From positions 310,001 to 374,000 of the forward strand of contig NZ_CP107904.1 in NCBI RefSeq assembly GCF_036013975.1: DNA of 64,000 nucleotides, read 5' to 3'. Positions 1-64,000 of this stretch are shown piece by piece. How positions within the stretch are numbered: position 1 is the first letter of the stretch; each line of letters starts with the position of its first letter. The notes under the pieces were generated by a model. The model saw nothing but the letters and a program-made list of their open reading frames with translations, was not told the origin of the DNA and made no database searches. The DNA comes from Kitasatospora sp. NBC_00458 (GTDB lineage Bacteria; Actinomycetota; Actinomycetes; Streptomycetales; Streptomycetaceae). A program made the position numbers and the translations under genes.

Positions 1-281
1 GGGGCCGGTGTTGGCCAACCTTGGTCACAAATCGGCGACAGATCGGCCGGGTTGGCGCGGGTGGTCGACCGGGTCGACGAACGATCCGCCGGAAGCCGGG
101 GCCGTTCGTCCACGTTCAGGTGATTCGATCAAGGCGGTGGACACCCGGCCCCACGGGTACCCCGACGGACGCGCGGGCAGACCCGGCGGGCATTCGGGCA
201 CAGGCGGGCCGGTCGAGACGGAAGGCGGGCCGCGCGGGCACCCCGACGGACGCGCGGACGGGCCGGGCTGGCGCGCGGGCG
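1..281. other. Non-coding start of window with a direct repeat
   Basis: I see no convincing gene here. The stretch lies downstream of the minus-strand gene that ends at 282. It carries an 18-bp perfect direct repeat (ACCCCGACGGACGCGCGG) at 159-176 and 240-257. The open frames crossing it are GC-bias shadows. Confidence 0.5.
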
Positions 282-1373
282 TCAGTCCTTCCGCTTCTTC
301 CGCCGCAGGCTCAGCACCGCCCCCACCACGGCCGCCAGGAAGAGCACGCCGATCGCCTGGTCGACCGGGTCTCCCGAGGAGTCCCCGGAGGACGAGGCCG
401 CGGGCGGGGCGCTGCCGCCGCCGGAGGGCGGGGCGGCCGAGCCCGGGGGCGCGGCGGGGTCGGCGGAGGGCAGCGGCTTGACGGTGTCCGGGAGCTGGTC
501 GGCGTCCAGCGGGGCGCGCCAGACCGGACTGCCCTTGCCCTCGCTGCCGTAGAGCAGCGCGCGACCGTCCGCACTGAAGGTGACCGACTCGCCCTGGCGC
601 TGGAACGGCGTCGCGGGTGAGCCGATCTCGCTCGGCGCGCCGTCCTTCCAGCGGTAGAGGGTGGCGGAGAAGTAGCTGCGCAGGACGAGCCGGGTGCCGT
701 CCGGGGAGAAGGCGCCGTCGGTGATCCACGGGACGTCGCCGATCCGGCGGAAGGTGTTCACGCCGGTCGGGGAGAGCTTCTCGGGGCCCTGGTAGAGGCC
801 GCCGCCGCCCTGCCGCTTGCTGGCGATGTAGGCGCGGCCGGTGACCGGATGGACCATCAGTGCCTCGGCGTCGCGCGGCCCGTCCTCGTAGCGGACCTTG
901 TAGCGCGTCGCGTCCACGGTCTGGTCGCGCAGTTCGGCGGGTTCGGCGAAGGCGTAGATCCAGACCTCGGGCCACTTGCCGCCGAGGTTGTCGCCGATGT
1001 CGCCGAGGTAGAGCCGACCGTCCGGTCCGAGCGAGACGGCCTCGACGTCGCGCGGCTCGACGCCCCGCAGGGTGACGGTGGCGACGGTGCGGCCCCGGGA
1101 GTCGACGGCGTAGACGTACGGACCGTCGTCGCTGTCGTTGTGGGTCCAGTAGACGCCGGGGTGGGCCTGGCTGGCGGCGAGCCCGCTGGATTCGGTGATC
1201 CGCGGGTCGGTGATGGTGAACGCCTCCCCCGGGCCGTCGGCCGCGCGGGCGGGCGGGGCGCCGACCGCGAGGACGGCGCAGGCGGCGGTGCAGGCGGCGA
1301 GCAGCGCCGCGGGGAGCCGCGCGGCCGTGCCCGGACCGGCGGGCTGCGTGGCCGCCTGCCTCTTCGTTCGCAT
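282..1373 (-). CDS. Secreted/membrane-anchored propeller-like protein
   Basis: The product is 363 aa. It starts MRTKRQ, then has a Sec signal peptide of about 45 residues ending near PPARAADG, a long extracytoplasmic domain, a Pro/Ser/Gly-rich linker (about residues 285-325), and a C-terminal hydrophobic segment followed by RRKKRKD, i.e. a membrane anchor. The ectodomain has repeated strands with phrases such as ITESSGLAAS, YWTHNDSDD, VYAVDSRGR, DVEAVSLGPDGRLYLGDIGDN and GESVTFSADGRALLYGSEG. This is the pattern of the WD40/NHL-like propeller proteins common in actinomycetes. The ATG at 1373 is chosen because it directly precedes the signal peptide; the open frame continues upstream to 1727 but that part overlaps the divergent gene. 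The specific function is unknown. Confidence 0.8.
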   Translation of the reverse strand: MRTKRQAATQPAGPGTAARLPAALLAACTAACAVLAVGAPPARAADGPGEAFTITDPRITESSGLAASQAHPGVYWTHNDSDDGPYVYAVDSRGRTVATVTLRGVEPRDVEAVSLGPDGRLYLGDIGDNLGGKWPEVWIYAFAEPAELRDQTVDATRYKVRYEDGPRDAEALMVHPVTGRAYIASKRQGGGGLYQGPEKLSPTGVNTFRRIGDVPWITDGAFSPDGTRLVLRSYFSATLYRWKDGAPSEIGSPATPFQRQGESVTFSADGRALLYGSEGKGSPVWRAPLDADQLPDTVKPLPSADPAAPPGSAAPPSGGGSAPPAASSSGDSSGDPVDQAIGVLFLAAVVGAVLSLRRKKRKD

Positions 1374-1437
1374 CCTCAGCACCCGCCGATCCTCCCACGA
1401 GTCCCGTGCGCGGGGCCGAAAACCCCTTTTCGTCACC

Positions 1438-1465
1438 TTGACGAGATGGGGTGTCAGCCCATAGC
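1438..1465 (+). promoter_or_regulatory. Vegetative promoter for the SPFH/NAD-kinase-like operon
   Basis: TTGACG (1438-1443) and CATAGC (1460-1465) are separated by 16 bp and lie about 30 bp upstream of the ATG at 1495. A purine-rich GAGAAGAGG precedes that start. Confidence 0.5.
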
Positions 1466-1494
1466 GTCCGCATGACGAGAAGAGGTACGCACTC

Positions 1495-2580
1495 ATGGCC
1501 GACATCACCAGGCGCTTCGGACTGCGCCACCTGCGCGCAGTCCCGACCGCGCACATCCGCCACTTCCGGCGCGGACGCCTCACCCACGACGGCACCGGGC
1601 TCGCCTTCTGGTTCCGCCCGCTCACCGCGGCCCTCTCCGAGGTTCCGGTCGACGACCGCGAACTCGCCATGCTCTTCCACGCCCGCACCGCCGACTTCCA
1701 GGACCTCACCGTCCAGGCCACCCTCACCTACCGGATCACCGACCCGGCCACCGCCGCCACCCGCGTCGACTTCGGCATCGACCCCGACACCGGCGCCTGG
1801 CGCGCCGCCCCGCTCGACCAGCTCGCCACCCTGCTCACCGAGACCGCCCAGCAGCACGCGCTCGGCCTGCTCGCCCGCACCCCGCTCGCCGCCGCGCTGG
1901 CCGACGGCGTCGCCACCGTCCGCGACCGGATGGCCGCCGGGCTCGGCGCCGAGGCACGGCTCGCCGAGACCGGGCTCGCCGTCATCGCCGTCCGCGTCGT
2001 CGCGCTGCGCCCCGAGCCGGAGGTGGAGCGCGCGCTGCGCACCCCCGCCCGCGAACTGGTCCAGCAGGAGGCCGACCGGGCCACCTTCGAACGGCGTGCC
2101 GTCGCGGTCGAGCACGAGCGCGGCATCGCCGAGAACGAGCTCGCCAACCGGATCGAACTCGCCCGGCGGGAGGAGCAGCTGATCACCCAGCAGGGTGCCA
2201 ACGGCCGGCTCAAGGCCGAGGACGACGCGGTCGCCGACCGGATCCGCACCGAGGCGGAGGCCGGGCGGCGGACCCGGCTCGCCGTCGCCGAGGCCGACGC
2301 CGCCCGCGCGCTCGGCGACGCCAGGGCCGCGTCCGAGGCCGCCTGGCTGGCCGCCCACCAGCAGGCCGACCCGGCCGTGCTGCGGGCGCTCGCCCTGATG
2401 CGGCTGGCCGAACACCTCCCGCGCATCGACAGCCTCACGCTCACCCCGGACGTGCTCACCGGGCTGCTCGCCCGGCTCGGCGCGGGCGGCGGCAGTGCCG
2501 GCGGCGGCAGTGCCGGCGGGGGAACGGACGGCGGGGGAACGGACGGCGGGGGAACGGGCGGCGGCGGGGGCGACCGGTGA
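1495..2580 (+). CDS. SPFH/band-7 domain protein
   Basis: The product is 361 aa. Residues about 10-190 form an SPFH (stomatin/prohibitin/flotillin) domain: VDDRELAMLFHARTADFQDLTVQATLTYRITDP is the usual strand pattern, followed by ALGLLARTPL and a helical end with VVALRPEPEVERAL. Residues about 190-310 are Glu/Ala/Arg-rich and predicted coiled coil. The tail is Gly/Ser/Thr-rich repeats (GGGSAGGGSAGGGTDGGG). There is no clear N-terminal membrane helix, so this is a soluble or peripherally bound scaffold type. The next gene overlaps it in a GTGA junction (2577-2580), so the two are translationally coupled. Family members organise membrane microdomains or large oligomeric cages; the role here is inferred only. 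Confidence 0.85.
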   Translation: MADITRRFGLRHLRAVPTAHIRHFRRGRLTHDGTGLAFWFRPLTAALSEVPVDDRELAMLFHARTADFQDLTVQATLTYRITDPATAATRVDFGIDPDTGAWRAAPLDQLATLLTETAQQHALGLLARTPLAAALADGVATVRDRMAAGLGAEARLAETGLAVIAVRVVALRPEPEVERALRTPARELVQQEADRATFERRAVAVEHERGIAENELANRIELARREEQLITQQGANGRLKAEDDAVADRIRTEAEAGRRTRLAVAEADAARALGDARAASEAAWLAAHQQADPAVLRALALMRLAEHLPRIDSLTLTPDVLTGLLARLGAGGGSAGGGSAGGGTDGGGTDGGGTGGGGGDR

Positions 2581-3602
2581 CGCTCGCGCCCCGGGCGGTC
2601 CTGGTCCACCGCCGCACCGAGTACGAGGAGCTGGTCGCCCACCACGGGACCCCGGGCCAGGCCGCGTACTTCCTGCACAGCCGCGGGCGCTCGATCGACG
2701 AGGTCGAGCAGCGCCACCGGCGGCAGGCCGAGGCACTGCTCCGGGCGGCCGCCGCCGTCCCGCTCGACTGGCGGCGCACCCGGGTCGAACGGTCCGACCT
2801 GCCCCGCTTCCTCTTCGAGCCGGAGGACGTGGTGGTCGTGGTCGGCCAGGACGGCCTGGTCGCGAACGTCGCTAAGTACCTCGGCGGCCAGCCCGTCATC
2901 GGGGTGGACGCCGACCCCGGCCGCAACCCCGGCGTGCTGGTCCGGCACCGTGCGGACGCCCTGCCGCTGCTCCTCCCGGCCGCGGCCGGCCCCGGCGTCG
3001 ACCGTCGAGTCGACGAGCGGACCATGGTCGAGGCCGTGGCGGACGACACCCAGCGGCTGCTCGCACTCAACGAGGTCTACGTCGGCCAGCCCGGCCACCA
3101 GACCGCCCGCTACCGGCTGGCCGTCGAGGACACCCCCGGTCAGGCGCCGGACGCGGCCGGCACCGGGAAGGCGGTCGGCACCGGGAAGAAGGCCGGCGAC
3201 AGGAAGGCGACCGGCACCGGGAAGGCGGCCGGCGCCAGGAAGGCGGCCGACGGAGGCGGGGCCGGGGAGGCCCAGGCGTCCTCGGGCGTCCTGGTCGGCA
3301 CCGGGACGGGAGGCACCGGCTGGTGCCGCTCCGCCTGGCTGGAGCGCGGGGCGCCGCTCGCGCTGCCCGCGCCGTCCGCCCCCGCGCTGGCCTGGTTCGT
3401 CCGCGAGGCCTGGCCGTCCCCCACCACCGGGACGGCCCGGGTGCACGGCCTGCTCGACGCCGGCCGGCAGCTCGTCCTCACGGTCGAGTCCGACCGGCTG
3501 GTCGCGTTCGGCGACGGCATCGAGAGCGACGCCCTGGAGCTGACCTGGGGCCAGACCGTGCGGGTGGGCGTCGCCGCCGCACGGCTGCGGCTGCTGGGTT
3601 GA
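2577..3602 (+). CDS. NAD-kinase-fold protein, degenerate
   Basis: The product is 341 aa and starts at GTG 2577, overlapping the SPFH stop. Several NAD-kinase landmarks are visible in order: VVVGQDGLVANVAKYL in place of the canonical GGDG(T) loop (the Asp is kept, the second Gly is Gln), PVIGVDADPGRNPGVL, LNEVYVG (the NE/D motif), and GVLVGTGTGGTGW in place of the S-T-P-T-G-S-T-A-Y strand. A linker with repeated G-T/A-G-K units (about residues 190-225) splits the fold. The C-terminal part VESDRLVAFGDGIESD...GQTVRVGVAAARLRLL matches the family end. It may bind NAD or another nucleotide or lipid rather than act as housekeeping NAD kinase. Tight coupling to an SPFH protein suggests a joint function. 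Confidence 0.75.
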   Translation: MTLAPRAVLVHRRTEYEELVAHHGTPGQAAYFLHSRGRSIDEVEQRHRRQAEALLRAAAAVPLDWRRTRVERSDLPRFLFEPEDVVVVVGQDGLVANVAKYLGGQPVIGVDADPGRNPGVLVRHRADALPLLLPAAAGPGVDRRVDERTMVEAVADDTQRLLALNEVYVGQPGHQTARYRLAVEDTPGQAPDAAGTGKAVGTGKKAGDRKATGTGKAAGARKAADGGGAGEAQASSGVLVGTGTGGTGWCRSAWLERGAPLALPAPSAPALAWFVREAWPSPTTGTARVHGLLDAGRQLVLTVESDRLVAFGDGIESDALELTWGQTVRVGVAAARLRLLG

Positions 3603-3680
3603 GGCCCCGGCGACCCCACCGCCCGCGCCGCCCGGCCGGGGGCGGGCCGAGCGGGACGGCGGAGCCGGAGGGCCGACGGC

Positions 3681-4520
3681 TCAGGCCGGCTCCGCCGGTT
3701 CGGTGTGGCGGACGACGGCGACCGGGCAGTCGGCGTGCTGGATGACGGCCTGGCTGGTGGAGCCGAGCATCAGCCCCGCGAAGCCGCCCCGGCCGCGGGC
3801 ACCGACCACCAGCAGCTGGGCACCGCGGCTCGCCTCGATCAGGGCCGGGCGGGTGTGCTGCTCCACCAGCCGGGTCCGGACGTCGACGTCCGGGTACTTC
3901 TCGCGCCAGCCGACCACCGCCTCCTCCGGCACCCGCTCCGCGCGGTCCAGCCGGCCCGTGTGGGAGTGCCAGGCGTGCAGGGCGGTCAGCGGGGCCCGGC
4001 GCACGGACGCCTCGGCGAAGGCGAAGCCGACCGCCTCGGCGCCCACACCCGAGCCGTCCACCGCCACCAGGACGTCGCCCTCCGGCTCCGGGCGGCCCCG
4101 GACGATGAGCACCGGACAGGCGGCGTGCGCCGCGAGGTGCACCGCCACCGAGCCGATCAGCAGGGCGCTGAAGCGTCCGAGCCCCCGGCTGCCGACGACG
4201 ACCAGGCAGGCACCGCGCGACCGGCCGGCGAGCACCCCCAGCGGTTCGCCGGTGACGAGTTCCGTGTCGACGTGCAGGTCGGGATCCAGTTCCCGGGCCC
4301 GGCGCCGCGCGTCGGCGAGGACGTCCTCCGCCTGGTGGCGCAGCCCGCCCTCCGCGGGGCCGTTCGGGGACGGCCCGAGCGACACGTGCATCAGCGGCCA
4401 GATGAACGCGTGCACGACCTTCAGGCCGCAGCCGCGCAGCCGGGCCTCGCGCACCCCGACGTCCACCGCGGCCAGGCTCGCCTCCGAGCCGTCCACTCCC
4501 ACCAGCACCGGGTCGTTCAT
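3681..4520 (-). CDS. Tandem-domain universal stress protein (UspA type)
   Basis: The product is 279 aa with two Usp domains (about 1-140 and 148-279). Each begins with a V-G-V-D-G-S type strand (VLVGVDGSEAS; VLVAVDGSGVG) and ends with the nucleotide-binding G-x2-G-x9-G-S pattern (GSRGLGRFSALLIGSVAVHL; GARGRGGFAGLMLGSTSQAV). This predicts an ATP-binding Usp. The ATG at 4520 has AGGAG 8 nt upstream; the open frame extends 13 codons further without a ribosome site. It lies just downstream of a second Usp gene on the same strand. Family members respond to dormancy, hypoxia and other stress. Confidence 0.9.
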   Translation of the reverse strand: MNDPVLVGVDGSEASLAAVDVGVREARLRGCGLKVVHAFIWPLMHVSLGPSPNGPAEGGLRHQAEDVLADARRRARELDPDLHVDTELVTGEPLGVLAGRSRGACLVVVGSRGLGRFSALLIGSVAVHLAAHAACPVLIVRGRPEPEGDVLVAVDGSGVGAEAVGFAFAEASVRRAPLTALHAWHSHTGRLDRAERVPEEAVVGWREKYPDVDVRTRLVEQHTRPALIEASRGAQLLVVGARGRGGFAGLMLGSTSQAVIQHADCPVAVVRHTEPAEPA

Positions 4521-4643
4521 CTGCCGTCTCCTGTCTCCGCCGGGAACACCCGCGGTCACCTGCTCCCACCTGAACCCGCCTGACGCCGTGCCGCCGCGCC
4601 GTCCGCCGTCACGCCGTGACCCGTCGGGCGCCGCCGGTCCCGC

Positions 4644-5687
4644 CTACCCGGCCTCCCGGGGGTCCTCGTCGGACTCGCCCCGGTCCCACGCGCGCTCCTG
4701 CTCGCGCACCCGCTCGTACGGCACCACGGCGACCGGGCACGGCGCGTGGTGCAGGACGGCGTGGGCGACCGCGCCGACGTGCACGCCCACCGGCGACCTG
4801 CGCACCCGGCGCCCCACCACCAGCAGCTCCGCGCCCGCCGCACGCTCGGCCAGGACCCTGGCCGGCCGGGCGTTCACGGTCTCCTCCACCACTGTCACCT
4901 GCGGGTACTTCTCCCGCCACGGCTGGAGCAGCCGGACCAGTTCGCGCCGCGCCTGGGACGACATCTCCGCGGTCACGTCGACGCCGGCCGCGATGCCCGC
5001 GTACTGGTAGGAGGGCGGGAGCGTCCACGCGTAGACGGCGCGCACCGGCAGACCCAGCCGCCCGGCCGCCTCGAAGGCGTGGGCGAGCACCTCGTCGGCG
5101 CCGGCGTAGGGGTCGACACCCGCCACGACCTCGGGTCCCACGACCTCGGGTCCCACGACCTCGGGTCCCACGACCTCGGGTCCGGCGGCCGCCGTTCCGG
5201 CAGGTCCACCGGCACCGGCGGACGCGGCGGTGCCATCGGCCCCGGCAGGCCCGTCGGGTCCGGCGGCGGCCTCGCCCCTGCGGACCAGCACCACCGGGCA
5301 GGCCGCCCGGCCGAGCACCCGGTGGCTCACCGAGCCGACCAGGAAGCCCGTCACCACGCCCAGCCCGCGCGAGCCGAGCACCAGCAGCCCGGCCCCGTCC
5401 GCCTCCGCGAGCAGCGCGCGCACGGCGTCGCCCGGCAGGTGCACGGCCGTGACCACCGAGTCACGGCACCGCTCCCGCGCCCTCAGCTCGGCCTCGCGCA
5501 GCACCACGTCCGCCTGCTGGCGCTCCAGGTCGGCCGTGCCCAGCACCGACAGCGGTGTGACCGGGCTCGGCCAGGCGTGCACCAGGCGCAGCGGCGCGGC
5601 GCGGCGGGACGCCTCGTCGGCCGCCCAGTCCAGGGCCGCCAGGCTCTCGGGCGAACCATCGACGCCGACCACGACGGGAGCGGACAT
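4644..5687 (-). CDS. Tandem-domain universal stress protein with repeat linker
   Basis: The product is 347 aa with two Usp domains (about 1-140 and 200-347). The first starts MSAPVVVGVDGSPES and carries GSRGLGVVTGFLVGSVSHRVL. The second carries GRRVRRSPVGVHVGAVAHAVL, a less perfect ATP motif. The domains are joined by a Gly/Ala/Pro linker containing four GPEVV units. The ATG at 5687 has GGAGG at good spacing; the longer open frame to 5783 has no such site. It shares strand and orientation with the Usp gene at 3681-4520, across a 120-bp gap. Confidence 0.9.
   Translation of the reverse strand: MSAPVVVGVDGSPESLAALDWAADEASRRAAPLRLVHAWPSPVTPLSVLGTADLERQQADVVLREAELRARERCRDSVVTAVHLPGDAVRALLAEADGAGLLVLGSRGLGVVTGFLVGSVSHRVLGRAACPVVLVRRGEAAAGPDGPAGADGTAASAGAGGPAGTAAAGPEVVGPEVVGPEVVGPEVVAGVDPYAGADEVLAHAFEAAGRLGLPVRAVYAWTLPPSYQYAGIAAGVDVTAEMSSQARRELVRLLQPWREKYPQVTVVEETVNARPARVLAERAAGAELLVVGRRVRRSPVGVHVGAVAHAVLHHAPCPVAVVPYERVREQERAWDRGESDEDPREAG
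5124..5183. repeat. 15-bp tandem repeat, four copies, inside the Usp linker
   Basis: CACGACCTCGGGTCC is repeated four times without a mismatch. It encodes GPEVV units in the minus-strand frame, so copy-number change would alter linker length without a frameshift. Confidence 0.9.
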
Positions 5688-5978
5688 GCGAGCCTCCGGC
5701 ATTCGTACGGAGCGGCCGGACGGGGTACTTCCCGGCCGCATGCACCACCCTTCCCGTCCGGGTCGGGCGCTCCCAGGGCCCAAGGTCCCCGTCGGGGGGT
5801 CCGTCCGGCCCGGGGCCGGCGCGGCGGCGGCCGGGGCCCTCGGCGGGGCGACCCCGAACCGTCCGGGCCGCCCTCCGCACGGGTTCCCGCCGTACGTCCC
5901 GCCGTCCTACCGGCCCGCCGTCCCTCCAGGTTCCGTCCGTCCCCGCGTTTCCGCCTGCCCGGCGGCCCCGGGCGGCGG

Positions 5979-6746
5979 CTACGGGAGCGTGAGGATCCGG
6001 GGCCCGGCCTCGGTGACCGCCACGGTGTGCTCGACGTGCGCGGCCCGGGTGCCGTCGGCGGTGCGGACCGTCCACCCGTCCGGGTCGGTGTCGTGGGCGT
6101 CCCCGCCCCCGGCGGTGAGCATCGGCTCGATCGCCAGCACCAGCCCCGGCTTCAGCGGGAAGCCGCGGCCCGGCCGGCCCTCGTTCGGCAGGTGCGGGTC
6201 CTCGTGCATCCGCCGGCCGATGCCGTGACCGCCGAAGCCCTCCGGGAGGCCGTAGCCCGCCCCGCGGGCGACGCGGCCGACCGCGTGCGCGATGTCGCCG
6301 GTCCGGTTGCCGACCACCGCCGCCGCGATCCCGGCCTCCAGTGCCCGGCGGGCGGTGGCGATCAGCTCCACGTCCTCGGGACGCGCGGCGCCGACGGTGA
6401 AGCTGACGGCGGCGTCGCCGGCCCACCCGTCCAGCACGGCGCCGCAGTCGATGCTCACCAGGTCGCCGTCCCGCAGCCGGTAGCCGTCCGGGATGCCGTG
6501 CACCACGGCGTCGTTGACGGAGGCGCAGATCACCGCCGGGAACGGCACCGGTGCGAAGGAGGGCCGGTAGCCGAGGAAGGGCGAGGTGGCGCCGGCCGCC
6601 CGCAGCACTCCGCGTGCGACCTCGTCGAGCTCCAGCAGGCTCACGCCGACCGCGGCGGCCCGTTCGACCTCCGCCAGTGCGGTGCCGACCACCCGCCCGG
6701 CCTCCCTCATCGCGCCCAGTGCCGCCTCCGACTTGAACTCCACCAT
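5979..6746 (-). CDS. map: Methionine aminopeptidase, type I
   Basis: The product is 255 aa, the usual size. It removes N-terminal Met from nascent proteins in the cytosol. All metal and catalytic residues are visible in order: His in AVVHGIPDG, two Asp in [17 protein letters not shown], His in [13 protein letters not shown], Glu in AIEPM and Glu in EHTVAVTE. The ATG at 6746 is preferred over the one at 6770 because GGAGGG sits 5 nt upstream of it. It stands alone, not next to secY/adk, so it is probably one of several map paralogues as is common in Streptomyces. The 290 bp between this gene and the Usp gene at 5687 holds no gene I can support. Confidence 0.93.
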
Positions 6747-6890
6747 GTGGTCCCTCCGAGGATCCGTCATCCAATTCTTATACCGGTATTTCTATCACGG
6801 TCGACGGATCTCCGGAACCGGGCGCCGCAGTGTCCGCAGGGTTCGCAGGGCAGCCGGACGCGTCGGCCCGCCGCAGCCCGGGGCAGGCCC

Positions 6891-7053
6891 AGGGCGTGTC
6901 GGCAGAGTCGCGTCGGACCAGGGCGCGGCGTTGGACGCCTGGCCGGGCGTGCGCCCGGATCGTCCTCGTACCGGACGTACTCGGGCGATTCGGGCGTGTG
7001 TCCAGGCGGGATGCCCGGCGTCGCGGCCCGGCGGGACTCTGCCGACACGCCCT
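6891..7053. mobile_element. MITE-like element with 19-bp terminal inverted repeats
   Basis: AGGGCGTGTCGGCAGAGTC at 6891-6909 is matched exactly by its reverse complement at 7035-7053. The arms enclose 125 bp with no gene. The size (163 bp) and perfect ends resemble a miniature inverted-repeat element or a relic of an insertion sequence. No clear target duplication is visible beside the arms. The alternative is a very long hairpin upstream of map or of the gene at 7141. The remaining bases of the 6771-7140 gap show no gene. Confidence 0.45.
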
Positions 7054-7140
7054 CGCCCCGGCGGGCACCCCGGGACCGGGCGCCGCCACGGACGGTGCAC
7101 CCCGGATGTGGGCCCGGCCGCCGTCCCCGAGCCTGGACCC

Positions 7141-7407
7141 ATGGGATCGATCATCGTCCTCTTCGAGACGGAACCCGACCGGGCGCTCGGCCCGGACGGC
7201 GTCGAGCCCGCGGTACTGGCGGTGCACGCCGCGGGCGCCGACCCGGACGTCCCCGAGGACCCGCAGCCGCGCACCCTGTGCGGCCTGGACACCGGCCCGA
7301 TGGAGCACGCCCACTACCGGCCCGCCCGGCCCGGTGAGCCCTGGTACCCGCCGGCGCTCGCCGACCGGCGCTGCACCGAGTGCGAGCGGGCCCTGCGGAC
7401 GCGGTAG
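7141..7407 (+). CDS. Small conserved-looking hypothetical protein
   Basis: The product is 88 aa (MGSIIVLFETEPDRALGPDG start). It is acidic, with CGLDTGPM and C-terminal RRCTECERALRTR, a single CxxC plus one distant Cys and a His that could make a small metal site. I do not recognise the family. Third-position GC bias is good over its length and it reads as a compact globular protein, but no strong ribosome site is seen before the ATG, so the start is uncertain. Confidence 0.6.
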   Translation: MGSIIVLFETEPDRALGPDGVEPAVLAVHAAGADPDVPEDPQPRTLCGLDTGPMEHAHYRPARPGEPWYPPALADRRCTECERALRTR

Positions 7408-7419
7408 CCCCGCCGAGCC

Positions 7420-7444
7420 TGCGGGCTGCGGGCTGCGGGCTGCG
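7420..7444. repeat. 7-bp tandem repeat (TGCGGGC)
   Basis: Three perfect copies plus a partial fourth directly follow the gene that ends at 7407. It is probably slippage-prone spacer sequence; no function is evident. Confidence 0.6.
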
Positions 7445-7669
7445 CTTGATGCGGGATGCGCAGGAATCGGGCTACGGGATGCGGGCCGGGCTCCTTCCCG
7501 CGTACCGGCCGTCGGGGCGCGTACTACTCAGGACCGGTCCCGTCTGTCACCCTCGTCTTTCGTCGGGCACCGTCGGGTCGGGTGTCCGGCGCGCAGGGTA
7601 CGCCATGTGAGAGCGCGTCCGGCTGCGGTACCGACGCCGGGCGGCGCGCCCCGACCGGAAGAGGCGAAC

Positions 7670-8440
7670 GTGCTCGGTGAGACCGCCCGTACCTGGCTGC
7701 GGCGATGGGACCGGCAGCAGGAGCGCTACAGCCCCGACCGGGACGAACGCTTCGAGGTGGTCGTCGACACCGTCGGCTGGCTGCTCGAAGGGCGCGACGC
7801 ACCCCGGCCCCGCCTGGTGGACCTGGGCTGCGGCACCGGATCGCTCACCACCCGTCTCGCCCGCGCCTTCCCGCGCGCCGAGGTGGTCGGCGTGGACGCC
7901 GATCCGCTCCTCCTGGGCCTCGCCGAGGAGGCCGTCGCCGGCACGGGCACCCGGCTCCTCGCCCGGGACCTCACCGCGCCCGGGTGGGCCGACGAGATCG
8001 GGCCGCCCGCCTCCTGGGACGCGGTGGTGTCCTCCACCGCCCTCCACTGGCTGACCCCCGACGAGCTCGGCGCGCTGTACCGCACCCTGGCCGGCCGCCT
8101 GCGGCCCGGCGGGATCCTGGTCGACGCCGACAACCGGCCGCCCACCGACGTCCCCGCGCTCCTCGAACTCACCCGCCATCTGCGCGCGCGGCGGGCCCAC
8201 CGGACAGGGCGCCGCGGCCGCGAGGACTGGGACGGCTGGTGGAAGTCGGTCCTGTCCGCGCCGGAGCTCGCGCCCCTCGCCGAGGCCCGTGCCCGCTCGC
8301 CGATCGCGTCCCGCACCTTCACCGAGCCCCACGATCTGACGACCGCCGAGCAGGTCCGCCTCCTCCGCGAGGCCGGTTTCACGCACGCCTGCACCGTCTG
8401 GCAGTGCGGGGACGACGGCGTCCTGGTCGCCGTCCGCTGA
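7670..8440 (+). CDS. Class I SAM-dependent methyltransferase
   Basis: The product is 256 aa. Motif I is LVDLGCGTGSLTTRLA (about residues 49-64), followed by VVGVDADPLLLGLA (acidic ribose-binding Asp), ARDLTAPGW and VVSSTALHWLTPDEL, an arrangement close to the trans-aconitate/ubiquinone-type small-molecule methyltransferases. GTG at 7670 is preceded by GGAAGAGG. The substrate cannot be told. The open frame that continues upstream to 6830 is not supported by codon bias. A perfect hairpin at 8624-8653 ends transcription from both sides. Confidence 0.85.
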   Translation: MLGETARTWLRRWDRQQERYSPDRDERFEVVVDTVGWLLEGRDAPRPRLVDLGCGTGSLTTRLARAFPRAEVVGVDADPLLLGLAEEAVAGTGTRLLARDLTAPGWADEIGPPASWDAVVSSTALHWLTPDELGALYRTLAGRLRPGGILVDADNRPPTDVPALLELTRHLRARRAHRTGRRGREDWDGWWKSVLSAPELAPLAEARARSPIASRTFTEPHDLTTAEQVRLLREAGFTHACTVWQCGDDGVLVAVR

Positions 8441-8623
8441 ACGGGCGGGCCGACCGCAGCGGCGGGGCCGGGTCTGCGGGCCGGCGCGGCAACGCCGGTG
8501 AAGGCGCATCAGGCGGACGGCGGCCCGGGGCCGTACCGGGCGCGACCGGGGCCGTACCGCGCGCGCCGGGCGTACCGACCGGGCCGACCGGGCCGACCCG
8601 GCCGACCGCACGGGGGAACGACG

Positions 8624-8653
8624 ACGCCGGGGTGCCGAAGGGCACCCCGGCGT
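8624..8653. terminator. Bidirectional terminator hairpin
   Basis: A perfect 13-bp stem (ACGCCGGGGTGCC / GGCACCCCGGCGT) with a GAAG loop lies between convergent genes ending at 8440 and 8744. The rest of the 8441-8743 gap shows GC-rich short repeats (GGGCCGACC) and no gene. Confidence 0.75.
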
Positions 8654-8743
8654 GATGTCGGGGGCGAGGAAAGCGGAGGGACTAGTTCGTGGATGAGTGA
8701 GAAGGAAGTCCCCCCATGGCCTCGCCTGCGCCCACCGTAGCAG

Positions 8744-10918
8744 TCAGCCCGGGATCAGGTCGCGCAGATTCGCCGGAGTGACGACCAGGGAGTCCGGGTG
8801 CAGTCCCTCCGGGCGCTCCAGGCCGATGAAGGTGACCGGACCGTCCGGGACCGTCGTGCCGTCCCACAGCGTGGTGGCCGTGGCGGACCCGCCCATCAGG
8901 TCGGTGAGGTGCCGGACCGTGAGGTGGTCGCGCTCGACGATGCCGCGCAGCAGTGTCGCGACCGAGACCCGGTTCCCCTCGACCCGGTTGGAGTCCGGGT
9001 CGCCCCTCAGGTAGAGGTGCAGCCACTTGGCGCGCCATTCGCCGTCGCGCCCGCGCACGAACGCCAGCGGCAGTGCGACCCTGGCCGGGCCCCGCAGCTC
9101 CGACTTCATGCGCACGGTGCGCGCCTCGAAGGGACGGCCGTGCTGTTCGCCGTCGCGCAGCATGAAGCCGAACAGCGACTCCTCGACCTGCTCGAAGCCC
9201 TCCCCCGAGTAGACGTTGACCTGCGGGACGATGAAGTCGCCGCGCACGGCGCCCAGCCGCAGGTTGATGAACTCCGAGGCACCGTCCGGCGCGTCGGTGA
9301 TGTCCCCGGAGTGCTCGCCCTCGACCTGCGTGAGCGCGGTGTACGAGAGCCAGCAGACGGTCTGGTAGGAGGCGTCCAGCACCAGCGCCGACAGGTCGAA
9401 GTCGGTGCTGCGGGCGGTCTGCTTCCAGTGGACGAAGAAGCGCAGCAGTTCGCCGTCGACCGGCGAGAGGGAGCCGCGGGGCAGCACGCCGAGCCCGGCC
9501 GCCGTCGCCCTGCCGCTGAGCGGGAGGGCGACGTCGAGGACGTCCGGGTCGATCAGCAGGTGCCCCGGCGCCGGGAGTCGGCGGCGCGTCTCGGCGTCCA
9601 CGGCGGCGATCAGGCGCTCGCGCTCGGACGGCGGCACCGGTGGGCGGGTGTCGGTGGTCACCCAGGCTCCGCCGAGCCGGTTGACGAAGACCCGGCGCCC
9701 GACCGTCGTCCCGTCCGCCCGGTTGAGGAGGTGCTCGCGGACCGACAGCAGCACCCTGCCGGAGACCCGCGGGGCGACCTGCTCGGCGGCGGCCACGACG
9801 GCGTCGCGCTCGTCCTGGGTCCGGCAGGCGCGCAGCAGGCGGTCCAGGGAGCGGAACAGCTTGCCCGGGGCGGCCGTGAGCAGCCGCGCGGCGCCGGTGA
9901 CGTCGTTCGCGCCGAGCAGCTCCTCGACGCGGCCGTCGAACGACCGGGCCTCCTTCTCGCCCCGGGCCACGGCGAACACGTCGGCGGCGTGCGGCCAGCG
10001 CGGGTACTCGTGCGGGTGGAGGCGTTCGCCGAGGCGTTTGAACGCCTCGCGGTGCGCGGTGACGTCGGCGAGCTTGTCGGGGGCGGCCGCGACCACGGCG
10101 TCGAGGCCCGCGAGCAGGGCCCGGCGCGTCCGCCGGGACAGCGCCCGGAACCGGGTCGGTGCCACGAGGGTCACGTCGCCGCCCGACAGCGCGCAGGCCA
10201 GGCGGAGGACATCGGTGACGGTGTCCAGCAGGAGGTCGGCGCCGGCGTCGAGGCGGGCGAGGTTGACCACGGCCCGGGACTCCCGCACCGGGATGGCCCC
10301 GGGCTGGGGGCCGCCGACGCAGTGCGCGGCGAGCGGGCCGAGGTCGCGCAGGCCCTCCTCGCCCAGCGGGGTGGTGCTGCCCGCCAGGGCCAGGTATAGG
10401 GCGGTGACCTCGTCGGCCGGGGCGGCGCCGAGGTGCAGGACCGTCATGCGGTCGCCTGCGGCGGCGGTCAGTTCGTCGTGCGCGGCGAGCATCTCGGCGT
10501 ACGTGTGCCGGTAGTCGCCGTACGAGGGGAGGGTCAGGAGGTCGACCACGCCGGTGCGCAGAGCGGCTGTCGTGCTCGCGCGTGAGGCGTCGTCGGCGAG
10601 CGCCTCGGCGATGCAACGCATCCAGAAGTCGAACGTGTCCGGCACGTTGGCCGGGAAGTCCACGAAGTAGGTGTTGTGGCGGACGTGGTCGCCGACCATC
10701 TCGCGGACGGTGCCGAGCGTGCGCACGGCCGTGTCGACGACCGCCTCCTCGGCCAGCCCCGAGAGGTGCGCCAGGAGGTCGGCCGAGAGCTTGAAGCCCA
10801 CCGACATCAGCGCGGCGTCGAACTGCCGCGCCGCGGCGCCGCCCTCCCCGGCGGGCCCGCCGGGAGCGGGGAGGCGGTGCGTGTGCCGGACGACCATGGG
10901 TTCGAGGTGGTGGGGCAT
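8744..10918 (-). CDS. Large TerD-type stress-response protein
   Basis: The product is 724 aa. The C-terminal part, about residues 500-660, looks like a TerD/TerZ beta-sandwich: STDFDLSALVLDASY, GASEFINLRLGAVRGDFIVPQVNVYSGEGF, LFGFMLRD, ELRGPARVALPLAFVRGRDGEWRAKWLHLYL. TerD folds bind calcium and occur in tellurite-resistance/stress gene sets. The N-terminal 480 residues are mostly helical with FPANVPDTFDFWMRCIAEAL near the start; I recognise no catalytic motif. I believe related long TerD-linked proteins exist in Streptomyces but cannot name the family. Start ATG 10918 is chosen by frame and bias; its ribosome site is weak. The divergent XRE gene lies 234 bp away. Confidence 0.75.
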   Translation of the reverse strand: MPHHLEPMVVRHTHRLPAPGGPAGEGGAAARQFDAALMSVGFKLSADLLAHLSGLAEEAVVDTAVRTLGTVREMVGDHVRHNTYFVDFPANVPDTFDFWMRCIAEALADDASRASTTAALRTGVVDLLTLPSYGDYRHTYAEMLAAHDELTAAAGDRMTVLHLGAAPADEVTALYLALAGSTTPLGEEGLRDLGPLAAHCVGGPQPGAIPVRESRAVVNLARLDAGADLLLDTVTDVLRLACALSGGDVTLVAPTRFRALSRRTRRALLAGLDAVVAAAPDKLADVTAHREAFKRLGERLHPHEYPRWPHAADVFAVARGEKEARSFDGRVEELLGANDVTGAARLLTAAPGKLFRSLDRLLRACRTQDERDAVVAAAEQVAPRVSGRVLLSVREHLLNRADGTTVGRRVFVNRLGGAWVTTDTRPPVPPSERERLIAAVDAETRRRLPAPGHLLIDPDVLDVALPLSGRATAAGLGVLPRGSLSPVDGELLRFFVHWKQTARSTDFDLSALVLDASYQTVCWLSYTALTQVEGEHSGDITDAPDGASEFINLRLGAVRGDFIVPQVNVYSGEGFEQVEESLFGFMLRDGEQHGRPFEARTVRMKSELRGPARVALPLAFVRGRDGEWRAKWLHLYLRGDPDSNRVEGNRVSVATLLRGIVERDHLTVRHLTDLMGGSATATTLWDGTTVPDGPVTFIGLERPEGLHPDSLVVTPANLRDLIPG

Positions 10919-11152
10919 CCGGGCATGATCCCAGAACCGCCCGAGGCGGCGCATGCGGGTTTTCGGGATCGGAGTGCGCCGACCGGACGCCCGCCCGGGG
11001 CGGGGGCCCGGTCCCGCCCGGTCCCGCCCGGCACGGCGCCGGTGGCCGGGCGGGAGGGCGGGACCGGCGGGAGCGGCGGGACCGGCGGGGCGGACCGGGC
11101 CGACGGGCGGGGGCGGTGCCCTCCGCCGTGCGGCTGGCCTACCATCGGGGGC

Positions 11153-11422
11153 ATGGTGAGGACTCCGCTGACCCCCCGGGAGCGCGAGCGCGGCGAGCGC
11201 TTCGGTGCGCTGCTGCGCGAGGCGCGTGGCGAGCGCAGCATGGTCGAGGTGGCGGCCGCCGCCGGCGTCTCGGCCGAGACGCTCCGCAAGATCGAGACCG
11301 GGCGGGCGCCGACTCCCGCCTTCTTCACCGTCGCCGCCCTGGCCTTCGCCCTCGGCCTCTCGCTCGACGACCTGGCCGCCGCGTGCGGCGCCCCGGCCGA
11401 CGACGAGGCCCTCTCCGCGTAG
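11153..11422 (+). CDS. Small XRE-family DNA-binding regulator
   Basis: The product is 89 aa, essentially one Cro/C1 helix-turn-helix (about residues 20-75): LREARGERSMVEVAAAAGVSAETLRKIETGRAPTPAFFTVAALAFALGLSLDDL. It has no sensor domain. TACCAT (11140-11145) sits 7 bp before the ATG, so the mRNA is probably leaderless. It diverges from the large TerD-type gene and could regulate it, but that is inference from position alone. Confidence 0.85.
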   Translation: MVRTPLTPRERERGERFGALLREARGERSMVEVAAAAGVSAETLRKIETGRAPTPAFFTVAALAFALGLSLDDLAAACGAPADDEALSA

Positions 11423-11460
11423 GGAGGCCCTTTCCACGTAGGGAGGCCCTTTCCGCGTAG
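11405..11460. repeat. 19-bp tandem repeat over the stop codon of the XRE gene
   Basis: GTAGGGAGGCCCTTTCCRC occurs at 11419-11437 and 11438-11456, with a partial diverged copy before and after. The TAG stop (11420-11422) is within the first full unit. Confidence 0.7.
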
Positions 11461-11504
11461 GGGAAGGCCGGACACCCCCGTGGCCCGGCCTCCCCCCCGG
11501 ACAT

Positions 11505-11536
11505 CCGAACGGCCGGGTGGGGGTCCGGCCGTTCGG
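11505..11536. terminator. Bidirectional terminator hairpin
   Basis: A 12-bp perfect stem (CCGAACGGCCGG / CCGGCCGTTCGG) with an 8-nt loop lies between the XRE gene (plus) and the SDR gene (minus). Confidence 0.7.
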
Positions 11537-11548
11537 GGTCGCGGTGCC

Positions 11549-12319
11549 TCAGGCGGTGATGCCGCCGTCGAGGACGAGGTCGGCGCCGACGGTGTAGGCC
11601 GACTCGGGGGACGCCAGGTGCAGGACCGCCGCGGCGACCTCCTCGACGGCCCCGGCCCGGCCGACGGGCACGTCGCCCTTCATGCGGTCGGCCTTGTCGG
11701 CGGCGGTCTCACCCGGGCGGGAGGACATGTCGGTGTCGATCGGGCCGGGGCTGACCAGGTTGATCCGGACGCCTTCGGCGATGTGGTCGCGGGCGGCGCT
11801 GCGGGTCAGGGCCGCGACGGCGGCCTTGGAGACGGCGTAGGCGCCGAGGCCCTCCAGCCGCATGTGGACGCCCAGGTTGGAGGCGATGTTGACGATGGCT
11901 CCGCCGCCGTTGGCCCGCAGGTGGGCGATCTGGTGCTTCATCACGAGCCAGGTGCCGGTGAGGTTGGTGTCGATCAGCCGCTGCCAGTCCTCCTCGGCGA
12001 CGTCGGCGACCGGGCCGAGGCCGCCGAGTATGCCGGCGTTGTTGACCGCGATGTCCAGTCCGCCGAGCTGTTCGACGGCCTCCCGGACCAGCCGGGCGGC
12101 GTCCTGGCCGTCGGCCACGGAGCCGACCAGGGCCACGGCGGTGCCGCCCTCGGCCTCGATCAGGGCGACCGTCTCGGCGAGGGCGCCCGCGGTCCGTCCG
12201 GCGACGGCGACCCGGGCCCCTTCCCGGGCGAAGGCGAGGGCGACGGCGCGGCCGATGCCGCTGCCGCCACCAGTGACGAGGACGGAGTTGCCGGCGAAGC
12301 GCGTGGTGGTGCTGGTCAT
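11549..12319 (-). CDS. Classical short-chain dehydrogenase/reductase
   Basis: The product is 256 aa, the usual SDR length. The cofactor motif is TGGGSGIG (near residue 16), followed by NNAG, catalytic Ser in VNIASNLG and YAVSK (YxxxK), then SPGPIDTDM. AGRT after the second strand suggests NADP(H) preference. It converts an alcohol/ketone pair of unknown identity. The ATG at 12319 has GAGGAG upstream. It lies downstream of a TetR gene on the same strand across 233 bp and is the likely target of that regulator. Confidence 0.9.
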   Translation of the reverse strand: MTSTTTRFAGNSVLVTGGGSGIGRAVALAFAREGARVAVAGRTAGALAETVALIEAEGGTAVALVGSVADGQDAARLVREAVEQLGGLDIAVNNAGILGGLGPVADVAEEDWQRLIDTNLTGTWLVMKHQIAHLRANGGGAIVNIASNLGVHMRLEGLGAYAVSKAAVAALTRSAARDHIAEGVRINLVSPGPIDTDMSSRPGETAADKADRMKGDVPVGRAGAVEEVAAAVLHLASPESAYTVGADLVLDGGITA

Positions 12320-12552
12320 GCTGGGACTCCTCGATCGTGGTCTAAATCGACCGTTCGGTTCAGTATCAGGACAGCAGTTCAGAACAGACGGGAACAGCGC
12401 GGCGAACAGCGCGGCGAACGGAGCGACGGGGGAACGGGGTGACGGAGCCGCCCGGGGGCGGGCTCGGCGGTACGGACCGCCGGGCGGGAACACCCGGGCG
12501 GGGCGGGGCGGCGGGCGCGGACCGGGGTGCCGCGGCGCGGGCCCCGCTCCGG

Positions 12553-13143
12553 TCAGTCCAGCAGGGCCAGCGCCTGCTCGGCGGCGTCGCGCAGACGCGC
12601 CGAGCCGTCACCGGCCTTGCCGATCACCCGCATGCCCTGGAACAGCACCAGCAGCAGCCGCGCCAGCGCCTGCGGGTCCCGGCCGTCGGGCAGTTCGCCC
12701 TGGGCGCGGGCCCGGACCAGGGCCGCGGTCAGCAGCGTCTCCAGGTGGCCCAGACTGGCCTCCACCCGGCGGGCGGCGCCCTCGTCGTGCGGGGCCAGCT
12801 CGACCGCCGTGTTGGTGACGAAGCATCCGCGCTGCAGGCCCCCGTCACCGTCCGCGGCGGACTCCCGGGCGAAGCGGTGGACCAGCGCGCGGACGGCCGG
12901 CAGCACCGGCCCCGGCTGGGACAGTTCGGAGAGCAGCAGCGGGTTCTGCTGCTCCCCGTACCGCTCCAGCGCCCTCAGGTAGAGCTCGCGCTTGCTGCCG
13001 AAGGTGGCGTAGATGCTGGCGCGGGCGATCCCCAGGTGGTCGACCAGGTCGGCCATCGAGGTGGCCTCGTAGCCGCGCCGCCAGAAGAGCTCCAGTGCGG
13101 ACTGGAGCGCTGCGTCGGGATCGAATTCCTTGGTTCGCGCCAT
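12553..13143 (-). CDS. TetR-family repressor
   Basis: The product is 196 aa. The N-terminal helix-turn-helix is ALELFWRRGYEATSMADLVDHLGIARASIYATFGSKRELYLRAL (residues about 15-55). The C-terminal ligand domain includes RGCFVTNTAVELAPHD, a phrase typical of the TetR subgroup next to SDR or NADH:flavin oxidoreductases. The start is ATG 13143 (MARTKEF). A TTGACC/TACGGT promoter with 18-bp spacing puts the transcription start at the ATG itself, so the gene is probably leaderless and autoregulated. Confidence 0.9.
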   Translation of the reverse strand: MARTKEFDPDAALQSALELFWRRGYEATSMADLVDHLGIARASIYATFGSKRELYLRALERYGEQQNPLLLSELSQPGPVLPAVRALVHRFARESAADGDGGLQRGCFVTNTAVELAPHDEGAARRVEASLGHLETLLTAALVRARAQGELPDGRDPQALARLLLVLFQGMRVIGKAGDGSARLRDAAEQALALLD

Positions 13144-13149
13144 GGGTGA

Positions 13150-13179
13150 ACCGTAGCCCTTTCCAGATCGATCGGTCAA
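13150..13179 (-). promoter_or_regulatory. TetR promoter with overlapping putative operator
   Basis: On the minus strand TTGACC is followed by 18 bp and TACGGT. The palindrome GATCGATC overlaps the downstream edge of the -35 box and is a likely repressor site. The SDR upstream region (near 12345-12362) holds a related but poorer sequence, TCGACCGTTCGG. Confidence 0.45.
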
Positions 13180-13304
13180 GAAAGATGGGAGGGAGGATCA
13201 CGGTGGGCGGGAGAGGGAGCGCCGGGTCGCGGCAGAGGGATCCGGCGGGACCCTGAGGCGGAAAGACCCGGATCCGCGGGGGCGGGACCTGACAGTATCG
13301 CCGC

Positions 13305-13721
13305 ATGGAGATCCGTCGCATCACCCGGGCCGGGGCCGTCGAGGCGGCCGGCCACCTGTTCGATGATCCCCCGCAGCCCGGAGCGACCGGGCGCTTCCTG
13401 GCGGACGACCGCCACCACCTGCTGATCGCCTACGTCGACGGCGCCCCGGCGGGCATGGCCACCGGCGTCGAGATGACCCACCCGGACAAGGGAACCGAGA
13501 TGTTCCTCTACGAGCTCGGCGTGGACGAGCCGTTCCGCGGACGCGGCGTCGGACGGGCCCTGGTGTCGGCGCTCGCCGACCTGGCGCGCGAACGCGACTG
13601 CTACGGCATGTGGTCGATCACCGAGGAGGGGAACGCGGCGGCGCTGGCGACGTACGCGCGGGCCGGGGCGGTGGCCGAGGAGGGGCAGGTGGCGCTCACC
13701 TGGACCTTCGACGGGGCGTAG
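13305..13721 (+). CDS. GNAT-family N-acetyltransferase
   Basis: The product is 138 aa. The acetyl-CoA motif A is LGVDEPFRGRGVGRALVSAL (Q/R-x-x-G-x-G/A), preceded by MFLYELGV and followed by the SITEEGNAAALATYARAGAV motif B helix. The overall pattern resembles the AAC(3)-I aminoglycoside acetyltransferase group, but the substrate cannot be assigned. CAGTAT (13293-13298) sits 6 bp before the ATG, giving a probable leaderless transcript. Confidence 0.85.
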   Translation: MEIRRITRAGAVEAAGHLFDDPPQPGATGRFLADDRHHLLIAYVDGAPAGMATGVEMTHPDKGTEMFLYELGVDEPFRGRGVGRALVSALADLARERDCYGMWSITEEGNAAALATYARAGAVAEEGQVALTWTFDGA

Positions 13722-13810
13722 CACCGGGGACGGGAGGGGCGTGGCGGGCCGGGCCGGGGCCGACCCCTGCGGACGTTCAGGGCCCCGGAGGCTCGGGGCC
13801 GGGGGCTCGG

Positions 13811-13848
13811 GCCGCGGGGGCCGGCGAGCGGTCGCCGGCCCCCGCGGC
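13811..13848. terminator. Bidirectional terminator hairpin
   Basis: A 17-bp perfect stem (GCCGCGGGGGCCGGCGA / its complement) with a 4-nt GCGG loop separates the convergent GNAT and SulP genes. Confidence 0.75.
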
Positions 13849-13855
13849 CGCTCCG

Positions 13856-15460
13856 TCAGACCACCGTCGGCAGCGGAGGTTCGACCTCCAGCGGGGCCGA
13901 GCTGCGGGCGCGGTGCTGCGCGGCCCAGGTGGTCAGCGCGACCGTGCAGGCGTGGTCGAGGTGGCGCAGTCCCGACCAGTCCAGCTCGACCGGGCGGTCC
14001 GCCGGGAGCCGCTCCAGCGTGTCCAGCAGCCGGGGCAGCCGCAGGAAGGTCGCGTTGCCGCTCAACCGGACCCGCAGCCGGGGTTCGCCGGGGCCGTCGG
14101 CGGCGGCCGGGAGCTCCTCCACGCCGATCTGCAGGTGGGAGGTCTGCCAGGCGGACTTCACGACGGCCAGCCCGATGCCGATCAGCACGCCCTCGAACAG
14201 GTCGGTGGTGATGATCGAGACGGCCGTCACGGCGAGCACCGCCGCCTCGCCCCGGTGCTCCCGGCAGAGCGCGGCCATCCGCCGCACCGGGACCAGCTTG
14301 GCACCGGCGTGCACCAGGACGGCGGCCAGCGCGGTCAGCGGGACCAGGCCGAGCGCGCCGGGCAGGAGGGCGGTGAAGAGCAGCAGCCAGCAGCCGTGCA
14401 GCACCCGGGACGCCTTGGTCCGGGCGCCGGCCTGCACGTTGGCGGCGCTGCGGACGATCACCGCGGTCATCGGCAGCGCGCCGAGCAGTCCGCAGAGCGT
14501 GTTGCCGACGCCCTGGGCGGTGAGTTCGCGGTCGTAGTCGGTGCGCGGGCCGTGGTGCATCCGGTCCACGGCCGCGGCGCTGAACAGGGTCTCGGCGGAC
14601 GCGATCAGGGTGAACGCGAGGATCGTACCGAGCCCCGCCGAGCCGGCCAGGGTCCCGAGCGCGTCGCGGTCGGGCAGCCGGACCACGTCGAGCAGTCCGG
14701 CCACCCGGACCCGGGCCACCGGCAGGTCGGCGGCGGCCGTGACGGCGGCGGCCAGGCCGACCGCGGCCAGCGGGGCGGGCACCGCCTTCCCGATCCGGGG
14801 CGGCAGGTACTTCCAGGCGACCAGCACCAGCAGGGTGGCTGTGCCGAGCGCCAGCGCGCTGCTGTTCGCGGCGCCGGTGACACTGTCGCGCAGCAGCGCG
14901 GGCAGGCCGCCGATCTTCTCCGTGCCGGTGCCGGGGGCCCGGCGGTCGGCGAGCGCGTAGAGCTGGCCGAAGAGCAGCGTGAGGCCGATCCCGGCCAGCA
15001 TGCCGTGCACCACCGAGGCCGACATGGCACGGAACCAGCGCCCCAACCGCAGGGCGCCCATGGCGAGTTGGAGGAGTCCGGTGAGCAGCACCAGCATCCC
15101 GAGGGCGGCGGCGCCGAACTGCTGGACGGCCTCGTAGACGAGGACGGTCAGTCCGGCGGCCGGTCCGCTGACCTGGAGGCTGCTGCCCGGGAGGGCGCCG
15201 ACCACCAGGCCGCCGACGATCCCGGTGACCAGGCCGAGTTCGGCGGGGACGCCGGAGGCGACGGCGACGCCCACGCAGAGCGGGAGCGCGACCAGGAAGA
15301 CCACCAGCGAGGCGGGCAGGTCGTAGCGCCAGGGCACGGCGCGCAGCGCGGCGGCCGGGGTGCGGCCGCGCAGCGAACGGCGGGGGCGGGCGCGGCCGGG
15401 CGGAGCCTTGCGGCGCGGGCCGGCGGGCGGGCTCTTGCGCCGACGGGGCAGGTCGTTCAC
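13856..15460 (-). CDS. SulP-family anion transporter
   Basis: The product is 534 aa. A basic N-terminus (about 45 residues rich in Arg/Pro) leads to 10-12 membrane helices, beginning with WRYDLPASLVVFLVALPLCVGVAVASGV, the SulP signature start, then GSSLQVSGPAAGLTVLV. Helices continue to about residue 400. The soluble end (about 420-534) reads as a STAS domain with LSGNATFLRLPRLLDTLERLP and VELDWSGLRHLDHACTVAL. SulP proteins carry sulfate or bicarbonate. Unlike many actinobacterial homologues there is no fused carbonic anhydrase. GTG at 15460 is taken for its GGGGG upstream; the frame extends further without support. Confidence 0.85.
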   Translation of the reverse strand: MNDLPRRRKSPPAGPRRKAPPGRARPRRSLRGRTPAAALRAVPWRYDLPASLVVFLVALPLCVGVAVASGVPAELGLVTGIVGGLVVGALPGSSLQVSGPAAGLTVLVYEAVQQFGAAALGMLVLLTGLLQLAMGALRLGRWFRAMSASVVHGMLAGIGLTLLFGQLYALADRRAPGTGTEKIGGLPALLRDSVTGAANSSALALGTATLLVLVAWKYLPPRIGKAVPAPLAAVGLAAAVTAAADLPVARVRVAGLLDVVRLPDRDALGTLAGSAGLGTILAFTLIASAETLFSAAAVDRMHHGPRTDYDRELTAQGVGNTLCGLLGALPMTAVIVRSAANVQAGARTKASRVLHGCWLLLFTALLPGALGLVPLTALAAVLVHAGAKLVPVRRMAALCREHRGEAAVLAVTAVSIITTDLFEGVLIGIGLAVVKSAWQTSHLQIGVEELPAAADGPGEPRLRVRLSGNATFLRLPRLLDTLERLPADRPVELDWSGLRHLDHACTVALTTWAAQHRARSSAPLEVEPPLPTVV

Positions 15461-16440
15461 CGGGGCACCCCCGGGGCACACGAGGGGAGGCGGGCGGCGG
15501 CGGAACGGGCGGCAGTGGAGCGGGCGGCGGCGGAGCGGGGGCCGGCGGCGATGGAGCGCACGGCCCCGGTGGCGGAACGGGAGGTCCCGGCGGCCGGGTC
15601 TTCGGCCGGGCGGCGGCGTCGGGGCATGGGGCGATTCCTTCCGTACGCCCGCCGCGGGCGGGCGCGCTGCTGCTGGGAGGGCGGAACGGCGGCACGGGCG
15701 GGCGGCCTGGCCGGTCGCGGCCCGCCCGGGGCGATCGGGTCGGCCGGGGCGGGGGCGGGGGCGGTCGGGGCAGCCGGGAGGGACCCCGGCCGGGGCGGGG
15801 ACGGGCGGAGCAGGACGGGCCCGGCGGCTCCGGAGGGCCCCGGAGGCCTCGGGATTCTCCGGACCCGGAGGTTCCGGTGGTCCGGACGGTGGTGGCGGGC
15901 GGCGGGTCGGGGCCGATGCGGGCCGCGGTGGGCGGGTCACCCCGGTCGGGAGCGGGCGGGCCGGACGGGCGCGGCCCGAACCGGCCCGAACCGGCCCGGA
16001 AGGTCCTCGCGCGTCCTTGAGCGTCCTTGGACGTCCTTGAGCGTCCTGCGGAAGGGGAACCGGACGCCGGAGCTCCCCCGCTCCCCTGCCGGCCCCAAAC
16101 CCCCTTGCCGCGACCCGAGTTGAACATGGCAACCATGACGGGTCCGGCGTGCCACCGACGGTACCCAGTGGTCCCGGCCGGGCCAACCTCGCTCACCGTC
16201 CCTTCACCCGGGCGACACACCGGGACCGCGTTCGGCCCGGAATCCGGGGCTCGGGCGGGTACGCACGTACGCCTGTCGAGCACCAGGTCGAGCCCGGGGC
16301 CGGGCGGGCGACCCGCCGGACGGCCGACCCCGGCGAGGACTCCCGGCGACGGCCCCGAGCGAGGAGCCCTGGCGGCAGCCCCTCGGCGGCAGCCCCTCGG
16401 CGACGGGCACCCCGCCTTCCACATTCTGTTGAACTCCCTC
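15461..16440. other. Long intergenic region with short direct repeats
   Basis: About 1 kb between divergent SulP and glyoxylate carboligase genes. I find no gene with convincing codon bias and start. It contains GGAGCGGGC-type repeats at about 15495-15560, a four-fold GCGTCCTTGA repeat at about 16012-16050, and a duplicated GGCGGCAGCCCCTCGGC at about 16370-16402. Long minus-strand frames across it are GC shadows. Confidence 0.5.
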
Positions 16441-16509
16441 TTGACGCTCCGGCGGGGCCCGCCATACTTTTGTTTCCGCATAAAGAAACCTTTCTTCCGC
16501 ATGATGGAA
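16441..16509 (+). promoter_or_regulatory. gcl promoter with two operator-like palindromes
   Basis: TTGACG (16441-16446) and CATACT (16463-16468) form a sigma70-type promoter with 16-bp spacing. Two imperfect palindromes sharing TTCCGCAT follow the -10: GTTTCCGCATAAAGAAAC (16472-16489) and TTCCGCATGATGGAA (16495-16509). Their position right at and after the start point suggests repression, for example by an IclR-type glyoxylate/allantoin regulator; the regulator itself is not in this window. Confidence 0.6.
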
Positions 16510-16560
16510 TTTTGGAGATGAGCCCTCCGGTTCCCAGCGGGCCGACGCAGGAGAAGTCCG

Positions 16561-18342
<1,782 letters not shown>

Positions 18343-18518
18343 CCCCGTCCCCGGCCGGTCCCTGCGCCGTCCGGTCCCTCCCGCCGCGTACGGACGGGGG
18401 ACGGCGTCCGGGGCCGCGTTCGGGACGGATACCGTACGGGTACGTATCAAGGACACGTATCAGGGACCGCCCGCGCGCCCTCGGCGCGCGGGCCCGCCCA
18501 CTCCGGGAGGCCCACGCC

Positions 18519-19022
18519 GTGTCCTTCACCATGAGCAGCGCCGACCGCGAACGGTTCCTGGCCGCCGTGCACGTCGGCGTCCTCGCCGTCGGCGGCGCCG
18601 ACACGGCCGCCGCCCCGCTCGCCGTCCCGGTCTGGTACTCCTACCGGCCCGGCGGACTCGTCACCGTGCTCACCGGGCGGGACTCCGTCAAGGCCCGGCG
18701 GATCCGGGCCGTCGGCCGGTTCACACTCTGCGCCCAGCAGGAGGAGGCGCCCTGCCGCTACGTGAGCGTCGAGGGGCCGGTGGTGGCGATCGAGGACCGG
18801 CTCGACCCGGACGAACGGGCCGCGATGGCCCACCGCTACCTGACCCCCGACACCGCGCCGGCGTACCTGGCGGCCACCACCGAACAGCTGGTGGCCGACG
18901 TGGCCATCCGGATGCGGCCCGAGCGGTGGCTCAGCGCCGACTTCAGCGCCGTCGCCGAGCGGCTCGCGGCCGCCGCGCCTCCCCCGGTGTCCGACCGGCC
19001 CGTCGCCGAGCGGCTCACCTGA
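18519..19022 (+). CDS. Pyridoxamine-5'-phosphate-oxidase-fold flavin/F420-binding protein
   Basis: The product is 167 aa. The split beta-barrel pattern is clear: ADRERFLAAVHVGVLAVGG, LAVPVWYSYRPGGLVTVLTGRDSVKARRIRAVGRFTLCAQQEEAPCRYVSVEGPVVAIED. It belongs to the PPOX-class proteins that bind FMN or F420 and reduce small substrates. GTG at 18519 is chosen because GGGAGG lies 8 nt upstream; ATG 18531 is an in-frame alternative. The upstream gap has two ACGTATCA copies about 18440-18466, near TACGTATC-type palindromes, which may be an operator. Confidence 0.8.
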   Translation: MSFTMSSADRERFLAAVHVGVLAVGGADTAAAPLAVPVWYSYRPGGLVTVLTGRDSVKARRIRAVGRFTLCAQQEEAPCRYVSVEGPVVAIEDRLDPDERAAMAHRYLTPDTAPAYLAATTEQLVADVAIRMRPERWLSADFSAVAERLAAAAPPPVSDRPVAERLT

Positions 19023-19168
19023 CCTCCGCTCCCGGAACACCCGCGGGCCGGTGGCGGTTGAGGGAGCGGGAGCGGCTAGCGTTCCGGGCGGGCCGGTCCC
19101 GGCCGCCGGTATCCGCACACCCTCAGAAGCCGACCTCAAAAGCCGACCCTCAGAATGGGGACCACACC

Positions 19169-19657
19169 GTGAGCCTGTACGACATCCCGCTGCGCACGCT
19201 GTCCGGCGAAGCCGCGTCGCTCGCCGACTACAAGGGCAAGGCGCTGCTGATCGTCAACGTCGCCTCCAAGTGCGGCCTGACCCCGCAGTACGCGGGTCTG
19301 GAGCGGCTCCAGGAGCGCTACGCCGAGCGCGGGTTCACCGTGCTGGGCTTCCCCTCGAACCAGTTCGCCGGGCAGGAGCCGGGCAGCGCCGAGGAGATCC
19401 AGACCTTCTGCTCCACCACCTACGGCGTCTCCTTCCCGCTGTTCGAGAAGACCGACGTGAACGGCGAGGACCGGCACCCGCTCTACGCCGCGCTGACCCG
19501 GACCGCCGACGCCGAGGGCCAGGCCGGTGACGTCTCCTGGAACTTCGAGAAGTTCCTGGTCTCGCCGGACGGCACCGTCGCCGCCCGGATCCGGCCGCGC
19601 ACCGAGCCGGAGTCGGACGAGGTCGTCGCCGCCATCGAGGCCGTGCTCCCCGCCTGA
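19169..19657 (+). CDS. Glutathione peroxidase family thiol peroxidase
   Basis: The product is 162 aa. It has LLIVNVASKCGLTPQY with the catalytic Cys (the Sec position), GFPSNQFAGQEPGSAEEIQTFC with the conserved Gln and a second Cys, and WNFEKFLVSPDG with the catalytic Trp-Asn. In actinomycetes these reduce hydroperoxides with thioredoxin rather than glutathione. GTG 19169 follows TGGGGA. An IS element sits just 37 bp after its stop codon, inside the gene's terminator. Confidence 0.93.
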   Translation: MSLYDIPLRTLSGEAASLADYKGKALLIVNVASKCGLTPQYAGLERLQERYAERGFTVLGFPSNQFAGQEPGSAEEIQTFCSTTYGVSFPLFEKTDVNGEDRHPLYAALTRTADAEGQAGDVSWNFEKFLVSPDGTVAARIRPRTEPESDEVVAAIEAVLPA

Positions 19658-19694
19658 CGCGGACGTACCGCCCGCACGGAGGGGCCCGGGGCAC

Positions 19695-21176
19695 CTTGGG
19701 TTCTAACGGTCCTCGCAACACCCGTGATCGATGGGAGTTGCGGGGACCGTGGGCGTTGGACGCGATGATCTTTCGGGGTTGAGGGAGCGTTTCCTTGCGC
19801 GGCTGGATGCCGTGGGGAACGTGACCGTGGTGGCGCGTGAGCTGGGGATGAACCGGAACACCGCCTTCGGCTGGGCCCGGAAGGCCGGACAGAGCTCGGT
19901 GCGCCTGCCACGGCGGCACCCCGGGCGCGACGAGTACGAGCGGCTCCGGGCCGGGGGTGTCGCGCGTCAGGAGGCGGCCCGGCGGGTCGGTGTGAGCGAG
20001 CGCACGGCCAGGGACTGGGACCAGGGCGTCAAGAAGAGTGCCATGACGCGGACCTATCCCGACGGCCGCCGTGTCGACTACGCCACCGGGACCGTCACGA
20101 TGTGCGGTGTGACCACGGCACCAGTGGGCCTGACGGCCCTGGAACAGCAACTGCACCCGAGGTTCCTGACACTGGCCGAGCGCGAACGGATACGGGATCT
20201 CCAGGCACTCGGTCAGTCGTTGCGGGCGATCGGACGTGCCCTGGGGCGGCCGGCGAGCACGGTCAAGCGGGAGATCGACGCGAACTCGGGCAGCAAGGGA
20301 TACCAGCCCTACGCGGCCCACCGGGCGGCCGCCGCACGCAGGCCCCGGCCCAAGGAGCGCAAGCTGCTGCGCGAGGGACGACTGCGCGGCTTCGTGCAGG
20401 ACAGACTGCGCGTCCGGTGGTCACCGGAACAGATCTGCCACGCTCTACCGACGGAGCATCCCGACGACGAGAGCATGCGGGTGAGCGTGGAAACGATCTA
20501 CCAGGCGCTGTACTTCCAGGCCCGTGGCGGCCTGAAACGGGAAGTACAGGCAGCCGTCCGCTCCGGCCGGACCCGCCGCAAACCCCGCCGCGACCCCGAG
20601 CGGCGCACCCCGCGGTTCATCGACCCGATGGTGATGATCAGCGACCGACCCGCCGACGTCGAGGACCGGGCCGTGCCCGGTCACTGGGAAGGGGACCTGA
20701 TCATCGGCGCGGGCGGCCGCTCCGCGATCGCCACCCTGGTCGAGCGCAGCACCCGTTACACCATGCTGGTCCACCTGCCGGGCGGTGCCCACGACGCCGA
20801 GACCGTCCGCGACGGCCTCGTCCGCACCATCCAGACCCTGCCCGCCCACCTGCGCGGCTCCCTCACCTGGGACCAGGGCAGCGAGATGGCACGCCACAGG
20901 CAGTTCACCATGGCCACCGGCATGCCCGTCTACTTCTGCGACCCCGCCTCACCCTGGCAACGCGGTTCGAACGAGAACACGAACGGGCTCCTGCGGCAGT
21001 ACTTCCCGAAGGGAACCGACCTCAGCCCGCACAGCCCCGAAGACCTCGAACACGTCGCCCAAGAACTCAACGGCCGCCCACGCAAGACGCTCGGCTGGGA
21101 TACCCCAGCCGAGCGTCTACGTGATCTACTCACCACCTAAAACCAAGTGGTGTTGCGACGACCCCTTGAACCCAAG
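19695..21176 (+). mobile_element. IS30-family insertion sequence, apparently complete
   Basis: The element is 1482 bp. Its ends are imperfect inverted repeats: CTTGGGTTC...CGCAACACC on the left (19695-19722) pairs with the complement of the right end (21149-21176); about 24 of 28 positions agree by eye. A CAC direct repeat flanks it (19692-19694 and 21177-21179), consistent with the 2-3 bp target duplication of IS30. It carries one intact transposase. Insertion into the loop of a hairpin matches the known liking of IS30 elements for palindromic targets. Confidence 0.85.
19731..21140 (+). CDS. IS30-family transposase
   Basis: The product is 469 aa and intact. Two N-terminal helix-turn-helix regions are visible: VVARELGMNRNTAFGWARKAG and the IS30 HTH LTLAERERIRDLQALGQSLRAIGRALGRPASTVKREI. 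The integrase core follows: GHWEGDLIIG (first Asp), TWDQGSEMARH (second Asp) and SPWQRGSNENTNGLLRQYFPKGTDLS with catalytic Glu in the ENTNG phrase, ending LNGRPRKTLGWDTPAE. This completes the DDE set. It fills nearly the whole element and is likely functional. Confidence 0.95.
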   Translation: MGVAGTVGVGRDDLSGLRERFLARLDAVGNVTVVARELGMNRNTAFGWARKAGQSSVRLPRRHPGRDEYERLRAGGVARQEAARRVGVSERTARDWDQGVKKSAMTRTYPDGRRVDYATGTVTMCGVTTAPVGLTALEQQLHPRFLTLAERERIRDLQALGQSLRAIGRALGRPASTVKREIDANSGSKGYQPYAAHRAAAARRPRPKERKLLREGRLRGFVQDRLRVRWSPEQICHALPTEHPDDESMRVSVETIYQALYFQARGGLKREVQAAVRSGRTRRKPRRDPERRTPRFIDPMVMISDRPADVEDRAVPGHWEGDLIIGAGGRSAIATLVERSTRYTMLVHLPGGAHDAETVRDGLVRTIQTLPAHLRGSLTWDQGSEMARHRQFTMATGMPVYFCDPASPWQRGSNENTNGLLRQYFPKGTDLSPHSPEDLEHVAQELNGRPRKTLGWDTPAERLRDLLTT

Positions 21177-21308
21177 CACCGCCCCGGGCCCCTCCGTGTG
21201 TCCGCTTCCGGACGGCCGACCGGGCACGGGACGGCACGGCGCGGCACGCCCGGACCACCGGGCGGGGGCGGGCACGGGCACGGGCACGGACGCCGGGGCC
21301 CCGCGGGT

Positions 21309-22295
21309 TCAGGGGCAGCGGTAGGGGAACGAGGTGGCCGCGGTCCTGGCCTGCGGAGCCAGGATCTCCAGGGTCGCGGTGGCGTCGAACGACCCCCGGC
21401 CCTCGAAGCTCCAGCGCAGCACCAGCTCGGTGCGGTGGGTGCCGGAGCGGACGTCCTGGCGGATCTCGCCGGAGGTGGTGCCGTCGCTGCGCAGCCAGCG
21501 GTACCGGACGGTTCCGGCCCCGCCCCTGGTCTCCAGCACGGCCGTGACCACCGCCGTGCCGCCGCAGCCGGGGCCCGCCGGATCGGCGGTGGTGACGCCG
21601 ACGCCGGTGACCTCCAGGGCGGGGCCCTGGAAGCGCCAGAACAGGAACGCCAGGACGGCCGCCGCCACCGCCACCGGCACCAGCCACCGGAGTGCCCGGC
21701 GGCGGCGCGGCTGCTCCGCACCCGGTACGGCCCGGCCGTGCCAGACGGCGGCGGCCTGCGGCGGGACGCCCGGTCCGAACCGCCGCAACTCGCCCGGGGC
21801 GAACGGGCGATCGTCCTCCGCACCCTCGCCGGGCGACGCGCCGGACGCCGCCGTGGCACCGAGCGCCGCCGTCACCCCGGGCACCGCCGAGGCGGACGGG
21901 TCCGCGCCGGGCGCAGGCGGAACGGTGCCGGGCGCGGGCGGAACGGTGCCGGGCGCGGGCGCCGGGGGCTCCGCCAGGGTGACGCTCTCCCCCGGGGCCG
22001 GTGCGCCTCCCCAGGCCCGGGGATCGAGGAACGTCGCGCTCGCGGCCTCGGTGTCCTCCAGCCCGACCGTGGCCTCGGCGTCCGGTCCGCCCGTGGCCGG
22101 TGCACCGGCGGGGCGGTCCAGCCGGACGGTCCGCTCCGGTGCCGCCGCCCCCGGGCCGAGCCGGACGGTGGCCGCCCCGCCGGAGCCGTCGGAGCCGTCG
22201 GAACCGTCGACCGCCCCGTCGGCCGGGGCGAGGCGGACGGTCCGGTCGGTGTCCGCGCCCGGTGCCGGGGCGGAGTCGGGTCGGGGCTTGGACAT
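21309..22295 (-). CDS. Single-pass membrane protein with TVRL repeats, kinase partner
   Basis: The product is 328 aa. The cytoplasmic N-terminal half is low-complexity and carries repeated T-V-R-L-type units (RTVRLAP, ATVRLGP, RTVRLDR, ATVGLED), good candidates for Ser/Thr phosphorylation or FHA docking. RRRRALRWLVPVAVAAAVLAFLFWRF (about 197-222) is the only membrane helix. The outer 105 residues form a small Cys-bracketed beta domain (GPGCGGTAVVTAVLETRGGAGTVRYRWLRSDG...FPYRCP). The outer end of the adjacent kinase has the same layout. ATG 22295 follows GGAGGAG. It is the gene directly downstream of the kinase, 115 bp away. Family unknown to me. Confidence 0.75.
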   Translation of the reverse strand: MSKPRPDSAPAPGADTDRTVRLAPADGAVDGSDGSDGSGGAATVRLGPGAAAPERTVRLDRPAGAPATGGPDAEATVGLEDTEAASATFLDPRAWGGAPAPGESVTLAEPPAPAPGTVPPAPGTVPPAPGADPSASAVPGVTAALGATAASGASPGEGAEDDRPFAPGELRRFGPGVPPQAAAVWHGRAVPGAEQPRRRRALRWLVPVAVAAAVLAFLFWRFQGPALEVTGVGVTTADPAGPGCGGTAVVTAVLETRGGAGTVRYRWLRSDGTTSGEIRQDVRSGTHRTELVLRWSFEGRGSFDATATLEILAPQARTAATSFPYRCP

Positions 22296-22410
22296 GGCTC
22301 CTCCAGTGAGCGGGATCGGGGCGGGTCGTCAGGGCCGGGACGGGTCGTCAGGGCCCCGGCGCACGGGGCCGATGCGCCGGGGGAAGGCCAGGGGGTGGCC
22401 GGGGTGCGGA

Positions 22411-24390
22411 TCAGCGGGGCGGATCGCAGAGGTAGGCGGCCAGTTCGGAGGACGTCCTGCCGGGTTTGGCGGCGGACGGTGCGGTGCCGACGCGCACGCC
22501 CCAGGTCGGGAAGGTGTCGGCCGAGCCGAAGTCGTGCGTCCGGGTCACGGTGGCGCGACCGTCGCGGAGCGCCACGGTGTCGGTCGCGACGGTGACCGCC
22601 CGGCCGCCCGAGCTGTGGTACCAGCTCAGCGTCAGCGTCCCGGTGCCGCCGCCCTGCGCGACCACCGTGACCGTCGTGCTCAGGCTCCAGCGCCCGGCGC
22701 AGGAGAGCGAGTCCACGTTCACCGAGCCCACCGTCACCGCCGGGGCGAGCGTCGGGCTCGGCGGCGGCGAACTGGACGACGGGCCCGCGGGCGGGGTCGA
22801 CGGCGGCGCGGCGGTGCCGGCCGGGGTGGGGGCGGCGGTCGGCGCCGCGGTGGGGGCACCGGTGCCGGGCGGGGCCGGCGGCAGGCCGGTGGTCGGGGCG
22901 GCGGTGCCGGGCGGGAGCCCCGGCGGCGTGGGGGTCCCGCCGGTCGGCGCGGCCGTGGGACCGCCGCTCGGGCCCGCCGAAGGCCCGCCGGTCGGGGCGG
23001 AGGGCTTCGGGCCCGGCGTGCCCGGGCTCGGCGACGGCCCGGCCGTCGAGGCGGACGGATCCGGGCTCGTGGACGCCGGCCCCTCCGGCGAGGGGTCGCC
23101 GGGGCCGCCCGTCGCGGGGTCGCCCGTCGCGGGGCCTGCCGTCGGATCGGGCGCGCCGAGGCTGGTGGTCGCCTCCGGCGAGGTGCCGCCGACGACCGTA
23201 CGGGCACCGCCGTCGGCGGCCCCCGCCATCGCCATCCCGGCCATGCCGGCCAGGGTGGCGAGGGCCAGCGCCCCGGCGGCGGCGCCCGCGAGGGCCTTGC
23301 CGCGGGCGCCGAGGCGCACGGCGCGCCCGCCCGGGGACACGGTCTCGCGGGCGGCGCCCCGGAGGGTGTCGGCACCGGCCGCGGCCTCCGCCCCCGGCGT
23401 CCCGGTGGTGCCCACGGAGGTGTGGGCCAGCGAGGTGCCGCCGGCCGCGCCGCCCGCGCCGGGCAGCAGCAGGGCCAGCAGGGCGACCAGCGCGGTCAGG
23501 TCGAGCCGCCCCTTCTCCTCCCACTGCGGCCCGTACCCGGCCGCCGCGACCGCCTCCAGCTCCTCGACGAGCGCGGCCGCGCTGTCCGGCCGGTCCTCCG
23601 GGGACTTGGCGAGGCCGGACAGGATCAGCGGCCGGACCGGGTCCGGGGCCCGCTCGGCCGGGATCGGGGCCTCGGTGTGCTGGACGGCGAGCTCGGCGAT
23701 CGTGGTGCCGCCGTAGGGACGGGCGCCGGTGAGGCACTCGAAGAAGGTGACGGTCGCGGCGTAGACGTCCCCGGCCGGGGAGGCGGGCCGGCCGGCCCAC
23801 TGCTCCGGCGGCATGTAGGCGGGGGTGCCGGAGACGTCGCGGTCGTCACCGCTCGGGACCGCGATGCCGAAGTCGACCAGCTTGGACGTGCCGCCGGTGT
23901 CCACCAGGACGTTCGCGGGCTTGTAGTCGCGGTGGACCACCCCGGCCCCGTGCGCGGCGGCCAGGCCGAGCAGCGAGCCCTTCAGCACGACCAGGGCGGC
24001 TTCCGGGGTGGTGGCGCCCTCCGCGCGGAGCAGGTCGCGCAGCGCGATCCCGTCCACCAGCTCCATCACGATGGCCGCGCCGCGCTCGCCCTCCACGTAC
24101 TCGTAGAGCCGGGTGACGTGCGGGGAGTCGATTCCGGCGAGGACCCGGGCCTCCGCGCGCAGACCGGGCGTGCCGGCGGAGCCGCGCAGGTACTTGATCG
24201 CGACGGGCGTGCCGGTCTCCCGGTGCCGGGCGAGGACCACCCGGCCGCTCGCCCCGGCCCCGAGCTCCCGCTCGTGGAGGTACTCGGGAAGCTCCCAGGG
24301 CCGCTCGTCGGCGGGCACCCGGGCGTCGCCCGCGGCGGGGGCGCTTCCGCCCCCGGTCGGTCTGTGGTCCTGCTGCTTCCGGTCGTCCAT
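22411..24390 (-). CDS. Transmembrane Ser/Thr protein kinase (PknB type)
   Basis: The product is 659 aa. The kinase domain is at about residues 36-300: glycine loop LGAGASGRVVLARH, VAIKYL (Lys), VVHRDYKPANVLV (catalytic loop, Tyr in place of the usual Leu), LVDFGIAV (DFG), SGTPAYMPPEQW and GDVYAATVTFFECLTGARPY. A hydrophobic stretch (ALVALLALLLPGAG) and a later one (ALAGAAAGALALATLAGMAG, about 390-410) give one or two membrane spans. A 170-residue Pro/Thr/Ser-rich stalk leads to a C-terminal beta domain with two Cys (SLSCAGRWSLSTTV...AAYLCDPPR), no PASTA repeats. The ATG at 24390 is the first Met before the kinase fold. The 281 bp upstream, to the LysR stop, has a CGACCGCC tandem repeat near its far end and no gene. 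Confidence 0.9.
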   Translation of the reverse strand: MDDRKQQDHRPTGGGSAPAAGDARVPADERPWELPEYLHERELGAGASGRVVLARHRETGTPVAIKYLRGSAGTPGLRAEARVLAGIDSPHVTRLYEYVEGERGAAIVMELVDGIALRDLLRAEGATTPEAALVVLKGSLLGLAAAHGAGVVHRDYKPANVLVDTGGTSKLVDFGIAVPSGDDRDVSGTPAYMPPEQWAGRPASPAGDVYAATVTFFECLTGARPYGGTTIAELAVQHTEAPIPAERAPDPVRPLILSGLAKSPEDRPDSAAALVEELEAVAAAGYGPQWEEKGRLDLTALVALLALLLPGAGGAAGGTSLAHTSVGTTGTPGAEAAAGADTLRGAARETVSPGGRAVRLGARGKALAGAAAGALALATLAGMAGMAMAGAADGGARTVVGGTSPEATTSLGAPDPTAGPATGDPATGGPGDPSPEGPASTSPDPSASTAGPSPSPGTPGPKPSAPTGGPSAGPSGGPTAAPTGGTPTPPGLPPGTAAPTTGLPPAPPGTGAPTAAPTAAPTPAGTAAPPSTPPAGPSSSSPPPSPTLAPAVTVGSVNVDSLSCAGRWSLSTTVTVVAQGGGTGTLTLSWYHSSGGRAVTVATDTVALRDGRATVTRTHDFGSADTFPTWGVRVGTAPSAAKPGRTSSELAAYLCDPPR

Positions 24391-24671
24391 CGCTCCGCGC
24401 TCTCCCCGTCGCCGCCTCGGCTGTGCGGCGTCGCACCTTACGGCACCACCGCCGCTGCCTGGGACGCAGCCCGTGAGCAGCGGGTTCCGGGCCGGTGGAT
24501 CCGCGAGGTCACGATTCGGGTGATTCGCACACCGTGCCAACCGTTCGGCCGTGCGGCCGGGTTCGCGCGGCGGGATGAGGGCGGCGTGCGGGGGCGGAGC
24601 GGCGACGGCCGAGGCCGGGCGGTGCCGCTGACGACCGCCGCGACCGCCCGACCGCCCGACCGCCCGACCGC

Positions 24672-25658
24672 TCACTCCAGCAGCAGCCTCGTGCCGGGTG
24701 GCAGCTCACCCGAGCGGGCCGCGTCGTGCAGGTGGTCCAGCAGGGTCGTCCGCAGCGCCTCCGCGGCGCGGGTGAGCGGCACCTCCGAGCCGTGCGCCAC
24801 CGCGATGGTCCGGCCCAGGCCGGGTGCGGCGAACGGGGTCACCGCCAGCCCCGAGCGGGCCGCCACCATGCCGGGCAGCACGGCCGGCCCGAGCCCGGCC
24901 CGGACGAAGCCGAGCACCGCGTCCATCTCGCCGCCCTCCACCGCGAGCTCCGGCTCGAACCCGGCCGCCCGGCAGGCCGTCAGGGTGGCCTCGCGCAGGT
25001 CGTAGCCCTCGCGGAACATCACCAGCGGCCGGCCGCGCAGCTCCGTCACCCGGACCCCGCGCCGCCGGGCGGGCTTGCGGCCCGCGGGGGCGCGGCCGCC
25101 GGACCCGCCGGGACCGCCCTCCGCGGCCTCGCGCTCCACCAGCACCAGTTCCTCGTGCAGCAGCTCGGTGACGGCCAGCGGGTGCGCGGACTGGCTTCCC
25201 GCGCCGTTGCGCCGGGTGATGACCAGCGCGAGGTCCAGCTCGCCCGAGGTCAGCGCGGGCACCAGGTCACCCGAGCCGCCCTCGCGGACCACCAGCGCGA
25301 CCCCGGGGTGCCGGTCCCGGAAGGCCCGGAGCACGTCCGGCACCAGGCTGGTGCAGAGGCTCGGGGGCGCACCCAGCCGGACCCGGCCGCGGCGCAGCTG
25401 GACGGTCTCCTGGACGGCGTGGCGTGCGCTCTCGGTGTCGGCGATGATGCGCCGGGCGAGCGGCAGCAGTGCCTCACCGGCGTCGGTCAGGGCGATGTTG
25501 CCGCGTGCGCGGTGGAACAGCTCGGCGCCCAACTCCCTTTCCAGGGAGCGGATCTGTTGCGAGAGCGACGGCTGGGCCACGTGCGCCGCCTCGGCGGCCC
25601 GGGTGAAGTGGCGGGTCTCGGCGACGGCCAGGAAGTAGCGGAGTTGCTGGAGCTGCAC
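24672..25658 (-). CDS. LysR-family transcriptional regulator
   Basis: The product is 328 aa. Residues 1-60 are the winged helix-turn-helix (QLQQLRYFLAVAETRHFTRAAEAAHVAQPSLSQQIRSLERELGAELFHR), followed by the linker helix and a periplasmic-binding-like effector domain with PPSLCTSLVPDVLRAFRDRHPGV and LDAVLGFVRAGLGPAVLP-type phrases. A Gly/Arg/Ala-rich insertion lies near residues 180-205. GTG 25658 is the start that gives the canonical MQLQQL N-terminus; the frame extends upstream into the operator. It diverges from the succinate dehydrogenase operon and very likely controls it. Confidence 0.93.
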   Translation of the reverse strand: MQLQQLRYFLAVAETRHFTRAAEAAHVAQPSLSQQIRSLERELGAELFHRARGNIALTDAGEALLPLARRIIADTESARHAVQETVQLRRGRVRLGAPPSLCTSLVPDVLRAFRDRHPGVALVVREGGSGDLVPALTSGELDLALVITRRNGAGSQSAHPLAVTELLHEELVLVEREAAEGGPGGSGGRAPAGRKPARRRGVRVTELRGRPLVMFREGYDLREATLTACRAAGFEPELAVEGGEMDAVLGFVRAGLGPAVLPGMVAARSGLAVTPFAAPGLGRTIAVAHGSEVPLTRAAEALRTTLLDHLHDAARSGELPPGTRLLLE

Positions 25659-25693
25659 CCGGCCAGGATAGGCCCGCCCGGCGGCCCGGCACG

Positions 25694-25708
25694 ATAGGCC
25701 AGGGCTAT
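25694..25708. promoter_or_regulatory. LysR-type operator (ATAG-N7-CTAT)
   Basis: ATAGGCCAGGGCTAT is a near-palindrome of the T-N11-A type bound by LysR proteins. It is in the 109-bp gap between the divergent LysR and sdhC genes, 36 bp from the LysR start and 60 bp from sdhC. Confidence 0.55.
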
Positions 25709-25767
25709 GGTCGTGAGCCGTATCATGTCTTGGACGCACCACCGTCCGTGTCCTTACCGTTGGCGCC

Positions 25768-26468
25768 ATGACAACCGCGACACGGACGGCCCGGCATCCG
25801 TCCATCCTGCTGACCCTGTGGCGGTCGACCGTCGGCAAGAAGGCGGTCATGGCCGTCAGCGGACTGGTCATGCTGCTCTACCTGGTCGCGCACATGCTGG
25901 GGAACCTCAAGGTCTTCTTCGGGCCCGAGGACATCAACGGCTACGCGGCCTGGCTGCGGACCCTCGGCCAGCCCTTCCTCGGGCACGAGTGGTTCCTCTG
26001 GATCGCCCGGGTCGGCCTGCTGGCCGCCGTGGTGCTGCACGGCGTGGCCGCGTACCAGCTGAGCCGGCGCGACCTCGCGGCCCGTCCGAGCAAGTACGCG
26101 CACCAGCGGCGGCGGGCGAGCTACGCGACCCGGACCATGCGCTGGGGCGGGGTGATCCTGGCGCTGTTCATCGTCTGGCACGTCCTCGACCTGACCACGC
26201 TGACCGTGAACCCCAACGCCGAGCACGGCAAGCCGTACCAGAACATCGTGGCCTCGTTCGGGACGTGGTACGGCTGCACGATCTACATCGTGGCGATGCT
26301 CGCCGTCGGCCTGCACGTCCGGCACGGCTTCTGGAGCGCCGCGCAGACCCTCGGCGCCAACAACGCCCGCCGGGACCGCGCGCTGAAGCTGACCGCCGAC
26401 GGCCTGGCCCTGCTGCTGACCGCGGGCTTCCTGTCCGTCCCCGTGGCCGTGATGACCGGAGTGGTGAG

Positions 26469-26472
<4 letters not shown>
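25768..26472 (+). CDS. sdhC: Succinate dehydrogenase cytochrome b subunit
   Basis: The product is 234 aa with five predicted membrane helices, the single-anchor (type B) form that binds two hemes b and passes electrons to menaquinone. Helices start at [31 protein letters not shown], with His residues in VAHMLG, GVAAY-side [17 protein letters not shown] and [13 protein letters not shown] as likely heme ligands. It is the first gene of a three-gene operon; its TGA overlaps the TTG start of sdhA. Confidence 0.93.
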
Positions 26473-28423
<1,951 letters not shown>

Positions 28424-28427
<4 letters not shown>

Positions 28428-29164
28428 ACCTCACCCTTCGGATCTGGCGCCAGGCGGGCCCCGACACGCCCGGCTCGATGACCACCTACCAGGTCGGCGG
28501 GATCAGCCCGGACATGTCCTTCCTGGAGATGCTCGACAGCCTCAACGAGGAGCTGATCACCCGCGGCGACACGCCCGTCGCCTTCGACCACGACTGCCGC
28601 GAGGGCATCTGCGGCGCCTGCGGCATGGTCATCAACGGCCGGGCGCACGGCCCCGAGCGGACCACCACCTGCCAGCTGCACATGCGGCACTTCGCCGACG
28701 GCGACACCATCGACGTCGAGCCGTGGCGCGCGGCGGCGTTCCCCGTGGTCAAGGACCTGGTGGTGGACCGCTCGGCGTTCGACCGGATCATCGGCGCGGG
28801 CGGCTACATCACCGCCCCGACCGGCAGCGCCCCCGACGCGCACGCCACCCCGGTGCCCAAGGAGGCGGCCGACACCGCCTTCGAGCACGCCGAGTGCATC
28901 GGCTGCGGCGCGTGCGTGGCCGCCTGCCCGAACGGCTCGGCGATGCTCTTCACCTCCGCGAAGGTGGTCCACCTGAACGTCCTCCCGCAGGGCGCCCCGG
29001 AGCGGAGGTCGCGGGTGCGCGACATGGTCTCCGCGATGGACGCCGAGGGGTTCGGCGGCTGCACCAACACCGGCGAGTGCGCGACCGCCTGCCCGAAGGG
29101 CATCCCGCTGCCCAGCATCGCCGCGATGAACCGCGAGTTCCTGCGCAGCACGCTGGGGGGCTGA
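28424..29164 (+). CDS. sdhB: Succinate dehydrogenase iron-sulfur subunit
   Basis: The product is 246 aa and starts at GTG 28424, overlapping the sdhA stop by GTGA. All cluster ligands are present: [2Fe-2S] [15 protein letters not shown]...TTTCQ, [4Fe-4S] [14 protein letters not shown] and [3Fe-4S] [17 protein letters not shown]. It passes electrons from the flavoprotein to the membrane heme/quinone site. A strong hairpin follows the stop. Confidence 0.96.
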
Positions 29165-29195
29165 GGCACCCGCCGCGCCCCCCGGTCCGCCCTCC

Positions 29196-29240
29196 GGCCG
29201 TCCGCGGCCCCCTCCCGTCGGGGTGGGGCCGCGGACGGCC
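29196..29240. terminator. Bidirectional terminator hairpin after sdhB
   Basis: A 16-bp perfect stem (GGCCGTCCGCGGCCCC and complement) with a 13-nt loop lies between convergent sdhB and sulfatase genes. Confidence 0.75.
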
Positions 29241-29259
29241 GACCCGGCCGCCCCGGCCG

Positions 29260-31056
29260 CTACTGCGCCGGGGCGGCCGGGTCGGCCTGGTCGGGGAGTC
29301 CGCCGAGGGTGTCGGCGAGGGCGCGCAGGTCGGCGGGCCGGACGGACGGGCCCATCGCGGCGAGCCGGAACGGGGAGAGCCCGCCGAGCATCGCCCGCAG
29401 GCCGGGGTTGGCCAGCATCGGCAGCCGCTCCAGGACGGCGGCGGCGGCCCGTTCGTCCTCCAGCAGGGTGCGCAGCGGGGTGTGCACGGAGAGCGGTGCG
29501 TCGGGGAAGTCGCCCGCCTCGGGGAGGGGTTCGGCGGCGGCGAGCGCCTGCGGCTGCTGGGCGCGGACCTGGAGGTGCCCGGCGGTGACCGGGCCCTCGG
29601 CGGGCAGGCCCAGCCGTTCGAACTGGTCGGCCGGGGCGTCGGCGTCGCGCAGTGCCTGGGTGAGCAGCGCGGCCAGCTGCAGCTCCAGCTCGTCGTCGAC
29701 CAGGGGGTGTTCCTGGTCGGGGTCGGCGTAGAGGTCGAACAGCAGGGTTCCGAAGGCGTACGGGTTGCCCCAGGAGTTCGCGGGCAGGCGCAGGACGGGC
29801 ATGCCCTTGGTGAAGGGCAGCGGTCCGGCGAGGGTCGCGGGGGCCAGCTCCTGCGGGGTGAAGTGGCCGCGCATGTGGGTGGGCATCAGGGTGTGCTCGT
29901 ACAGCGGCCGGTTGCCGGCGTCCTTGCAGGCGCGCATGTAGACGTAGCGGCCGTCGGTGATGTTGACGTGCCCGCCGAAGACGCCGAACAGGCCGTGCAG
30001 CCGGACGGGGGTGTCGTGGGCGACGGTGTCGGCGAGCGCGCGGCCCTGCATGTCGGGGGTGCGCGGGACGCCGAAGTACTCCAGCAGGGTGGGCCCGAGG
30101 TCGATGGTCTGGACGAGGGCGGCGCGGCGGCCGGTGGCGCGGGTGCGCGGGTCCCAGACGAACAGCGGGGTGTGGATGTTCTCGTCGTACCAGGGCTGGA
30201 TGTTCTTGCCCCACCAGCCGCGCTCGCCGAGCAGGAGGCCGTGGTCGGTGCAGACGATCAGCAGGGTGTCGTCCCAGAGGCCGTGCTCGTCGAAGGCGTC
30301 GAGGACCCTGCCGAGCGAGTCGTCGCACATGGTGAGCAGCGCGGCGTACTCGTTGCGGGCGTGCTCGACGGCTTCGGGGCTCTCGGTGACGCGCTTGTAG
30401 TCGGGCCAGTCGAAGTGCGGGCCGTCCCAGTCGTGCGGGTAGTGCTTCTTGTGCTCGGCGTAGGAGTAGAACGGCTCGTGCGGGTCGAAGCACTCGATCT
30501 GCAGGAACCAGCGGTCCTGGTCGCGGTTGGTGGCGATGAACTCCAGGCCGGCGTCGAAGGTGCGGGTCTGCGGGTGGTCGGCGATGTCCTGCAGGTACTG
30601 GCGGTTGACCCAGTCCTGGCGCCAGGCCGGGCCGTCGCGCCAGGAGAGCGTCTCGGGGATGTCCGGGTCGGCGACGTGCCCCTTCCACTTGTCGCCCTCC
30701 TGGCCGCGGAAGAACTCGTAGCTGTCGTAGCGGTTGTGGTAGGTGGCGCCGCCGTCCTCCCAGTAGTGCTGGTGGTCGGTGACCAGGTGGGTGTAGACGC
30801 CGGCCTTGCCGAGCAGGTCGGGGACGGAGTCGTCGAAGGGCTCCAGCGGGCCCCAGGAGCGGTGCAGGAAGTTGTACCGGCCGGTGTGCATCTCGCGACG
30901 GGCCGGCATGCAGGGCATCGAGCCGCCGTAGCAGTTGTCGAAGGTGGCGGAGCGGGCGGCGAGGCGGCTGAAGTTCGGGGCCAGGGTCCAGTCGCAGCCG
31001 TAGGGCGGCAGGAAGCGGCGGTTGAGGCTGTCGAACATGACCAGGACGGCTTTCAC
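29260..31056 (-). CDS. Cysteine-type sulfatase
   Basis: The product is 598 aa. It is a type I sulfatase of the alkaline-phosphatase fold. MPCMPARREMHTGRY carries the C-x-P-x-R motif whose Cys is converted to formylglycine. Metal ligands are suggested by VMFDSLN near the start and CTDHGLLLGERGWWGKN. There is no signal peptide, so it is probably cytoplasmic. The C-terminal 130 residues are Ala/Leu/Pro-rich helices. GTG 31056 overlaps the PadR stop in a GTGA junction, so translation is coupled. The activating enzyme is encoded just across the PadR gene. Substrate not deducible. Confidence 0.92.
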   Translation of the reverse strand: MKAVLVMFDSLNRRFLPPYGCDWTLAPNFSRLAARSATFDNCYGGSMPCMPARREMHTGRYNFLHRSWGPLEPFDDSVPDLLGKAGVYTHLVTDHQHYWEDGGATYHNRYDSYEFFRGQEGDKWKGHVADPDIPETLSWRDGPAWRQDWVNRQYLQDIADHPQTRTFDAGLEFIATNRDQDRWFLQIECFDPHEPFYSYAEHKKHYPHDWDGPHFDWPDYKRVTESPEAVEHARNEYAALLTMCDDSLGRVLDAFDEHGLWDDTLLIVCTDHGLLLGERGWWGKNIQPWYDENIHTPLFVWDPRTRATGRRAALVQTIDLGPTLLEYFGVPRTPDMQGRALADTVAHDTPVRLHGLFGVFGGHVNITDGRYVYMRACKDAGNRPLYEHTLMPTHMRGHFTPQELAPATLAGPLPFTKGMPVLRLPANSWGNPYAFGTLLFDLYADPDQEHPLVDDELELQLAALLTQALRDADAPADQFERLGLPAEGPVTAGHLQVRAQQPQALAAAEPLPEAGDFPDAPLSVHTPLRTLLEDERAAAAVLERLPMLANPGLRAMLGGLSPFRLAAMGPSVRPADLRALADTLGGLPDQADPAAPAQ

Positions 31057-31667
31057 CGGGCGGACTCTCCTTCGGTGGGCGCGGGGCGGGTTTCGGTCGC
31101 GGGTTCGGGCAGTGCGTCCTGGAGGAGGCGGCGGGTGCGCTCCAGCCAGTCGAGCCAGGCGTCGACGGCGGACGCCCCGTACTGGTGGGTGAGTTCGCGG
31201 AGCAGGCGGACCCGGTGGGCGTCCGCCTCCGGCACGTCGTCCGCGAAGGCGACGGACCGGTCGCGCCCGCGCATGGTCGCCACCTGGCGGCGGCGGTAGG
31301 CGAGTTCGGTGTCGATCAGCCCGATCAGGCGGTCCGGGGCGACCAGGCCGGTGAAGTAGAACCGGGCCATGAAGTCCGGGTCCTGGAAGCGGCTGGTCGG
31401 CTGGTACGGGGAGCGGGCCTCGGTGACCAGTTCGGCGCGGCCGGCCTCGGTCAGCCGGTACACCTTGGCGTCCGGGCGGCCGTCCCGGGGGTCGGTCTCG
31501 AAGGAGACCCAGCCCTGGTCGGCCATCCGGTTGAGCAGCCGGTAGATCTGGCTCTGGTGGGCGTTCGAGCGGACGAACTGCCCCTCCCCCGCCAGCCACT
31601 GCTTGAGGTCCCAGCCGCTGCGGGGGTGGATGGCCAGCAGGCCGAGCAGGACGTGGTCGAACTTCAC
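31053..31667 (-). CDS. PadR-family transcriptional regulator
   Basis: The product is 204 aa. The winged helix is KFDHVLLGLLAIHPRSGWDLKQWLAGEGQFVRSNAHQSQIYRLLNRMADQGWVSFETDPRDGRPDAKVYRLTEAGRAEL, a textbook PadR N-terminus. The C-terminal half is helical, with the usual dimerisation segment (ELAYRRRQVATMRGR). GTG 31667 is chosen as the family-typical start; GAGGAG lies about 14 nt upstream. It is the first gene of the PadR-sulfatase operon and faces the formylglycine enzyme, so it probably represses both directions through the palindromes at 31802-31825. Confidence 0.9.
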   Translation of the reverse strand: MKFDHVLLGLLAIHPRSGWDLKQWLAGEGQFVRSNAHQSQIYRLLNRMADQGWVSFETDPRDGRPDAKVYRLTEAGRAELVTEARSPYQPTSRFQDPDFMARFYFTGLVAPDRLIGLIDTELAYRRRQVATMRGRDRSVAFADDVPEADAHRVRLLRELTHQYGASAVDAWLDWLERTRRLLQDALPEPATETRPAPTEGESAR

Positions 31668-31801
31668 CGGTGGTTCTTCTCCTCTTCCGTGGCGGCCGTG
31701 GCGGCCGTGACGGCCCGCGGAGCCCGTGACGACCGCGGGGCCCGCTCTCCGCCGGTCGGCGGGCCGCCGGGTCCGCGGGTCCCCCGGTCTCTCCAGGTTC
31801 G

Positions 31802-31838
31802 CTAGGTGCATTCTCACCTAGGTGAAAAGTGCTATAGC
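31802..31838 (+). promoter_or_regulatory. Operator and promoter of the formylglycine enzyme gene
   Basis: CTAGGTG-N6-CACCTAG (31802-31821) overlaps a perfect palindrome TCACCTAGGTGA (31814-31825). A -10 box TATAGC (31833-31838) follows, 8 bp before the ATG at 31847, so the operator covers the -35 region and the transcript is almost leaderless. Likely PadR target. Confidence 0.65.
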
Positions 31839-31846
31839 TTGGCCCC

Positions 31847-32809
31847 ATGAGTCAACCCCCCGCCGGACGCGCCTGCTGCCTGCCGTCGGCCCGGGGCGCC
31901 GACGCGCCCGCCCTCCCGCTCCCCGCCGCGCCGTCCACCGCGCGGCCCGCACACCCCGAATCATCCCTTCCCGGAGGCGTGTTCGCGATGGGGGACGCCC
32001 ACGGCGAGGGCTACCCCGCCGACGGCGAGACGCCGGTGCACGAGGTGGAACTGTCACCGTTCACCATCGACTCCGAGCCCGTCACCACCGCCCGGTTCGC
32101 CGCCTTCGCCGAGGCCACCGGCTACCGCACCGACGCCGAGCGGGCCGGATCCTCCGCCGTCTTCCACCTGTTCGCCCTCGCCGATCCCGCCGACGTGCTC
32201 GGCCGCTCCCCCGCCGCGCCCTGGTGGCTGGAGGTCCGCGGCGCCGACTGGCGCCACCCGTACGGCCCGCTCGGGGACGCCGCCGACCTGCTCGACCACC
32301 CCGTGGTGCACGTCAGCCACCGCGACGCGCTCGCCTACTGCCGCTGGGCCGGCCGCCGACTGCCCACCGAGGCCGAGTGGGAGTACGCCGCCCGCGGCCC
32401 GCTGGCCGGCCGCCGCTACCCGTGGGGCGACGAGCTGCGACCCGGCGGCGAGCACCACTGCCGGATCTGGCAGGGCCGGTTCCCCGACCTGCCGACCGGC
32501 GAGGACGGCTGGTACGCGACCGCGCCGGTCGGCAGCTACCCGCCCAACGGCTTCGGCCTGTCCGACGCGGCCGGCAACGTCTGGGAGTGGTGCGCCGACC
32601 GCTTCGACCCCGGCTGGTACGCGCGCTCGCCGCGCCGCGACCCGCGCGGGCCGGAGTCCTGCCCGGACGGCACCGGGCGCCGGGTGCTGCGCGGCGGCTC
32701 CTACCTGTGCCACGACTCGTACTGCAACCGCTACCGGGTCGCCGCGCGCACCGGCAACACCCCGGAGTCGACCAGCGGCAACTGCGGCTTCCGGACGGTG
32801 GCCTGCTGA
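31847..32809 (+). CDS. Formylglycine-generating enzyme (sulfatase-activating)
   Basis: The product is 320 aa. It oxidises the Cys of C-x-P-x-R in sulfatases to C-alpha-formylglycine using copper and oxygen. Visible features are PGGVFAMGDAHGEGYPADGETPVHEV (the family start), YCRWAGRRLPTEAEWEYAARGPL, AGNVWEWCADRF and the catalytic pair in GGSYLCHDSYCNRYRV, matching the two active-site Cys of the S. coelicolor enzyme, then RTGNTPESTSGNCGFR. It is divergent from the PadR-sulfatase pair and is the natural maturation partner of that sulfatase. Confidence 0.96.
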   Translation: MSQPPAGRACCLPSARGADAPALPLPAAPSTARPAHPESSLPGGVFAMGDAHGEGYPADGETPVHEVELSPFTIDSEPVTTARFAAFAEATGYRTDAERAGSSAVFHLFALADPADVLGRSPAAPWWLEVRGADWRHPYGPLGDAADLLDHPVVHVSHRDALAYCRWAGRRLPTEAEWEYAARGPLAGRRYPWGDELRPGGEHHCRIWQGRFPDLPTGEDGWYATAPVGSYPPNGFGLSDAAGNVWEWCADRFDPGWYARSPRRDPRGPESCPDGTGRRVLRGGSYLCHDSYCNRYRVAARTGNTPESTSGNCGFRTVAC

Positions 32810-32823
32810 ACGTCCGGCGGGGC

Positions 32824-32852
32824 GCGCGCACCGGTCGTGCGCGCCCCGCTTC
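32824..32852 (+). terminator. Terminator hairpin after the formylglycine enzyme
   Basis: An 8-bp GCGCGCAC/GTGCGCGC stem with a 5-nt loop is followed by CCCCGCTTCTT, a weak T-rich tail. Confidence 0.5.
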
Positions 32853-32929
32853 TTGGACGGTTCGTCAGGATCGGTGCTGGGGGGCCGGAATTCGCGCTAC
32901 CGTGGTGCCCGCGCCAAGGAGGAACGCAT

Positions 32930-33094
32930 ATGCCCGAGGTTCAGTCCTGCTCCGGGTGCGGCGGTTCCGGGGGGACCGAGAAGACCGAGGCCACGGTCGA
33001 GCTCGATGAGGAAGGGAGCATGGTGCCGAGGATCCACACCTTCTGGTCGCCATGCAGTCGGTGCCACGGTTCCGGGACGGTGATCGTCGGATGA
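32930..33094 (+). CDS. Tiny DnaJ-type zinc-finger protein
   Basis: The product is 54 aa. It carries two C-x2-C-x-G-x-G elements, CSGCGGSG and CSRCHGSG, which together would make one DnaJ-like zinc site. A near-perfect ribosome site AAGGAGG is 7 nt before the ATG, so the gene is real in spite of its size. It shares an ATGA overlap with the next gene. Confidence 0.85.
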   Translation: MPEVQSCSGCGGSGGTEKTEATVELDEEGSMVPRIHTFWSPCSRCHGSGTVIVG

Positions 33095-33393
33095 GGCTGG
33101 TCTTCGAATGCGTCGAGTGCGGCAGCCACTACCTGCCGCCCGAGGGGATGGACTACCCGGACGGGCCCGCCTCGCCGCTGTGGTGCACACGGTGCCAGGC
33201 GGCGAAGCGGGCGGCGGGCGTCCGGGAGGACCCGCTGATGGCGCGGATCGCGCTGGCGGCGGCACGGGCCGCGCGCGCCGGCGCCGCGCCGGAGGAACCG
33301 GCCGGCGGGCGCCCGGACGTCAGGCCCTCGCGGCCGCCGCTGTCCCGGCGGGCGCGCTCCGGGCCGGGCGGGGTGCGCGGCAAGCTCGCGTAG
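33091..33393 (+). CDS. Small zinc-ribbon protein
   Basis: The product is 100 aa. FECVECGSHY and LWCTRCQAAK give two CxxC pairs for one zinc ribbon in the first 45 residues; the rest is Ala/Arg/Pro-rich and probably disordered. The ATG overlaps the stop of the 54-aa gene (33091-33094), so they are made together. No known function; two zinc proteins this small side by side may act as adaptors. Confidence 0.8.
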   Translation: MRLVFECVECGSHYLPPEGMDYPDGPASPLWCTRCQAAKRAAGVREDPLMARIALAAARAARAGAAPEEPAGGRPDVRPSRPPLSRRARSGPGGVRGKLA

Positions 33394-33471
33394 CCGGGCC
33401 CGCCCCGCGGCGGACCGCGCCCTGACGGAGCGTCCTGACGGAACGCCCCGGCGGACCGGACGCCGTCCCGG

Positions 33472-34470
33472 TCAGGCCGTGTCGGGAGCAGCGGGAGCAC
33501 CGGTGTCGGGAGCAGCGGCGGCGGGAACGGCGGCGTCCGGAGCAGCGGCGTCCGGGTCGGTTTCGGCCAGGAAGCGTGCGATCAGGTCGGCGACGGCCTC
33601 CGGGGCGTCCTCCGTGCTGTAGTGGCCGACCCCCGGCAGTTCGGCGACCCGACCGTCCGGGAAGGCCGCGCGGAACAGCGGGAGGAAGTACCGGGCGTTC
33701 AGCGTCCGGTCGGCGGTGCCCCAGACCGCCAGCGCGGGGACGGCGGCCAGCGCGGCGCGGGCCTCGTCCGACGGCGTCTCGAAGCGGTGTGCGCCGGTCG
33801 CGAACCCCTTCGCCCAGCCGATCGCGCCGCGGCTCTGCTCCGGCGTCGGGAACGGCGAGGCGTACGCGCGGACCCAGGTGTCGGTGACCACGGCGGGGTT
33901 CTCGAAGCCGTTGAGCCGCAGGGTGGCGAGGACGCCGCGGCCGAGGTCCCCGAGGACGGTGTCGAGGGTGCCGTCGGCGTGGGCGCGGGCGATCCAGGTG
34001 AACCACGGGGAGTCGGCGGCGTTGGCGGCCAGCACCCGGGCGAGGTCGGGCTGGCCGAACGGAGTGGGGCCGTTGACGCTGACGACCCGGGCGATCAGGT
34101 CGGGGCGCCGGGCCGCCAGGCCCATGCCGACCGGGCCGCCGAAGTCGTGCACGACCAGGGTGATCCCGGTCAGGCCGAGGTCGAGGACGAGGGCCTCGAC
34201 GTTGTCGACGTGGTCCTGCAGCCAGTACGTGCGGTCGGCCGGGGTCTCGCTCCTGCCGAAGCCCATGTGGTCGGGGACGACGACCCGGTGGGTGGGTGCG
34301 AGGCGGCGGACGAGGTCGCGGAAGAGGTAGCCCCAGGTCGGTTCGCCGTGCAGGCAGAGGACGACCGGACCGGTGCCCTCGTCGACGTGGTGCATCCGGA
34401 AGCCGGGGGCACTGCTGAAGTGCGGACGGTACGGGAAGGTGCCGTCGAAGGTCTCGTGGGCGGCGGTCAT
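33472..34470 (-). CDS. Alpha/beta hydrolase, haloalkane-dehalogenase-like
   Basis: The product is 332 aa. CLHGEPTWGYLFRDLV is the oxyanion-hole phrase of the haloalkane dehalogenase group, LVVHDFGGPVGMG holds an Asp at the nucleophile position (esterases have Ser), and GVGHYSTEDAPE supplies the catalytic His. An Asp nucleophile fits dehalogenase or epoxide hydrolase chemistry. The helical cap lies in about residues 140-230. The last 30 residues are Ala/Pro/Asp repeats. ATG 34470 has GAGG upstream. Substrate unknown; secondary-metabolite-type genes start 425 bp away on the other strand. Confidence 0.88.
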   Translation of the reverse strand: MTAAHETFDGTFPYRPHFSSAPGFRMHHVDEGTGPVVLCLHGEPTWGYLFRDLVRRLAPTHRVVVPDHMGFGRSETPADRTYWLQDHVDNVEALVLDLGLTGITLVVHDFGGPVGMGLAARRPDLIARVVSVNGPTPFGQPDLARVLAANAADSPWFTWIARAHADGTLDTVLGDLGRGVLATLRLNGFENPAVVTDTWVRAYASPFPTPEQSRGAIGWAKGFATGAHRFETPSDEARAALAAVPALAVWGTADRTLNARYFLPLFRAAFPDGRVAELPGVGHYSTEDAPEAVADLIARFLAETDPDAAAPDAAVPAAAAPDTGAPAAPDTA

Positions 34471-34529
34471 GGCGGGCCTCTCGGGATCGGGCGCACATAG
34501 TGGTAGCAAAGTAAAACCACGTGCAGCCG

Positions 34530-34558
34530 AGCCTAGGTGCATCGGTTTTTACGTGCAA
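34530..34558 (-). promoter_or_regulatory. Promoter of the dehalogenase-like gene
   Basis: On the minus strand TTGCAC is followed by 17 bp and TAGGCT, about 60 bp upstream of the ATG. ACGTGCA is repeated on both sides (near 34519-34525 and 34551-34557), possibly an operator. Confidence 0.5.
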
Positions 34559-34895
34559 CCACGAAGGCGGGGGCGGGGAGACCGGCGGGGCGCACGCGCC
34601 CGGTGGTGCCCGAGTCGACGGGTGGCCGATGCGGCACGGCACGGTGGCGCGAAGATGGCCGCGAGCTTTCGCGGTCTTGTGGCGGACATGTCGCGCGAGC
34701 CATACTCCCAACACGGACCACATTGCGTGATCGACTCATGCCTCTTCGTGGCGACCATCGTCGGTTGTGGCGGCCCTGGACGGGCTCACCGCCGCCTGAA
34801 GTCTGGATGATCCGTGAATCCCCTTGAACCCTTTGCCGAACGATCCGTCGTGCCCGGCCGTGCACCCCGTCGACCGAAGGAGGTGGGTCGGTTCG
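34559..34895. other. Less GC-rich intergenic region with a candidate plus-strand promoter
   Basis: No gene is supported. TTGTGG (34677-34682) and CATACT (34701-34706), 18 bp apart, could start the natural-product operon and would leave a leader of about 180 nt. The stretch looks poorer in GC than its neighbours, as expected for regulatory DNA. Confidence 0.4.
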
Positions 34896-35693
34896 GTGCC
34901 GCGATCTCCCGGAGGGCTTGAGACCCTCGACCCCACGCGACAACGGCAGTTCTCGGAATCCGGCTACCTGGTCCTCCCCGGCTTCCTGCCGGAACCCCTC
35001 CGGGCGAGACTCGTGCCCGAGGTGGACCACTGGGTGGACGAGGGCCTGCGCGCCCGTTCCATCGCCGCGTGCGCCGCCCCGGAGGCCGGCGGTCCGCCCC
35101 CGGTCCTGGAGCTGGAGCTGGCGGCCCACGGCGAACTCCTCACCCACCCACCGCTCCTGCGGACCCTCACGCAGCTCATGGGGCCGTCGTTCGTCTTCCA
35201 CCACCTGCACAGCGACCGCCACGCCCCCGGCATCGCGGGCAAACCGTGGCACCACGACTGCGAGCCCAACGACCGGGGCGACCCGGCCCTGCGGATGATC
35301 CACGCGCTGCACTACCTCGGCGGCCTCGACGAGAAGGTCGGGAGCCTCGCGATCCTGCCCGGCTCCCACCGCCGCTCCGCCGACAAGACCGCGCTCGCCC
35401 ACCTCGGCACCGGCGAAGTGCCCGGTGAGACGGTCATCGACCGGCTGCCGGCCGGTTCGACCGTGCTCCTCGACTCCGCCCTCTTCCACACCCGCAGACC
35501 GGCCCCCGACGGCCCCGGCGGTCCCCGGTACTTCATCGACGCGTCCTACTGCCAGACGGGTGCACGGTGGCGTCCGGTGAAGCCCTACTGGAGACACATG
35601 CTGGCCAGGGCCCGCGAACTGGGCCTCTCCGACAGCCGGTGGCCGGAGCTGTTCGCGGAACGGCACTTCACCGAGTACACCGGAACCGTCTGA
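34896..35693 (+). CDS. PhyH-type Fe(II)/2-oxoglutarate dioxygenase
   Basis: The product is 265 aa. It belongs to the phytanoyl-CoA dioxygenase fold: FSESGYLVLPGFLPEPL at the start, metal ligands in KPWHHDCEPND (H-x-D) and LLDSALFHTRRP (distal His), and a 2-oxoglutarate Arg in the TRRP or following segment. Such enzymes hydroxylate amino acids or tethered intermediates. GTG 34896 is taken because AAGGAGGT lies 11 nt upstream; a TTG at 34824 is possible. It is the first gene of the NRPS cluster, 11 bp before the next gene. Confidence 0.85.
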   Translation: MPRSPGGLETLDPTRQRQFSESGYLVLPGFLPEPLRARLVPEVDHWVDEGLRARSIAACAAPEAGGPPPVLELELAAHGELLTHPPLLRTLTQLMGPSFVFHHLHSDRHAPGIAGKPWHHDCEPNDRGDPALRMIHALHYLGGLDEKVGSLAILPGSHRRSADKTALAHLGTGEVPGETVIDRLPAGSTVLLDSALFHTRRPAPDGPGGPRYFIDASYCQTGARWRPVKPYWRHMLARARELGLSDSRWPELFAERHFTEYTGTV

Positions 35694-35704
35694 GGAGAAC
35701 CGCC

Positions 35705-36292
35705 GTGGAGATCGTCACCGCCGTCGCCTTCGCCGAGGTCGTCGACGCCTACCGGCGCGACCACCCGGCGGAACGCACCCACGAGGCGAACAGCAACCAG
35801 GCCGGGGAGGAGAACCTCGACCGGGCCGACCGGACCGCCGACGACTGGCGGCGGGTGCGGCTCTCCCGGGCGGACGTCCTCGGCGTGGTCCTGCCCTGGC
35901 ACCTCAGCGAGGGCGGTGCGATCGAACTCGTCCCCCGGAGCGGACTGACGGTGGAGGAGGCGGTCGAGCGCGTCCGCGCGGGCGGGGCCGCGTGGGCGAA
36001 CGCGAACCCCGTCTGCGCGGCGAAGCTCAGACTCCTGAGATGGGCACCGTTCACACCCGTCTACCTCAGCACCGATCCGGTCGACCACTCCGACTACACG
36101 GACCTCCGAGTCCGGGAGGGACTGATCCACCTGGACGGCCTGCACCGCATGATCGCCTGGGAACTGGCCGGACGGCTCCCCGCCCGGGCCCGGCTCGACG
36201 GGTACCTCGCGGGCGATCCACGGGCCGCCCACACCGCCCGGGTGGACGCACGGCCCACCCGGGCGGCACGGAAGGGGGACGAGCGGGCGTGA
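35705..36292 (+). CDS. Unknown protein of the NRPS cluster, ParB-like signature
   Basis: The product is 195 aa. GTG 35705 follows GAGGAG. I do not recognise a function. The C-terminal half has LIHLDGLHRMIAWELAGRL, close to the D-G-x-H-R signature of ParB-like nuclease/CTPase folds, and the middle has LPWHLSEGGAIELVPRSGLTVEEAVERV. I recall similar Streptomyces proteins being filed under a DUF, perhaps DUF6309, but cannot confirm. Its stop overlaps the NRPS start in a GTGA junction, so it is produced in step with the NRPS and may be a chaperone or tailoring enzyme. Confidence 0.7.
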   Translation: MEIVTAVAFAEVVDAYRRDHPAERTHEANSNQAGEENLDRADRTADDWRRVRLSRADVLGVVLPWHLSEGGAIELVPRSGLTVEEAVERVRAGGAAWANANPVCAAKLRLLRWAPFTPVYLSTDPVDHSDYTDLRVREGLIHLDGLHRMIAWELAGRLPARARLDGYLAGDPRAAHTARVDARPTRAARKGDERA

Positions 36293-39200
36293 CCTCCGCG
36301 ACACGGCACGTCGGATCGACGCGGTCCACCGGGACCCTGCCCGGGCTGCTGTCGCGCATCGCCCGCCTCCACCCGCACCGGCCCGCCCTGGCGGACGGCG
36401 TCCGCGCGTTCGACTACCGGACGCTCGACGCCGTGACGGACCGGATCGCGGCCCGTCTGGGCCGGGCCGGAGTCGGCCGCGGCGACCGGGTGGCCCTGAT
36501 CGGCCCCAGGGACGCCCGGATGCTCGCGCTGCTGCACGGCGTCCTGCGCTCGGGAGCCGCCGCGGTGATGGCCGACCCCCAGTGGTCCGCGCCCGACCTG
36601 CGCCGACGCCTCGACTCCGTCCGGGTCCGCCGGGCACTCACCACGGAGGCCCCGGTCCGCGGCCCGGGCGGCTGTCCCACCGAGTCGGTGGACGTCGACG
36701 CGCTGGCCGCCCACGGCCACCGGCCGCAGCGCACGGACCGTCCGCACCGCACGGACCGGCCGCACCGCACGGGCACCGTCGGCGCGAGCGGGGACCTGGC
36801 CTACCTCTCCTTCACCTCGGGTTCGAGCGGCGAGCCCAAGGCCGTGGCCGTCACCCACGCCAACGGCGTCCACTACGCCCGGGCACTGGCGGACCGGCTG
36901 CGGTTCACCGAGGCCGACGCCCCGCGGATCGCGCACGTCACCACGCTCGCCGCCGACCTCGGCCACACCGCCTGGCTGCTCGCGCTCGCGACCGGAGGAT
37001 CGGTCCAGGTCGTGCCGGACGACGAGTCACGCGACCCGGACGCCTTCTGGGCGACCCTGAGCGGCGCCGGGGTGTCGGTGCTGAAGACGACGCCCTCCCA
37101 CCTCACCGCGCTCCTGGAGGCCCGGGCGGTCACCGGCCGGCCGGCCGTACCCGCGCTGCACACCGTGCTCCTGGGCGGGGAGGCGCTGCCGCGCGCGCTC
37201 GCCGCCGACCTGCTCGACACGGGCGTCGCCGCCCGCGTGGTCAACCACTACGGCCCGACGGAGACCACCGTCGGCGCCACCTGCTTCCTCGCCACGACGA
37301 CCGACCAACTGCCCCCGGACGAAGCCGCCGTCCCGATCGGCACGGCGATCGGCGAGGTGGTGCTCACGGTGGTCGACGGCGACGGGCGTCCGGCGGCCGA
37401 CGGCGCCGTCGGGGAACTGCTGATCGGCGGCAAGGGGGTCACCGCCGGATACTTCGGCAGGCCCGCCGAGACCGCGCGCGGCTTCGCCCGGCACGACGGC
37501 CGGCTGATGTACCGGACGGGCGACCTGTGCCGGCGGCGACCGGACGGGAACCTCGTCTTCCTCGGCCGGTCGGACCGCCAGGTCAAGATCAGGGGATTCC
37601 GGGTCGACCTCGCGGAGGTCGAACGGGCCGTCGAGGGGTTCCCGGGGGTCCGCCGCTCGTCGGTCCTCGTCCGCGACACCGCCGTGGGCGGCCAGCTGCT
37701 CGCCGCGATCACCCTGGCCGACGGCGCCGCCCCGCACGGCGTGGCCGACCGGCTCGGCGCCCACCTGCGCGACCGGCTGCCCGGGTACTCCGTCCCGCAG
37801 CCGATCCTGGTGCTGCCGGACTTCCCCGTCGGCCCCAACGGGAAGCTCGACCGGGAGCGGCTCGGCGCCCTGGTGACCGAGGCCGTCGAGGCACGGGCCG
37901 CCGGCCCGCGAGCCCCGGCCGACGCGCGGCCCGGCGCCGTCGACGGCCGGCTCGGCGCGGTCGACGGCCGGCTCGGCGCGGTCGACGGGCGGCTCGGCGC
38001 GGTGACCCGGTCGATCACCGACTTCTGGGCGAGTGCGCTGGGCCTGCCCCTCGTCGGGCCGCACGCCGACGTGCTGAGCCTCGGCGGCGACTCGATCCTC
38101 GCCATGCGTACCATCGCGCTCCTGCGCAGGTCGGGCCTGTACGTCAGGCCCGACGAGTTCTACCGCCACCCCACCGCCACCGGGCTGGCCTCGGCCGCCA
38201 CCCCCGCGCGCGCCGCCGCGACGGCCCCCGCCGCCGGCCCCGGCCGGGGCGACGACAGGGCGCTGCCGCTCGCGCCGGCCCAGCGGTGGCTGTTCCGGCA
38301 GCCCGTCGAGGACCCGCGCCACTGGAACCAGTCCGTCCTCCTGCGGTGCCGGGCGACGGTCGACCCGCCGACCCTGTCGGCCGCCGTCGCGGCCGTCCTG
38401 GCACGGCACCCGGCGCTGCGCCGGCCCGTCTCCCCGGACGGCTACGGCGACGCCCGGCCGGTGCCCGACCTCGACCCGGTGTCGTTCTCGCGGCTGCCCG
38501 GACCGGCCGGCCCCGTCGCACGGACCGTGACCGAGGTCTGCACCGAGCTCCAGCGCAGCCTGGACCCGGCCGCCGGGCGGCTGGTCCGCTTCCACCTGTT
38601 CTGCGGTCCGCCCGGCACCGACGACCGGTTGGCCCTGATCGCCCACCACCTGGTCGTCGACGGCCTCTCCTGGCGCGTCCTGCTGGACGACCTCGCCCAC
38701 ACCTACCGGGCGGTGCTCGACAACAAGCCGGCCGACCTCCCGCCGACCGCGGACTTCTACCAGTGGGCGGCGACGGCGCCACCGGCTCCCGCGCCCGAGC
38801 CCGCCACCGGGCACGCCGCGGATCCCGCCACCGGGGCCGCCTCGACGGCCGTGGCCGCAGCCGTGCCCCGGCCGCGGGCGGAGGCAGCGGCGACGGCCCG
38901 GACGGACGCAGGGACGGACGCAGGCGCGGCGGCGGGCCCGGACGCGCGCACCAAGGCCACCGGACGGACCCCCGCACCGGACCCGGCCGCCATCAGCTGG
39001 ACGCTCGACGAGAGCGGCACCGCGGCGCTCATCGGCCGCCACGGCGCCGGTCCGGGCCTCGAAGCCTTCCTGCTGTCGGCGTTCGCCGACGCCGTGTCCG
39101 GCTGGACCGGCCGCCCCCGGCTCGCGGTCGAAGTCGAGACCCACGGCCGCGACGGCACCGCCGACACCGGTGAACACCTCGACACCGTCGGCTGGTTCAC

Positions 39201-40860
39201 CGCCGTCAAACGACTCCAGCTCGAAGCCCCCGACGGACGGGCGGACTCCGCCGGCACCCGGGTACGGGAGGTCGGACGCCGCCTTGCGGAGTCTCCGGTG
39301 CTGCCGATGGACACGGCGGGAGTCCGCCCGGACACCGGCTTCAACTTCCTGGGCACCTTCCACCTGCCCGACGAACCCGCACTGGACTGGACCGTCGCGG
39401 ACGAGCAGCCCGGTACCGCCCGCTGCGCCGGCGGCGATCCCCTGTACGCCCTGCGCCTCACCACCCGCATCGTCGAGAAGCGGCTGGTCGCCGACCTCGT
39501 CTACGCGCCGCCCGGACCGGCGCACCGGGCGGCGGAACGCATCGTCGCCTCCTTCGCCCGTACGGTGGCGGCGGCGGCCGGGACCACCGCGGCCGCACCG
39601 GTCCGGCCCCCGCTGTCCACCTCCGGCCACCTGCTCCACCGCGGCGGCCCCGCGCCCGCGGTCGGCACCACGGTCGGCCCCGCAGGCGGCACCACGGTCG
39701 GCCCCGCAGGCGGCACCGCGGTCGGCACCGCGGTCGGCCGCCTCACGGTGGCCGAACCCGCCCGGGTGCTGCTCACCGGCGCCACCGGCTACCTGGGCGG
39801 CCACCTGCTCACCGAACTCCTCCGGCGCGGCGCCCACGTCACCTGCCTGGTACGCGCGGAGGGCGACCTCGACGCGGCCCGTCGGCTCGACCGGGTCCGG
39901 CGGACCGGCGCCCGCCACGACCGGATCGAGGCCGTCGCCGGTGACATCGACCGCGAGGGGCTCGGCCTGTCCCGGGCCGGGCTCTCCCTGGCCCGAACCG
40001 CCCGGACCGTCCTGCACGCCGCGGCGGACGTCCGCCTGGTGGCCTCGCCCGCCGAGCTGGAACGGACCAACCACACCGCGGTCCGCCGACTGCTCGCCTG
40101 GATCGACGAGCACACCCCCACGGCCCGGTTCCACCACATCTCGACGCTCGCCGTCGCGGGGGGCGTCGACGGAGCCGCCCGCAGGTTCAGCGAGGCCGAC
40201 CTGCGGATCGGCCAGCGCTTCCGCACCCCCTACGAACAGGCGAAGTTCCGCGCCGAGGAGGCCGTCCGCGCCTGGGCGGCGACGGGCCGCCCGTACTTCA
40301 TCCACCGCAGCGGGCACATCGCGGCGCACAGCCTGACCGGGGCCTTCCAGCCGAACGTCGGGGACAACCGGATCTACCAGCTCATCCACGGCTACCTGCT
40401 GGCCGGCGCGGCGCCCCGGCGTCCGGCCGCCGGCTTCGCGTTCTCCCACGTCGACACCGTGGCCGCCGGGATCGCCGCGATCGCCGCCAACCCCTACGCC
40501 GCACCCGGCACCTACCACGTCGAGACCCCGTACGAGACGCCGCACGACGAGCTCGTCCGGTGGCTCGCCGCCCACGGCCACCCGGTCGTGCTCACCGGCG
40601 ACGAGGAGTTCGCCGCCGCGATCGCCCGGGCCGAACGGAGCCACCCGACCGAGGCCGGACTGGCCGCGGCGTGGTCCCTCCAGGACGAGCGCAACGTCGT
40701 CGTCGACCGCTCCTACACGACGTCCGTGCTCGACCGGCTGGGCGTCCGGTTCACCGCTCCGACCCGGCAGTGGTGGTCCACGGCGCTCTCCTGGGCGGCC
40801 GAGGCCGGATACCTCCCGCCCGCCGGCGCCCCGACCGCACGCCCCGACCGCACGACCTGA
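36289..40860 (+). CDS. Single-module NRPS, domains A-T-E-R, predicted Asp-specific
   Basis: The product is 1523 aa. A domain (about 20-530): LSFTSGSSGEPKAVAV, NHYGPTETT, RTGDL, RQVKIRGFRV, GPNGKLDR. Lining the ten specificity positions by eye gives D-L-T-K-L-G-H-V-G-K, the aspartate pattern. T domain (about 575-640) has the LGGDSIL arm site. Then comes an epimerisation domain (about 655-1105), with HWNQS, AHHLVVDGLSWRVLL, VEVETHGRD, TVGWFT and FNFLGTF. A C-terminal thioester reductase (about 1155-1520) has LLTGATGYLGGHLL and PYEQAK (YxxxK). There is no condensation domain, so no peptide bond is made here. Expected product: an Asp-derived amino aldehyde or alcohol, probably D-configured. Repeated heptads DGRLGAV and GTTVGPAG-type units form the linkers. 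Confidence 0.92.
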   Translation: MTSATRHVGSTRSTGTLPGLLSRIARLHPHRPALADGVRAFDYRTLDAVTDRIAARLGRAGVGRGDRVALIGPRDARMLALLHGVLRSGAAAVMADPQWSAPDLRRRLDSVRVRRALTTEAPVRGPGGCPTESVDVDALAAHGHRPQRTDRPHRTDRPHRTGTVGASGDLAYLSFTSGSSGEPKAVAVTHANGVHYARALADRLRFTEADAPRIAHVTTLAADLGHTAWLLALATGGSVQVVPDDESRDPDAFWATLSGAGVSVLKTTPSHLTALLEARAVTGRPAVPALHTVLLGGEALPRALAADLLDTGVAARVVNHYGPTETTVGATCFLATTTDQLPPDEAAVPIGTAIGEVVLTVVDGDGRPAADGAVGELLIGGKGVTAGYFGRPAETARGFARHDGRLMYRTGDLCRRRPDGNLVFLGRSDRQVKIRGFRVDLAEVERAVEGFPGVRRSSVLVRDTAVGGQLLAAITLADGAAPHGVADRLGAHLRDRLPGYSVPQPILVLPDFPVGPNGKLDRERLGALVTEAVEARAAGPRAPADARPGAVDGRLGAVDGRLGAVDGRLGAVTRSITDFWASALGLPLVGPHADVLSLGGDSILAMRTIALLRRSGLYVRPDEFYRHPTATGLASAATPARAAATAPAAGPGRGDDRALPLAPAQRWLFRQPVEDPRHWNQSVLLRCRATVDPPTLSAAVAAVLARHPALRRPVSPDGYGDARPVPDLDPVSFSRLPGPAGPVARTVTEVCTELQRSLDPAAGRLVRFHLFCGPPGTDDRLALIAHHLVVDGLSWRVLLDDLAHTYRAVLDNKPADLPPTADFYQWAATAPPAPAPEPATGHAADPATGAASTAVAAAVPRPRAEAAATARTDAGTDAGAAAGPDARTKATGRTPAPDPAAISWTLDESGTAALIGRHGAGPGLEAFLLSAFADAVSGWTGRPRLAVEVETHGRDGTADTGEHLDTVGWFTAVKRLQLEAPDGRADSAGTRVREVGRRLAESPVLPMDTAGVRPDTGFNFLGTFHLPDEPALDWTVADEQPGTARCAGGDPLYALRLTTRIVEKRLVADLVYAPPGPAHRAAERIVASFARTVAAAAGTTAAAPVRPPLSTSGHLLHRGGPAPAVGTTVGPAGGTTVGPAGGTAVGTAVGRLTVAEPARVLLTGATGYLGGHLLTELLRRGAHVTCLVRAEGDLDAARRLDRVRRTGARHDRIEAVAGDIDREGLGLSRAGLSLARTARTVLHAAADVRLVASPAELERTNHTAVRRLLAWIDEHTPTARFHHISTLAVAGGVDGAARRFSEADLRIGQRFRTPYEQAKFRAEEAVRAWAATGRPYFIHRSGHIAAHSLTGAFQPNVGDNRIYQLIHGYLLAGAAPRRPAAGFAFSHVDTVAAGIAAIAANPYAAPGTYHVETPYETPHDELVRWLAAHGHPVVLTGDEEFAAAIARAERSHPTEAGLAAAWSLQDERNVVVDRSYTTSVLDRLGVRFTAPTRQWWSTALSWAAEAGYLPPAGAPTARPDRTT
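37942..38001. repeat. 21-bp tandem repeat in the A-T linker
   Basis: The unit encodes DGRLGAV and is repeated about three times between the adenylation and carrier domains. It keeps frame and sets linker length. Confidence 0.8.
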
Positions 40861-40892
40861 CCACCGCGACCGACCACACGACCGAACCACCG

Positions 40893-40932
40893 CACCGCCG
40901 CACCGCCGCACCGCCGCACCGCCGCACCGCCG
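40893..40932. repeat. 8-bp tandem repeat, five perfect copies
   Basis: CACCGCCG is repeated five times in the 172-bp spacer between the NRPS and the aminotransferase. Eight is not a multiple of three, so it is non-coding and slippage-prone. Confidence 0.85.
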
Positions 40933-41032
40933 CGAGTGAACGCAGCACCGCGCGACCGCACCACAGCGACCGATCGCACGGCCCGACACCGCGACCGACC
41001 GCCGCCGCATCCGCCGACAGAAGGCAGGCTCC

Positions 41033-42301
41033 GTGTCCCGACTCTCCCCGGTGCTCAAGCAGGCCACCCCCGTCGTCGCCACCCGCGGCGAGGGGATCCA
41101 CCTCTTCGACGCCGACGGCCGACGCTACCTCGACTTCACCTCCGGCGTGGGGGTGACCGGCACCGGCCACTGCCACCCGCGCGTGGTCGAGGCGGTGCGC
41201 GACCAGGCCGGCAGGCTGCTGCACGGCCAGTACACCACCGTGCTGCACCACCCCCTGCTCGCCCTGACCGAACGGCTGGGCGAGGTGCTCCCGCCCGGCC
41301 TCGACTCGCTGTTCTACGCCACCGCCGGCACCGAGGCCGTCGAGGCCGCACTGCGGCTCGCCCGGCACGCCACCGGCCGGCAGAACGTGGTCGTCTTCGA
41401 GGGCTCCTTCCACGGGCGCACCATGGGCGCGGCCGCCCTCACCACCGCCGGTACGCGCTTCCGCGCCGGCATCGGCCCGGTGATGCCGGGCGTCGCCGTG
41501 GCCCCGTTCCCGTCCGCCTTCCGGCTCGGGCTGAGCGAGGAGGACGCGGTCGAGTACGCCCTGCGCGGGCTGGACCGGGTCCTGGCCACCGTCAGCGCAC
41601 CCGCCGAGACCGCCGCGATGTTCGTCGAGCCGGTACTCGGAGAGGGCGGCTACGTACCGGCGCCGCCCGGCTTCCTGGCCGGGCTGCGGGACCGCGCGGA
41701 CCGGCACGGGATCCTCCTGGTCGTCGACGAGATCCAGACCGGCTTCGGACGGACCGGCAGGTTCTGGGCCCACCAGCACGACGCCGGGACCGTGCCGGAC
41801 GTCCTGATCACGGCCAAGGGGCTGGCCAGCGGTCTGCCGCTCTCAGCGATCGCCGCGCCCGCCGCGCTGATGCAGCGGGCCTGGCCGGGTTCGCAGGGCG
41901 GCACCTACGGCGGGAACCCGTTGGCCTGCGCCGCCGCGCTGGCGACGCTCGACGTCATCCGGGACGAACGGCTCGTCGAGAACGCCGCCGACCAGGGAGC
42001 GCGACTGCTCGACGGGCTCCGCGCGGTCGCGTCCGGCACCCCTGCCGTCGCCGACGTCCGGGGCCTCGGGCTGATGGCGGGCAGCGAGTTCCGTCACCCG
42101 GACGGCGCCCCGGACCCGGACACCGCCCGGCGCGCCCAGCAGGCGGCGGCCGAGCTCGGCCTGCTGCTGCTCACCTGCGGCATCGACCTGAACGTGGTCA
42201 GGATGGTCCCGCCGCTGATCGTCACGGCGGAGCAGGTCGACGAGGCACTGGCGGTCTGGTCGAAGGCCCTCGCCGTCGCCACGGACACGACGACCCGCTA
42301 G
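41033..42301 (+). CDS. Class III PLP aminotransferase of the NRPS cluster
   Basis: The product is 422 aa. It aligns with the 4-aminobutyrate/acetylornithine/diaminobutyrate aminotransferase group: YLDFTSGVGVTGTGHCHPRVVEA, FYATAGTEAVEAALRLAR, FEGSFHGRTMGA, VVDEIQTGFGRTG (Asp that binds the PLP ring) and ITAKGLASGLPLSA with the PLP Lys, then GGTYGGNPLACAAALA. In this setting the likely substrate is the aldehyde released by the NRPS reductase domain, giving a primary amine. GTG 41033 has GGCAGG upstream. Confidence 0.92.
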   Translation: MSRLSPVLKQATPVVATRGEGIHLFDADGRRYLDFTSGVGVTGTGHCHPRVVEAVRDQAGRLLHGQYTTVLHHPLLALTERLGEVLPPGLDSLFYATAGTEAVEAALRLARHATGRQNVVVFEGSFHGRTMGAAALTTAGTRFRAGIGPVMPGVAVAPFPSAFRLGLSEEDAVEYALRGLDRVLATVSAPAETAAMFVEPVLGEGGYVPAPPGFLAGLRDRADRHGILLVVDEIQTGFGRTGRFWAHQHDAGTVPDVLITAKGLASGLPLSAIAAPAALMQRAWPGSQGGTYGGNPLACAAALATLDVIRDERLVENAADQGARLLDGLRAVASGTPAVADVRGLGLMAGSEFRHPDGAPDPDTARRAQQAAAELGLLLLTCGIDLNVVRMVPPLIVTAEQVDEALAVWSKALAVATDTTTR

Positions 42302-42430
42302 GGCGTGCTCGCGGGGTCGCGCCGGACCGGGCCGCGGCGCCGGGCGCGCGGCCTGGCGCGCGGCCTGGCGGGCGACCGGCCGGGGACGGACGCCCCGCGT
42401 CGCGGGCCAGGCGTGGCCCCGCACACGCGT

Positions 42431-42480
42431 CCCGGAACAGCCCGAGACAGACCGGAACAGACCGGAACAGACCGCCACAG
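42431..42480. repeat. 10-bp near-perfect repeat, five units
   Basis: Units related to ACCGGAACAG follow each other with exact 10-bp period (two are identical) in the 247-bp gap before the TauD-type gene. One unit per helical turn could place repeated protein sites on one face of the DNA. Confidence 0.7.
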
Positions 42481-42548
42481 GCCCGGCGAAGGTCCGGTGA
42501 GGACAACCGAGAACGGCCGAGGACAACGACGAAGGGAGTGGTCGCCCC

Positions 42549-43409
42549 ATGCCGGACGACACCGTGCAGGAGATCGGCTGGAGCAGTGCGGGCCTGGCCG
42601 CACGGCGCGACACCTGGTCGCTCGCCCTCGGCGAGGACGACCGACGGCTGCTCCAGGCGGACGCGGGGGCCGGGCGGTGGGACCGGGCCGAACCGGTCCG
42701 CGCCAGGCTCCGCGCGTTCGTGCGGAGCAGCACCCGGTCCGCGGGTCTCACGCACATCGGCGGACTGCTGGACCCGACGGCACCGCTGGACGAGCTGGTG
42801 GCGGCGCTGTCGTTCACACTCGGCGACTTCGGCGAGATCGTCCCCCAGAACGGGCAGGGCGACCTGACCCAGGTGCTCCGCGACCAGGACGGCGACGGGA
42901 ACACCGAACTGGGGTTCCACTGCGACACCTGCGACCTGCTCGTCCTGTTCTGCCTGCAACCCGCGGCGAGGGGCGGGGGGCTCACCAAGCTGGCGAGCGC
43001 GCGCCACGTCCGCGACATCATCGCGCGGGAGCGGCCCGACGCCCTCGCCACCCTCGGCGAGGACTGGACCTTCAACCGGACCGGCCGGGCGGGCCCGCAG
43101 GTGATCGTCTCCCCGATCCTCTTCACCCAGAAGGACGGGACCGTCGGCTGCTACTACCAGACCCGCACCGTGCGGTCCTCCCCCGAGCGGGGAGGACCGC
43201 CCCTGACGGAGCGCCAGTGGGAGGCCCTCGACGTGCTCGACGAGGTGCTCTACCGCCCCGAGATCGCCTTCGGCCTGCCGATGGCCGCCTCCGACCTGCT
43301 GATCATCCGCAACAGCCGTGTCCTGCACGGCCGTTCCCCCTACGTCGACGAGCCCGGACCGCGCTCCCGCCGCATGCTGCGGATCTGGATGAACACGGAG
43401 GACCTGTGA
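42549..43409 (+). CDS. TauD/TfdA-type Fe(II)/2-oxoglutarate dioxygenase
   Basis: The product is 286 aa. The metal ligands are in LGFHCDTCDLLVLFCLQP (H-x-D) and RNSRVLHGRSPYVD (distal His), with the 2-oxoglutarate Arg in RRMLRIWM. This matches the TauD/clavaminate-synthase type oxygenases, which hydroxylate, desaturate or cyclise amino acid derivatives. GAAGGGAG precedes the ATG. Its stop overlaps the SDR start in a GTGA junction. Confidence 0.9.
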   Translation: MPDDTVQEIGWSSAGLAARRDTWSLALGEDDRRLLQADAGAGRWDRAEPVRARLRAFVRSSTRSAGLTHIGGLLDPTAPLDELVAALSFTLGDFGEIVPQNGQGDLTQVLRDQDGDGNTELGFHCDTCDLLVLFCLQPAARGGGLTKLASARHVRDIIARERPDALATLGEDWTFNRTGRAGPQVIVSPILFTQKDGTVGCYYQTRTVRSSPERGGPPLTERQWEALDVLDEVLYRPEIAFGLPMAASDLLIIRNSRVLHGRSPYVDEPGPRSRRMLRIWMNTEDL

Positions 43410-44221
43410 CCGACCCCACCCCCACCGACGCCGCCACCCCCACCGCCGCCCCCGGAACAGCCCCCGCGGAGCAGCCCGGCCGGATCGCCCTCGTCACCGG
43501 TGGCGGCAGCGGCATCGGCAGGGCCAGCGCGCTCGCCCTGCTCGGCGCCGGCTGGTCGGTCGCCGTCGCCGGGCGGCGCAAGGACGCCCTGGAGGAGACC
43601 GTCGCCCTGGCCGGCGTCGAACCGTCCCGCGTGCTGGCCGTGCCGGCCGACGTCAGGGACGCCGCTCAGGTCGCCGAGCTCTTCGGGGCCGTCCGCCGCC
43701 GGTTCGGCCGGGTGGACCTGCTGTTCAACAACGCGGGAGCGGCCGCGCCGCGCCGGCCGATCGCGGACACGCCCGTCGAGGACTGGAACCTGGTGATGGA
43801 CACCATCGTGACCGGCGGCTTCCTCTGCGCGAGGGAGGCGTTCCGGGTGATGGGCTCCCAGTCCCCGGCCGGCGGACGCATCATCAACAACGGTGCGCCG
43901 TCCGCCCACGTGCCCCGGCCGAACTCCGTCGCCTACACGGCCGCCAAGCACGCCCTCCTCGGTCTGACCCGGGTGCTGTCGCTGGACGGCCGCCGGCACG
44001 GCATCGCCGTCGGGCAGATCGACGTGGGCAACGTGGCTCCGCCCGACGGCCGCCCGCAGCCGGCGGCCATGCAGGCCGACGGATCGCTGGCGGTGGAGGC
44101 GACCATCCCGGTGGAGCGCTTCACCGAGGCGCTGCTGCTGATGGCCTCGATGCCGCTGGACACCAACGTCCAGTCCCTGACCGTGCTGCCGACCACCATG
44201 CCGTTCGTCGGGCGCGGCTGA
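43406..44221 (+). CDS. Short-chain dehydrogenase/reductase of the NRPS cluster
   Basis: The product is 271 aa. After a 25-residue Pro/Thr/Ala-rich lead come RIALVTGGGSGIGRASALAL, AGRRKDALEE (NADP-type Arg), LFNNAGAAAPRRPI, IINNGAPSAHVPRPNSVAYTAAKHAL (Ser and Y-x3-K) and the usual end. GTG 43406 follows GGAGG. It probably reduces or oxidises a hydroxyl/keto group made by one of the two oxygenases. Confidence 0.9.
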   Translation: MTDPTPTDAATPTAAPGTAPAEQPGRIALVTGGGSGIGRASALALLGAGWSVAVAGRRKDALEETVALAGVEPSRVLAVPADVRDAAQVAELFGAVRRRFGRVDLLFNNAGAAAPRRPIADTPVEDWNLVMDTIVTGGFLCAREAFRVMGSQSPAGGRIINNGAPSAHVPRPNSVAYTAAKHALLGLTRVLSLDGRRHGIAVGQIDVGNVAPPDGRPQPAAMQADGSLAVEATIPVERFTEALLLMASMPLDTNVQSLTVLPTTMPFVGRG

Positions 44222-44224
44222 GCG

Positions 44225-45073
44225 ATGCTGGTCAGCGCCCGCTCCTTCGACGAGTACCGCGCCATGTTCGCGCTCACCGAGCACGACCTGCGGCTGGGGA
44301 TCCTGGACTGCCCGGGCGGCGCCGCCGGCTTCGTCGCCGAAGCCGGACGGCGCGGCACCGACGCCGTGGCCGTCGACCCCGCCTACGCCGACGACCGGGA
44401 GGACCTCGGCGCGCTGGTCCTGCGCGAGATCCGCCACAAGCACGCGGCCCTGGTGCGGGACGCCTCCGAGTACGTCTGGACCCGGCTCGGCGGCCCCGAG
44501 CGCCTCACCCGGCTGCGCAGCCGGGCCGCCCGCGCCTTCGCCGCCGACATCGCCGCCCGCCCGGACCGCTACGTCGCCGGCTCGCTTCCCCGGCTGCCCT
44601 TCCCCGACCGGTCGTTCGACCTCGTGCTCGGCTCCCACCTGCTGTTCTCCTACGGGGCGCGGCTCGACGAGGACTTCCACCTGGCCTCCCTGCTCGACCT
44701 GGCGCGGGTCTCCCGGTGGCAGGTGCGGCTGTTCCCGGTCCTGCTGCACACCAGCAACGTCCGGTACGGCCCGCTGGACCGCGTCAGGTCCGCACTGGCC
44801 GAGCACGGCGTCCCGAGCCGGCTGGAGCGGGTCGGCTACGAGTTCCAGCCCGGCGGGGACGAGATGCTCGTGCTCTCGACCGCGGGCTACCGGCCGCCCG
44901 CCGCCGCGGCGCCACCCGTGCGCGACCCCGCGGCCGGGGCGCTCGACCCGGTGCGCTGGCGGCACCGGGAGGCGCCCGACGGCCGTGCGGGCCCGGCCCA
45001 GGCCCCGGATCCGGTCGGGGATCCGGGTCCCGGTCCGGGCCACCGGGGCGCCACCGGCCGGAGCGGTGCCTAG
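44225..45073 (+). CDS. Methyltransferase-like Rossmann protein, last gene of the NRPS cluster
   Basis: The product is 282 aa. GILDCPGGAAGFVAEAGRRGTDAVAVDPAY resembles SAM motif I and the following acidic strand, and LPFPDRSFDLVLGSHLLFSYGARLDEDFHLASLLDLARV is the typical motif IV-V region of class I methyltransferases. The Pro in place of a motif-I Gly and an unusual helical insert (about 55-110) make methylation activity uncertain. The last 50 residues are Pro/Gly/Ala-rich. It starts 3 bp after the SDR stop and ends in a 4-bp tail overlap with a convergent gene. Confidence 0.75.
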   Translation: MLVSARSFDEYRAMFALTEHDLRLGILDCPGGAAGFVAEAGRRGTDAVAVDPAYADDREDLGALVLREIRHKHAALVRDASEYVWTRLGGPERLTRLRSRAARAFAADIAARPDRYVAGSLPRLPFPDRSFDLVLGSHLLFSYGARLDEDFHLASLLDLARVSRWQVRLFPVLLHTSNVRYGPLDRVRSALAEHGVPSRLERVGYEFQPGGDEMLVLSTAGYRPPAAAAPPVRDPAAGALDPVRWRHREAPDGRAGPAQAPDPVGDPGPGPGHRGATGRSGA

Positions 45074-45999
45074 AAGAGCGCCTCCTGGGTGTCCGGGACC
45101 TCCGGGCGGACCCGCGAGCGCAGGGACAGGCCGGACGGCGGGCGGCCGGGCGCCGGGGAGAGCGTCCAGCCGGTGAGCAGGCGGGTGTCGAGGAGCAGCG
45201 GCTCGGACCCGTCGGCCTGGTCGAGCAGCAGGTGGCGCCCGATCGCGGGGCGCAGCAGTCCGGCGACCACCGCGCCCGGTGCGAGCGCGTCGATCTGCCG
45301 GTAGGCGGCCGGGGCGCCGCCGGTCAGGCCGTAGACCTCGACGTGGTCGGTGACCAAGTGGTCGGCCGACAGCTCCACCCCGTGGCCGTGGAGCAGCTCG
45401 TGGGCCCGGGTCCGGGCCTCGGTGAGCAGCGTGCGGCGGTGGGCGGTGTCGCCGTGCTCCCACCAGTGGTCGAGCTTGACCCGGCTGGTGAACCGTTCGC
45501 GTGCCAGTCCGGAGGCGGCGACGGTGAGTTCGGCCCGGCGGACGGCGGGGAGGCTGCCGCGTGCGGCGAAGGTCCAGGCCAGCGCGCCCTGTTCGAGCAG
45601 GCGGGTGGTGCCGCGCTGCTCGGCGGTCAGGCCGACCTTCAGCAGGCCCGGGCCGAACCAGGCGAGGTAGAGCCGGTAAGTGCGGCCGTCGTCGAGGATC
45701 TGGTCCCGGGCCAGGGCCAGGCCCCGGTCGACGCTCTGGCAGGGCGCGCACTGCACGGCGCCGCCGTCCGGGGCGATCTCGGCGTGGTGCGGGCACGGTG
45801 TGCGCTCGCTCCGGCCCGCCAGCAGGGCGCCGGTGCAGCGGCGCGGCCCGCCGAGGAGCCAGCCGACCGCCGTGCCGGGGGCCGCCTCGCGCTCGTGCAC
45901 GAGGTGGCCGCGGGCGGCGCTCAGCACCGGCCGGCCGTCGCGCCACCGCAGGCCGGTGGAGATCCAGCCGGTCGCCGGGCCCGCCTGTCGTTCTGCCAC
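45070..45999 (-). CDS. DUF2797 family protein
   Basis: The product is 309 aa. TPCPHHAEIAPDGGAVQCAPCQSVDRGLALARDQ gives a CxH...CxxC metal site near residue 85, followed by YRLYLAWFGPGLLKVGLTAEQRGTTRLLEQGALAW, which recalls a GIY-YIG-like fold as in other DUF2797 members. The biological role is unknown. GTG 45999 is preferred because GAGAGG lies 5 nt upstream; GTG 46005 is just before it. It is convergent with the NRPS cluster and bounds it. Confidence 0.8.
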   Translation of the reverse strand: MAERQAGPATGWISTGLRWRDGRPVLSAARGHLVHEREAAPGTAVGWLLGGPRRCTGALLAGRSERTPCPHHAEIAPDGGAVQCAPCQSVDRGLALARDQILDDGRTYRLYLAWFGPGLLKVGLTAEQRGTTRLLEQGALAWTFAARGSLPAVRRAELTVAASGLARERFTSRVKLDHWWEHGDTAHRRTLLTEARTRAHELLHGHGVELSADHLVTDHVEVYGLTGGAPAAYRQIDALAPGAVVAGLLRPAIGRHLLLDQADGSEPLLLDTRLLTGWTLSPAPGRPPSGLSLRSRVRPEVPDTQEALF

Positions 46000-46243
46000 G
46001 TTCACCTCTCCGCTCCGAGCAGTCGAGGCTACCCGCCGGGTCGGACAACGGGCCTCGGCGGGTCTCGCGGGCCCGGCCGGTGGGGCGCCCGCCGTGCCGT
46101 CGCACGGGCCGGGTCCGGCCCCGGCCCGGGCGACGGCACGCGCAGCAGCGGCGCCCGGTCGGTGCCGCGGCCCCGCGGCGGCCGCACCCGCAGGGCGGTG
46201 TCCGGGCGCCGGGCGCCGCCGCCCACCCGATACCGTCGCGGAC

Positions 46244-46915
46244 ATGATCACCGACACCGCCCCGCCCGGGCCCGTGACCCCCGACGACCTCGCCACCGTG
46301 CTCCGGCTCGCCGTCGCCACGCTGCGCTCCGCGCCCGCCGACGCCGACTGGTCGCGCCCCGCCGGCTCGATCAGCTGGGACTGCTGGAGCACCGTCGAGC
46401 ACCTCGCGGACGACCTGCTCGCCTACGCCGCCCAGCTGGGGCCGGCGGAGCCGCCGCGCGACCGCTACGTGCCGTTCGTCTCGGTGCGCCGCTTCCCCGG
46501 CGGGCCGAACAGCTTCGTGTTCGCCGACCGCGCGGGCGGGCCGGACGCGCTGCTGCAGGTGCTGGAGGCGAGCGGCGCGCTGATGGTCTCGATCGCCCGC
46601 ACCGCCTCGCCCGGGGTGCGGGCGTACCACCCGTGGGGTCTCGCCGATCCGGCCGGTTTCGGCGCGATGAGCCTGGTGGAGGCCCTGGTCCACCTGCACG
46701 ACGTCGCCGAGGGGCTCGGGCTGCCCTGGCAGCCGCCGGCCGACGTCTGCCACCGCGTGCTGGCCCGGCTCTTCCCGGACGTCCCGCTCGACGGCACGGC
46801 CGGCCCGTGGCCGACCCTGCTGTGGGCCACCGGCCGGACCGACCTGCCCGGCCGGCCCCGGCGGACGGACTGGCGCTGGTACGCGGCGGTGCCCGGGGAG
46901 GCCCCGTCCGTCTGA
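46244..46915 (+). CDS. DinB/maleylpyruvate-isomerase-like protein
   Basis: The product is 223 aa. ISWDCWSTVEHLADDLLAYAAQL and SLVEALVHLHDVAEGLGLPW place His residues on helices of a four-helix bundle, the metal-binding layout of DinB-like thiol transferases, which in actinomycetes often use mycothiol. The ending TLLWATGRTDLPGRPRRTDWRWYA is typical of this group. TACCGT (46231-46236) lies 7 bp before the ATG, so it is probably leaderless. Confidence 0.8.
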   Translation: MITDTAPPGPVTPDDLATVLRLAVATLRSAPADADWSRPAGSISWDCWSTVEHLADDLLAYAAQLGPAEPPRDRYVPFVSVRRFPGGPNSFVFADRAGGPDALLQVLEASGALMVSIARTASPGVRAYHPWGLADPAGFGAMSLVEALVHLHDVAEGLGLPWQPPADVCHRVLARLFPDVPLDGTAGPWPTLLWATGRTDLPGRPRRTDWRWYAAVPGEAPSV

Positions 46916-47129
46916 CCCCGCCCGCCCCGTCCGCTCCGTACGGCCCCGACCGCCCCCACCGGCGGTGACCGCGCCCCGCCCCGGGTGACGCCTCCTCACC
47001 CCCGGCAGCGCCGCAGGTCGCGGGCCCTTTGCACGGTCCCCCCGTCCACGTTCTATTGTGGCGGGCGCGGCGGCGGCGCGGCCGGGAGGCGGACGCAGCG
47101 CCGGACGGACGCGGAACGAAGGGGTGGAC

Positions 47130-49376
47130 GTGGCGGGGCGGCGGAACGACGGGGTGCTGGCGGTCTGGGCGGAGGCGCAGCGACAGCAGCAGCGCCGTGA
47201 GGAGGCCCGCTGGCGGGCCCAGACCGCCGAGCAGCGCCGGCGGGAGCGGGAGGAGCGGGAGGCCCAGAAGGCGGCCGCCCGCGGCGAGCGGGAGGCGCAG
47301 CGCGCCTACCAGCAGGCCCGGGAGGCGGAGGCGGCCCGGCGGACGGCCGAACTGGACGCCCGGGTGGAGGAGTTGCGCGGTCTGCTGACGGCGGGGCTGG
47401 GGCGGGCGGCGTTCCGGGCGCAGTCCCTGCTGGCGCCGCGCCCGGTGCCGCCGTTCGAGCCGGGCCGGCTCGGTGAGCCGGTGCCGATGCCGGACCAGGC
47501 CCGCTACCAGGTGCCGCCGCCGGACCCGGTGCAGGCCCGCAACCCCGGGGTCTGGCAGCAGTACGAGCAGTACGTGGCGCAGGCCAGGGCCCGGTTCGAG
47601 CAGGACTGGTACGCGGCGCAGGCGGCCGAGGCGGACCGGCAGCGGCGCCTCGCCGACTACCACGGGCAGTACCTGGAGTGGGTGGCCCGGTTCCGCCGGG
47701 AGGACGAGCAACGGGCCTCCCGCACCGAGGAGTTGCTGCACCGGCTGCGGTCCGGTGAGGCGGAGGCGGTGCAGGAGTACTTCACCGCCGTGCTGTACGC
47801 CTCGGCGGCGTGGCCGGAGGGGTTCCCGCACCGGCTGGTGGCGGCCTGGGAGGCGTCGAGCCGTCAGCTGGTGGTGAACTGGGAGCTGCCCGGCCCGGAG
47901 GTGGTGCCGTCGGCGGGCCGGGTCCGGTACGTGAAGACCGACGACCGGGAGGCGGAGGTGGCCCGGCCGGCCACCGAGCGCAAGGCGCTGTACCGGGAGG
48001 TGCTGGCGCAGAGCGCGCTGCGGGTGGTGGCCGAGCTGTACCGGGCGGACGGGGACGGGCTGCTGGCCTCGGTGGTGCTGAACGGCTTCGTCCAGGGCAT
48101 CGACCCGGCGACCGGCCGGGAGGCGGAGCGGTTCCTGACCACGGTGACGGTGGACCGGGGCGAGTTCGCCGGGCTCACGCTGGACCGGGTGGCGGCGGTG
48201 GAGTGCTTCCAGGGGCTGGGCGGTGTGCTGTCGGCCCGGCCCGAGCGGCTGGACGAGGTGCGTCCGGACCGCCTGCCGGAGACGGTCGGCGGCAGCGTCG
48301 CCGGGCAGGGCGGGGAGGACGAGCCCGACCTCTTCGAGATGGACCCGATCGAGTTCGAGGAGCTGATCGCCGAGCTGTTCCGGCTGCGCGGGTTCCGGGT
48401 GATGACCACAGCCCGCAGCGGGGACGCCGGGGTGGACGTGGTCGCCGAGGACCTCGACCCGGTGACCGGCGGGCGGATCGTGATCCAGGCGAAGCGCTAC
48501 CGGTCGACGGTCTCCCCCACCGCGGTGCGCGACCTCGACTCGACGGTCCGCCACCACGGCGCGATCAAGGGGATCCTGGTGACCACGGCCGGTTTCGGGC
48601 CGGGCTCGTACGAGTACATCCGCAACAAGCCGCTGACCCTGGTGAGCGGGCCGGAGCTGGTGGAGCTGCTGGCCGAGCAGGGGCTGCGCGGCCGGCTGGG
48701 CGGCGGGAGCGGTTCGCCGGGCGGCGGCCCTGCGGGCGGTACCGCGGCGGGCGGTGCTGCGTCCGGCGGCGCGTCAGGGAACGGCACGTCAGGGGACGGC
48801 ACGCCGGGGAGCGGTTCGCCGGGCGGCGGGCGGGCGGGCGGCGATCCGGCCGCGTCCGGCTCCGCCACCACGGTGGCGCTCTCCTGGCGGAGCCGGACGG
48901 CCGGCGGGGACGCGGTCGAACTCGACGTCTCGGCCTTCCTCTGCGCGGGCGGCAAGGTGCTGGACGACGAGCACTTCGTCTTCTTCAACAACCCGCAGGA
49001 CCCGGACGGCGCCGTCCGTCTGCACGCCACCCGCTCGGTGCCCGGCGAGCCGGTGCGCCTGGCCGAACTCACGCTGGAGCCGGGCCGGTTGGCGCCGGGC
49101 GTGGACGAGGTGGTGGTCGCGGTGTCGACCGAGGAGGACGACCAGCCCGCACTGCCGCTCGGCTACGTGCACGGGCTGTCCGCGGCCCTGTCGTTCGGCG
49201 CGGCCGCGGCCGGGCCGGCGGCCTGGACGGCGGACACGGGCGGGGTGTCGGAGAGCGCCATGCTGGTCGGCTCCTTCCGGCGGCGCGGCGGTGTCTGGCA
49301 CTTCGCGCCGGGCGGTGCGGCCGTGGCGGACGGTCTGGCCGGGCTCGCGGTGCGCTGGGGCGTGGCCATCGAGTAG
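47130..49376 (+). CDS. Coiled-coil / Mrr-like nuclease / TerD fusion protein
   Basis: The product is 748 aa. Residues about 10-80 are a charged coiled coil (QRQQQRREEARWRAQTAEQ). Residues about 90-400 form an unrecognised middle region with YEQYVAQARARFEQDWYAAQAAEADRQ. About 405-520 is a restriction-endonuclease-like domain of the Mrr type: DPIEFEELIAELFRLRGF, GDAGVDVVAED (catalytic Asp) and RIVIQAKRYRS (Q-x-K), then IKGILVTTAGFG. A Gly/Ser linker follows (about 525-580), then a TerD beta-sandwich (about 580-748): VELDVSAFLCAGGKVLDDEHFVFFNNPQDPDGAV...VDEVVVAVST. GTG 47130 has GAAGGGG 5 nt upstream. No methyltransferase is adjacent. Likely a stress or anti-phage DNA-cleaving effector; inferred. 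Confidence 0.9.
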   Translation: MAGRRNDGVLAVWAEAQRQQQRREEARWRAQTAEQRRREREEREAQKAAARGEREAQRAYQQAREAEAARRTAELDARVEELRGLLTAGLGRAAFRAQSLLAPRPVPPFEPGRLGEPVPMPDQARYQVPPPDPVQARNPGVWQQYEQYVAQARARFEQDWYAAQAAEADRQRRLADYHGQYLEWVARFRREDEQRASRTEELLHRLRSGEAEAVQEYFTAVLYASAAWPEGFPHRLVAAWEASSRQLVVNWELPGPEVVPSAGRVRYVKTDDREAEVARPATERKALYREVLAQSALRVVAELYRADGDGLLASVVLNGFVQGIDPATGREAERFLTTVTVDRGEFAGLTLDRVAAVECFQGLGGVLSARPERLDEVRPDRLPETVGGSVAGQGGEDEPDLFEMDPIEFEELIAELFRLRGFRVMTTARSGDAGVDVVAEDLDPVTGGRIVIQAKRYRSTVSPTAVRDLDSTVRHHGAIKGILVTTAGFGPGSYEYIRNKPLTLVSGPELVELLAEQGLRGRLGGGSGSPGGGPAGGTAAGGAASGGASGNGTSGDGTPGSGSPGGGRAGGDPAASGSATTVALSWRSRTAGGDAVELDVSAFLCAGGKVLDDEHFVFFNNPQDPDGAVRLHATRSVPGEPVRLAELTLEPGRLAPGVDEVVVAVSTEEDDQPALPLGYVHGLSAALSFGAAAAGPAAWTADTGGVSESAMLVGSFRRRGGVWHFAPGGAAVADGLAGLAVRWGVAIE

Positions 49377-49411
49377 CGGACGGCCGCCTCCTCAGGAGGG
49401 CCTCCTCAGGA

Positions 49412-49503
49412 CCTCCTCCTCAGAACGGCCCCCTCCTCAGGGACGAGGTCATACCTGAGGAGGAGGAAGGCCCCCCGCGCCTACGCCGGGACGACGGGGG
49501 GCC
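49412..49503 (+). terminator. Two hairpins after the nuclease-TerD gene
   Basis: CCTCCTCCTCAG (49412-49423) can pair with CTGAGGAGGAGG (49455-49466), and GGCCCCCC (49469-49476) with GGGGGGCC (49496-49503). CCTCCTCAGG-like words occur three more times nearby (49387-49438), so alternative foldings are possible; this could be an attenuator for the ABC genes as well as a terminator. Confidence 0.5.
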
Positions 49504-49598
49504 GCCGTACCCGGGACCGACATTCCGGGCCGAACCGGTTGGGAGAATCGAACGGAACACATTCGTCCGTTTCCGTTCGCAGCCCTCAGGAGTCCCTC

Positions 49599-50369
49599 GT
49601 GACGATGTCCGCAACCGCCGTCCGCACCGGCCGGGCGGCCGCCCGCGCCACCGGCCTCAACAAGGTCTACGGGGAGGGCGAGACCCGCGTCGTCGCCCTG
49701 GACAACGTCAGCGTCACCTTCCCGCAGGGCGAGTTCACCGCCATCATGGGCCCCTCCGGCTCCGGCAAGTCGACCCTCATGCACTGCATGGCCGGCCTCG
49801 ACACCGTCACCTCCGGCTCCTCCACCATCGGCGACACCGAACTCGTCGGCCTCAAGGACAAGCAGCTCACCCAGCTGCGCCGCGACCACATCGGCTTCAT
49901 CTTCCAGGCCTTCAACCTGCTCCCCACCCTGACCGCCCTGGAGAACATCACCCTCCCGATGGACATCGCCGGCCGCAAGGCCGACAAGCAGTGGCTGGAC
50001 CGCGTCGTGGACACCGTCGGCCTCTCCGGCCGCCTCTCCCACCGCCCCAGCCAGCTCTCCGGCGGCCAGCAGCAGCGCGTCGCCTGCGCCCGCGCCCTCG
50101 CGAGCAAGCCCGACATCGTCTTCGCCGACGAGCCCACCGGCAACCTCGACTCCCGCTCCGGCGCCGAGATCCTCTCCTTCCTGCGCAACTCCGTCCGCGA
50201 GCTCGGCCAGACCGTCGTCATGGTGACCCACGACCCCGTCGCCGCCGCCTACGCCGACCGCGTCGTCTTCCTCGCCGACGGCCGCATCGTCGACGAGCTC
50301 CACCAGCCCACCGCCGACACCGTCCTGGACCGCATGCGCCGCTTCGACGCCAAGGGCCGCACCAGCTGA
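49599..50369 (+). CDS. MacB/LolD-type ABC transporter ATP-binding protein
   Basis: The product is 256 aa. GPSGSGKST (Walker A), FIFQAFNLLPTLTALENI (Q loop), LSGGQQQRVACARAL (signature), IVFADEPTGNLD (Walker B) and MVTHDPVAAAYAD (switch His) are all intact. The D-E-P-T-G-N-L-D phrase is typical of the FtsX-permease partners. GTG 49599 has AGGAG at 6 nt, better than the ATG two codons on. The permease follows 116 bp later on the same strand. Confidence 0.93.
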   Translation: MTMSATAVRTGRAAARATGLNKVYGEGETRVVALDNVSVTFPQGEFTAIMGPSGSGKSTLMHCMAGLDTVTSGSSTIGDTELVGLKDKQLTQLRRDHIGFIFQAFNLLPTLTALENITLPMDIAGRKADKQWLDRVVDTVGLSGRLSHRPSQLSGGQQQRVACARALASKPDIVFADEPTGNLDSRSGAEILSFLRNSVRELGQTVVMVTHDPVAAAYADRVVFLADGRIVDELHQPTADTVLDRMRRFDAKGRTS

Positions 50370-50485
50370 ACCGGCGCGCCGGCCGCACCGTCACGGCGGC
50401 CGAGCCACCGCACCGGCCCCGGGCCCGCCCGCCCGGCCCCGAACCGGCCCCCGTCCCCACCACCCTCCAGGACTGACACCACCCC

Positions 50486-53050
50486 ATGTACCGCACCGCA
50501 CTGCGCAACGTGCTGGCCCACAAGGCCCGCCTGCTGATGACGACGCTCGCCGTCCTCCTCGGCACCGCCTTCGTCGCCGGCACGCTCGTCTTCACCGACA
50601 CGCTCGGCAACGCGCTCCGCTCCCAGAGCGCCAAGAGCTACAGCGACATCACCGTCACCGTCAGCGACCGCGAGGCCGTCAGCAAGGGCTACGACCACAA
50701 CGGCGGCACGGCCGAGGCGGGCCCCACCCTCACCGAGGACACCCGCAAGGCGATCGCCGCCCTGCCCGGCACCGCCGACGCCCGCGGCGTGATCAGCGGC
50801 TTCGCCGGCATCGCCGACAAGAAGGGCGCGCTGATCGGCGACGGATTCTCCACCGCCGGCACCAACTACGTGCCCGGCGCCGACGGCACCGACCCGCGCT
50901 ACCCGCTGGTCGAGGGCCGCGGCCCGCGCGGGGCCAAGGAGATCGCGCTGGACGCCAAGACCGCCGAGAAGGGCGGCTACAAGGTCGGCGACACCGTCCG
51001 CGTCGCCGTCAACGGCCCGGTCATGGAGCTCCACCTCACCGGCACCCTGCACACCAACGACCCGCGCGTGGTCTCCGGCGGCTCGCTCGCCGCCTTCGAC
51101 ACGGCCACCGCCCAGCAGCTCTACCTGAGCCCCGGCCGGTTCGCCGAGATCGACGTCAAGGGCAAGCCCGGCACCGACGACGGCGCCCTGCTCACCGCCG
51201 TCGAGCAGACCGTCCCCAAGGGCGACTCGATCGAGGCGCGGACCGGCCGCGCGCTCGCCGACGAGCAGGACCGGATGATCGCCGACGGCACCAAGGGGCT
51301 CTCCACCGTCCTGCTGGGCTTCGCCGCCATCGCGCTCTTCGTCGGCATCTTCATCATCGCCAACACCTTCACCATGCTGGTCGCCCAGCGCACCAAGGAG
51401 CTGGCGCTGCTGCGCGCCGTCGGCGCCAGCCGCAAGCAGATCACCCGGTCCGTCCTGATCGAGGCGCTGCTGGTCGGCCTCACCGCCTCGCTCGGCGGCC
51501 TGCTCGCCGGCATCGGCATCGCCACCGGGCTGCGCGCCGTGCTCAACGGCCCGATGGAGGCCAACCTGCCGGACGGCCCGCTGGTGATCGGCCCCTCCAC
51601 GGTGCTCGGCTCCGTCGGCGTCGGCGTCGCCGTCACCGTGCTCGCCGCCTGGCTGCCCGCCCGCCGCGCCTCGCGGATCGCCCCGGTCGCCGCCATGAGC
51701 TCGGCCGAGCAGCCCGCCACCCAGAAGTCCCTGGTGGTCCGGAACGTCGTCGGCGGGCTGTTCGCCCTGGCCGGCGTGGGCGGCCTGCTCGCCGGCGCGT
51801 CCGCCCAGGAGGGCAAGCTGGTCGGCATCGGCGCGGGTGCGCTGATGATCGGTGTCTTCGTCCTCACCCCGCTGCTCTCCCGGCCGCTGATCGCCCTGTT
51901 CGCGCCGCTGCTGCGCAGGCTCTACGGCACGCCCGGCAAGCTGGCCCGCGAGAACGCCGTGCGCAACCCGCGCCGCACCGCCGCCACCGCCTCCGCACTC
52001 ACCATCGGCGTCACCCTGATCACCGCCCTGACCGTCGTCGGCGCCTCGGTGAACAAGGCCGTCGACGAGGCCACCGCGAACGACCTCAAGGCCGACTACA
52101 CCGTCGCCATGTCGAACTTCTCGATGCTCTCCCCCGAGGTCGCCCCGAAGATCGCCGGGATCCCCGGGCTCACCGCGATGAGCGTGGTGCGCACCGTCCC
52201 GGTCAAGGGCGCCACCGAGTACGACACCTCGTGGCTCACCACCGTGGACGCGGCCACCATCGACCGGCTGGTGGACCTGAAGGTCACCGAGGGCTCGGCC
52301 GACGCGCTCAGGCAGGGCAAGCTGCTGGTCGGCTCCGACTACGCGGAGCGGAACGGCCTCAAGGTCGGCTCGGCCCTGACCGGCACCTACCCGGACGGCA
52401 CCAAGGCCGCCCTGACCGTCGGCGGCCTGGTCGAGCACAGCACCATGCTGTCCGGGCTGATCGCCCCGGACGGCGTGGCGGGCGCGCACGCCGCCCCCGG
52501 CACCGGCCTGGACAAGGTGTTCGTCAAGGGCTCCCACGGCCCGGACGCCGAGCTCAAGCAGGCACTGCGGGACGCCACCGGCGGCAACCCGCTGATCGCG
52601 GTCAAGGGCGACAAGGACATCAAGGCGGAGAACCGCCAGCTGGTGTCCGCCGTCCTGAGCATGATGTACGGGCTGCTGGGCATGTCCGTGGTGATCGCCG
52701 TCCTGGGCGTGGTCAACACCATGGCGATGTCGGTGTTCGAGCGCCGCCGGGAGATCGGCATGCTGCGGGCGATCGGCCTGGACCGGCGCGGCATCGGCCG
52801 GATGGTCCGGCTGGAGTCGCTGCTGATCGCGCTGTTCGGCGGCGTGGTCGGTGTCGTGCTCGGCATCGTCACCGCCTGGGCCGGCAACCAGGCCATCGCG
52901 AAGGCCTTCAAGAACATCACCACGGTGGTCCCGCCGGTGCAGGTCCTGGGCTTCCTGGTGGCCGCCGCGCTGATCGGCCTGCTGGCCGCGCTGTGGCCGG
53001 CCCGCCGCGCCTCCCGGCTGGACATCCTCAGCTCGATCAAGAGCGAGTAG
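50486..53050 (+). CDS. FtsX-like ABC transporter permease
   Basis: The product is 854 aa. It has a first membrane helix (MTTLAVLLGTAFVAGTLVFTD), an outer MacB-like periplasmic-core domain, three helices (GLSTVLLGFAAIALFVGIFIIANTF... to about residue 400), a second set with VVRNVVGGLFALAGVGGLLAG and RTAATASALTIGVTLITALTVV, a second outer domain, and the final FtsX block (MYGLLGMSVVIAVLGVVNTMAMSVFERRREIGMLRAIGLDRRGIGRMV). This duplicated form is common in actinobacteria. With the ATPase it probably forms a mechanotransducing or peptide/lipid exporter. Confidence 0.93.
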   Translation: MYRTALRNVLAHKARLLMTTLAVLLGTAFVAGTLVFTDTLGNALRSQSAKSYSDITVTVSDREAVSKGYDHNGGTAEAGPTLTEDTRKAIAALPGTADARGVISGFAGIADKKGALIGDGFSTAGTNYVPGADGTDPRYPLVEGRGPRGAKEIALDAKTAEKGGYKVGDTVRVAVNGPVMELHLTGTLHTNDPRVVSGGSLAAFDTATAQQLYLSPGRFAEIDVKGKPGTDDGALLTAVEQTVPKGDSIEARTGRALADEQDRMIADGTKGLSTVLLGFAAIALFVGIFIIANTFTMLVAQRTKELALLRAVGASRKQITRSVLIEALLVGLTASLGGLLAGIGIATGLRAVLNGPMEANLPDGPLVIGPSTVLGSVGVGVAVTVLAAWLPARRASRIAPVAAMSSAEQPATQKSLVVRNVVGGLFALAGVGGLLAGASAQEGKLVGIGAGALMIGVFVLTPLLSRPLIALFAPLLRRLYGTPGKLARENAVRNPRRTAATASALTIGVTLITALTVVGASVNKAVDEATANDLKADYTVAMSNFSMLSPEVAPKIAGIPGLTAMSVVRTVPVKGATEYDTSWLTTVDAATIDRLVDLKVTEGSADALRQGKLLVGSDYAERNGLKVGSALTGTYPDGTKAALTVGGLVEHSTMLSGLIAPDGVAGAHAAPGTGLDKVFVKGSHGPDAELKQALRDATGGNPLIAVKGDKDIKAENRQLVSAVLSMMYGLLGMSVVIAVLGVVNTMAMSVFERRREIGMLRAIGLDRRGIGRMVRLESLLIALFGGVVGVVLGIVTAWAGNQAIAKAFKNITTVVPPVQVLGFLVAAALIGLLAALWPARRASRLDILSSIKSE

Positions 53051-53068
53051 CCGGACCGCGACCGCACG

Positions 53069-53113
53069 GACGGCGCCGCCCGCCGGGACTCCCTCCCGGC
53101 GGGCGGCGCCGTC
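53069..53113. terminator. Bidirectional terminator hairpin
   Basis: A 19-bp perfect stem (GACGGCGCCGCCCGCCGGG and complement) with a 7-nt loop lies between the convergent permease and nuclease genes. Confidence 0.8.
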
Positions 53114-53141
53114 GTCGGTCCTGCACCGAGCGAACGTTTCC

Positions 53142-53798
53142 TCAGCAGCCGGCGAGGATCGAGGAGAGCGCGCTCTTCTCGGCGCTGTCCACGGTGAGGC
53201 CGTAGTAGTACTTCACCTGCACCCAGGCGCGGGCGTAGGTGCAGCGGTAGGAGGCCTGCGGCAGCCAGTGCGCCGGGTCCTGGTCGCCCTTGCTGCGGTT
53301 GGAGCTCGCCGAGACGGCGATCAGCTGCGGGCGGGTCAGGTCGTTGGCGAAGCCCTGGCGCTGGCCGGTGGTCCAGGCCCAGGCGCCGGAGCGCCAGGCC
53401 TCGGCGAGCGGCACCAGGTGGTCGATGTCGAAGGACGAGGCGCTGGTGGTGCTCACGTTGTCGTAGACCGAGAACCAGCTGCCGCTGACGGAGGCGCAGG
53501 CGGAGTCGGTGACGACGTTGCCGCCGTCCCGCTTGAGGACCGTCTCGCGGGTGTTGCAGGTGCCGGAGACGGTGATCCAGTGCGGGAAGAGCGCCCGGTC
53601 GTAGGTGGAGGCGTGGGACTCGGCGGTCACCGCGATCGAGGCGAGGTAGCTGCGCGCGGTGGCGGCGGAGACCGGGGTCGGCAGGGCGGCCTGGGCACTG
53701 CCGGCGCCGGTCAGCAGGGTGGCGAGGGCGAGCAGCAGGGCGCCGACGGCGGCGGCCAGGGTGCGGCGGGGCGGACGCGGCACGGATATCGCGGACAT
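53142..53798 (-). CDS. Secreted HNH-type nuclease (DUF1524/GmrSD C-terminal type)
   Basis: The product is 218 aa. A Sec signal peptide (RRTLAAAVGALLLALATLLTGAGSAQA) is followed by a domain with DIDHLVPLAEAWRSGAWAW, the D-x-D-H-L-V-P-L signature of this HNH group, then FANDLTRPQLIAVSASSNRSKGDQDPAHWLP, carrying the Asn and Lys of the HNK end. YRCTYARAWVQVKYYYGL ends the domain; four to five Cys may form disulfides. The product probably degrades extracellular DNA or RNA. AGGAG precedes the ATG. A terminator-like hairpin lies in the leader. Confidence 0.9.
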   Translation of the reverse strand: MSAISVPRPPRRTLAAAVGALLLALATLLTGAGSAQAALPTPVSAATARSYLASIAVTAESHASTYDRALFPHWITVSGTCNTRETVLKRDGGNVVTDSACASVSGSWFSVYDNVSTTSASSFDIDHLVPLAEAWRSGAWAWTTGQRQGFANDLTRPQLIAVSASSNRSKGDQDPAHWLPQASYRCTYARAWVQVKYYYGLTVDSAEKSALSSILAGC

Positions 53799-53828
53799 GG
53801 GGGGACTCCTGTGTCGACGAGGGCAGGG

Positions 53829-53855
53829 AAAAGCCCCCGGGCGGAGCGGCCCGGG
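53829..53855 (-). terminator. Terminator-like hairpin in the nuclease leader
   Basis: Read on the minus strand, CCCGGGC and GCCCGGG form a stem with a 6-nt loop, followed by GGC and four T, about 30 nt before the start codon. This could attenuate expression of the secreted nuclease. The rest of the 53799-54072 gap has no gene. Confidence 0.4.
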
Positions 53856-53962
53856 CTGCCGACCAGCATGCGGTCCCAGTGGTTTACGCGGGTAGAGCCG
53901 GGAGGTGAACTTTTTGACCGGGCGTCAGCACACCGCCTGTCCGGGTCGCCCGTGTCATGCGC

Positions 53963-53997
53963 GGAGCCCCGTCCGGCGTGCTGCCGGTCGGGGCTCC
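53963..53997 (-). terminator. Terminator of the efe operon
   Basis: GGAGCCCCG (53963-53971) and CGGGGCTCC (53989-53997) pair across a 17-nt loop downstream of efeU. Confidence 0.5.
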
Positions 53998-54072
53998 AGG
54001 TGGTGCGGTGAGGCCTGAACTCTTCGCTCTGGCGGTCGGGTCGACCGCTTCAGACGGGTCGGGTCGGCGGTC

Positions 54073-54912
54073 TCAGGGGGTCGGGGTGGCGGGTTTGGCG
54101 GGTTTGGCGGGGCGGTTGCCGAAGAGGCCGTAGAAGGCGGCGAGGGTCGGGGCGAGGTAGGCGGCCCAGACGGTGAGTTGGAGTGTGGTGGGGTCGGGTT
54201 GGAAGTTGAAGACGCCCTTGAGGAGGGTGCCGTACCAGCTGTCCTTGGGGATGGTGGTGCTGATGTCGAAGGCCCGGTCGTGCAGGCCGGGCAGCCAGCC
54301 GGCTTCCTGGAGGTCGTGGACGCCGTAGGCGAGGACGCCCGCGGCGACGACGACGAGCATGGCGCCGGTCCAGGTGAAGAACCGGGCGAGGTTGATCTTC
54401 AGGGCGCCGCGGTAGAACAGCCAGCCCAGCACCATCGCGGTGGCCAGGCCCAGGGCGGCGCCGATGATCGGGTTGTAGCCGTCGTCGGTGGCCTGGACCG
54501 CGGACCAGATGAACAGCGCGGTCTCCAGGCCCTCGCGGCCGACCGCGAGGAAGGAGGTGACCACGAGCGCGACCGTGCCCATGGCGACCGCGGCGTCCAG
54601 CTTCCCGTGGAGTTCGGCCTTCAGGTGCCGGGCGGTGCGGCGCATCCAGAACACCATCCAGGTGACCAGGCCCACCGCGATGACCGACAGCGTCCCGCCG
54701 AGTGCCTCCTGGGCCTCGAAGGTGAGCTGGGTGGAGCCGTACTGCAGCACCGCGCCGAACGCCATCGACAGCGCGACGGCGGCGCCGACGCCGGCCCACA
54801 CGGGCGGGAGCCGGTCCCGGCGGCCGGTCTTGACCAGGTAGGCGATCAGGATGCAGACGACGAGGCTGGCTTCCAGGCCCTCGCGCAGGCCGATCAGGTA
54901 GTTGCCGAACAC
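54073..54912 (-). CDS. efeU: Ferrous/ferric iron permease of the FTR1 family
   Basis: The product is 279 aa with seven predicted helices. Two R-E-G-L-E iron-binding motifs are present, GLREGLEASLVVCIL near the N-terminus and VGREGLETALFIWS near residue 125. It is the membrane channel of the EfeUOB iron uptake system. GTG 54912 follows GAGGAGG. It is the third gene of the operon, 40 bp after efeB. A Lys/Pro/Ala tail ends the protein. Confidence 0.95.
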   Translation of the reverse strand: MFGNYLIGLREGLEASLVVCILIAYLVKTGRRDRLPPVWAGVGAAVALSMAFGAVLQYGSTQLTFEAQEALGGTLSVIAVGLVTWMVFWMRRTARHLKAELHGKLDAAVAMGTVALVVTSFLAVGREGLETALFIWSAVQATDDGYNPIIGAALGLATAMVLGWLFYRGALKINLARFFTWTGAMLVVVAAGVLAYGVHDLQEAGWLPGLHDRAFDISTTIPKDSWYGTLLKGVFNFQPDPTTLQLTVWAAYLAPTLAAFYGLFGNRPAKPAKPATPTP

Positions 54913-54952
54913 GGCACCTCCTCAGGGGGGTTCGCGGCAGGGGGTCGGGAGG

Positions 54953-56299
54953 TCAGCCGAACAGGGCCTGGCCCCACCACTCGCCGGGCTTGCGGATACC
55001 CGCCGGGCAGGCGAAGTGCGCCGAACCGACGTGCTGGATGTACTCGTTGAGCGCGTCGGACGCGGCCAGACGCTGCTGGAGCGGGACGAAACCGGTGCGG
55101 CTGTCGCGCTGGTAGGCCAGGAAGAACAGGCCCGCGTCCAGGCGGCCCAGGCCGTCGGTGCCGTCGGTGAAGGAGAACCCGCGGCGCAGGATCATCCGCC
55201 CGCCGTTGGAGTCCGGGTGGGCCAGGCGCACATGCGCGTCCGCGGGCATCGCGGCGAGGTCCGGGTCGTCGTGCTCCCGGGTCCTGCCGTAGGCCGCGCC
55301 CTCGCCCTTGGTACGGCCGAACACGTCCTCCTGCTCCTTCAGCGACGTCCGGTCCCACGTCTCGACGTGCATCCGGATCCGACGCGCGACGAGATAGGAG
55401 CCACCGGTCATCCACTCCGGACCCTCACCCGGCGCCACCCACACGTCCCGCGCCAGCCGGGCGGTGTCGCTACCCGCGATGTTGCGGGTACCGTCCTTGA
55501 AACCCATCATGTTGCGCGGCGTCTGGGCGTCGGGCGTCGTGGAGGACGTCTTGCCGAACCCCAGCTGCGACCAGCGGATGTTGACCGTCCCCATCCCGAT
55601 CCGGGCCAGGTTGCGGATCGCGTGGACCGCGACCTGCGGATCGTCCGCGCACGCCTGCACACACAGGTCCCCGCCGCTGCGCTGCGGGTCGAGGTTGTCG
55701 CCCTTGAAACGGGGCAGGTCGATCAGCGCCTCGGGGCGCTTCGCCTTCAGGCCGAAACGGTCCGTGCCGTCCTTGTCGAACAGGGTCGGGCCGAAACCGA
55801 TGGTCAGCGTCAGCCGGGACGCGGGCAGGCCCAACGCCTCACCGGTGTCGTCGGGCGGCGCCTCGGGCAGACCGCTCGCCGCACCGCTGCCCACCTCGCG
55901 CCCGCCCGTCATCGCGGCCGCGGCCCTCGTCCACTCCTTCAGCATCCGCGCCAGCGACTCACGCGTCGCGGACGCGGAGACGTCGAACGCCGCGAAGTGC
56001 AGACGGTCCTGGACCGGGGTCGCGATCCCCGACTGGTGCTCCCCGTAGAAGGGGACGTCCCCACCCACCGCGGCGGGCGCACCCGGGACGGGGTCGTCCC
56101 GGCGGGTCGCGGCCGCCACCGAACCGACACCCGCCGCACCCAGCGCGACACCCGCACCCGCCCACCCGATCACCACACGACGACTGAACCCACCCCCACC
56201 AACACCGGCCACATCCAAGGCCACATCCGAGGCCACATCCGAGGCCACGTCCGCGGCCACGTCCGAGGCGGCGTCCTGCTGTTCCTGCTCGGCGTCCAT
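54953..56299 (-). CDS. efeB: Tat-exported DyP-type peroxidase/deferrochelatase
   Basis: The product is 448 aa. FSRRVVIGWAGAGVALGAAGVG is a twin-arginine signal near residue 38, preceded by an unusual acidic repeat tail (SDVA-type tetrapeptides). The heme domain has GFKDGTRNI (G-x-x-D-G motif) and the later MHVETWDRTSLKEQEDVFGRTK and RRGFSF segments with the family His/Arg. It oxidises Fe2+ or extracts iron from heme outside the membrane. It sits between efeO and efeU. Confidence 0.94.
   Translation of the reverse strand: MDAEQEQQDAASDVAADVASDVASDVALDVAGVGGGGFSRRVVIGWAGAGVALGAAGVGSVAAATRRDDPVPGAPAAVGGDVPFYGEHQSGIATPVQDRLHFAAFDVSASATRESLARMLKEWTRAAAAMTGGREVGSGAASGLPEAPPDDTGEALGLPASRLTLTIGFGPTLFDKDGTDRFGLKAKRPEALIDLPRFKGDNLDPQRSGGDLCVQACADDPQVAVHAIRNLARIGMGTVNIRWSQLGFGKTSSTTPDAQTPRNMMGFKDGTRNIAGSDTARLARDVWVAPGEGPEWMTGGSYLVARRIRMHVETWDRTSLKEQEDVFGRTKGEGAAYGRTREHDDPDLAAMPADAHVRLAHPDSNGGRMILRRGFSFTDGTDGLGRLDAGLFFLAYQRDSRTGFVPLQQRLAASDALNEYIQHVGSAHFACPAGIRKPGEWWGQALFG
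56207..56278. repeat. 12-bp tandem repeat in the efeB N-terminus
   Basis: GGCCACATCCGA-type units follow each other five times with few changes, plus a diverged sixth. They encode the SDVA/ADVA tetrapeptides in front of the Tat signal. Confidence 0.8.
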
Positions 56300-56463
56300 C
56301 GGCGACAGGCCCTTCTCTGTACTGGAACCGGGTGGTACGGGGTGGTGCGGTGGGCGGGCCCCGCCGGTGCGGTCGGCGGCCCGGTGGGGCCCGCCGACCG
56401 CACCGACGGGGCGACGACCTACTTCGGGGAGGTCTACTTCGAGAAGACCTACCTCGGGTCGGT

Positions 56464-57606
56464 CTACTTCGGGGAGACCGCGGCGGCGAGCTTGGACAGC
56501 GGCTCGGCCAGTGCGTTGACCGCGTCGGAGAAGGTCTTGCGCTCGGCTTCGGTGACCTTGTCGTAGGAGGTGTACGAGGCGTCGGCCTGCTTGTACTTGG
56601 CCAGCAGGCCCTCCAGCGCGGTGAACTCGGCGTCCAGGGTCTTCGCCAGCTCGGCGTCCTTCTCCGCGGCGACCGGCTTCAGCAGCTCGTACGCCTTCTT
56701 CGCGCCCTCGACGTTCGCGGCGAAGTCCGCGAGGTCGGTGTGGCTGTAGCGGTCCTCCTCACCGGTGACCTTCCCGGTGGCGACCTCGTCGAGGAGCTCC
56801 TTGGCGCCGTTGGCCATGCCGGTCGCGGTGATCTCCGCCTCGGGGATCTTCTTCTGCCAGTCCTTCAGGTCCGCGACCAGCTGGTCGGCGAGCCTCTTCT
56901 CCTCGTCGCCGATCTTCCCATCCGCCCACAGCGACTTCTCCAGGCGGTGCCAGCCCGTCCACTCCTGGCCCGGCTCCAGGCCGTCCTCGCGGGTGTCGGT
57001 CTTCGGGTCCACGTCGCCGAAGCTCTCCGCCACCGGCTCGGTGCGCTCCCAGCCGGTCCGCGAGGGCGCGAACAGCGACTTGGCCTTCTCCACGTCCCCG
57101 CCCTTGACCGCGGCGGCGAACGCCTCGACGGCCGGGATCGTGGCGTCCGCCTGCTCCTGCGCGTACGTGCGGTAGGCGCCGACCGCGGCCGTCAGACGCG
57201 GGTCGGCCGCCGCCGCGGAACCCTCCCCGCCGGTGACGGTGATCTTCTGGCGGATGCCGTCACCGACCATCCCCGGCTTGCAGGCGATCTCGTACGAACC
57301 GGCCTTGATCTCGGCGGTGATGCTCGCCTTCGTCCCCGGGCCGATGTTCTCCCGCTCGGTGACGATCTTGTCGCCCTCGGCGTAGACGTAGACCTCGGTG
57401 GTCTTCGAACCCTTGTTGGCGATGTCCAGGACGACGTGACCGGCCGGGAACGTGGTCTTCGAGACCTCGCAGGCGGTGTCGGTGGCATTGACCTTGACGG
57501 CGTCGGAGGAGGCCTTGTCGTCCTTCTTCTGCGAGCAGCCGGCCAACGCGGCGCTCGCCACAGCGAGGGTGAGCAGCATGGCTGCGGTGGAACGACGGGC
57601 GGACAT
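56464..57606 (-). CDS. efeO: Iron-binding lipoprotein of the EfeUOB system
   Basis: The product is 380 aa. A lipoprotein signal ends in LAGCSQK (lipobox Cys). Residues about 35-125 are a cupredoxin-like domain, and about 140-380 an M75 peptidase-like helical domain with GWHRLEKSLWADG, the H-x-x-E type iron site, also seen in imelysins. It hands iron to the permease. It is the first gene of the operon; efeB follows after 164 bp. The promoter region has an iron box at 57689. Confidence 0.95.
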   Translation of the reverse strand: MSARRSTAAMLLTLAVASAALAGCSQKKDDKASSDAVKVNATDTACEVSKTTFPAGHVVLDIANKGSKTTEVYVYAEGDKIVTERENIGPGTKASITAEIKAGSYEIACKPGMVGDGIRQKITVTGGEGSAAAADPRLTAAVGAYRTYAQEQADATIPAVEAFAAAVKGGDVEKAKSLFAPSRTGWERTEPVAESFGDVDPKTDTREDGLEPGQEWTGWHRLEKSLWADGKIGDEEKRLADQLVADLKDWQKKIPEAEITATGMANGAKELLDEVATGKVTGEEDRYSHTDLADFAANVEGAKKAYELLKPVAAEKDAELAKTLDAEFTALEGLLAKYKQADASYTSYDKVTEAERKTFSDAVNALAEPLSKLAAAVSPK

Positions 57607-57688
57607 GCAAGCTCCAGCGGTCAGGGCGGGGCGAATGAGGGCAGGGCTGAGCGTGGACGGGGAAAGGCACTGTCGGCCCCCCGCCCAC

Positions 57689-57707
57689 TTAGCTTAGGCA
57701 TACCTTA
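57689..57707. promoter_or_regulatory. Iron box upstream of efeO
   Basis: TTAGCTTAGGCATACCTTA agrees at about 15 of 19 positions with the DmdR/IdeR iron-box consensus TTAGGTTAGGCTCACCTAA. It is 83 bp before the efeO start, in keeping with iron repression. Confidence 0.75.
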
Positions 57708-57745
57708 TGGATATCGGATTTCGCCGTCCATTCCCGCGACGGTAA

Positions 57746-57758
57746 AGCTTAGGCAAGG
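57746..57758. promoter_or_regulatory. Possible second half iron box
   Basis: AGCTTAGGCAAGG repeats the AGCTTAGGCA core of the site at 57691 with 55-bp offset. It may be a weaker second regulator contact. Confidence 0.4.
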
Positions 57759-57906
57759 TCGTCGATGCAGGTGGGAGTGGTTGCGGCACGGACTACCGGC
57801 CGGTAGGACGATCATTTTCGGCCATCGGGGCTCGCGGACGGCTCGCTCACCGGCGCGCCGAAGCGGGCAGGGGGCGCGTGCCCCGGGTGGCACGCCCGCA
57901 GCCGAC

Positions 57907-57942
57907 GGTGCCCCCACCCCGGGCGGAGGGGGTGGGGGCACC
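57907..57942 (-). terminator. Terminator of the ABC ATPase gene
   Basis: A 14-bp stem (GGTGCCCCCACCCC and complement) with an 8-nt loop lies 58 bp after the stop at 58000. The 57607-57999 gap otherwise holds the efeO promoter and no gene. Confidence 0.7.
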
Positions 57943-57999
57943 GGACGGACGAGAGCGGAGCGGGCGGACGGCCGGGACCGGACGGGACGGTGGCCCCGC

Positions 58000-58824
<825 letters not shown>

Positions 58825-59079
58825 GGCGGCGGGCCTCCGGGGGTGGGTGCCGGGCAGGGTCTCGGGCACGGCGCCGAACCGGGCGGGCGCGGCGCCGACC
58901 GTCCGCGTGCAGAGTACAACCGTCGGCCCGGGGACGGCCGGGGCGTCCGAGCGGTGGACACCGGTCACCTTCCGCACGCCCCTGTTGCAGAGCGGCAGTT
59001 GGCAGGAGGATCGGGGAACCGCGCGGGCCGGCCGAGCCGTCCCGCGAGGCAGGATCCGCACGGTGGAGGGGGCGTGGTC

Positions 59080-61353
59080 ATGGCAGGGACGAACGAACCG
59101 GTGGAGACCGGTTCGGGGCGGGCCGGGACGCTGCACGGACGGTTCGAGGAGCACGCGCGGCGGACGCCCGACGCGGTGGCCGTCCGGTGCGCCGGGCGGG
59201 AGCTCGGCTACGCGGAGCTCGACGCCCGGGCCGACCGGCTGGCCCGCCACCTGGCCGGCCTGGGCCTCACCCCCGGCCGGCGCGCCGCCGTCGCGTTCGG
59301 CCGCGGCACCGAGGTGTACGTCGCGCTGCTCGCCGTGCTGAAGACCGGCGCCGCGTACGTGCCGCTCGAACCGAGCGCGCCCGACCCGCTGCTGCGGCAC
59401 GTGCTGGCCGAGACCGACCCGGTGCTCGTCGTCACCGAGGAGAGCCACCGCCTGCGGCTCTCCGACGCGGGCGCGCGCACCGTGGTCTGCGTGGACTCGG
59501 CGGCCGCCGGGATCGCCGGACTGCCCGCCCTGCCGCGCACGGAGGGCGTCGGACCGGAGGATCCGGCGGTGGTGTTCACCACCTCGGGCACCACCGGCGA
59601 GCCGCGCTGCGTGCTGGTCGAGCACCGCAACCTGCTGGCCCTGCACCACGGGTGGTGCGAGGTGTACGGACTCTCCCCCGCCGACCGGATCCTGACGACG
59701 GCGAGCCTGGAGTTCGACGTCTTCACCGCCGACTGGATCCGCGCGCTCTGCTCCGGCGCCACGCTCGTCGTCGCCCCGCGCAACCACACCCTGGACCGCA
59801 GCGCCGAGATCACCGACCTGCCGGCGCTCGTCGCCGACGAGCGGATCACCGTGCTGGAGCTGAACGTCCGCAACGCGCGCCGCCTCGCGGCCCACCTCGC
59901 CGTGGCCGACGGGGAGCCCGGCGGCGCGAGCGGCCACCCGGACGGCGGTGCGGTCGGCGCGGTCGCCGCCGCCCGGGCCCGGGCGCGTGCCGCGAGCGGC
60001 TCCCGGCTGCCCGGCGTGCGGGTGCTCACCGTCGGCGCCGAGAAGTTCTGGCTGGACGAACACCTCGCCCTGAAGCGGCTGCTGGGCCCGGAGACCCGGG
60101 TGATCAACGTGTACGGGCTGGCCGAGGCCGCCGTCGACAGCACCTGGTACGAGCCGCCGGACGCGAACGACGTGCCGGACGGCGAACGGCTCTCGCTGGT
60201 CGGCGTGCCCTTCCCGGGCGTCAGGGTCCACGTCCTCGGCACGGACGGCTTCCCCGCCCCGCCCGGGACGGTCGGCGAGATCGCGCTCGCCGGCCCGGGG
60301 CTCGGCCGCGGCTACCTCAACCGGGCGGCCGAGACCGCGCAACGGTTCGTCCGGGCCGTCTACGACCCGGACGGCAGGGTCCTGCGCACCGGTGACTACG
60401 GCCGCCTCGGGCCCGGCGGGGTCCTGGAGTTCGTCGCCCGCGCCTCGACCGCCCTCGGGACGCCGGGCCTCGCCAGGCCCACCGCGCCGGCCGCGTCCAT
60501 GGAGGCTGCGGAGGCCCTGGCCTACACCGTCGTGCGCGGGGTGGTGGCGGCGAACCGCGTCGAGGCCCTGCTGCGCGCGCATCCCGGGGTGCGGGAGGCG
60601 GTGGTCACCACGGTCCAGGTCTCGCCCACCCGGCGGGAGCGGGTGGCCTACGCGGTGACCGAGCCCGGGGCCCCCGACACCGACGGGTGGTCGCTCTCCG
60701 CCTACCTGAACGCCCGGCTCGCCGCCGAGTTCTCCGAGGGCGACGCTCCGGCGGCCGTGGTGCCGCTGCCCGAGCTGCCGCGCACGCGGGCCGGGAAGCT
60801 CGACCACGGCGCGCTGCCGCTGCCCGCCCCCGCCGACCACACCGCGCCCCGGCGCACCGTCGCGCGGAAGGGCTCGGGCGGCAAGGGCGGTGCCCGGCTG
60901 CGGGCCGCGGCCGGGCACGACGGCGCGACCGGCTGCGGCTGGCTGGCCGCGGCGCTGCCGTTCGCGGTGCTGGCGTGGGTGCTGACCGACCTGATCTGGC
61001 CGGGCTCCACGGACGTCTCCGCCGTCCCGGGGCCGTACGCCACGTACTTCCGGGTGCTGTACGTCTTCGAGTGGGGATCGTTCGGCCTCGGCATGGCCTG
61101 GCTCTTCGCGGGTCCGGTGGTGCTCGCCCGGCTGGAGCGGCCGGCGTGGCTGTCGGTGCCCGCGTACCTGGCGGTGTTCTGGCTGCTGGCCTCCTGGTGG
61201 CCGCAGGACAACACGTACCGGACCAGCGCGCCGACCGACTGGCCCCGGCAGTCGCTGCTGGTCTACCTCTTCAACGTCGCGCTGATGGTCTCGGCCGCCG
61301 TGGTGGTCCGGTTCCTGGCCTGGCGGCGTCCGAGCCCGACGAAGCCGAGGTGA
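59080..61353 (+). CDS. Stand-alone adenylation domain fused to a membrane anchor
   Basis: The product is 757 aa. Residues about 15-590 are an NRPS-type A domain: VVFTTSGTTGEPRCVLVEHRN (A3), NVYGLAEAAVDSTW (A5), GEIALAGPGLGRGYLNR, RTGDYGRL (A7) and RTRAGKLDHGAL (A10 Lys). The A8 hinge is diverged and carries a 45-residue Ala/Pro insertion. The specificity code by eye is D-V-A-E-L-V-V-V-D-K, which I do not recognise. Residues about 625-757 have four hydrophobic helices (GCGWLAAALPFAVLAWVLTDLIW, FGLGMAWLFAGPVVLA, VPAYLAVFWLLASWW, VYLFNVALMVSAAVVVRFLAW). There is no carrier domain. GGAGG precedes both GTG 59074 and ATG 59080. Confidence 0.85.
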   Translation: MAGTNEPVETGSGRAGTLHGRFEEHARRTPDAVAVRCAGRELGYAELDARADRLARHLAGLGLTPGRRAAVAFGRGTEVYVALLAVLKTGAAYVPLEPSAPDPLLRHVLAETDPVLVVTEESHRLRLSDAGARTVVCVDSAAAGIAGLPALPRTEGVGPEDPAVVFTTSGTTGEPRCVLVEHRNLLALHHGWCEVYGLSPADRILTTASLEFDVFTADWIRALCSGATLVVAPRNHTLDRSAEITDLPALVADERITVLELNVRNARRLAAHLAVADGEPGGASGHPDGGAVGAVAAARARARAASGSRLPGVRVLTVGAEKFWLDEHLALKRLLGPETRVINVYGLAEAAVDSTWYEPPDANDVPDGERLSLVGVPFPGVRVHVLGTDGFPAPPGTVGEIALAGPGLGRGYLNRAAETAQRFVRAVYDPDGRVLRTGDYGRLGPGGVLEFVARASTALGTPGLARPTAPAASMEAAEALAYTVVRGVVAANRVEALLRAHPGVREAVVTTVQVSPTRRERVAYAVTEPGAPDTDGWSLSAYLNARLAAEFSEGDAPAAVVPLPELPRTRAGKLDHGALPLPAPADHTAPRRTVARKGSGGKGGARLRAAAGHDGATGCGWLAAALPFAVLAWVLTDLIWPGSTDVSAVPGPYATYFRVLYVFEWGSFGLGMAWLFAGPVVLARLERPAWLSVPAYLAVFWLLASWWPQDNTYRTSAPTDWPRQSLLVYLFNVALMVSAAVVVRFLAWRRPSPTKPR

Positions 61354-61464
61354 CGGTCCGCCCGTCGGCCGGCGGCGGGTGAACGGCCGGCCGGCGGTAG
61401 GTTCGGGGCCCGGAGCGGGTACGGCGCCGGGCGGGTGCGGGGCCCGGGCCGCCGTGCGGGTGGC

Positions 61465-62799
61465 TCAGCGCAGGGCCTCGAACATCCGGCCCAGCGCGTG
61501 GTGGCCCGCGCCGAGCAGTGCCTCCGCCGCGTCCAGCGCCTCGGTGCTGTGCGCGGCGAGCGCCAGGCCGACGGTCGGCTCCGGCTCGTACCCGGCCGTC
61601 ACGATCAGCGGCAGGACGGTCGCGCCGAGCCGGGCGCACTGCGGGCGCAGCCGGTCCAGGTGCCGGTACAGCGCCTCCTGGGAGAGCCGGGCGCCCAGCG
61701 GCATCGCGTCCAGGGTGCGGACGAGGTGGCCCGGCCCGCGCACCCGGTCCAGCCGCTGCCGCAGCACGAACGCGACGGCCGGTCCGGTGAGCCGCAGGTT
61801 CACCTCGGTCGGGGCGGGCCGCCGCTCCCGGTCGGTCACGAAGTCCACGTCGAACCAGCCCCGGTGGCCCGCCGCGGCCAGCCGCTCGCCCACGGCCAGC
61901 CCGAACCGCTCCACGGTGGCCGCCGCTCCCGGCGGCACCACGCCCGGACCGACCGTCACCCCCTGGTACCGGGTGCCGTCCACGGCCATCTCACCGACGC
62001 CCACCGGGTGCACCCGGCCGTCCTCGCCGATCACCGCGTCGAAGGTGAGGTCGCGCAGCCGGCCGGAGCCCGCCGGTCCGCCGTCCACGTACTCCTCCAG
62101 CAGCAGGCCGCCGGCGGGCGGCAGCACCTCGTCCCGCTCCAGCCGGCGGAGCAGGGCCCGCGCCCCGCCGGCCGCGAACACCTCCTGCGGCGTGACCACC
62201 ACCGTCCCGTACCCGCCCACCCCGTGCGGGCTCTTCACCACCGTGGTCAGCCCCCGGGCCGCCCGGAACGCCAGCCGGCGCGCGGCCCGGCGCGGACCGT
62301 CCGCGTGCTCCTGGCGGGGTACCCGCACGCCCGGGTGGTCGGGGGCGAGTCCGGTGAACAGTTCGTGTGCGGCCGCCTTCGACTCGTAGCGGCGCACCGC
62401 GGCCAGCTCCGGCCCCTCGCCCTGTGCCGGGGTCCGGCCCCAGAAGAGTGCCGGACCGCCGCCGTCCGCGATCCGCGCCGCCAGCGCGGGCCGCCGTTCC
62501 AGCGCCCGGGCGATCGTCTCCCGCTGCGCGACTCCGCTGTGCAGTTCGACCGGGCCCCACTCCAACTCGCGGGCCAGCCAGTCGATCCAGTCCCGCTCGA
62601 CCTCCGCGGGGAGCACCAGCACCGCCGGTTCGGGGCTGTAGCAGGTCGCCATCCCCGCGTAGTGGTGGGCCTGTTGCAGCCGCCGCTCCCGCTGCTCCCG
62701 GTCCATCCGACCGTCGAGGAACTGTGCGTTGAAGTCGGCGACGTTGCCCACGTGCACGGCCCGCCGCCCGCCGGTCCAGGCCCCCACCCATCCGTCCAT
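61465..62799 (-). CDS. ATP-grasp fold protein
   Basis: The product is 444 aa. The ATP-grasp centre is TTVVKSPHGVGGYGTVVV (flexible Gly loop with Lys), LLLEEYVDGG, and the metal site RGWFDVDFVTDRERRPAPTEVNLRLTGPA (D...E-x-N). The N-terminal 150 residues (HVGNVADFNAQFLDG, YSPEPAVLVLPAEVERDWIDWL) resemble the pre-grasp domain of peptide ligases of the PGM1-like group in actinomycete natural-product clusters. It is convergent with the membrane A-domain gene, 111 bp apart. TACCCT just before ATG 62799 suggests a leaderless transcript. Confidence 0.8.
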   Translation of the reverse strand: MDGWVGAWTGGRRAVHVGNVADFNAQFLDGRMDREQRERRLQQAHHYAGMATCYSPEPAVLVLPAEVERDWIDWLARELEWGPVELHSGVAQRETIARALERRPALAARIADGGGPALFWGRTPAQGEGPELAAVRRYESKAAAHELFTGLAPDHPGVRVPRQEHADGPRRAARRLAFRAARGLTTVVKSPHGVGGYGTVVVTPQEVFAAGGARALLRRLERDEVLPPAGGLLLEEYVDGGPAGSGRLRDLTFDAVIGEDGRVHPVGVGEMAVDGTRYQGVTVGPGVVPPGAAATVERFGLAVGERLAAAGHRGWFDVDFVTDRERRPAPTEVNLRLTGPAVAFVLRQRLDRVRGPGHLVRTLDAMPLGARLSQEALYRHLDRLRPQCARLGATVLPLIVTAGYEPEPTVGLALAAHSTEALDAAEALLGAGHHALGRMFEALR

Positions 62800-62954
62800 T
62801 CCGCGAGGGTACGGCCTGCGCGGGGGCGGTGGCGACGGGTCGGGGAGGGTGGTGCGGCGGGTGGTGCGGGCGGGTGGGCGGCGGCCCCGGGGAGCGCGGC
62901 GGCCCGGCGGGCGCGCCGGGTGCACCCACCGGCCGCGCCGGGCCCGCCCGGTGC

Positions 62955-63407
62955 TCAGAGGGCGAGGAGCCCCGCGTCGGTGGGCCGGAAGCCGCAGGCG
63001 CCGAAGTAGTAGGGGCGCAGGTGCGGTTCGAAGTCGACGTGGAGCCAGTCGCAGCCGGCCGCGCGGGCGCCCTCGGCGGCCGCGGCGACCAGCCGGGTGC
63101 CGATCCCGAGGCGGTGGGCCCCCGGGTCGACGGCGGTGTCGAGGAGGAAGGCGTGGACGCCGCCGTCCCAGAGCACGTTGACGAAGCCGAGCAGCGGGCC
63201 GTCGGGTGCGGGCCGGGCGCAGACCCACCCGGCGCTGTGGCGCTCCAGCCGGGCGCGCCAGGGGGTGGCGGCCGCCGCGGGGCTCCCGGGGCCGGTGGGA
63301 CCGACGGGGCCGGTGAAGGCCGCGGCGTGCAGGGCGTCCAGCTCGTGGTCGGTGAAGGGACCACGCCAGACGTACTCCACAGTTCGGTGATCCTGGGGGG
63401 TTGTCAT
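62955..63407 (-). CDS. GNAT-family N-acetyltransferase
   Basis: The product is 150 aa. LLDTAVDPGAHRLGIGTRLVAAAAEGARAAGCDWLHVDFEPHLRPYYFGACGFRPTDAG contains acetyl-CoA motif A (R-x-G-I-G) and the motif B C-terminal Y-x-x-x-G-F. A Pro/Gly/Thr-rich insertion lies near residues 33-48. Substrate unknown. The stop is 155 bp from the start of the upstream ATP-grasp gene, which lies downstream on the same strand. Confidence 0.88.
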   Translation of the reverse strand: MTTPQDHRTVEYVWRGPFTDHELDALHAAAFTGPVGPTGPGSPAAAATPWRARLERHSAGWVCARPAPDGPLLGFVNVLWDGGVHAFLLDTAVDPGAHRLGIGTRLVAAAAEGARAAGCDWLHVDFEPHLRPYYFGACGFRPTDAGLLAL

Positions 63408-63500
63408 GGCGGGATCGTAGAGGAGGAGTTCACAACCGATCGATTTTGATCAGTACAGGCCACGACTTGGTCAAGAAATGACGCCTTCTCTAGCTCACCC

Positions 63501-63516
63501 TGACGGTCCACCGTCA
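63501..63516. promoter_or_regulatory. Inverted repeat before the metalloprotease gene
   Basis: TGACGG-TCCA-CCGTCA lies 47 bp upstream of the GTG start. It could be an operator or a leader hairpin. Confidence 0.4.
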
Positions 63517-63562
63517 ATCTCGGGGCAGCTCCTTCCCTGCAGCTACCCCGACTGGAGTCAGA

Positions 63563-64000
63563 GTGAGCCCCACCTCCTCTTCCCGCCGCCCCCTCGCGGC
63601 CGGAGCCATAGCGGCCACCGCCGCCCTCCTCGCCGCCACCTTCACGGCCGGCACCGCCTCCGCCGCGTCCCCCTCCGACCGCGACGCGGCGATCGCCCAG
63701 GCCCGCTCCAACGTCACCCGCAACGCCGCGGTCTTCGGCTACGGCGACGGCCAGGACCTGGTCGTGAAGGACGTCGTGCTGGACGCCGACGGCAGCCGGC
63801 ACGTGCGCTTCGACCGCACCTACCTCGGCCTGCCCGTCGTCGGCGGCGACCTGGTGGTGCACCAGGACGCCCGCGGCCGCCTCAAGGACTCCTCCCGCGC
63901 CGCCGCCCACGACGCCGCCGTGAGCTCGATCGTCCCCAAGGTCCCCGCCCAGCTCACCGCCGGCCGCGCACTCGAAGCCGCTCCCGGCGTCAGCGACGCC
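63563..64000 (+). CDS. Secreted M4-type metalloprotease, N-terminal part (runs off window)
   Basis: Only 146 codons are in the window. GTG 63563 follows GGAGTCAGA. The signal peptide (RRPLAAGAIAATAALLAATFTAGTASAA) is followed by the start of an FTP propeptide domain: VFGYGDGQDLVVKDVVLDADGSRHVRFDRTYLGLPVVGGDLVVHQDARGRLKDSSRA. The phrase Y-x-G-L-P-V-V-G-G-D-L-V-V-H is typical of thermolysin/M4 proenzymes. The catalytic domain lies beyond base 64000. Confidence 0.88.
   Translation, partial: MSPTSSSRRPLAAGAIAATAALLAATFTAGTASAASPSDRDAAIAQARSNVTRNAAVFGYGDGQDLVVKDVVLDADGSRHVRFDRTYLGLPVVGGDLVVHQDARGRLKDSSRAAAHDAAVSSIVPKVPAQLTAGRALEAAPGVSDA

What the first reader, a model, noticed from the sequence alone, without database searches (positions are those of the whole stretch)
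34896..45073. Compact NRPS cluster predicted to turn aspartate into a vicinal diamine
Seen: PhyH oxygenase, unknown protein, NRPS with order A-T-E-R and no condensation domain, class III aminotransferase, TauD oxygenase, SDR and methyltransferase-like gene, most with 4-bp overlaps or tiny gaps. Known: the A-domain pattern DLTK(V/L)GH(I/V)GK is an aspartate code, E domains invert the alpha carbon, R domains release aldehydes, and class III aminotransferases aminate aldehydes. Inference: L-Asp is loaded, epimerised, released as 3-amino-4-oxobutanoate, and converted to a 3,4-diaminobutanoate that is then oxidised twice. I know of no described pathway with this gene set.
Basis: partly seen in the sequence, partly recalled or inferred. 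Interest (0 to 1): 0.87.

Follow-up and report, generated by a model that had tools for sequence, protein, structure and literature searches.

The report
Diamine-making gene cluster with swappable start
A small soil-bacterium gene cluster probably turns aspartate into a molecule with two neighbouring amino groups and then oxidises it; related clusters replace the first step with two other enzyme sets that fit the same kind of product, which supports the guess, although the final product is unknown.

Summary
Window 34896-45073 holds PhyH, DUF6309, NRPS (A-T-E-R, code DLTKLGHVGK), class III aminotransferase (AT), TauD, SDR and a methyltransferase-like gene. Motifs checked in A, T, E and R are intact in 15 of 15 family NRPSs aligned.

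(1) The AT is GABA-transaminase-like. Five of five genomes tested with it in the cluster lack another close copy; seven of seven NRPS clusters without it lie in genomes carrying a 66-73% homologue elsewhere, though that homologue is widespread. (2) In one congener SbnA and SbnB, both above NCBIfam cut-offs for 2,3-diaminopropionate synthesis, replace NRPS and AT in an otherwise homologous operon. (3) In 20 further loci a glutamate-1-semialdehyde-aminomutase-like enzyme accompanies PhyH and DUF6309 (SDR in 19). Each of 49 classified loci has exactly one module.

Best reading: L-Asp to (R)-3,4-diaminobutanoate, then oxidation. DUF6309 resembles, weakly, the ParB/sulfiredoxin/SerK fold and may be a kinase. 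Stereochemistry, oxidation, methylation and product remain inferred. Verdict: partly supported; new variant of a known kind.

The parts
34896..35693 (+). PhyH-type Fe(II)/2-oxoglutarate oxygenase (alternative TTG start 34824)
   Evidence: PF05721 21.4 bits (cut-off 22); distant to phytanoyl-CoA dioxygenase and ectoine hydroxylase in the PDB; HxD...H invariant in 10 of 10 rows
35705..36292 (+). DUF6309 protein, predicted ParB/sulfiredoxin/SerK-like fold, motif DGLHR
   Evidence: PF19828 3.9e-85; model pLDDT 77.8; weak fold matches; DGLHR in 18 of 18 aligned homologues
36289..40860 (+). NRPS, A-T-E-R
36355..37845 (+). adenylation domain, code DLTKLGHVGK (aspartate-type)
   Evidence: AMP-binding 1.2e-66; code read; the meaning of the code is recalled
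38014..38193 (+). carrier (T) domain, GGDS serine present
   Evidence: PP-binding 6.4e-09
38263..39360 (+). epimerisation domain (HHLVVDGLSW, ETHGR, TVGWFT, FNFLG)
   Evidence: Condensation-superfamily match; motifs in 15 of 15 family rows
39766..40695 (+). thioester reductase (R) domain, TGATGYLG, S/T and YxxxK
   Evidence: TIGR01746 167.5 bits (cut-off 213.35); NAD_binding_4 1.6e-36
41033..42301 (+). class III aminotransferase, GABA-transaminase-like (alternative start 41051)
   Evidence: Aminotran_3 5.8e-119; closest PDB chains PuuE and GabT
42549..43409 (+). TauD-family Fe(II)/2-oxoglutarate oxygenase
   Evidence: TauD 1.1e-21; closest PDB chains 7n7v, FrbJ (5eqn), TmpA; HxD...H invariant in 14 of 14 rows
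43406..44221 (+). short-chain dehydrogenase/reductase
   Evidence: adh_short 1.8e-42; closest PDB chains 4dyv, 4dry, 9x6i
44225..45073 (+). methyltransferase-like protein, conserved LDCPxGAAxF
   Evidence: no Pfam or NCBIfam hit; motif in 13 of 13 rows; low-confidence model whose best, weak matches are largely SAM-dependent transferases

Best explanation
The cluster makes a vicinal diamino acid from aspartate and then tailors it. The A domain activates L-Asp and loads it on T; E inverts the alpha carbon; R releases D-aspartate alpha-semialdehyde (3-amino-4-oxobutanoate, an amino analogue of succinate semialdehyde). The GABA-transaminase-like AT aminates it to (R)-3,4-diaminobutanoate. PhyH and TauD hydroxylate it, the SDR changes the oxidation state of a hydroxyl or carbonyl carbon, the methyltransferase-like protein methylates, and DUF6309 performs a nucleotide-dependent step, possibly phosphorylation. 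Shown: genes, domains, intact motifs, conservation, module swaps. Inferred: every reaction, all stereochemistry, the order of tailoring and the product.
For: Asp-type code and A, T, E and R motifs conserved in 15 of 15 family NRPSs aligned. AT closest to GABA transaminases, with Lys, Glu and both Arg positions aligned to E. coli GabT (roles recalled). AT presence is complementary: in-cluster AT and no other close copy in 5 of 5 genomes tested (G000, G395, G396, G397, G791); no in-cluster AT but a 66-73% homologue elsewhere in 7 of 7 (G121, G394, G384, G346, G267, G805, G1176). In four of those seven I read the locus: the homologue lies beside a gene that is SSADH-like in the one tested and 81-92% identical among the four. 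Module swap: L147 has PhyH-DUF6309-TauD-SDR followed by SbnA (365.2 bits, cut-off 349.95) and SbnB (394.3, cut-off 326.9) in place of NRPS and AT; its PhyH lies in a 28-row group (100/98) whose other 27 rows are NRPS-type, paired with L149 (99/95); that genome has no close AT copy. In 20 loci a GSAM-like enzyme takes this role. These fit 2,3-diaminopropionate, 3,4-diaminobutanoate and 4,5-diaminopentanoate, a homologous series (inference).
Against: No biochemistry. The SbnA/SbnB swap is seen once. The substrate of the GSAM-like enzymes is unknown; the three tested of 20 score below the hemL and GntE equivalog cut-offs. The AT complementarity is confounded with phylogeny: the genomic homologue occurs in 39 of 40 genomes of genus g35, whether or not they hold the cluster, so the only contrast within that family is G791, which itself has a 47% relative. 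L227 also lacks DUF6309 in the cluster, though its genome has a stand-alone copy. R could reduce to the alcohol. PhyH or TauD could act on carrier-bound Asp, so the free diamine may never be unsubstituted.
Confidence: 0.62

Rival explanations
1. Aminomutase route: the AT moves the amino group, turning 3-amino-4-oxobutanoate into 4-amino-3-oxobutanoate, and the SDR reduces the ketone to 4-amino-3-hydroxybutanoate, which is then tailored.
For: GSAM-like enzymes, related to an aminomutase, take the same role in 20 loci; an SDR was detected in 48 of the 49 classified loci.
Against: The window AT is GABA-transaminase-like, not GSAM-like, and SbnA/SbnB in L147 would make a true diamine.
Confidence: 0.14
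2. Amino-alcohol route: R reduces Asp by four electrons, or the SDR reduces the aldehyde, to 3-amino-4-hydroxybutanoate; the AT serves another step.
For: Some R domains make alcohols (recalled); 7 of 28 NRPS-type loci lack an AT in the cluster.
Against: All seven of those genomes have a close AT homologue elsewhere; the swapped modules fit diamines.
Confidence: 0.12
3. Hydroxylation first: TauD or PhyH beta-hydroxylates carrier-bound Asp, so the released compound is already a hydroxy amino aldehyde.
For: Asp beta-hydroxylation on carriers by TauD enzymes is known from siderophores (recalled).
Against: PhyH and DUF6309 also occur in 20 loci with no NRPS beside them, and TauD occurs without an NRPS in L147, so a carrier need not be involved there.
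Confidence: 0.08
4. The three upstream modules make unrelated compounds and the shared core acts on something else; the apparent swap is coincidental neighbourhood.
For: The SbnA/SbnB case is single; products are unknown; in type II loci the genes are partly divergent, not one operon.
Against: L147 is one compact operon (three 4-bp overlaps, one 19-bp overlap, one 31-bp gap), and exactly one module was found in each of 49 loci.
Confidence: 0.12

Closest known systems
SbnA/SbnB 2,3-diaminopropionate synthesis (staphyloferrin B)
   Same: Makes a vicinal diamino acid; SbnA and SbnB homologues themselves replace NRPS and AT in L147; the serine kinase SbnI of that pathway has the ParB-type fold (PMC12704722, passages) that DUF6309 appears to share.
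   Different: The window uses an NRPS reductase plus transaminase on Asp, not O-phosphoserine and glutamate (the latter recalled).
Glutamate-1-semialdehyde aminomutase (HemL) and GntE of guanitoxin
   Same: Class III PLP enzymes; relatives stand in for NRPS and AT in 20 loci. HemL passes through 4,5-diaminovalerate (recalled); GntE does a transamination (PMC10367076, one passage).
   Different: The window AT is of the GABA-transaminase type; the three type II enzymes tested fall below the hemL and GntE equivalog cut-offs.
NRPS with reductive release
   Same: Loads one amino acid and releases it reductively.
   Different: Asp-type code, E and R on one protein without a separate condensation domain, and a GABA-T-like AT alongside.
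FrbJ / TmpA oxygenases and ectoine hydroxylase
   Same: Distant relatives of TauD and PhyH here, acting on small amine or zwitterionic substrates (recalled).
   Different: Low similarity; the closest TauD structure, 7n7v, is only called 'predicted hydroxylase'.
Emeriamine / aminocarnitine (fungal)
   Same: Formally an N-methylated 3,4-diaminobutanoate (recalled).
   Different: No shared genes known to me; named only as a structural analogue.

Membership tests
NRPS with aspartate-specific A domain | Asp-type ten-residue code with His at position 322 | tested here: met
   DLTKLGHVGK in the window; eight of the ten positions unchanged in 15 of 15 family rows, 299 varying L/I/V and 330 V/I; code meaning recalled
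NRPS with aspartate-specific A domain | Asp activation in vitro | not testable with these tools
   needs an ATP-PPi exchange assay
NRPS epimerisation domain | HHxxxDG, E(G/T)HGR, TVGWFT and FN(Y/F)LG motifs | tested here: met
   15 of 15 family rows; the two rows of the second family have DA for DG, ESHGR and VVGWFT
Thioester reductase domain | NAD(P)-binding TGATG, Ser/Thr and YxxxK | tested here: met
   17 of 17 rows; TIGR01746 score below its cut-off
GABA transaminase (TIGR00700 equivalog) | score over the curated cut-off | tested here: not met
   365.3 bits against 506.65: GABA-T-like, not filed as a GabT
GABA transaminase-like class III AT | catalytic Lys, Glu switch and two carboxylate-binding Arg aligned to GabT | tested here: met
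   alignment with 1sf2; invariant in 9 of 9 rows; residue roles recalled
ParB/sulfiredoxin/SerK fold (DUF6309) | significant fold match | tested here: inconclusive
   best Foldseek E 0.57, none of 41 matches at E 0.001; 23 of 26 listed VIA-align rows titled ParB, Noc, KorB, sulfiredoxin, PadC or free serine kinase, best Z 4.3; no profile match to that fold
SbnI/SerK-type amino-acid kinase (DUF6309) | ATP- or ADP-dependent phosphorylation | not testable with these tools
   only the DGLHR motif and the weak fold match
SbnA and SbnB (in homologous locus L147) | score over NCBIfam equivalog cut-offs | tested here: met
   365.2 vs 349.95 and 394.3 vs 326.9
Glutamate-1-semialdehyde aminomutase (type II loci) | TIGR00713 hemL cut-off 527.3 | tested here: not met
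   381.9 (L134), 369.5 (L091), 378.2 (L145), three of 20 tested; the broader PRK00062 cut-off 398 is passed by L134 and L145, not L091
SAM-dependent methyltransferase (gene 7) | profile or fold match | tested here: inconclusive
   no profile hit; weak matches, E 0.19 at best, from a low-confidence model

The most novel reading that the evidence does not exclude
Actinomycetes hold a family of mini-pathways in which one tailoring core (a PhyH oxygenase, a ParB-fold DUF6309 enzyme and an SDR) is fed by three interchangeable modules that make a homologous series of terminal vicinal diamino acids: C3 from serine (SbnA/SbnB), C4 from aspartate (NRPS with reductive release plus transaminase) and C5 from glutamate semialdehyde (GSAM-like enzyme). 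This would be a new natural-product class, with thiotemplated synthesis of 3,4-diaminobutanoate and a new enzymatic use of the ParB/sulfiredoxin fold.
Probability: 0.4. Interest if true: 0.8.

Novelty: new variant of a known kind. Interest (0 to 1): 0.64.

Why it matters
If right, it gives an enzymatic route from a proteinogenic amino acid to a vicinal diamino acid by carrier-bound reduction and transamination, and shows nature swapping the entry module while keeping the tailoring enzymes. The swap gives a direct test: feed three simple diamino acids to the same oxygenases. It also suggests a biosynthetic role for DUF6309, a family that Pfam lists as of unknown function.

Tried and rejected
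Literature (open-access PMC library only): no paper holds the word DUF6309; searches for the gene set, for vicinal diamines with NRPS and for 3,4-diaminobutanoate-type compounds listed no matching pathway (listings and abstract starts seen; one search showed 20 of 97). One search (7N7V) found nothing, so the closest TauD structure stays unidentified. PMC12704722 was read by passages: SerK, SbnI and Srx share the ParB-CTPase fold; none of the passages shown mentions DUF6309. PMC5120207: abstract start in a listing, and a term search without hits. PMC10367076: one passage on GntE.

Rejected: that the AT is dispensable (its absence from the cluster coincides with a genomic homologue); that the genomic homologue is linked to the cluster (it is genus-wide, and sits near an SSADH-like gene and others I did not identify). 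TauD as a SyrP-type Asp hydroxylase was considered and not tested directly. Methylation as a constant step is not supported: the methyltransferase-like gene is in 24 of 28 NRPS-type loci, three of the other four (L150, L208, L210) have a different methyltransferase, but L148 and L147 have neither, and it was not detected in the 20 type II loci (the second methyltransferase was sought in 18 loci only, three of them type II).

Left out of the 49-locus count: L144 and L146 (PhyH without DUF6309), the distant or partial PhyH hits L141 and L142, contig-end loci L019, L156 and L161, decayed loci L151 and L220, the fragment L219, and stand-alone DUF6309 genes (L090, L092, L093, L094). Records of one genome seen twice were counted once, by equal contig length. 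The trees hold 49 (PhyH) and 46 (SDR) rows, L144 and L146 among the former; L207 and L227 were not given to them. PDB chain 2hwj (Atu1540) was not counted among the 23 fold rows; two rows are OTULIN (Gumby). Frame breaks make gene calls in L029 unreliable.
Full report
What is there. The window lies in an 8.01-Mb, single-contig actinomycete genome. Its genus is probably Kitasatospora: a same-genus genome (G458) holds the cluster on a contig of the same length (49985) as that of Kitasatospora aureofaciens ATCC 10762 (inference). Seven + strand genes run from 34896 to 45073: PhyH, DUF6309, NRPS A-T-E-R, class III aminotransferase (AT), TauD, SDR and a methyltransferase-like gene. Four of six junctions are tight (11 and 3 bp apart, and two 4-bp overlaps); gaps of 172 and 247 bp flank the AT. 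The A-domain code is DLTKLGHVGK, an Asp-type code (recalled). Fifteen family NRPSs and two of a second family were aligned: the A, T, E and R motifs checked are kept in all fifteen, with small variants in the second family.

Conservation. One scan of the species-genome collection with the NRPS (593 pattern matches, limit reached, best 80 kept) gave 13 orthologous loci, L010-L021 and L029. In the 14 loci compared, shared genes run from PhyH to the methyltransferase-like gene; beyond them, similarity was limited to a few closely related loci. The PhyH family is found in 28 of 394 genomes of the window's family and 5 of 150 of the family holding Nocardiopsis, each including one weak or partial hit (L141, L142). 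DUF6309 occurs in 18 of 70 genomes of the window's genus, 18 of 392 of the genus of G234 and 7 of 394 across the class, and in none of the 14 control genomes.

Module swapping. I classified neighbourhoods by tblastn and model scans. Forty-nine distinct loci were intact or nearly so: 21 with NRPS and AT, 7 with NRPS but no AT, 20 with a GSAM-like class III enzyme and no NRPS (type II), and 1 with SbnA and SbnB. L207 is partly degenerate, L218 lacks a detected SDR, L227 lacks DUF6309. Each has exactly one entry module. The loci were gathered with NRPS, PhyH, DUF6309 or TauD as bait, not with AT, GSAM-like or Sbn genes. In L147 the order is PhyH, DUF6309, TauD, SDR, SbnA, SbnB, with three 4-bp overlaps, one 19-bp overlap and one 31-bp gap. 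SbnA and SbnB exceed their NCBIfam equivalog cut-offs. In the PhyH tree L147 pairs with L149, an NRPS-and-AT locus (99/95), inside a 28-row group (100/98) otherwise made of NRPS-type loci; in the SDR tree it also falls in the NRPS-type group (100/100), on a long branch and with its exact place unsure. So within NRPS-type clusters NRPS and AT were exchanged for a diaminopropionate module, or the reverse. In L145 PhyH and DUF6309 form one 535-residue frame with both domains, which suggests that they work together.

The aminotransferase. The AT is closest to GABA transaminases, which fits 3-amino-4-oxobutanoate, an amino analogue of succinate semialdehyde. Its presence is complementary. Five of five genomes tested with an in-cluster AT have no second close copy; the next best is 47% identical or less. 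Seven of seven genomes whose NRPS cluster lacks the AT carry a homologue elsewhere at 66-73%, in one (G1176) in two pieces. G555, the SbnA/SbnB genome, has neither. In the four elsewhere loci read, a neighbouring gene is 81-92% identical among them; the one tested is best matched by succinate-semialdehyde dehydrogenase models, below their cut-offs. The control matters: that homologue is present in 39 of 40 genomes of genus g35, so it looks like a housekeeping gene and the pattern is partly phylogenetic. Nocardiopsis ansamitocini (G791, L016/L149) is the informative exception: same family, AT in the cluster, no 66-73% copy elsewhere. In-cluster and elsewhere copies fall into separate groups in a tree of 16 AT rows and two GSAM-like outgroup rows (L016 and L149 are one genome).

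DUF6309. The model has mean pLDDT 77.8. Foldseek's seven best PDB matches are sulfiredoxin, ParB-type or KorB proteins, but with E 0.57 or worse, and unrelated proteins follow. VIA-align gives Z 4.3 at best, with 23 of 26 rows titled as ParB, Noc, KorB, sulfiredoxin, PadC or free serine kinase. No profile match to that fold exists. The motif DGLHR is invariant in 18 of 18 sequences, four of them stand-alone copies. SerK, SbnI and Srx use this fold as a nucleotide-binding module in enzymes (PMC12704722, passages). A kinase role is a reasoned guess, no more.

Tailoring. TauD is distantly related to 7n7v, FrbJ and TmpA, PhyH to phytanoyl-CoA and ectoine hydroxylases. Iron ligands are invariant in the rows aligned. 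The methyltransferase-like protein has no profile hit and a poor model. It is found in 24 of 28 NRPS-type loci; in L150, L208 and L210 another methyltransferase, 72-79% identical to window 7670-8437, follows the SDR instead, but L148 and L147 have neither, so methylation is not a constant step.

Mechanism. Most likely: L-Asp is loaded, epimerised, released as 3-amino-4-oxobutanoate and aminated to (R)-3,4-diaminobutanoate, which PhyH, TauD and SDR then oxidise. By CIP rules D-Asp gives the R isomer (my reasoning). The three entry modules would give terminal vicinal diamino acids of 3, 4 and 5 carbons. Every reaction is inferred.

Novelty. The enzymes are of known families; the combination and the module exchange were not found in the library searched. 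New variant of a known kind.

Noticed in passing
L022-L026, around the NRPS: A second family of reductase-ending NRPS with the same Asp-type code (A-T-E-R in L022 and L023). In L022 it lies beside a WelO5-like oxygenase, an SDR, two ATP-grasp enzymes, an MFS transporter and an Asp/Asn hydroxylase-like gene; L025 and L026 have, by eye, an SDR and a relative of that oxygenase.
   Followed up: partly
L145 12758-14365: PhyH and DUF6309 lie in one open frame of 535 residues, an apparent fusion.
   Followed up: no
L144 6184-9737, L146 9852-12942: Close PhyH relatives without DUF6309, beside a polysaccharide deacetylase and an FAD lactone-oxidase-like gene.
   Followed up: partly
L090, L092, L093, L094: Stand-alone DUF6309 genes in Nocardiopsis relatives, outside any such cluster, with the DGLHR motif intact.
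   Followed up: partly
L151 10642-13992, L220 4099-5629: Decayed clusters: L151 lacks DUF6309 and NRPS and keeps an AT remnant; L220 keeps only DUF6309 and TauD.
   Followed up: no
L029: In Nocardiopsis eucommiae several genes of the cluster, NRPS and PhyH among them, are split by frame breaks, perhaps assembly errors.
   Followed up: no
window 59074-61353: A separate 759-residue protein with an adenylation domain.
   Followed up: no
window 29260-31056 (-) and 31979-32809 (+): A sulfatase close to a formylglycine-generating-enzyme-like gene.
   Followed up: no
window 7670-8440: A methyltransferase 72-79% identical to the one that follows the SDR in L150, L208 and L210.
   Followed up: partly
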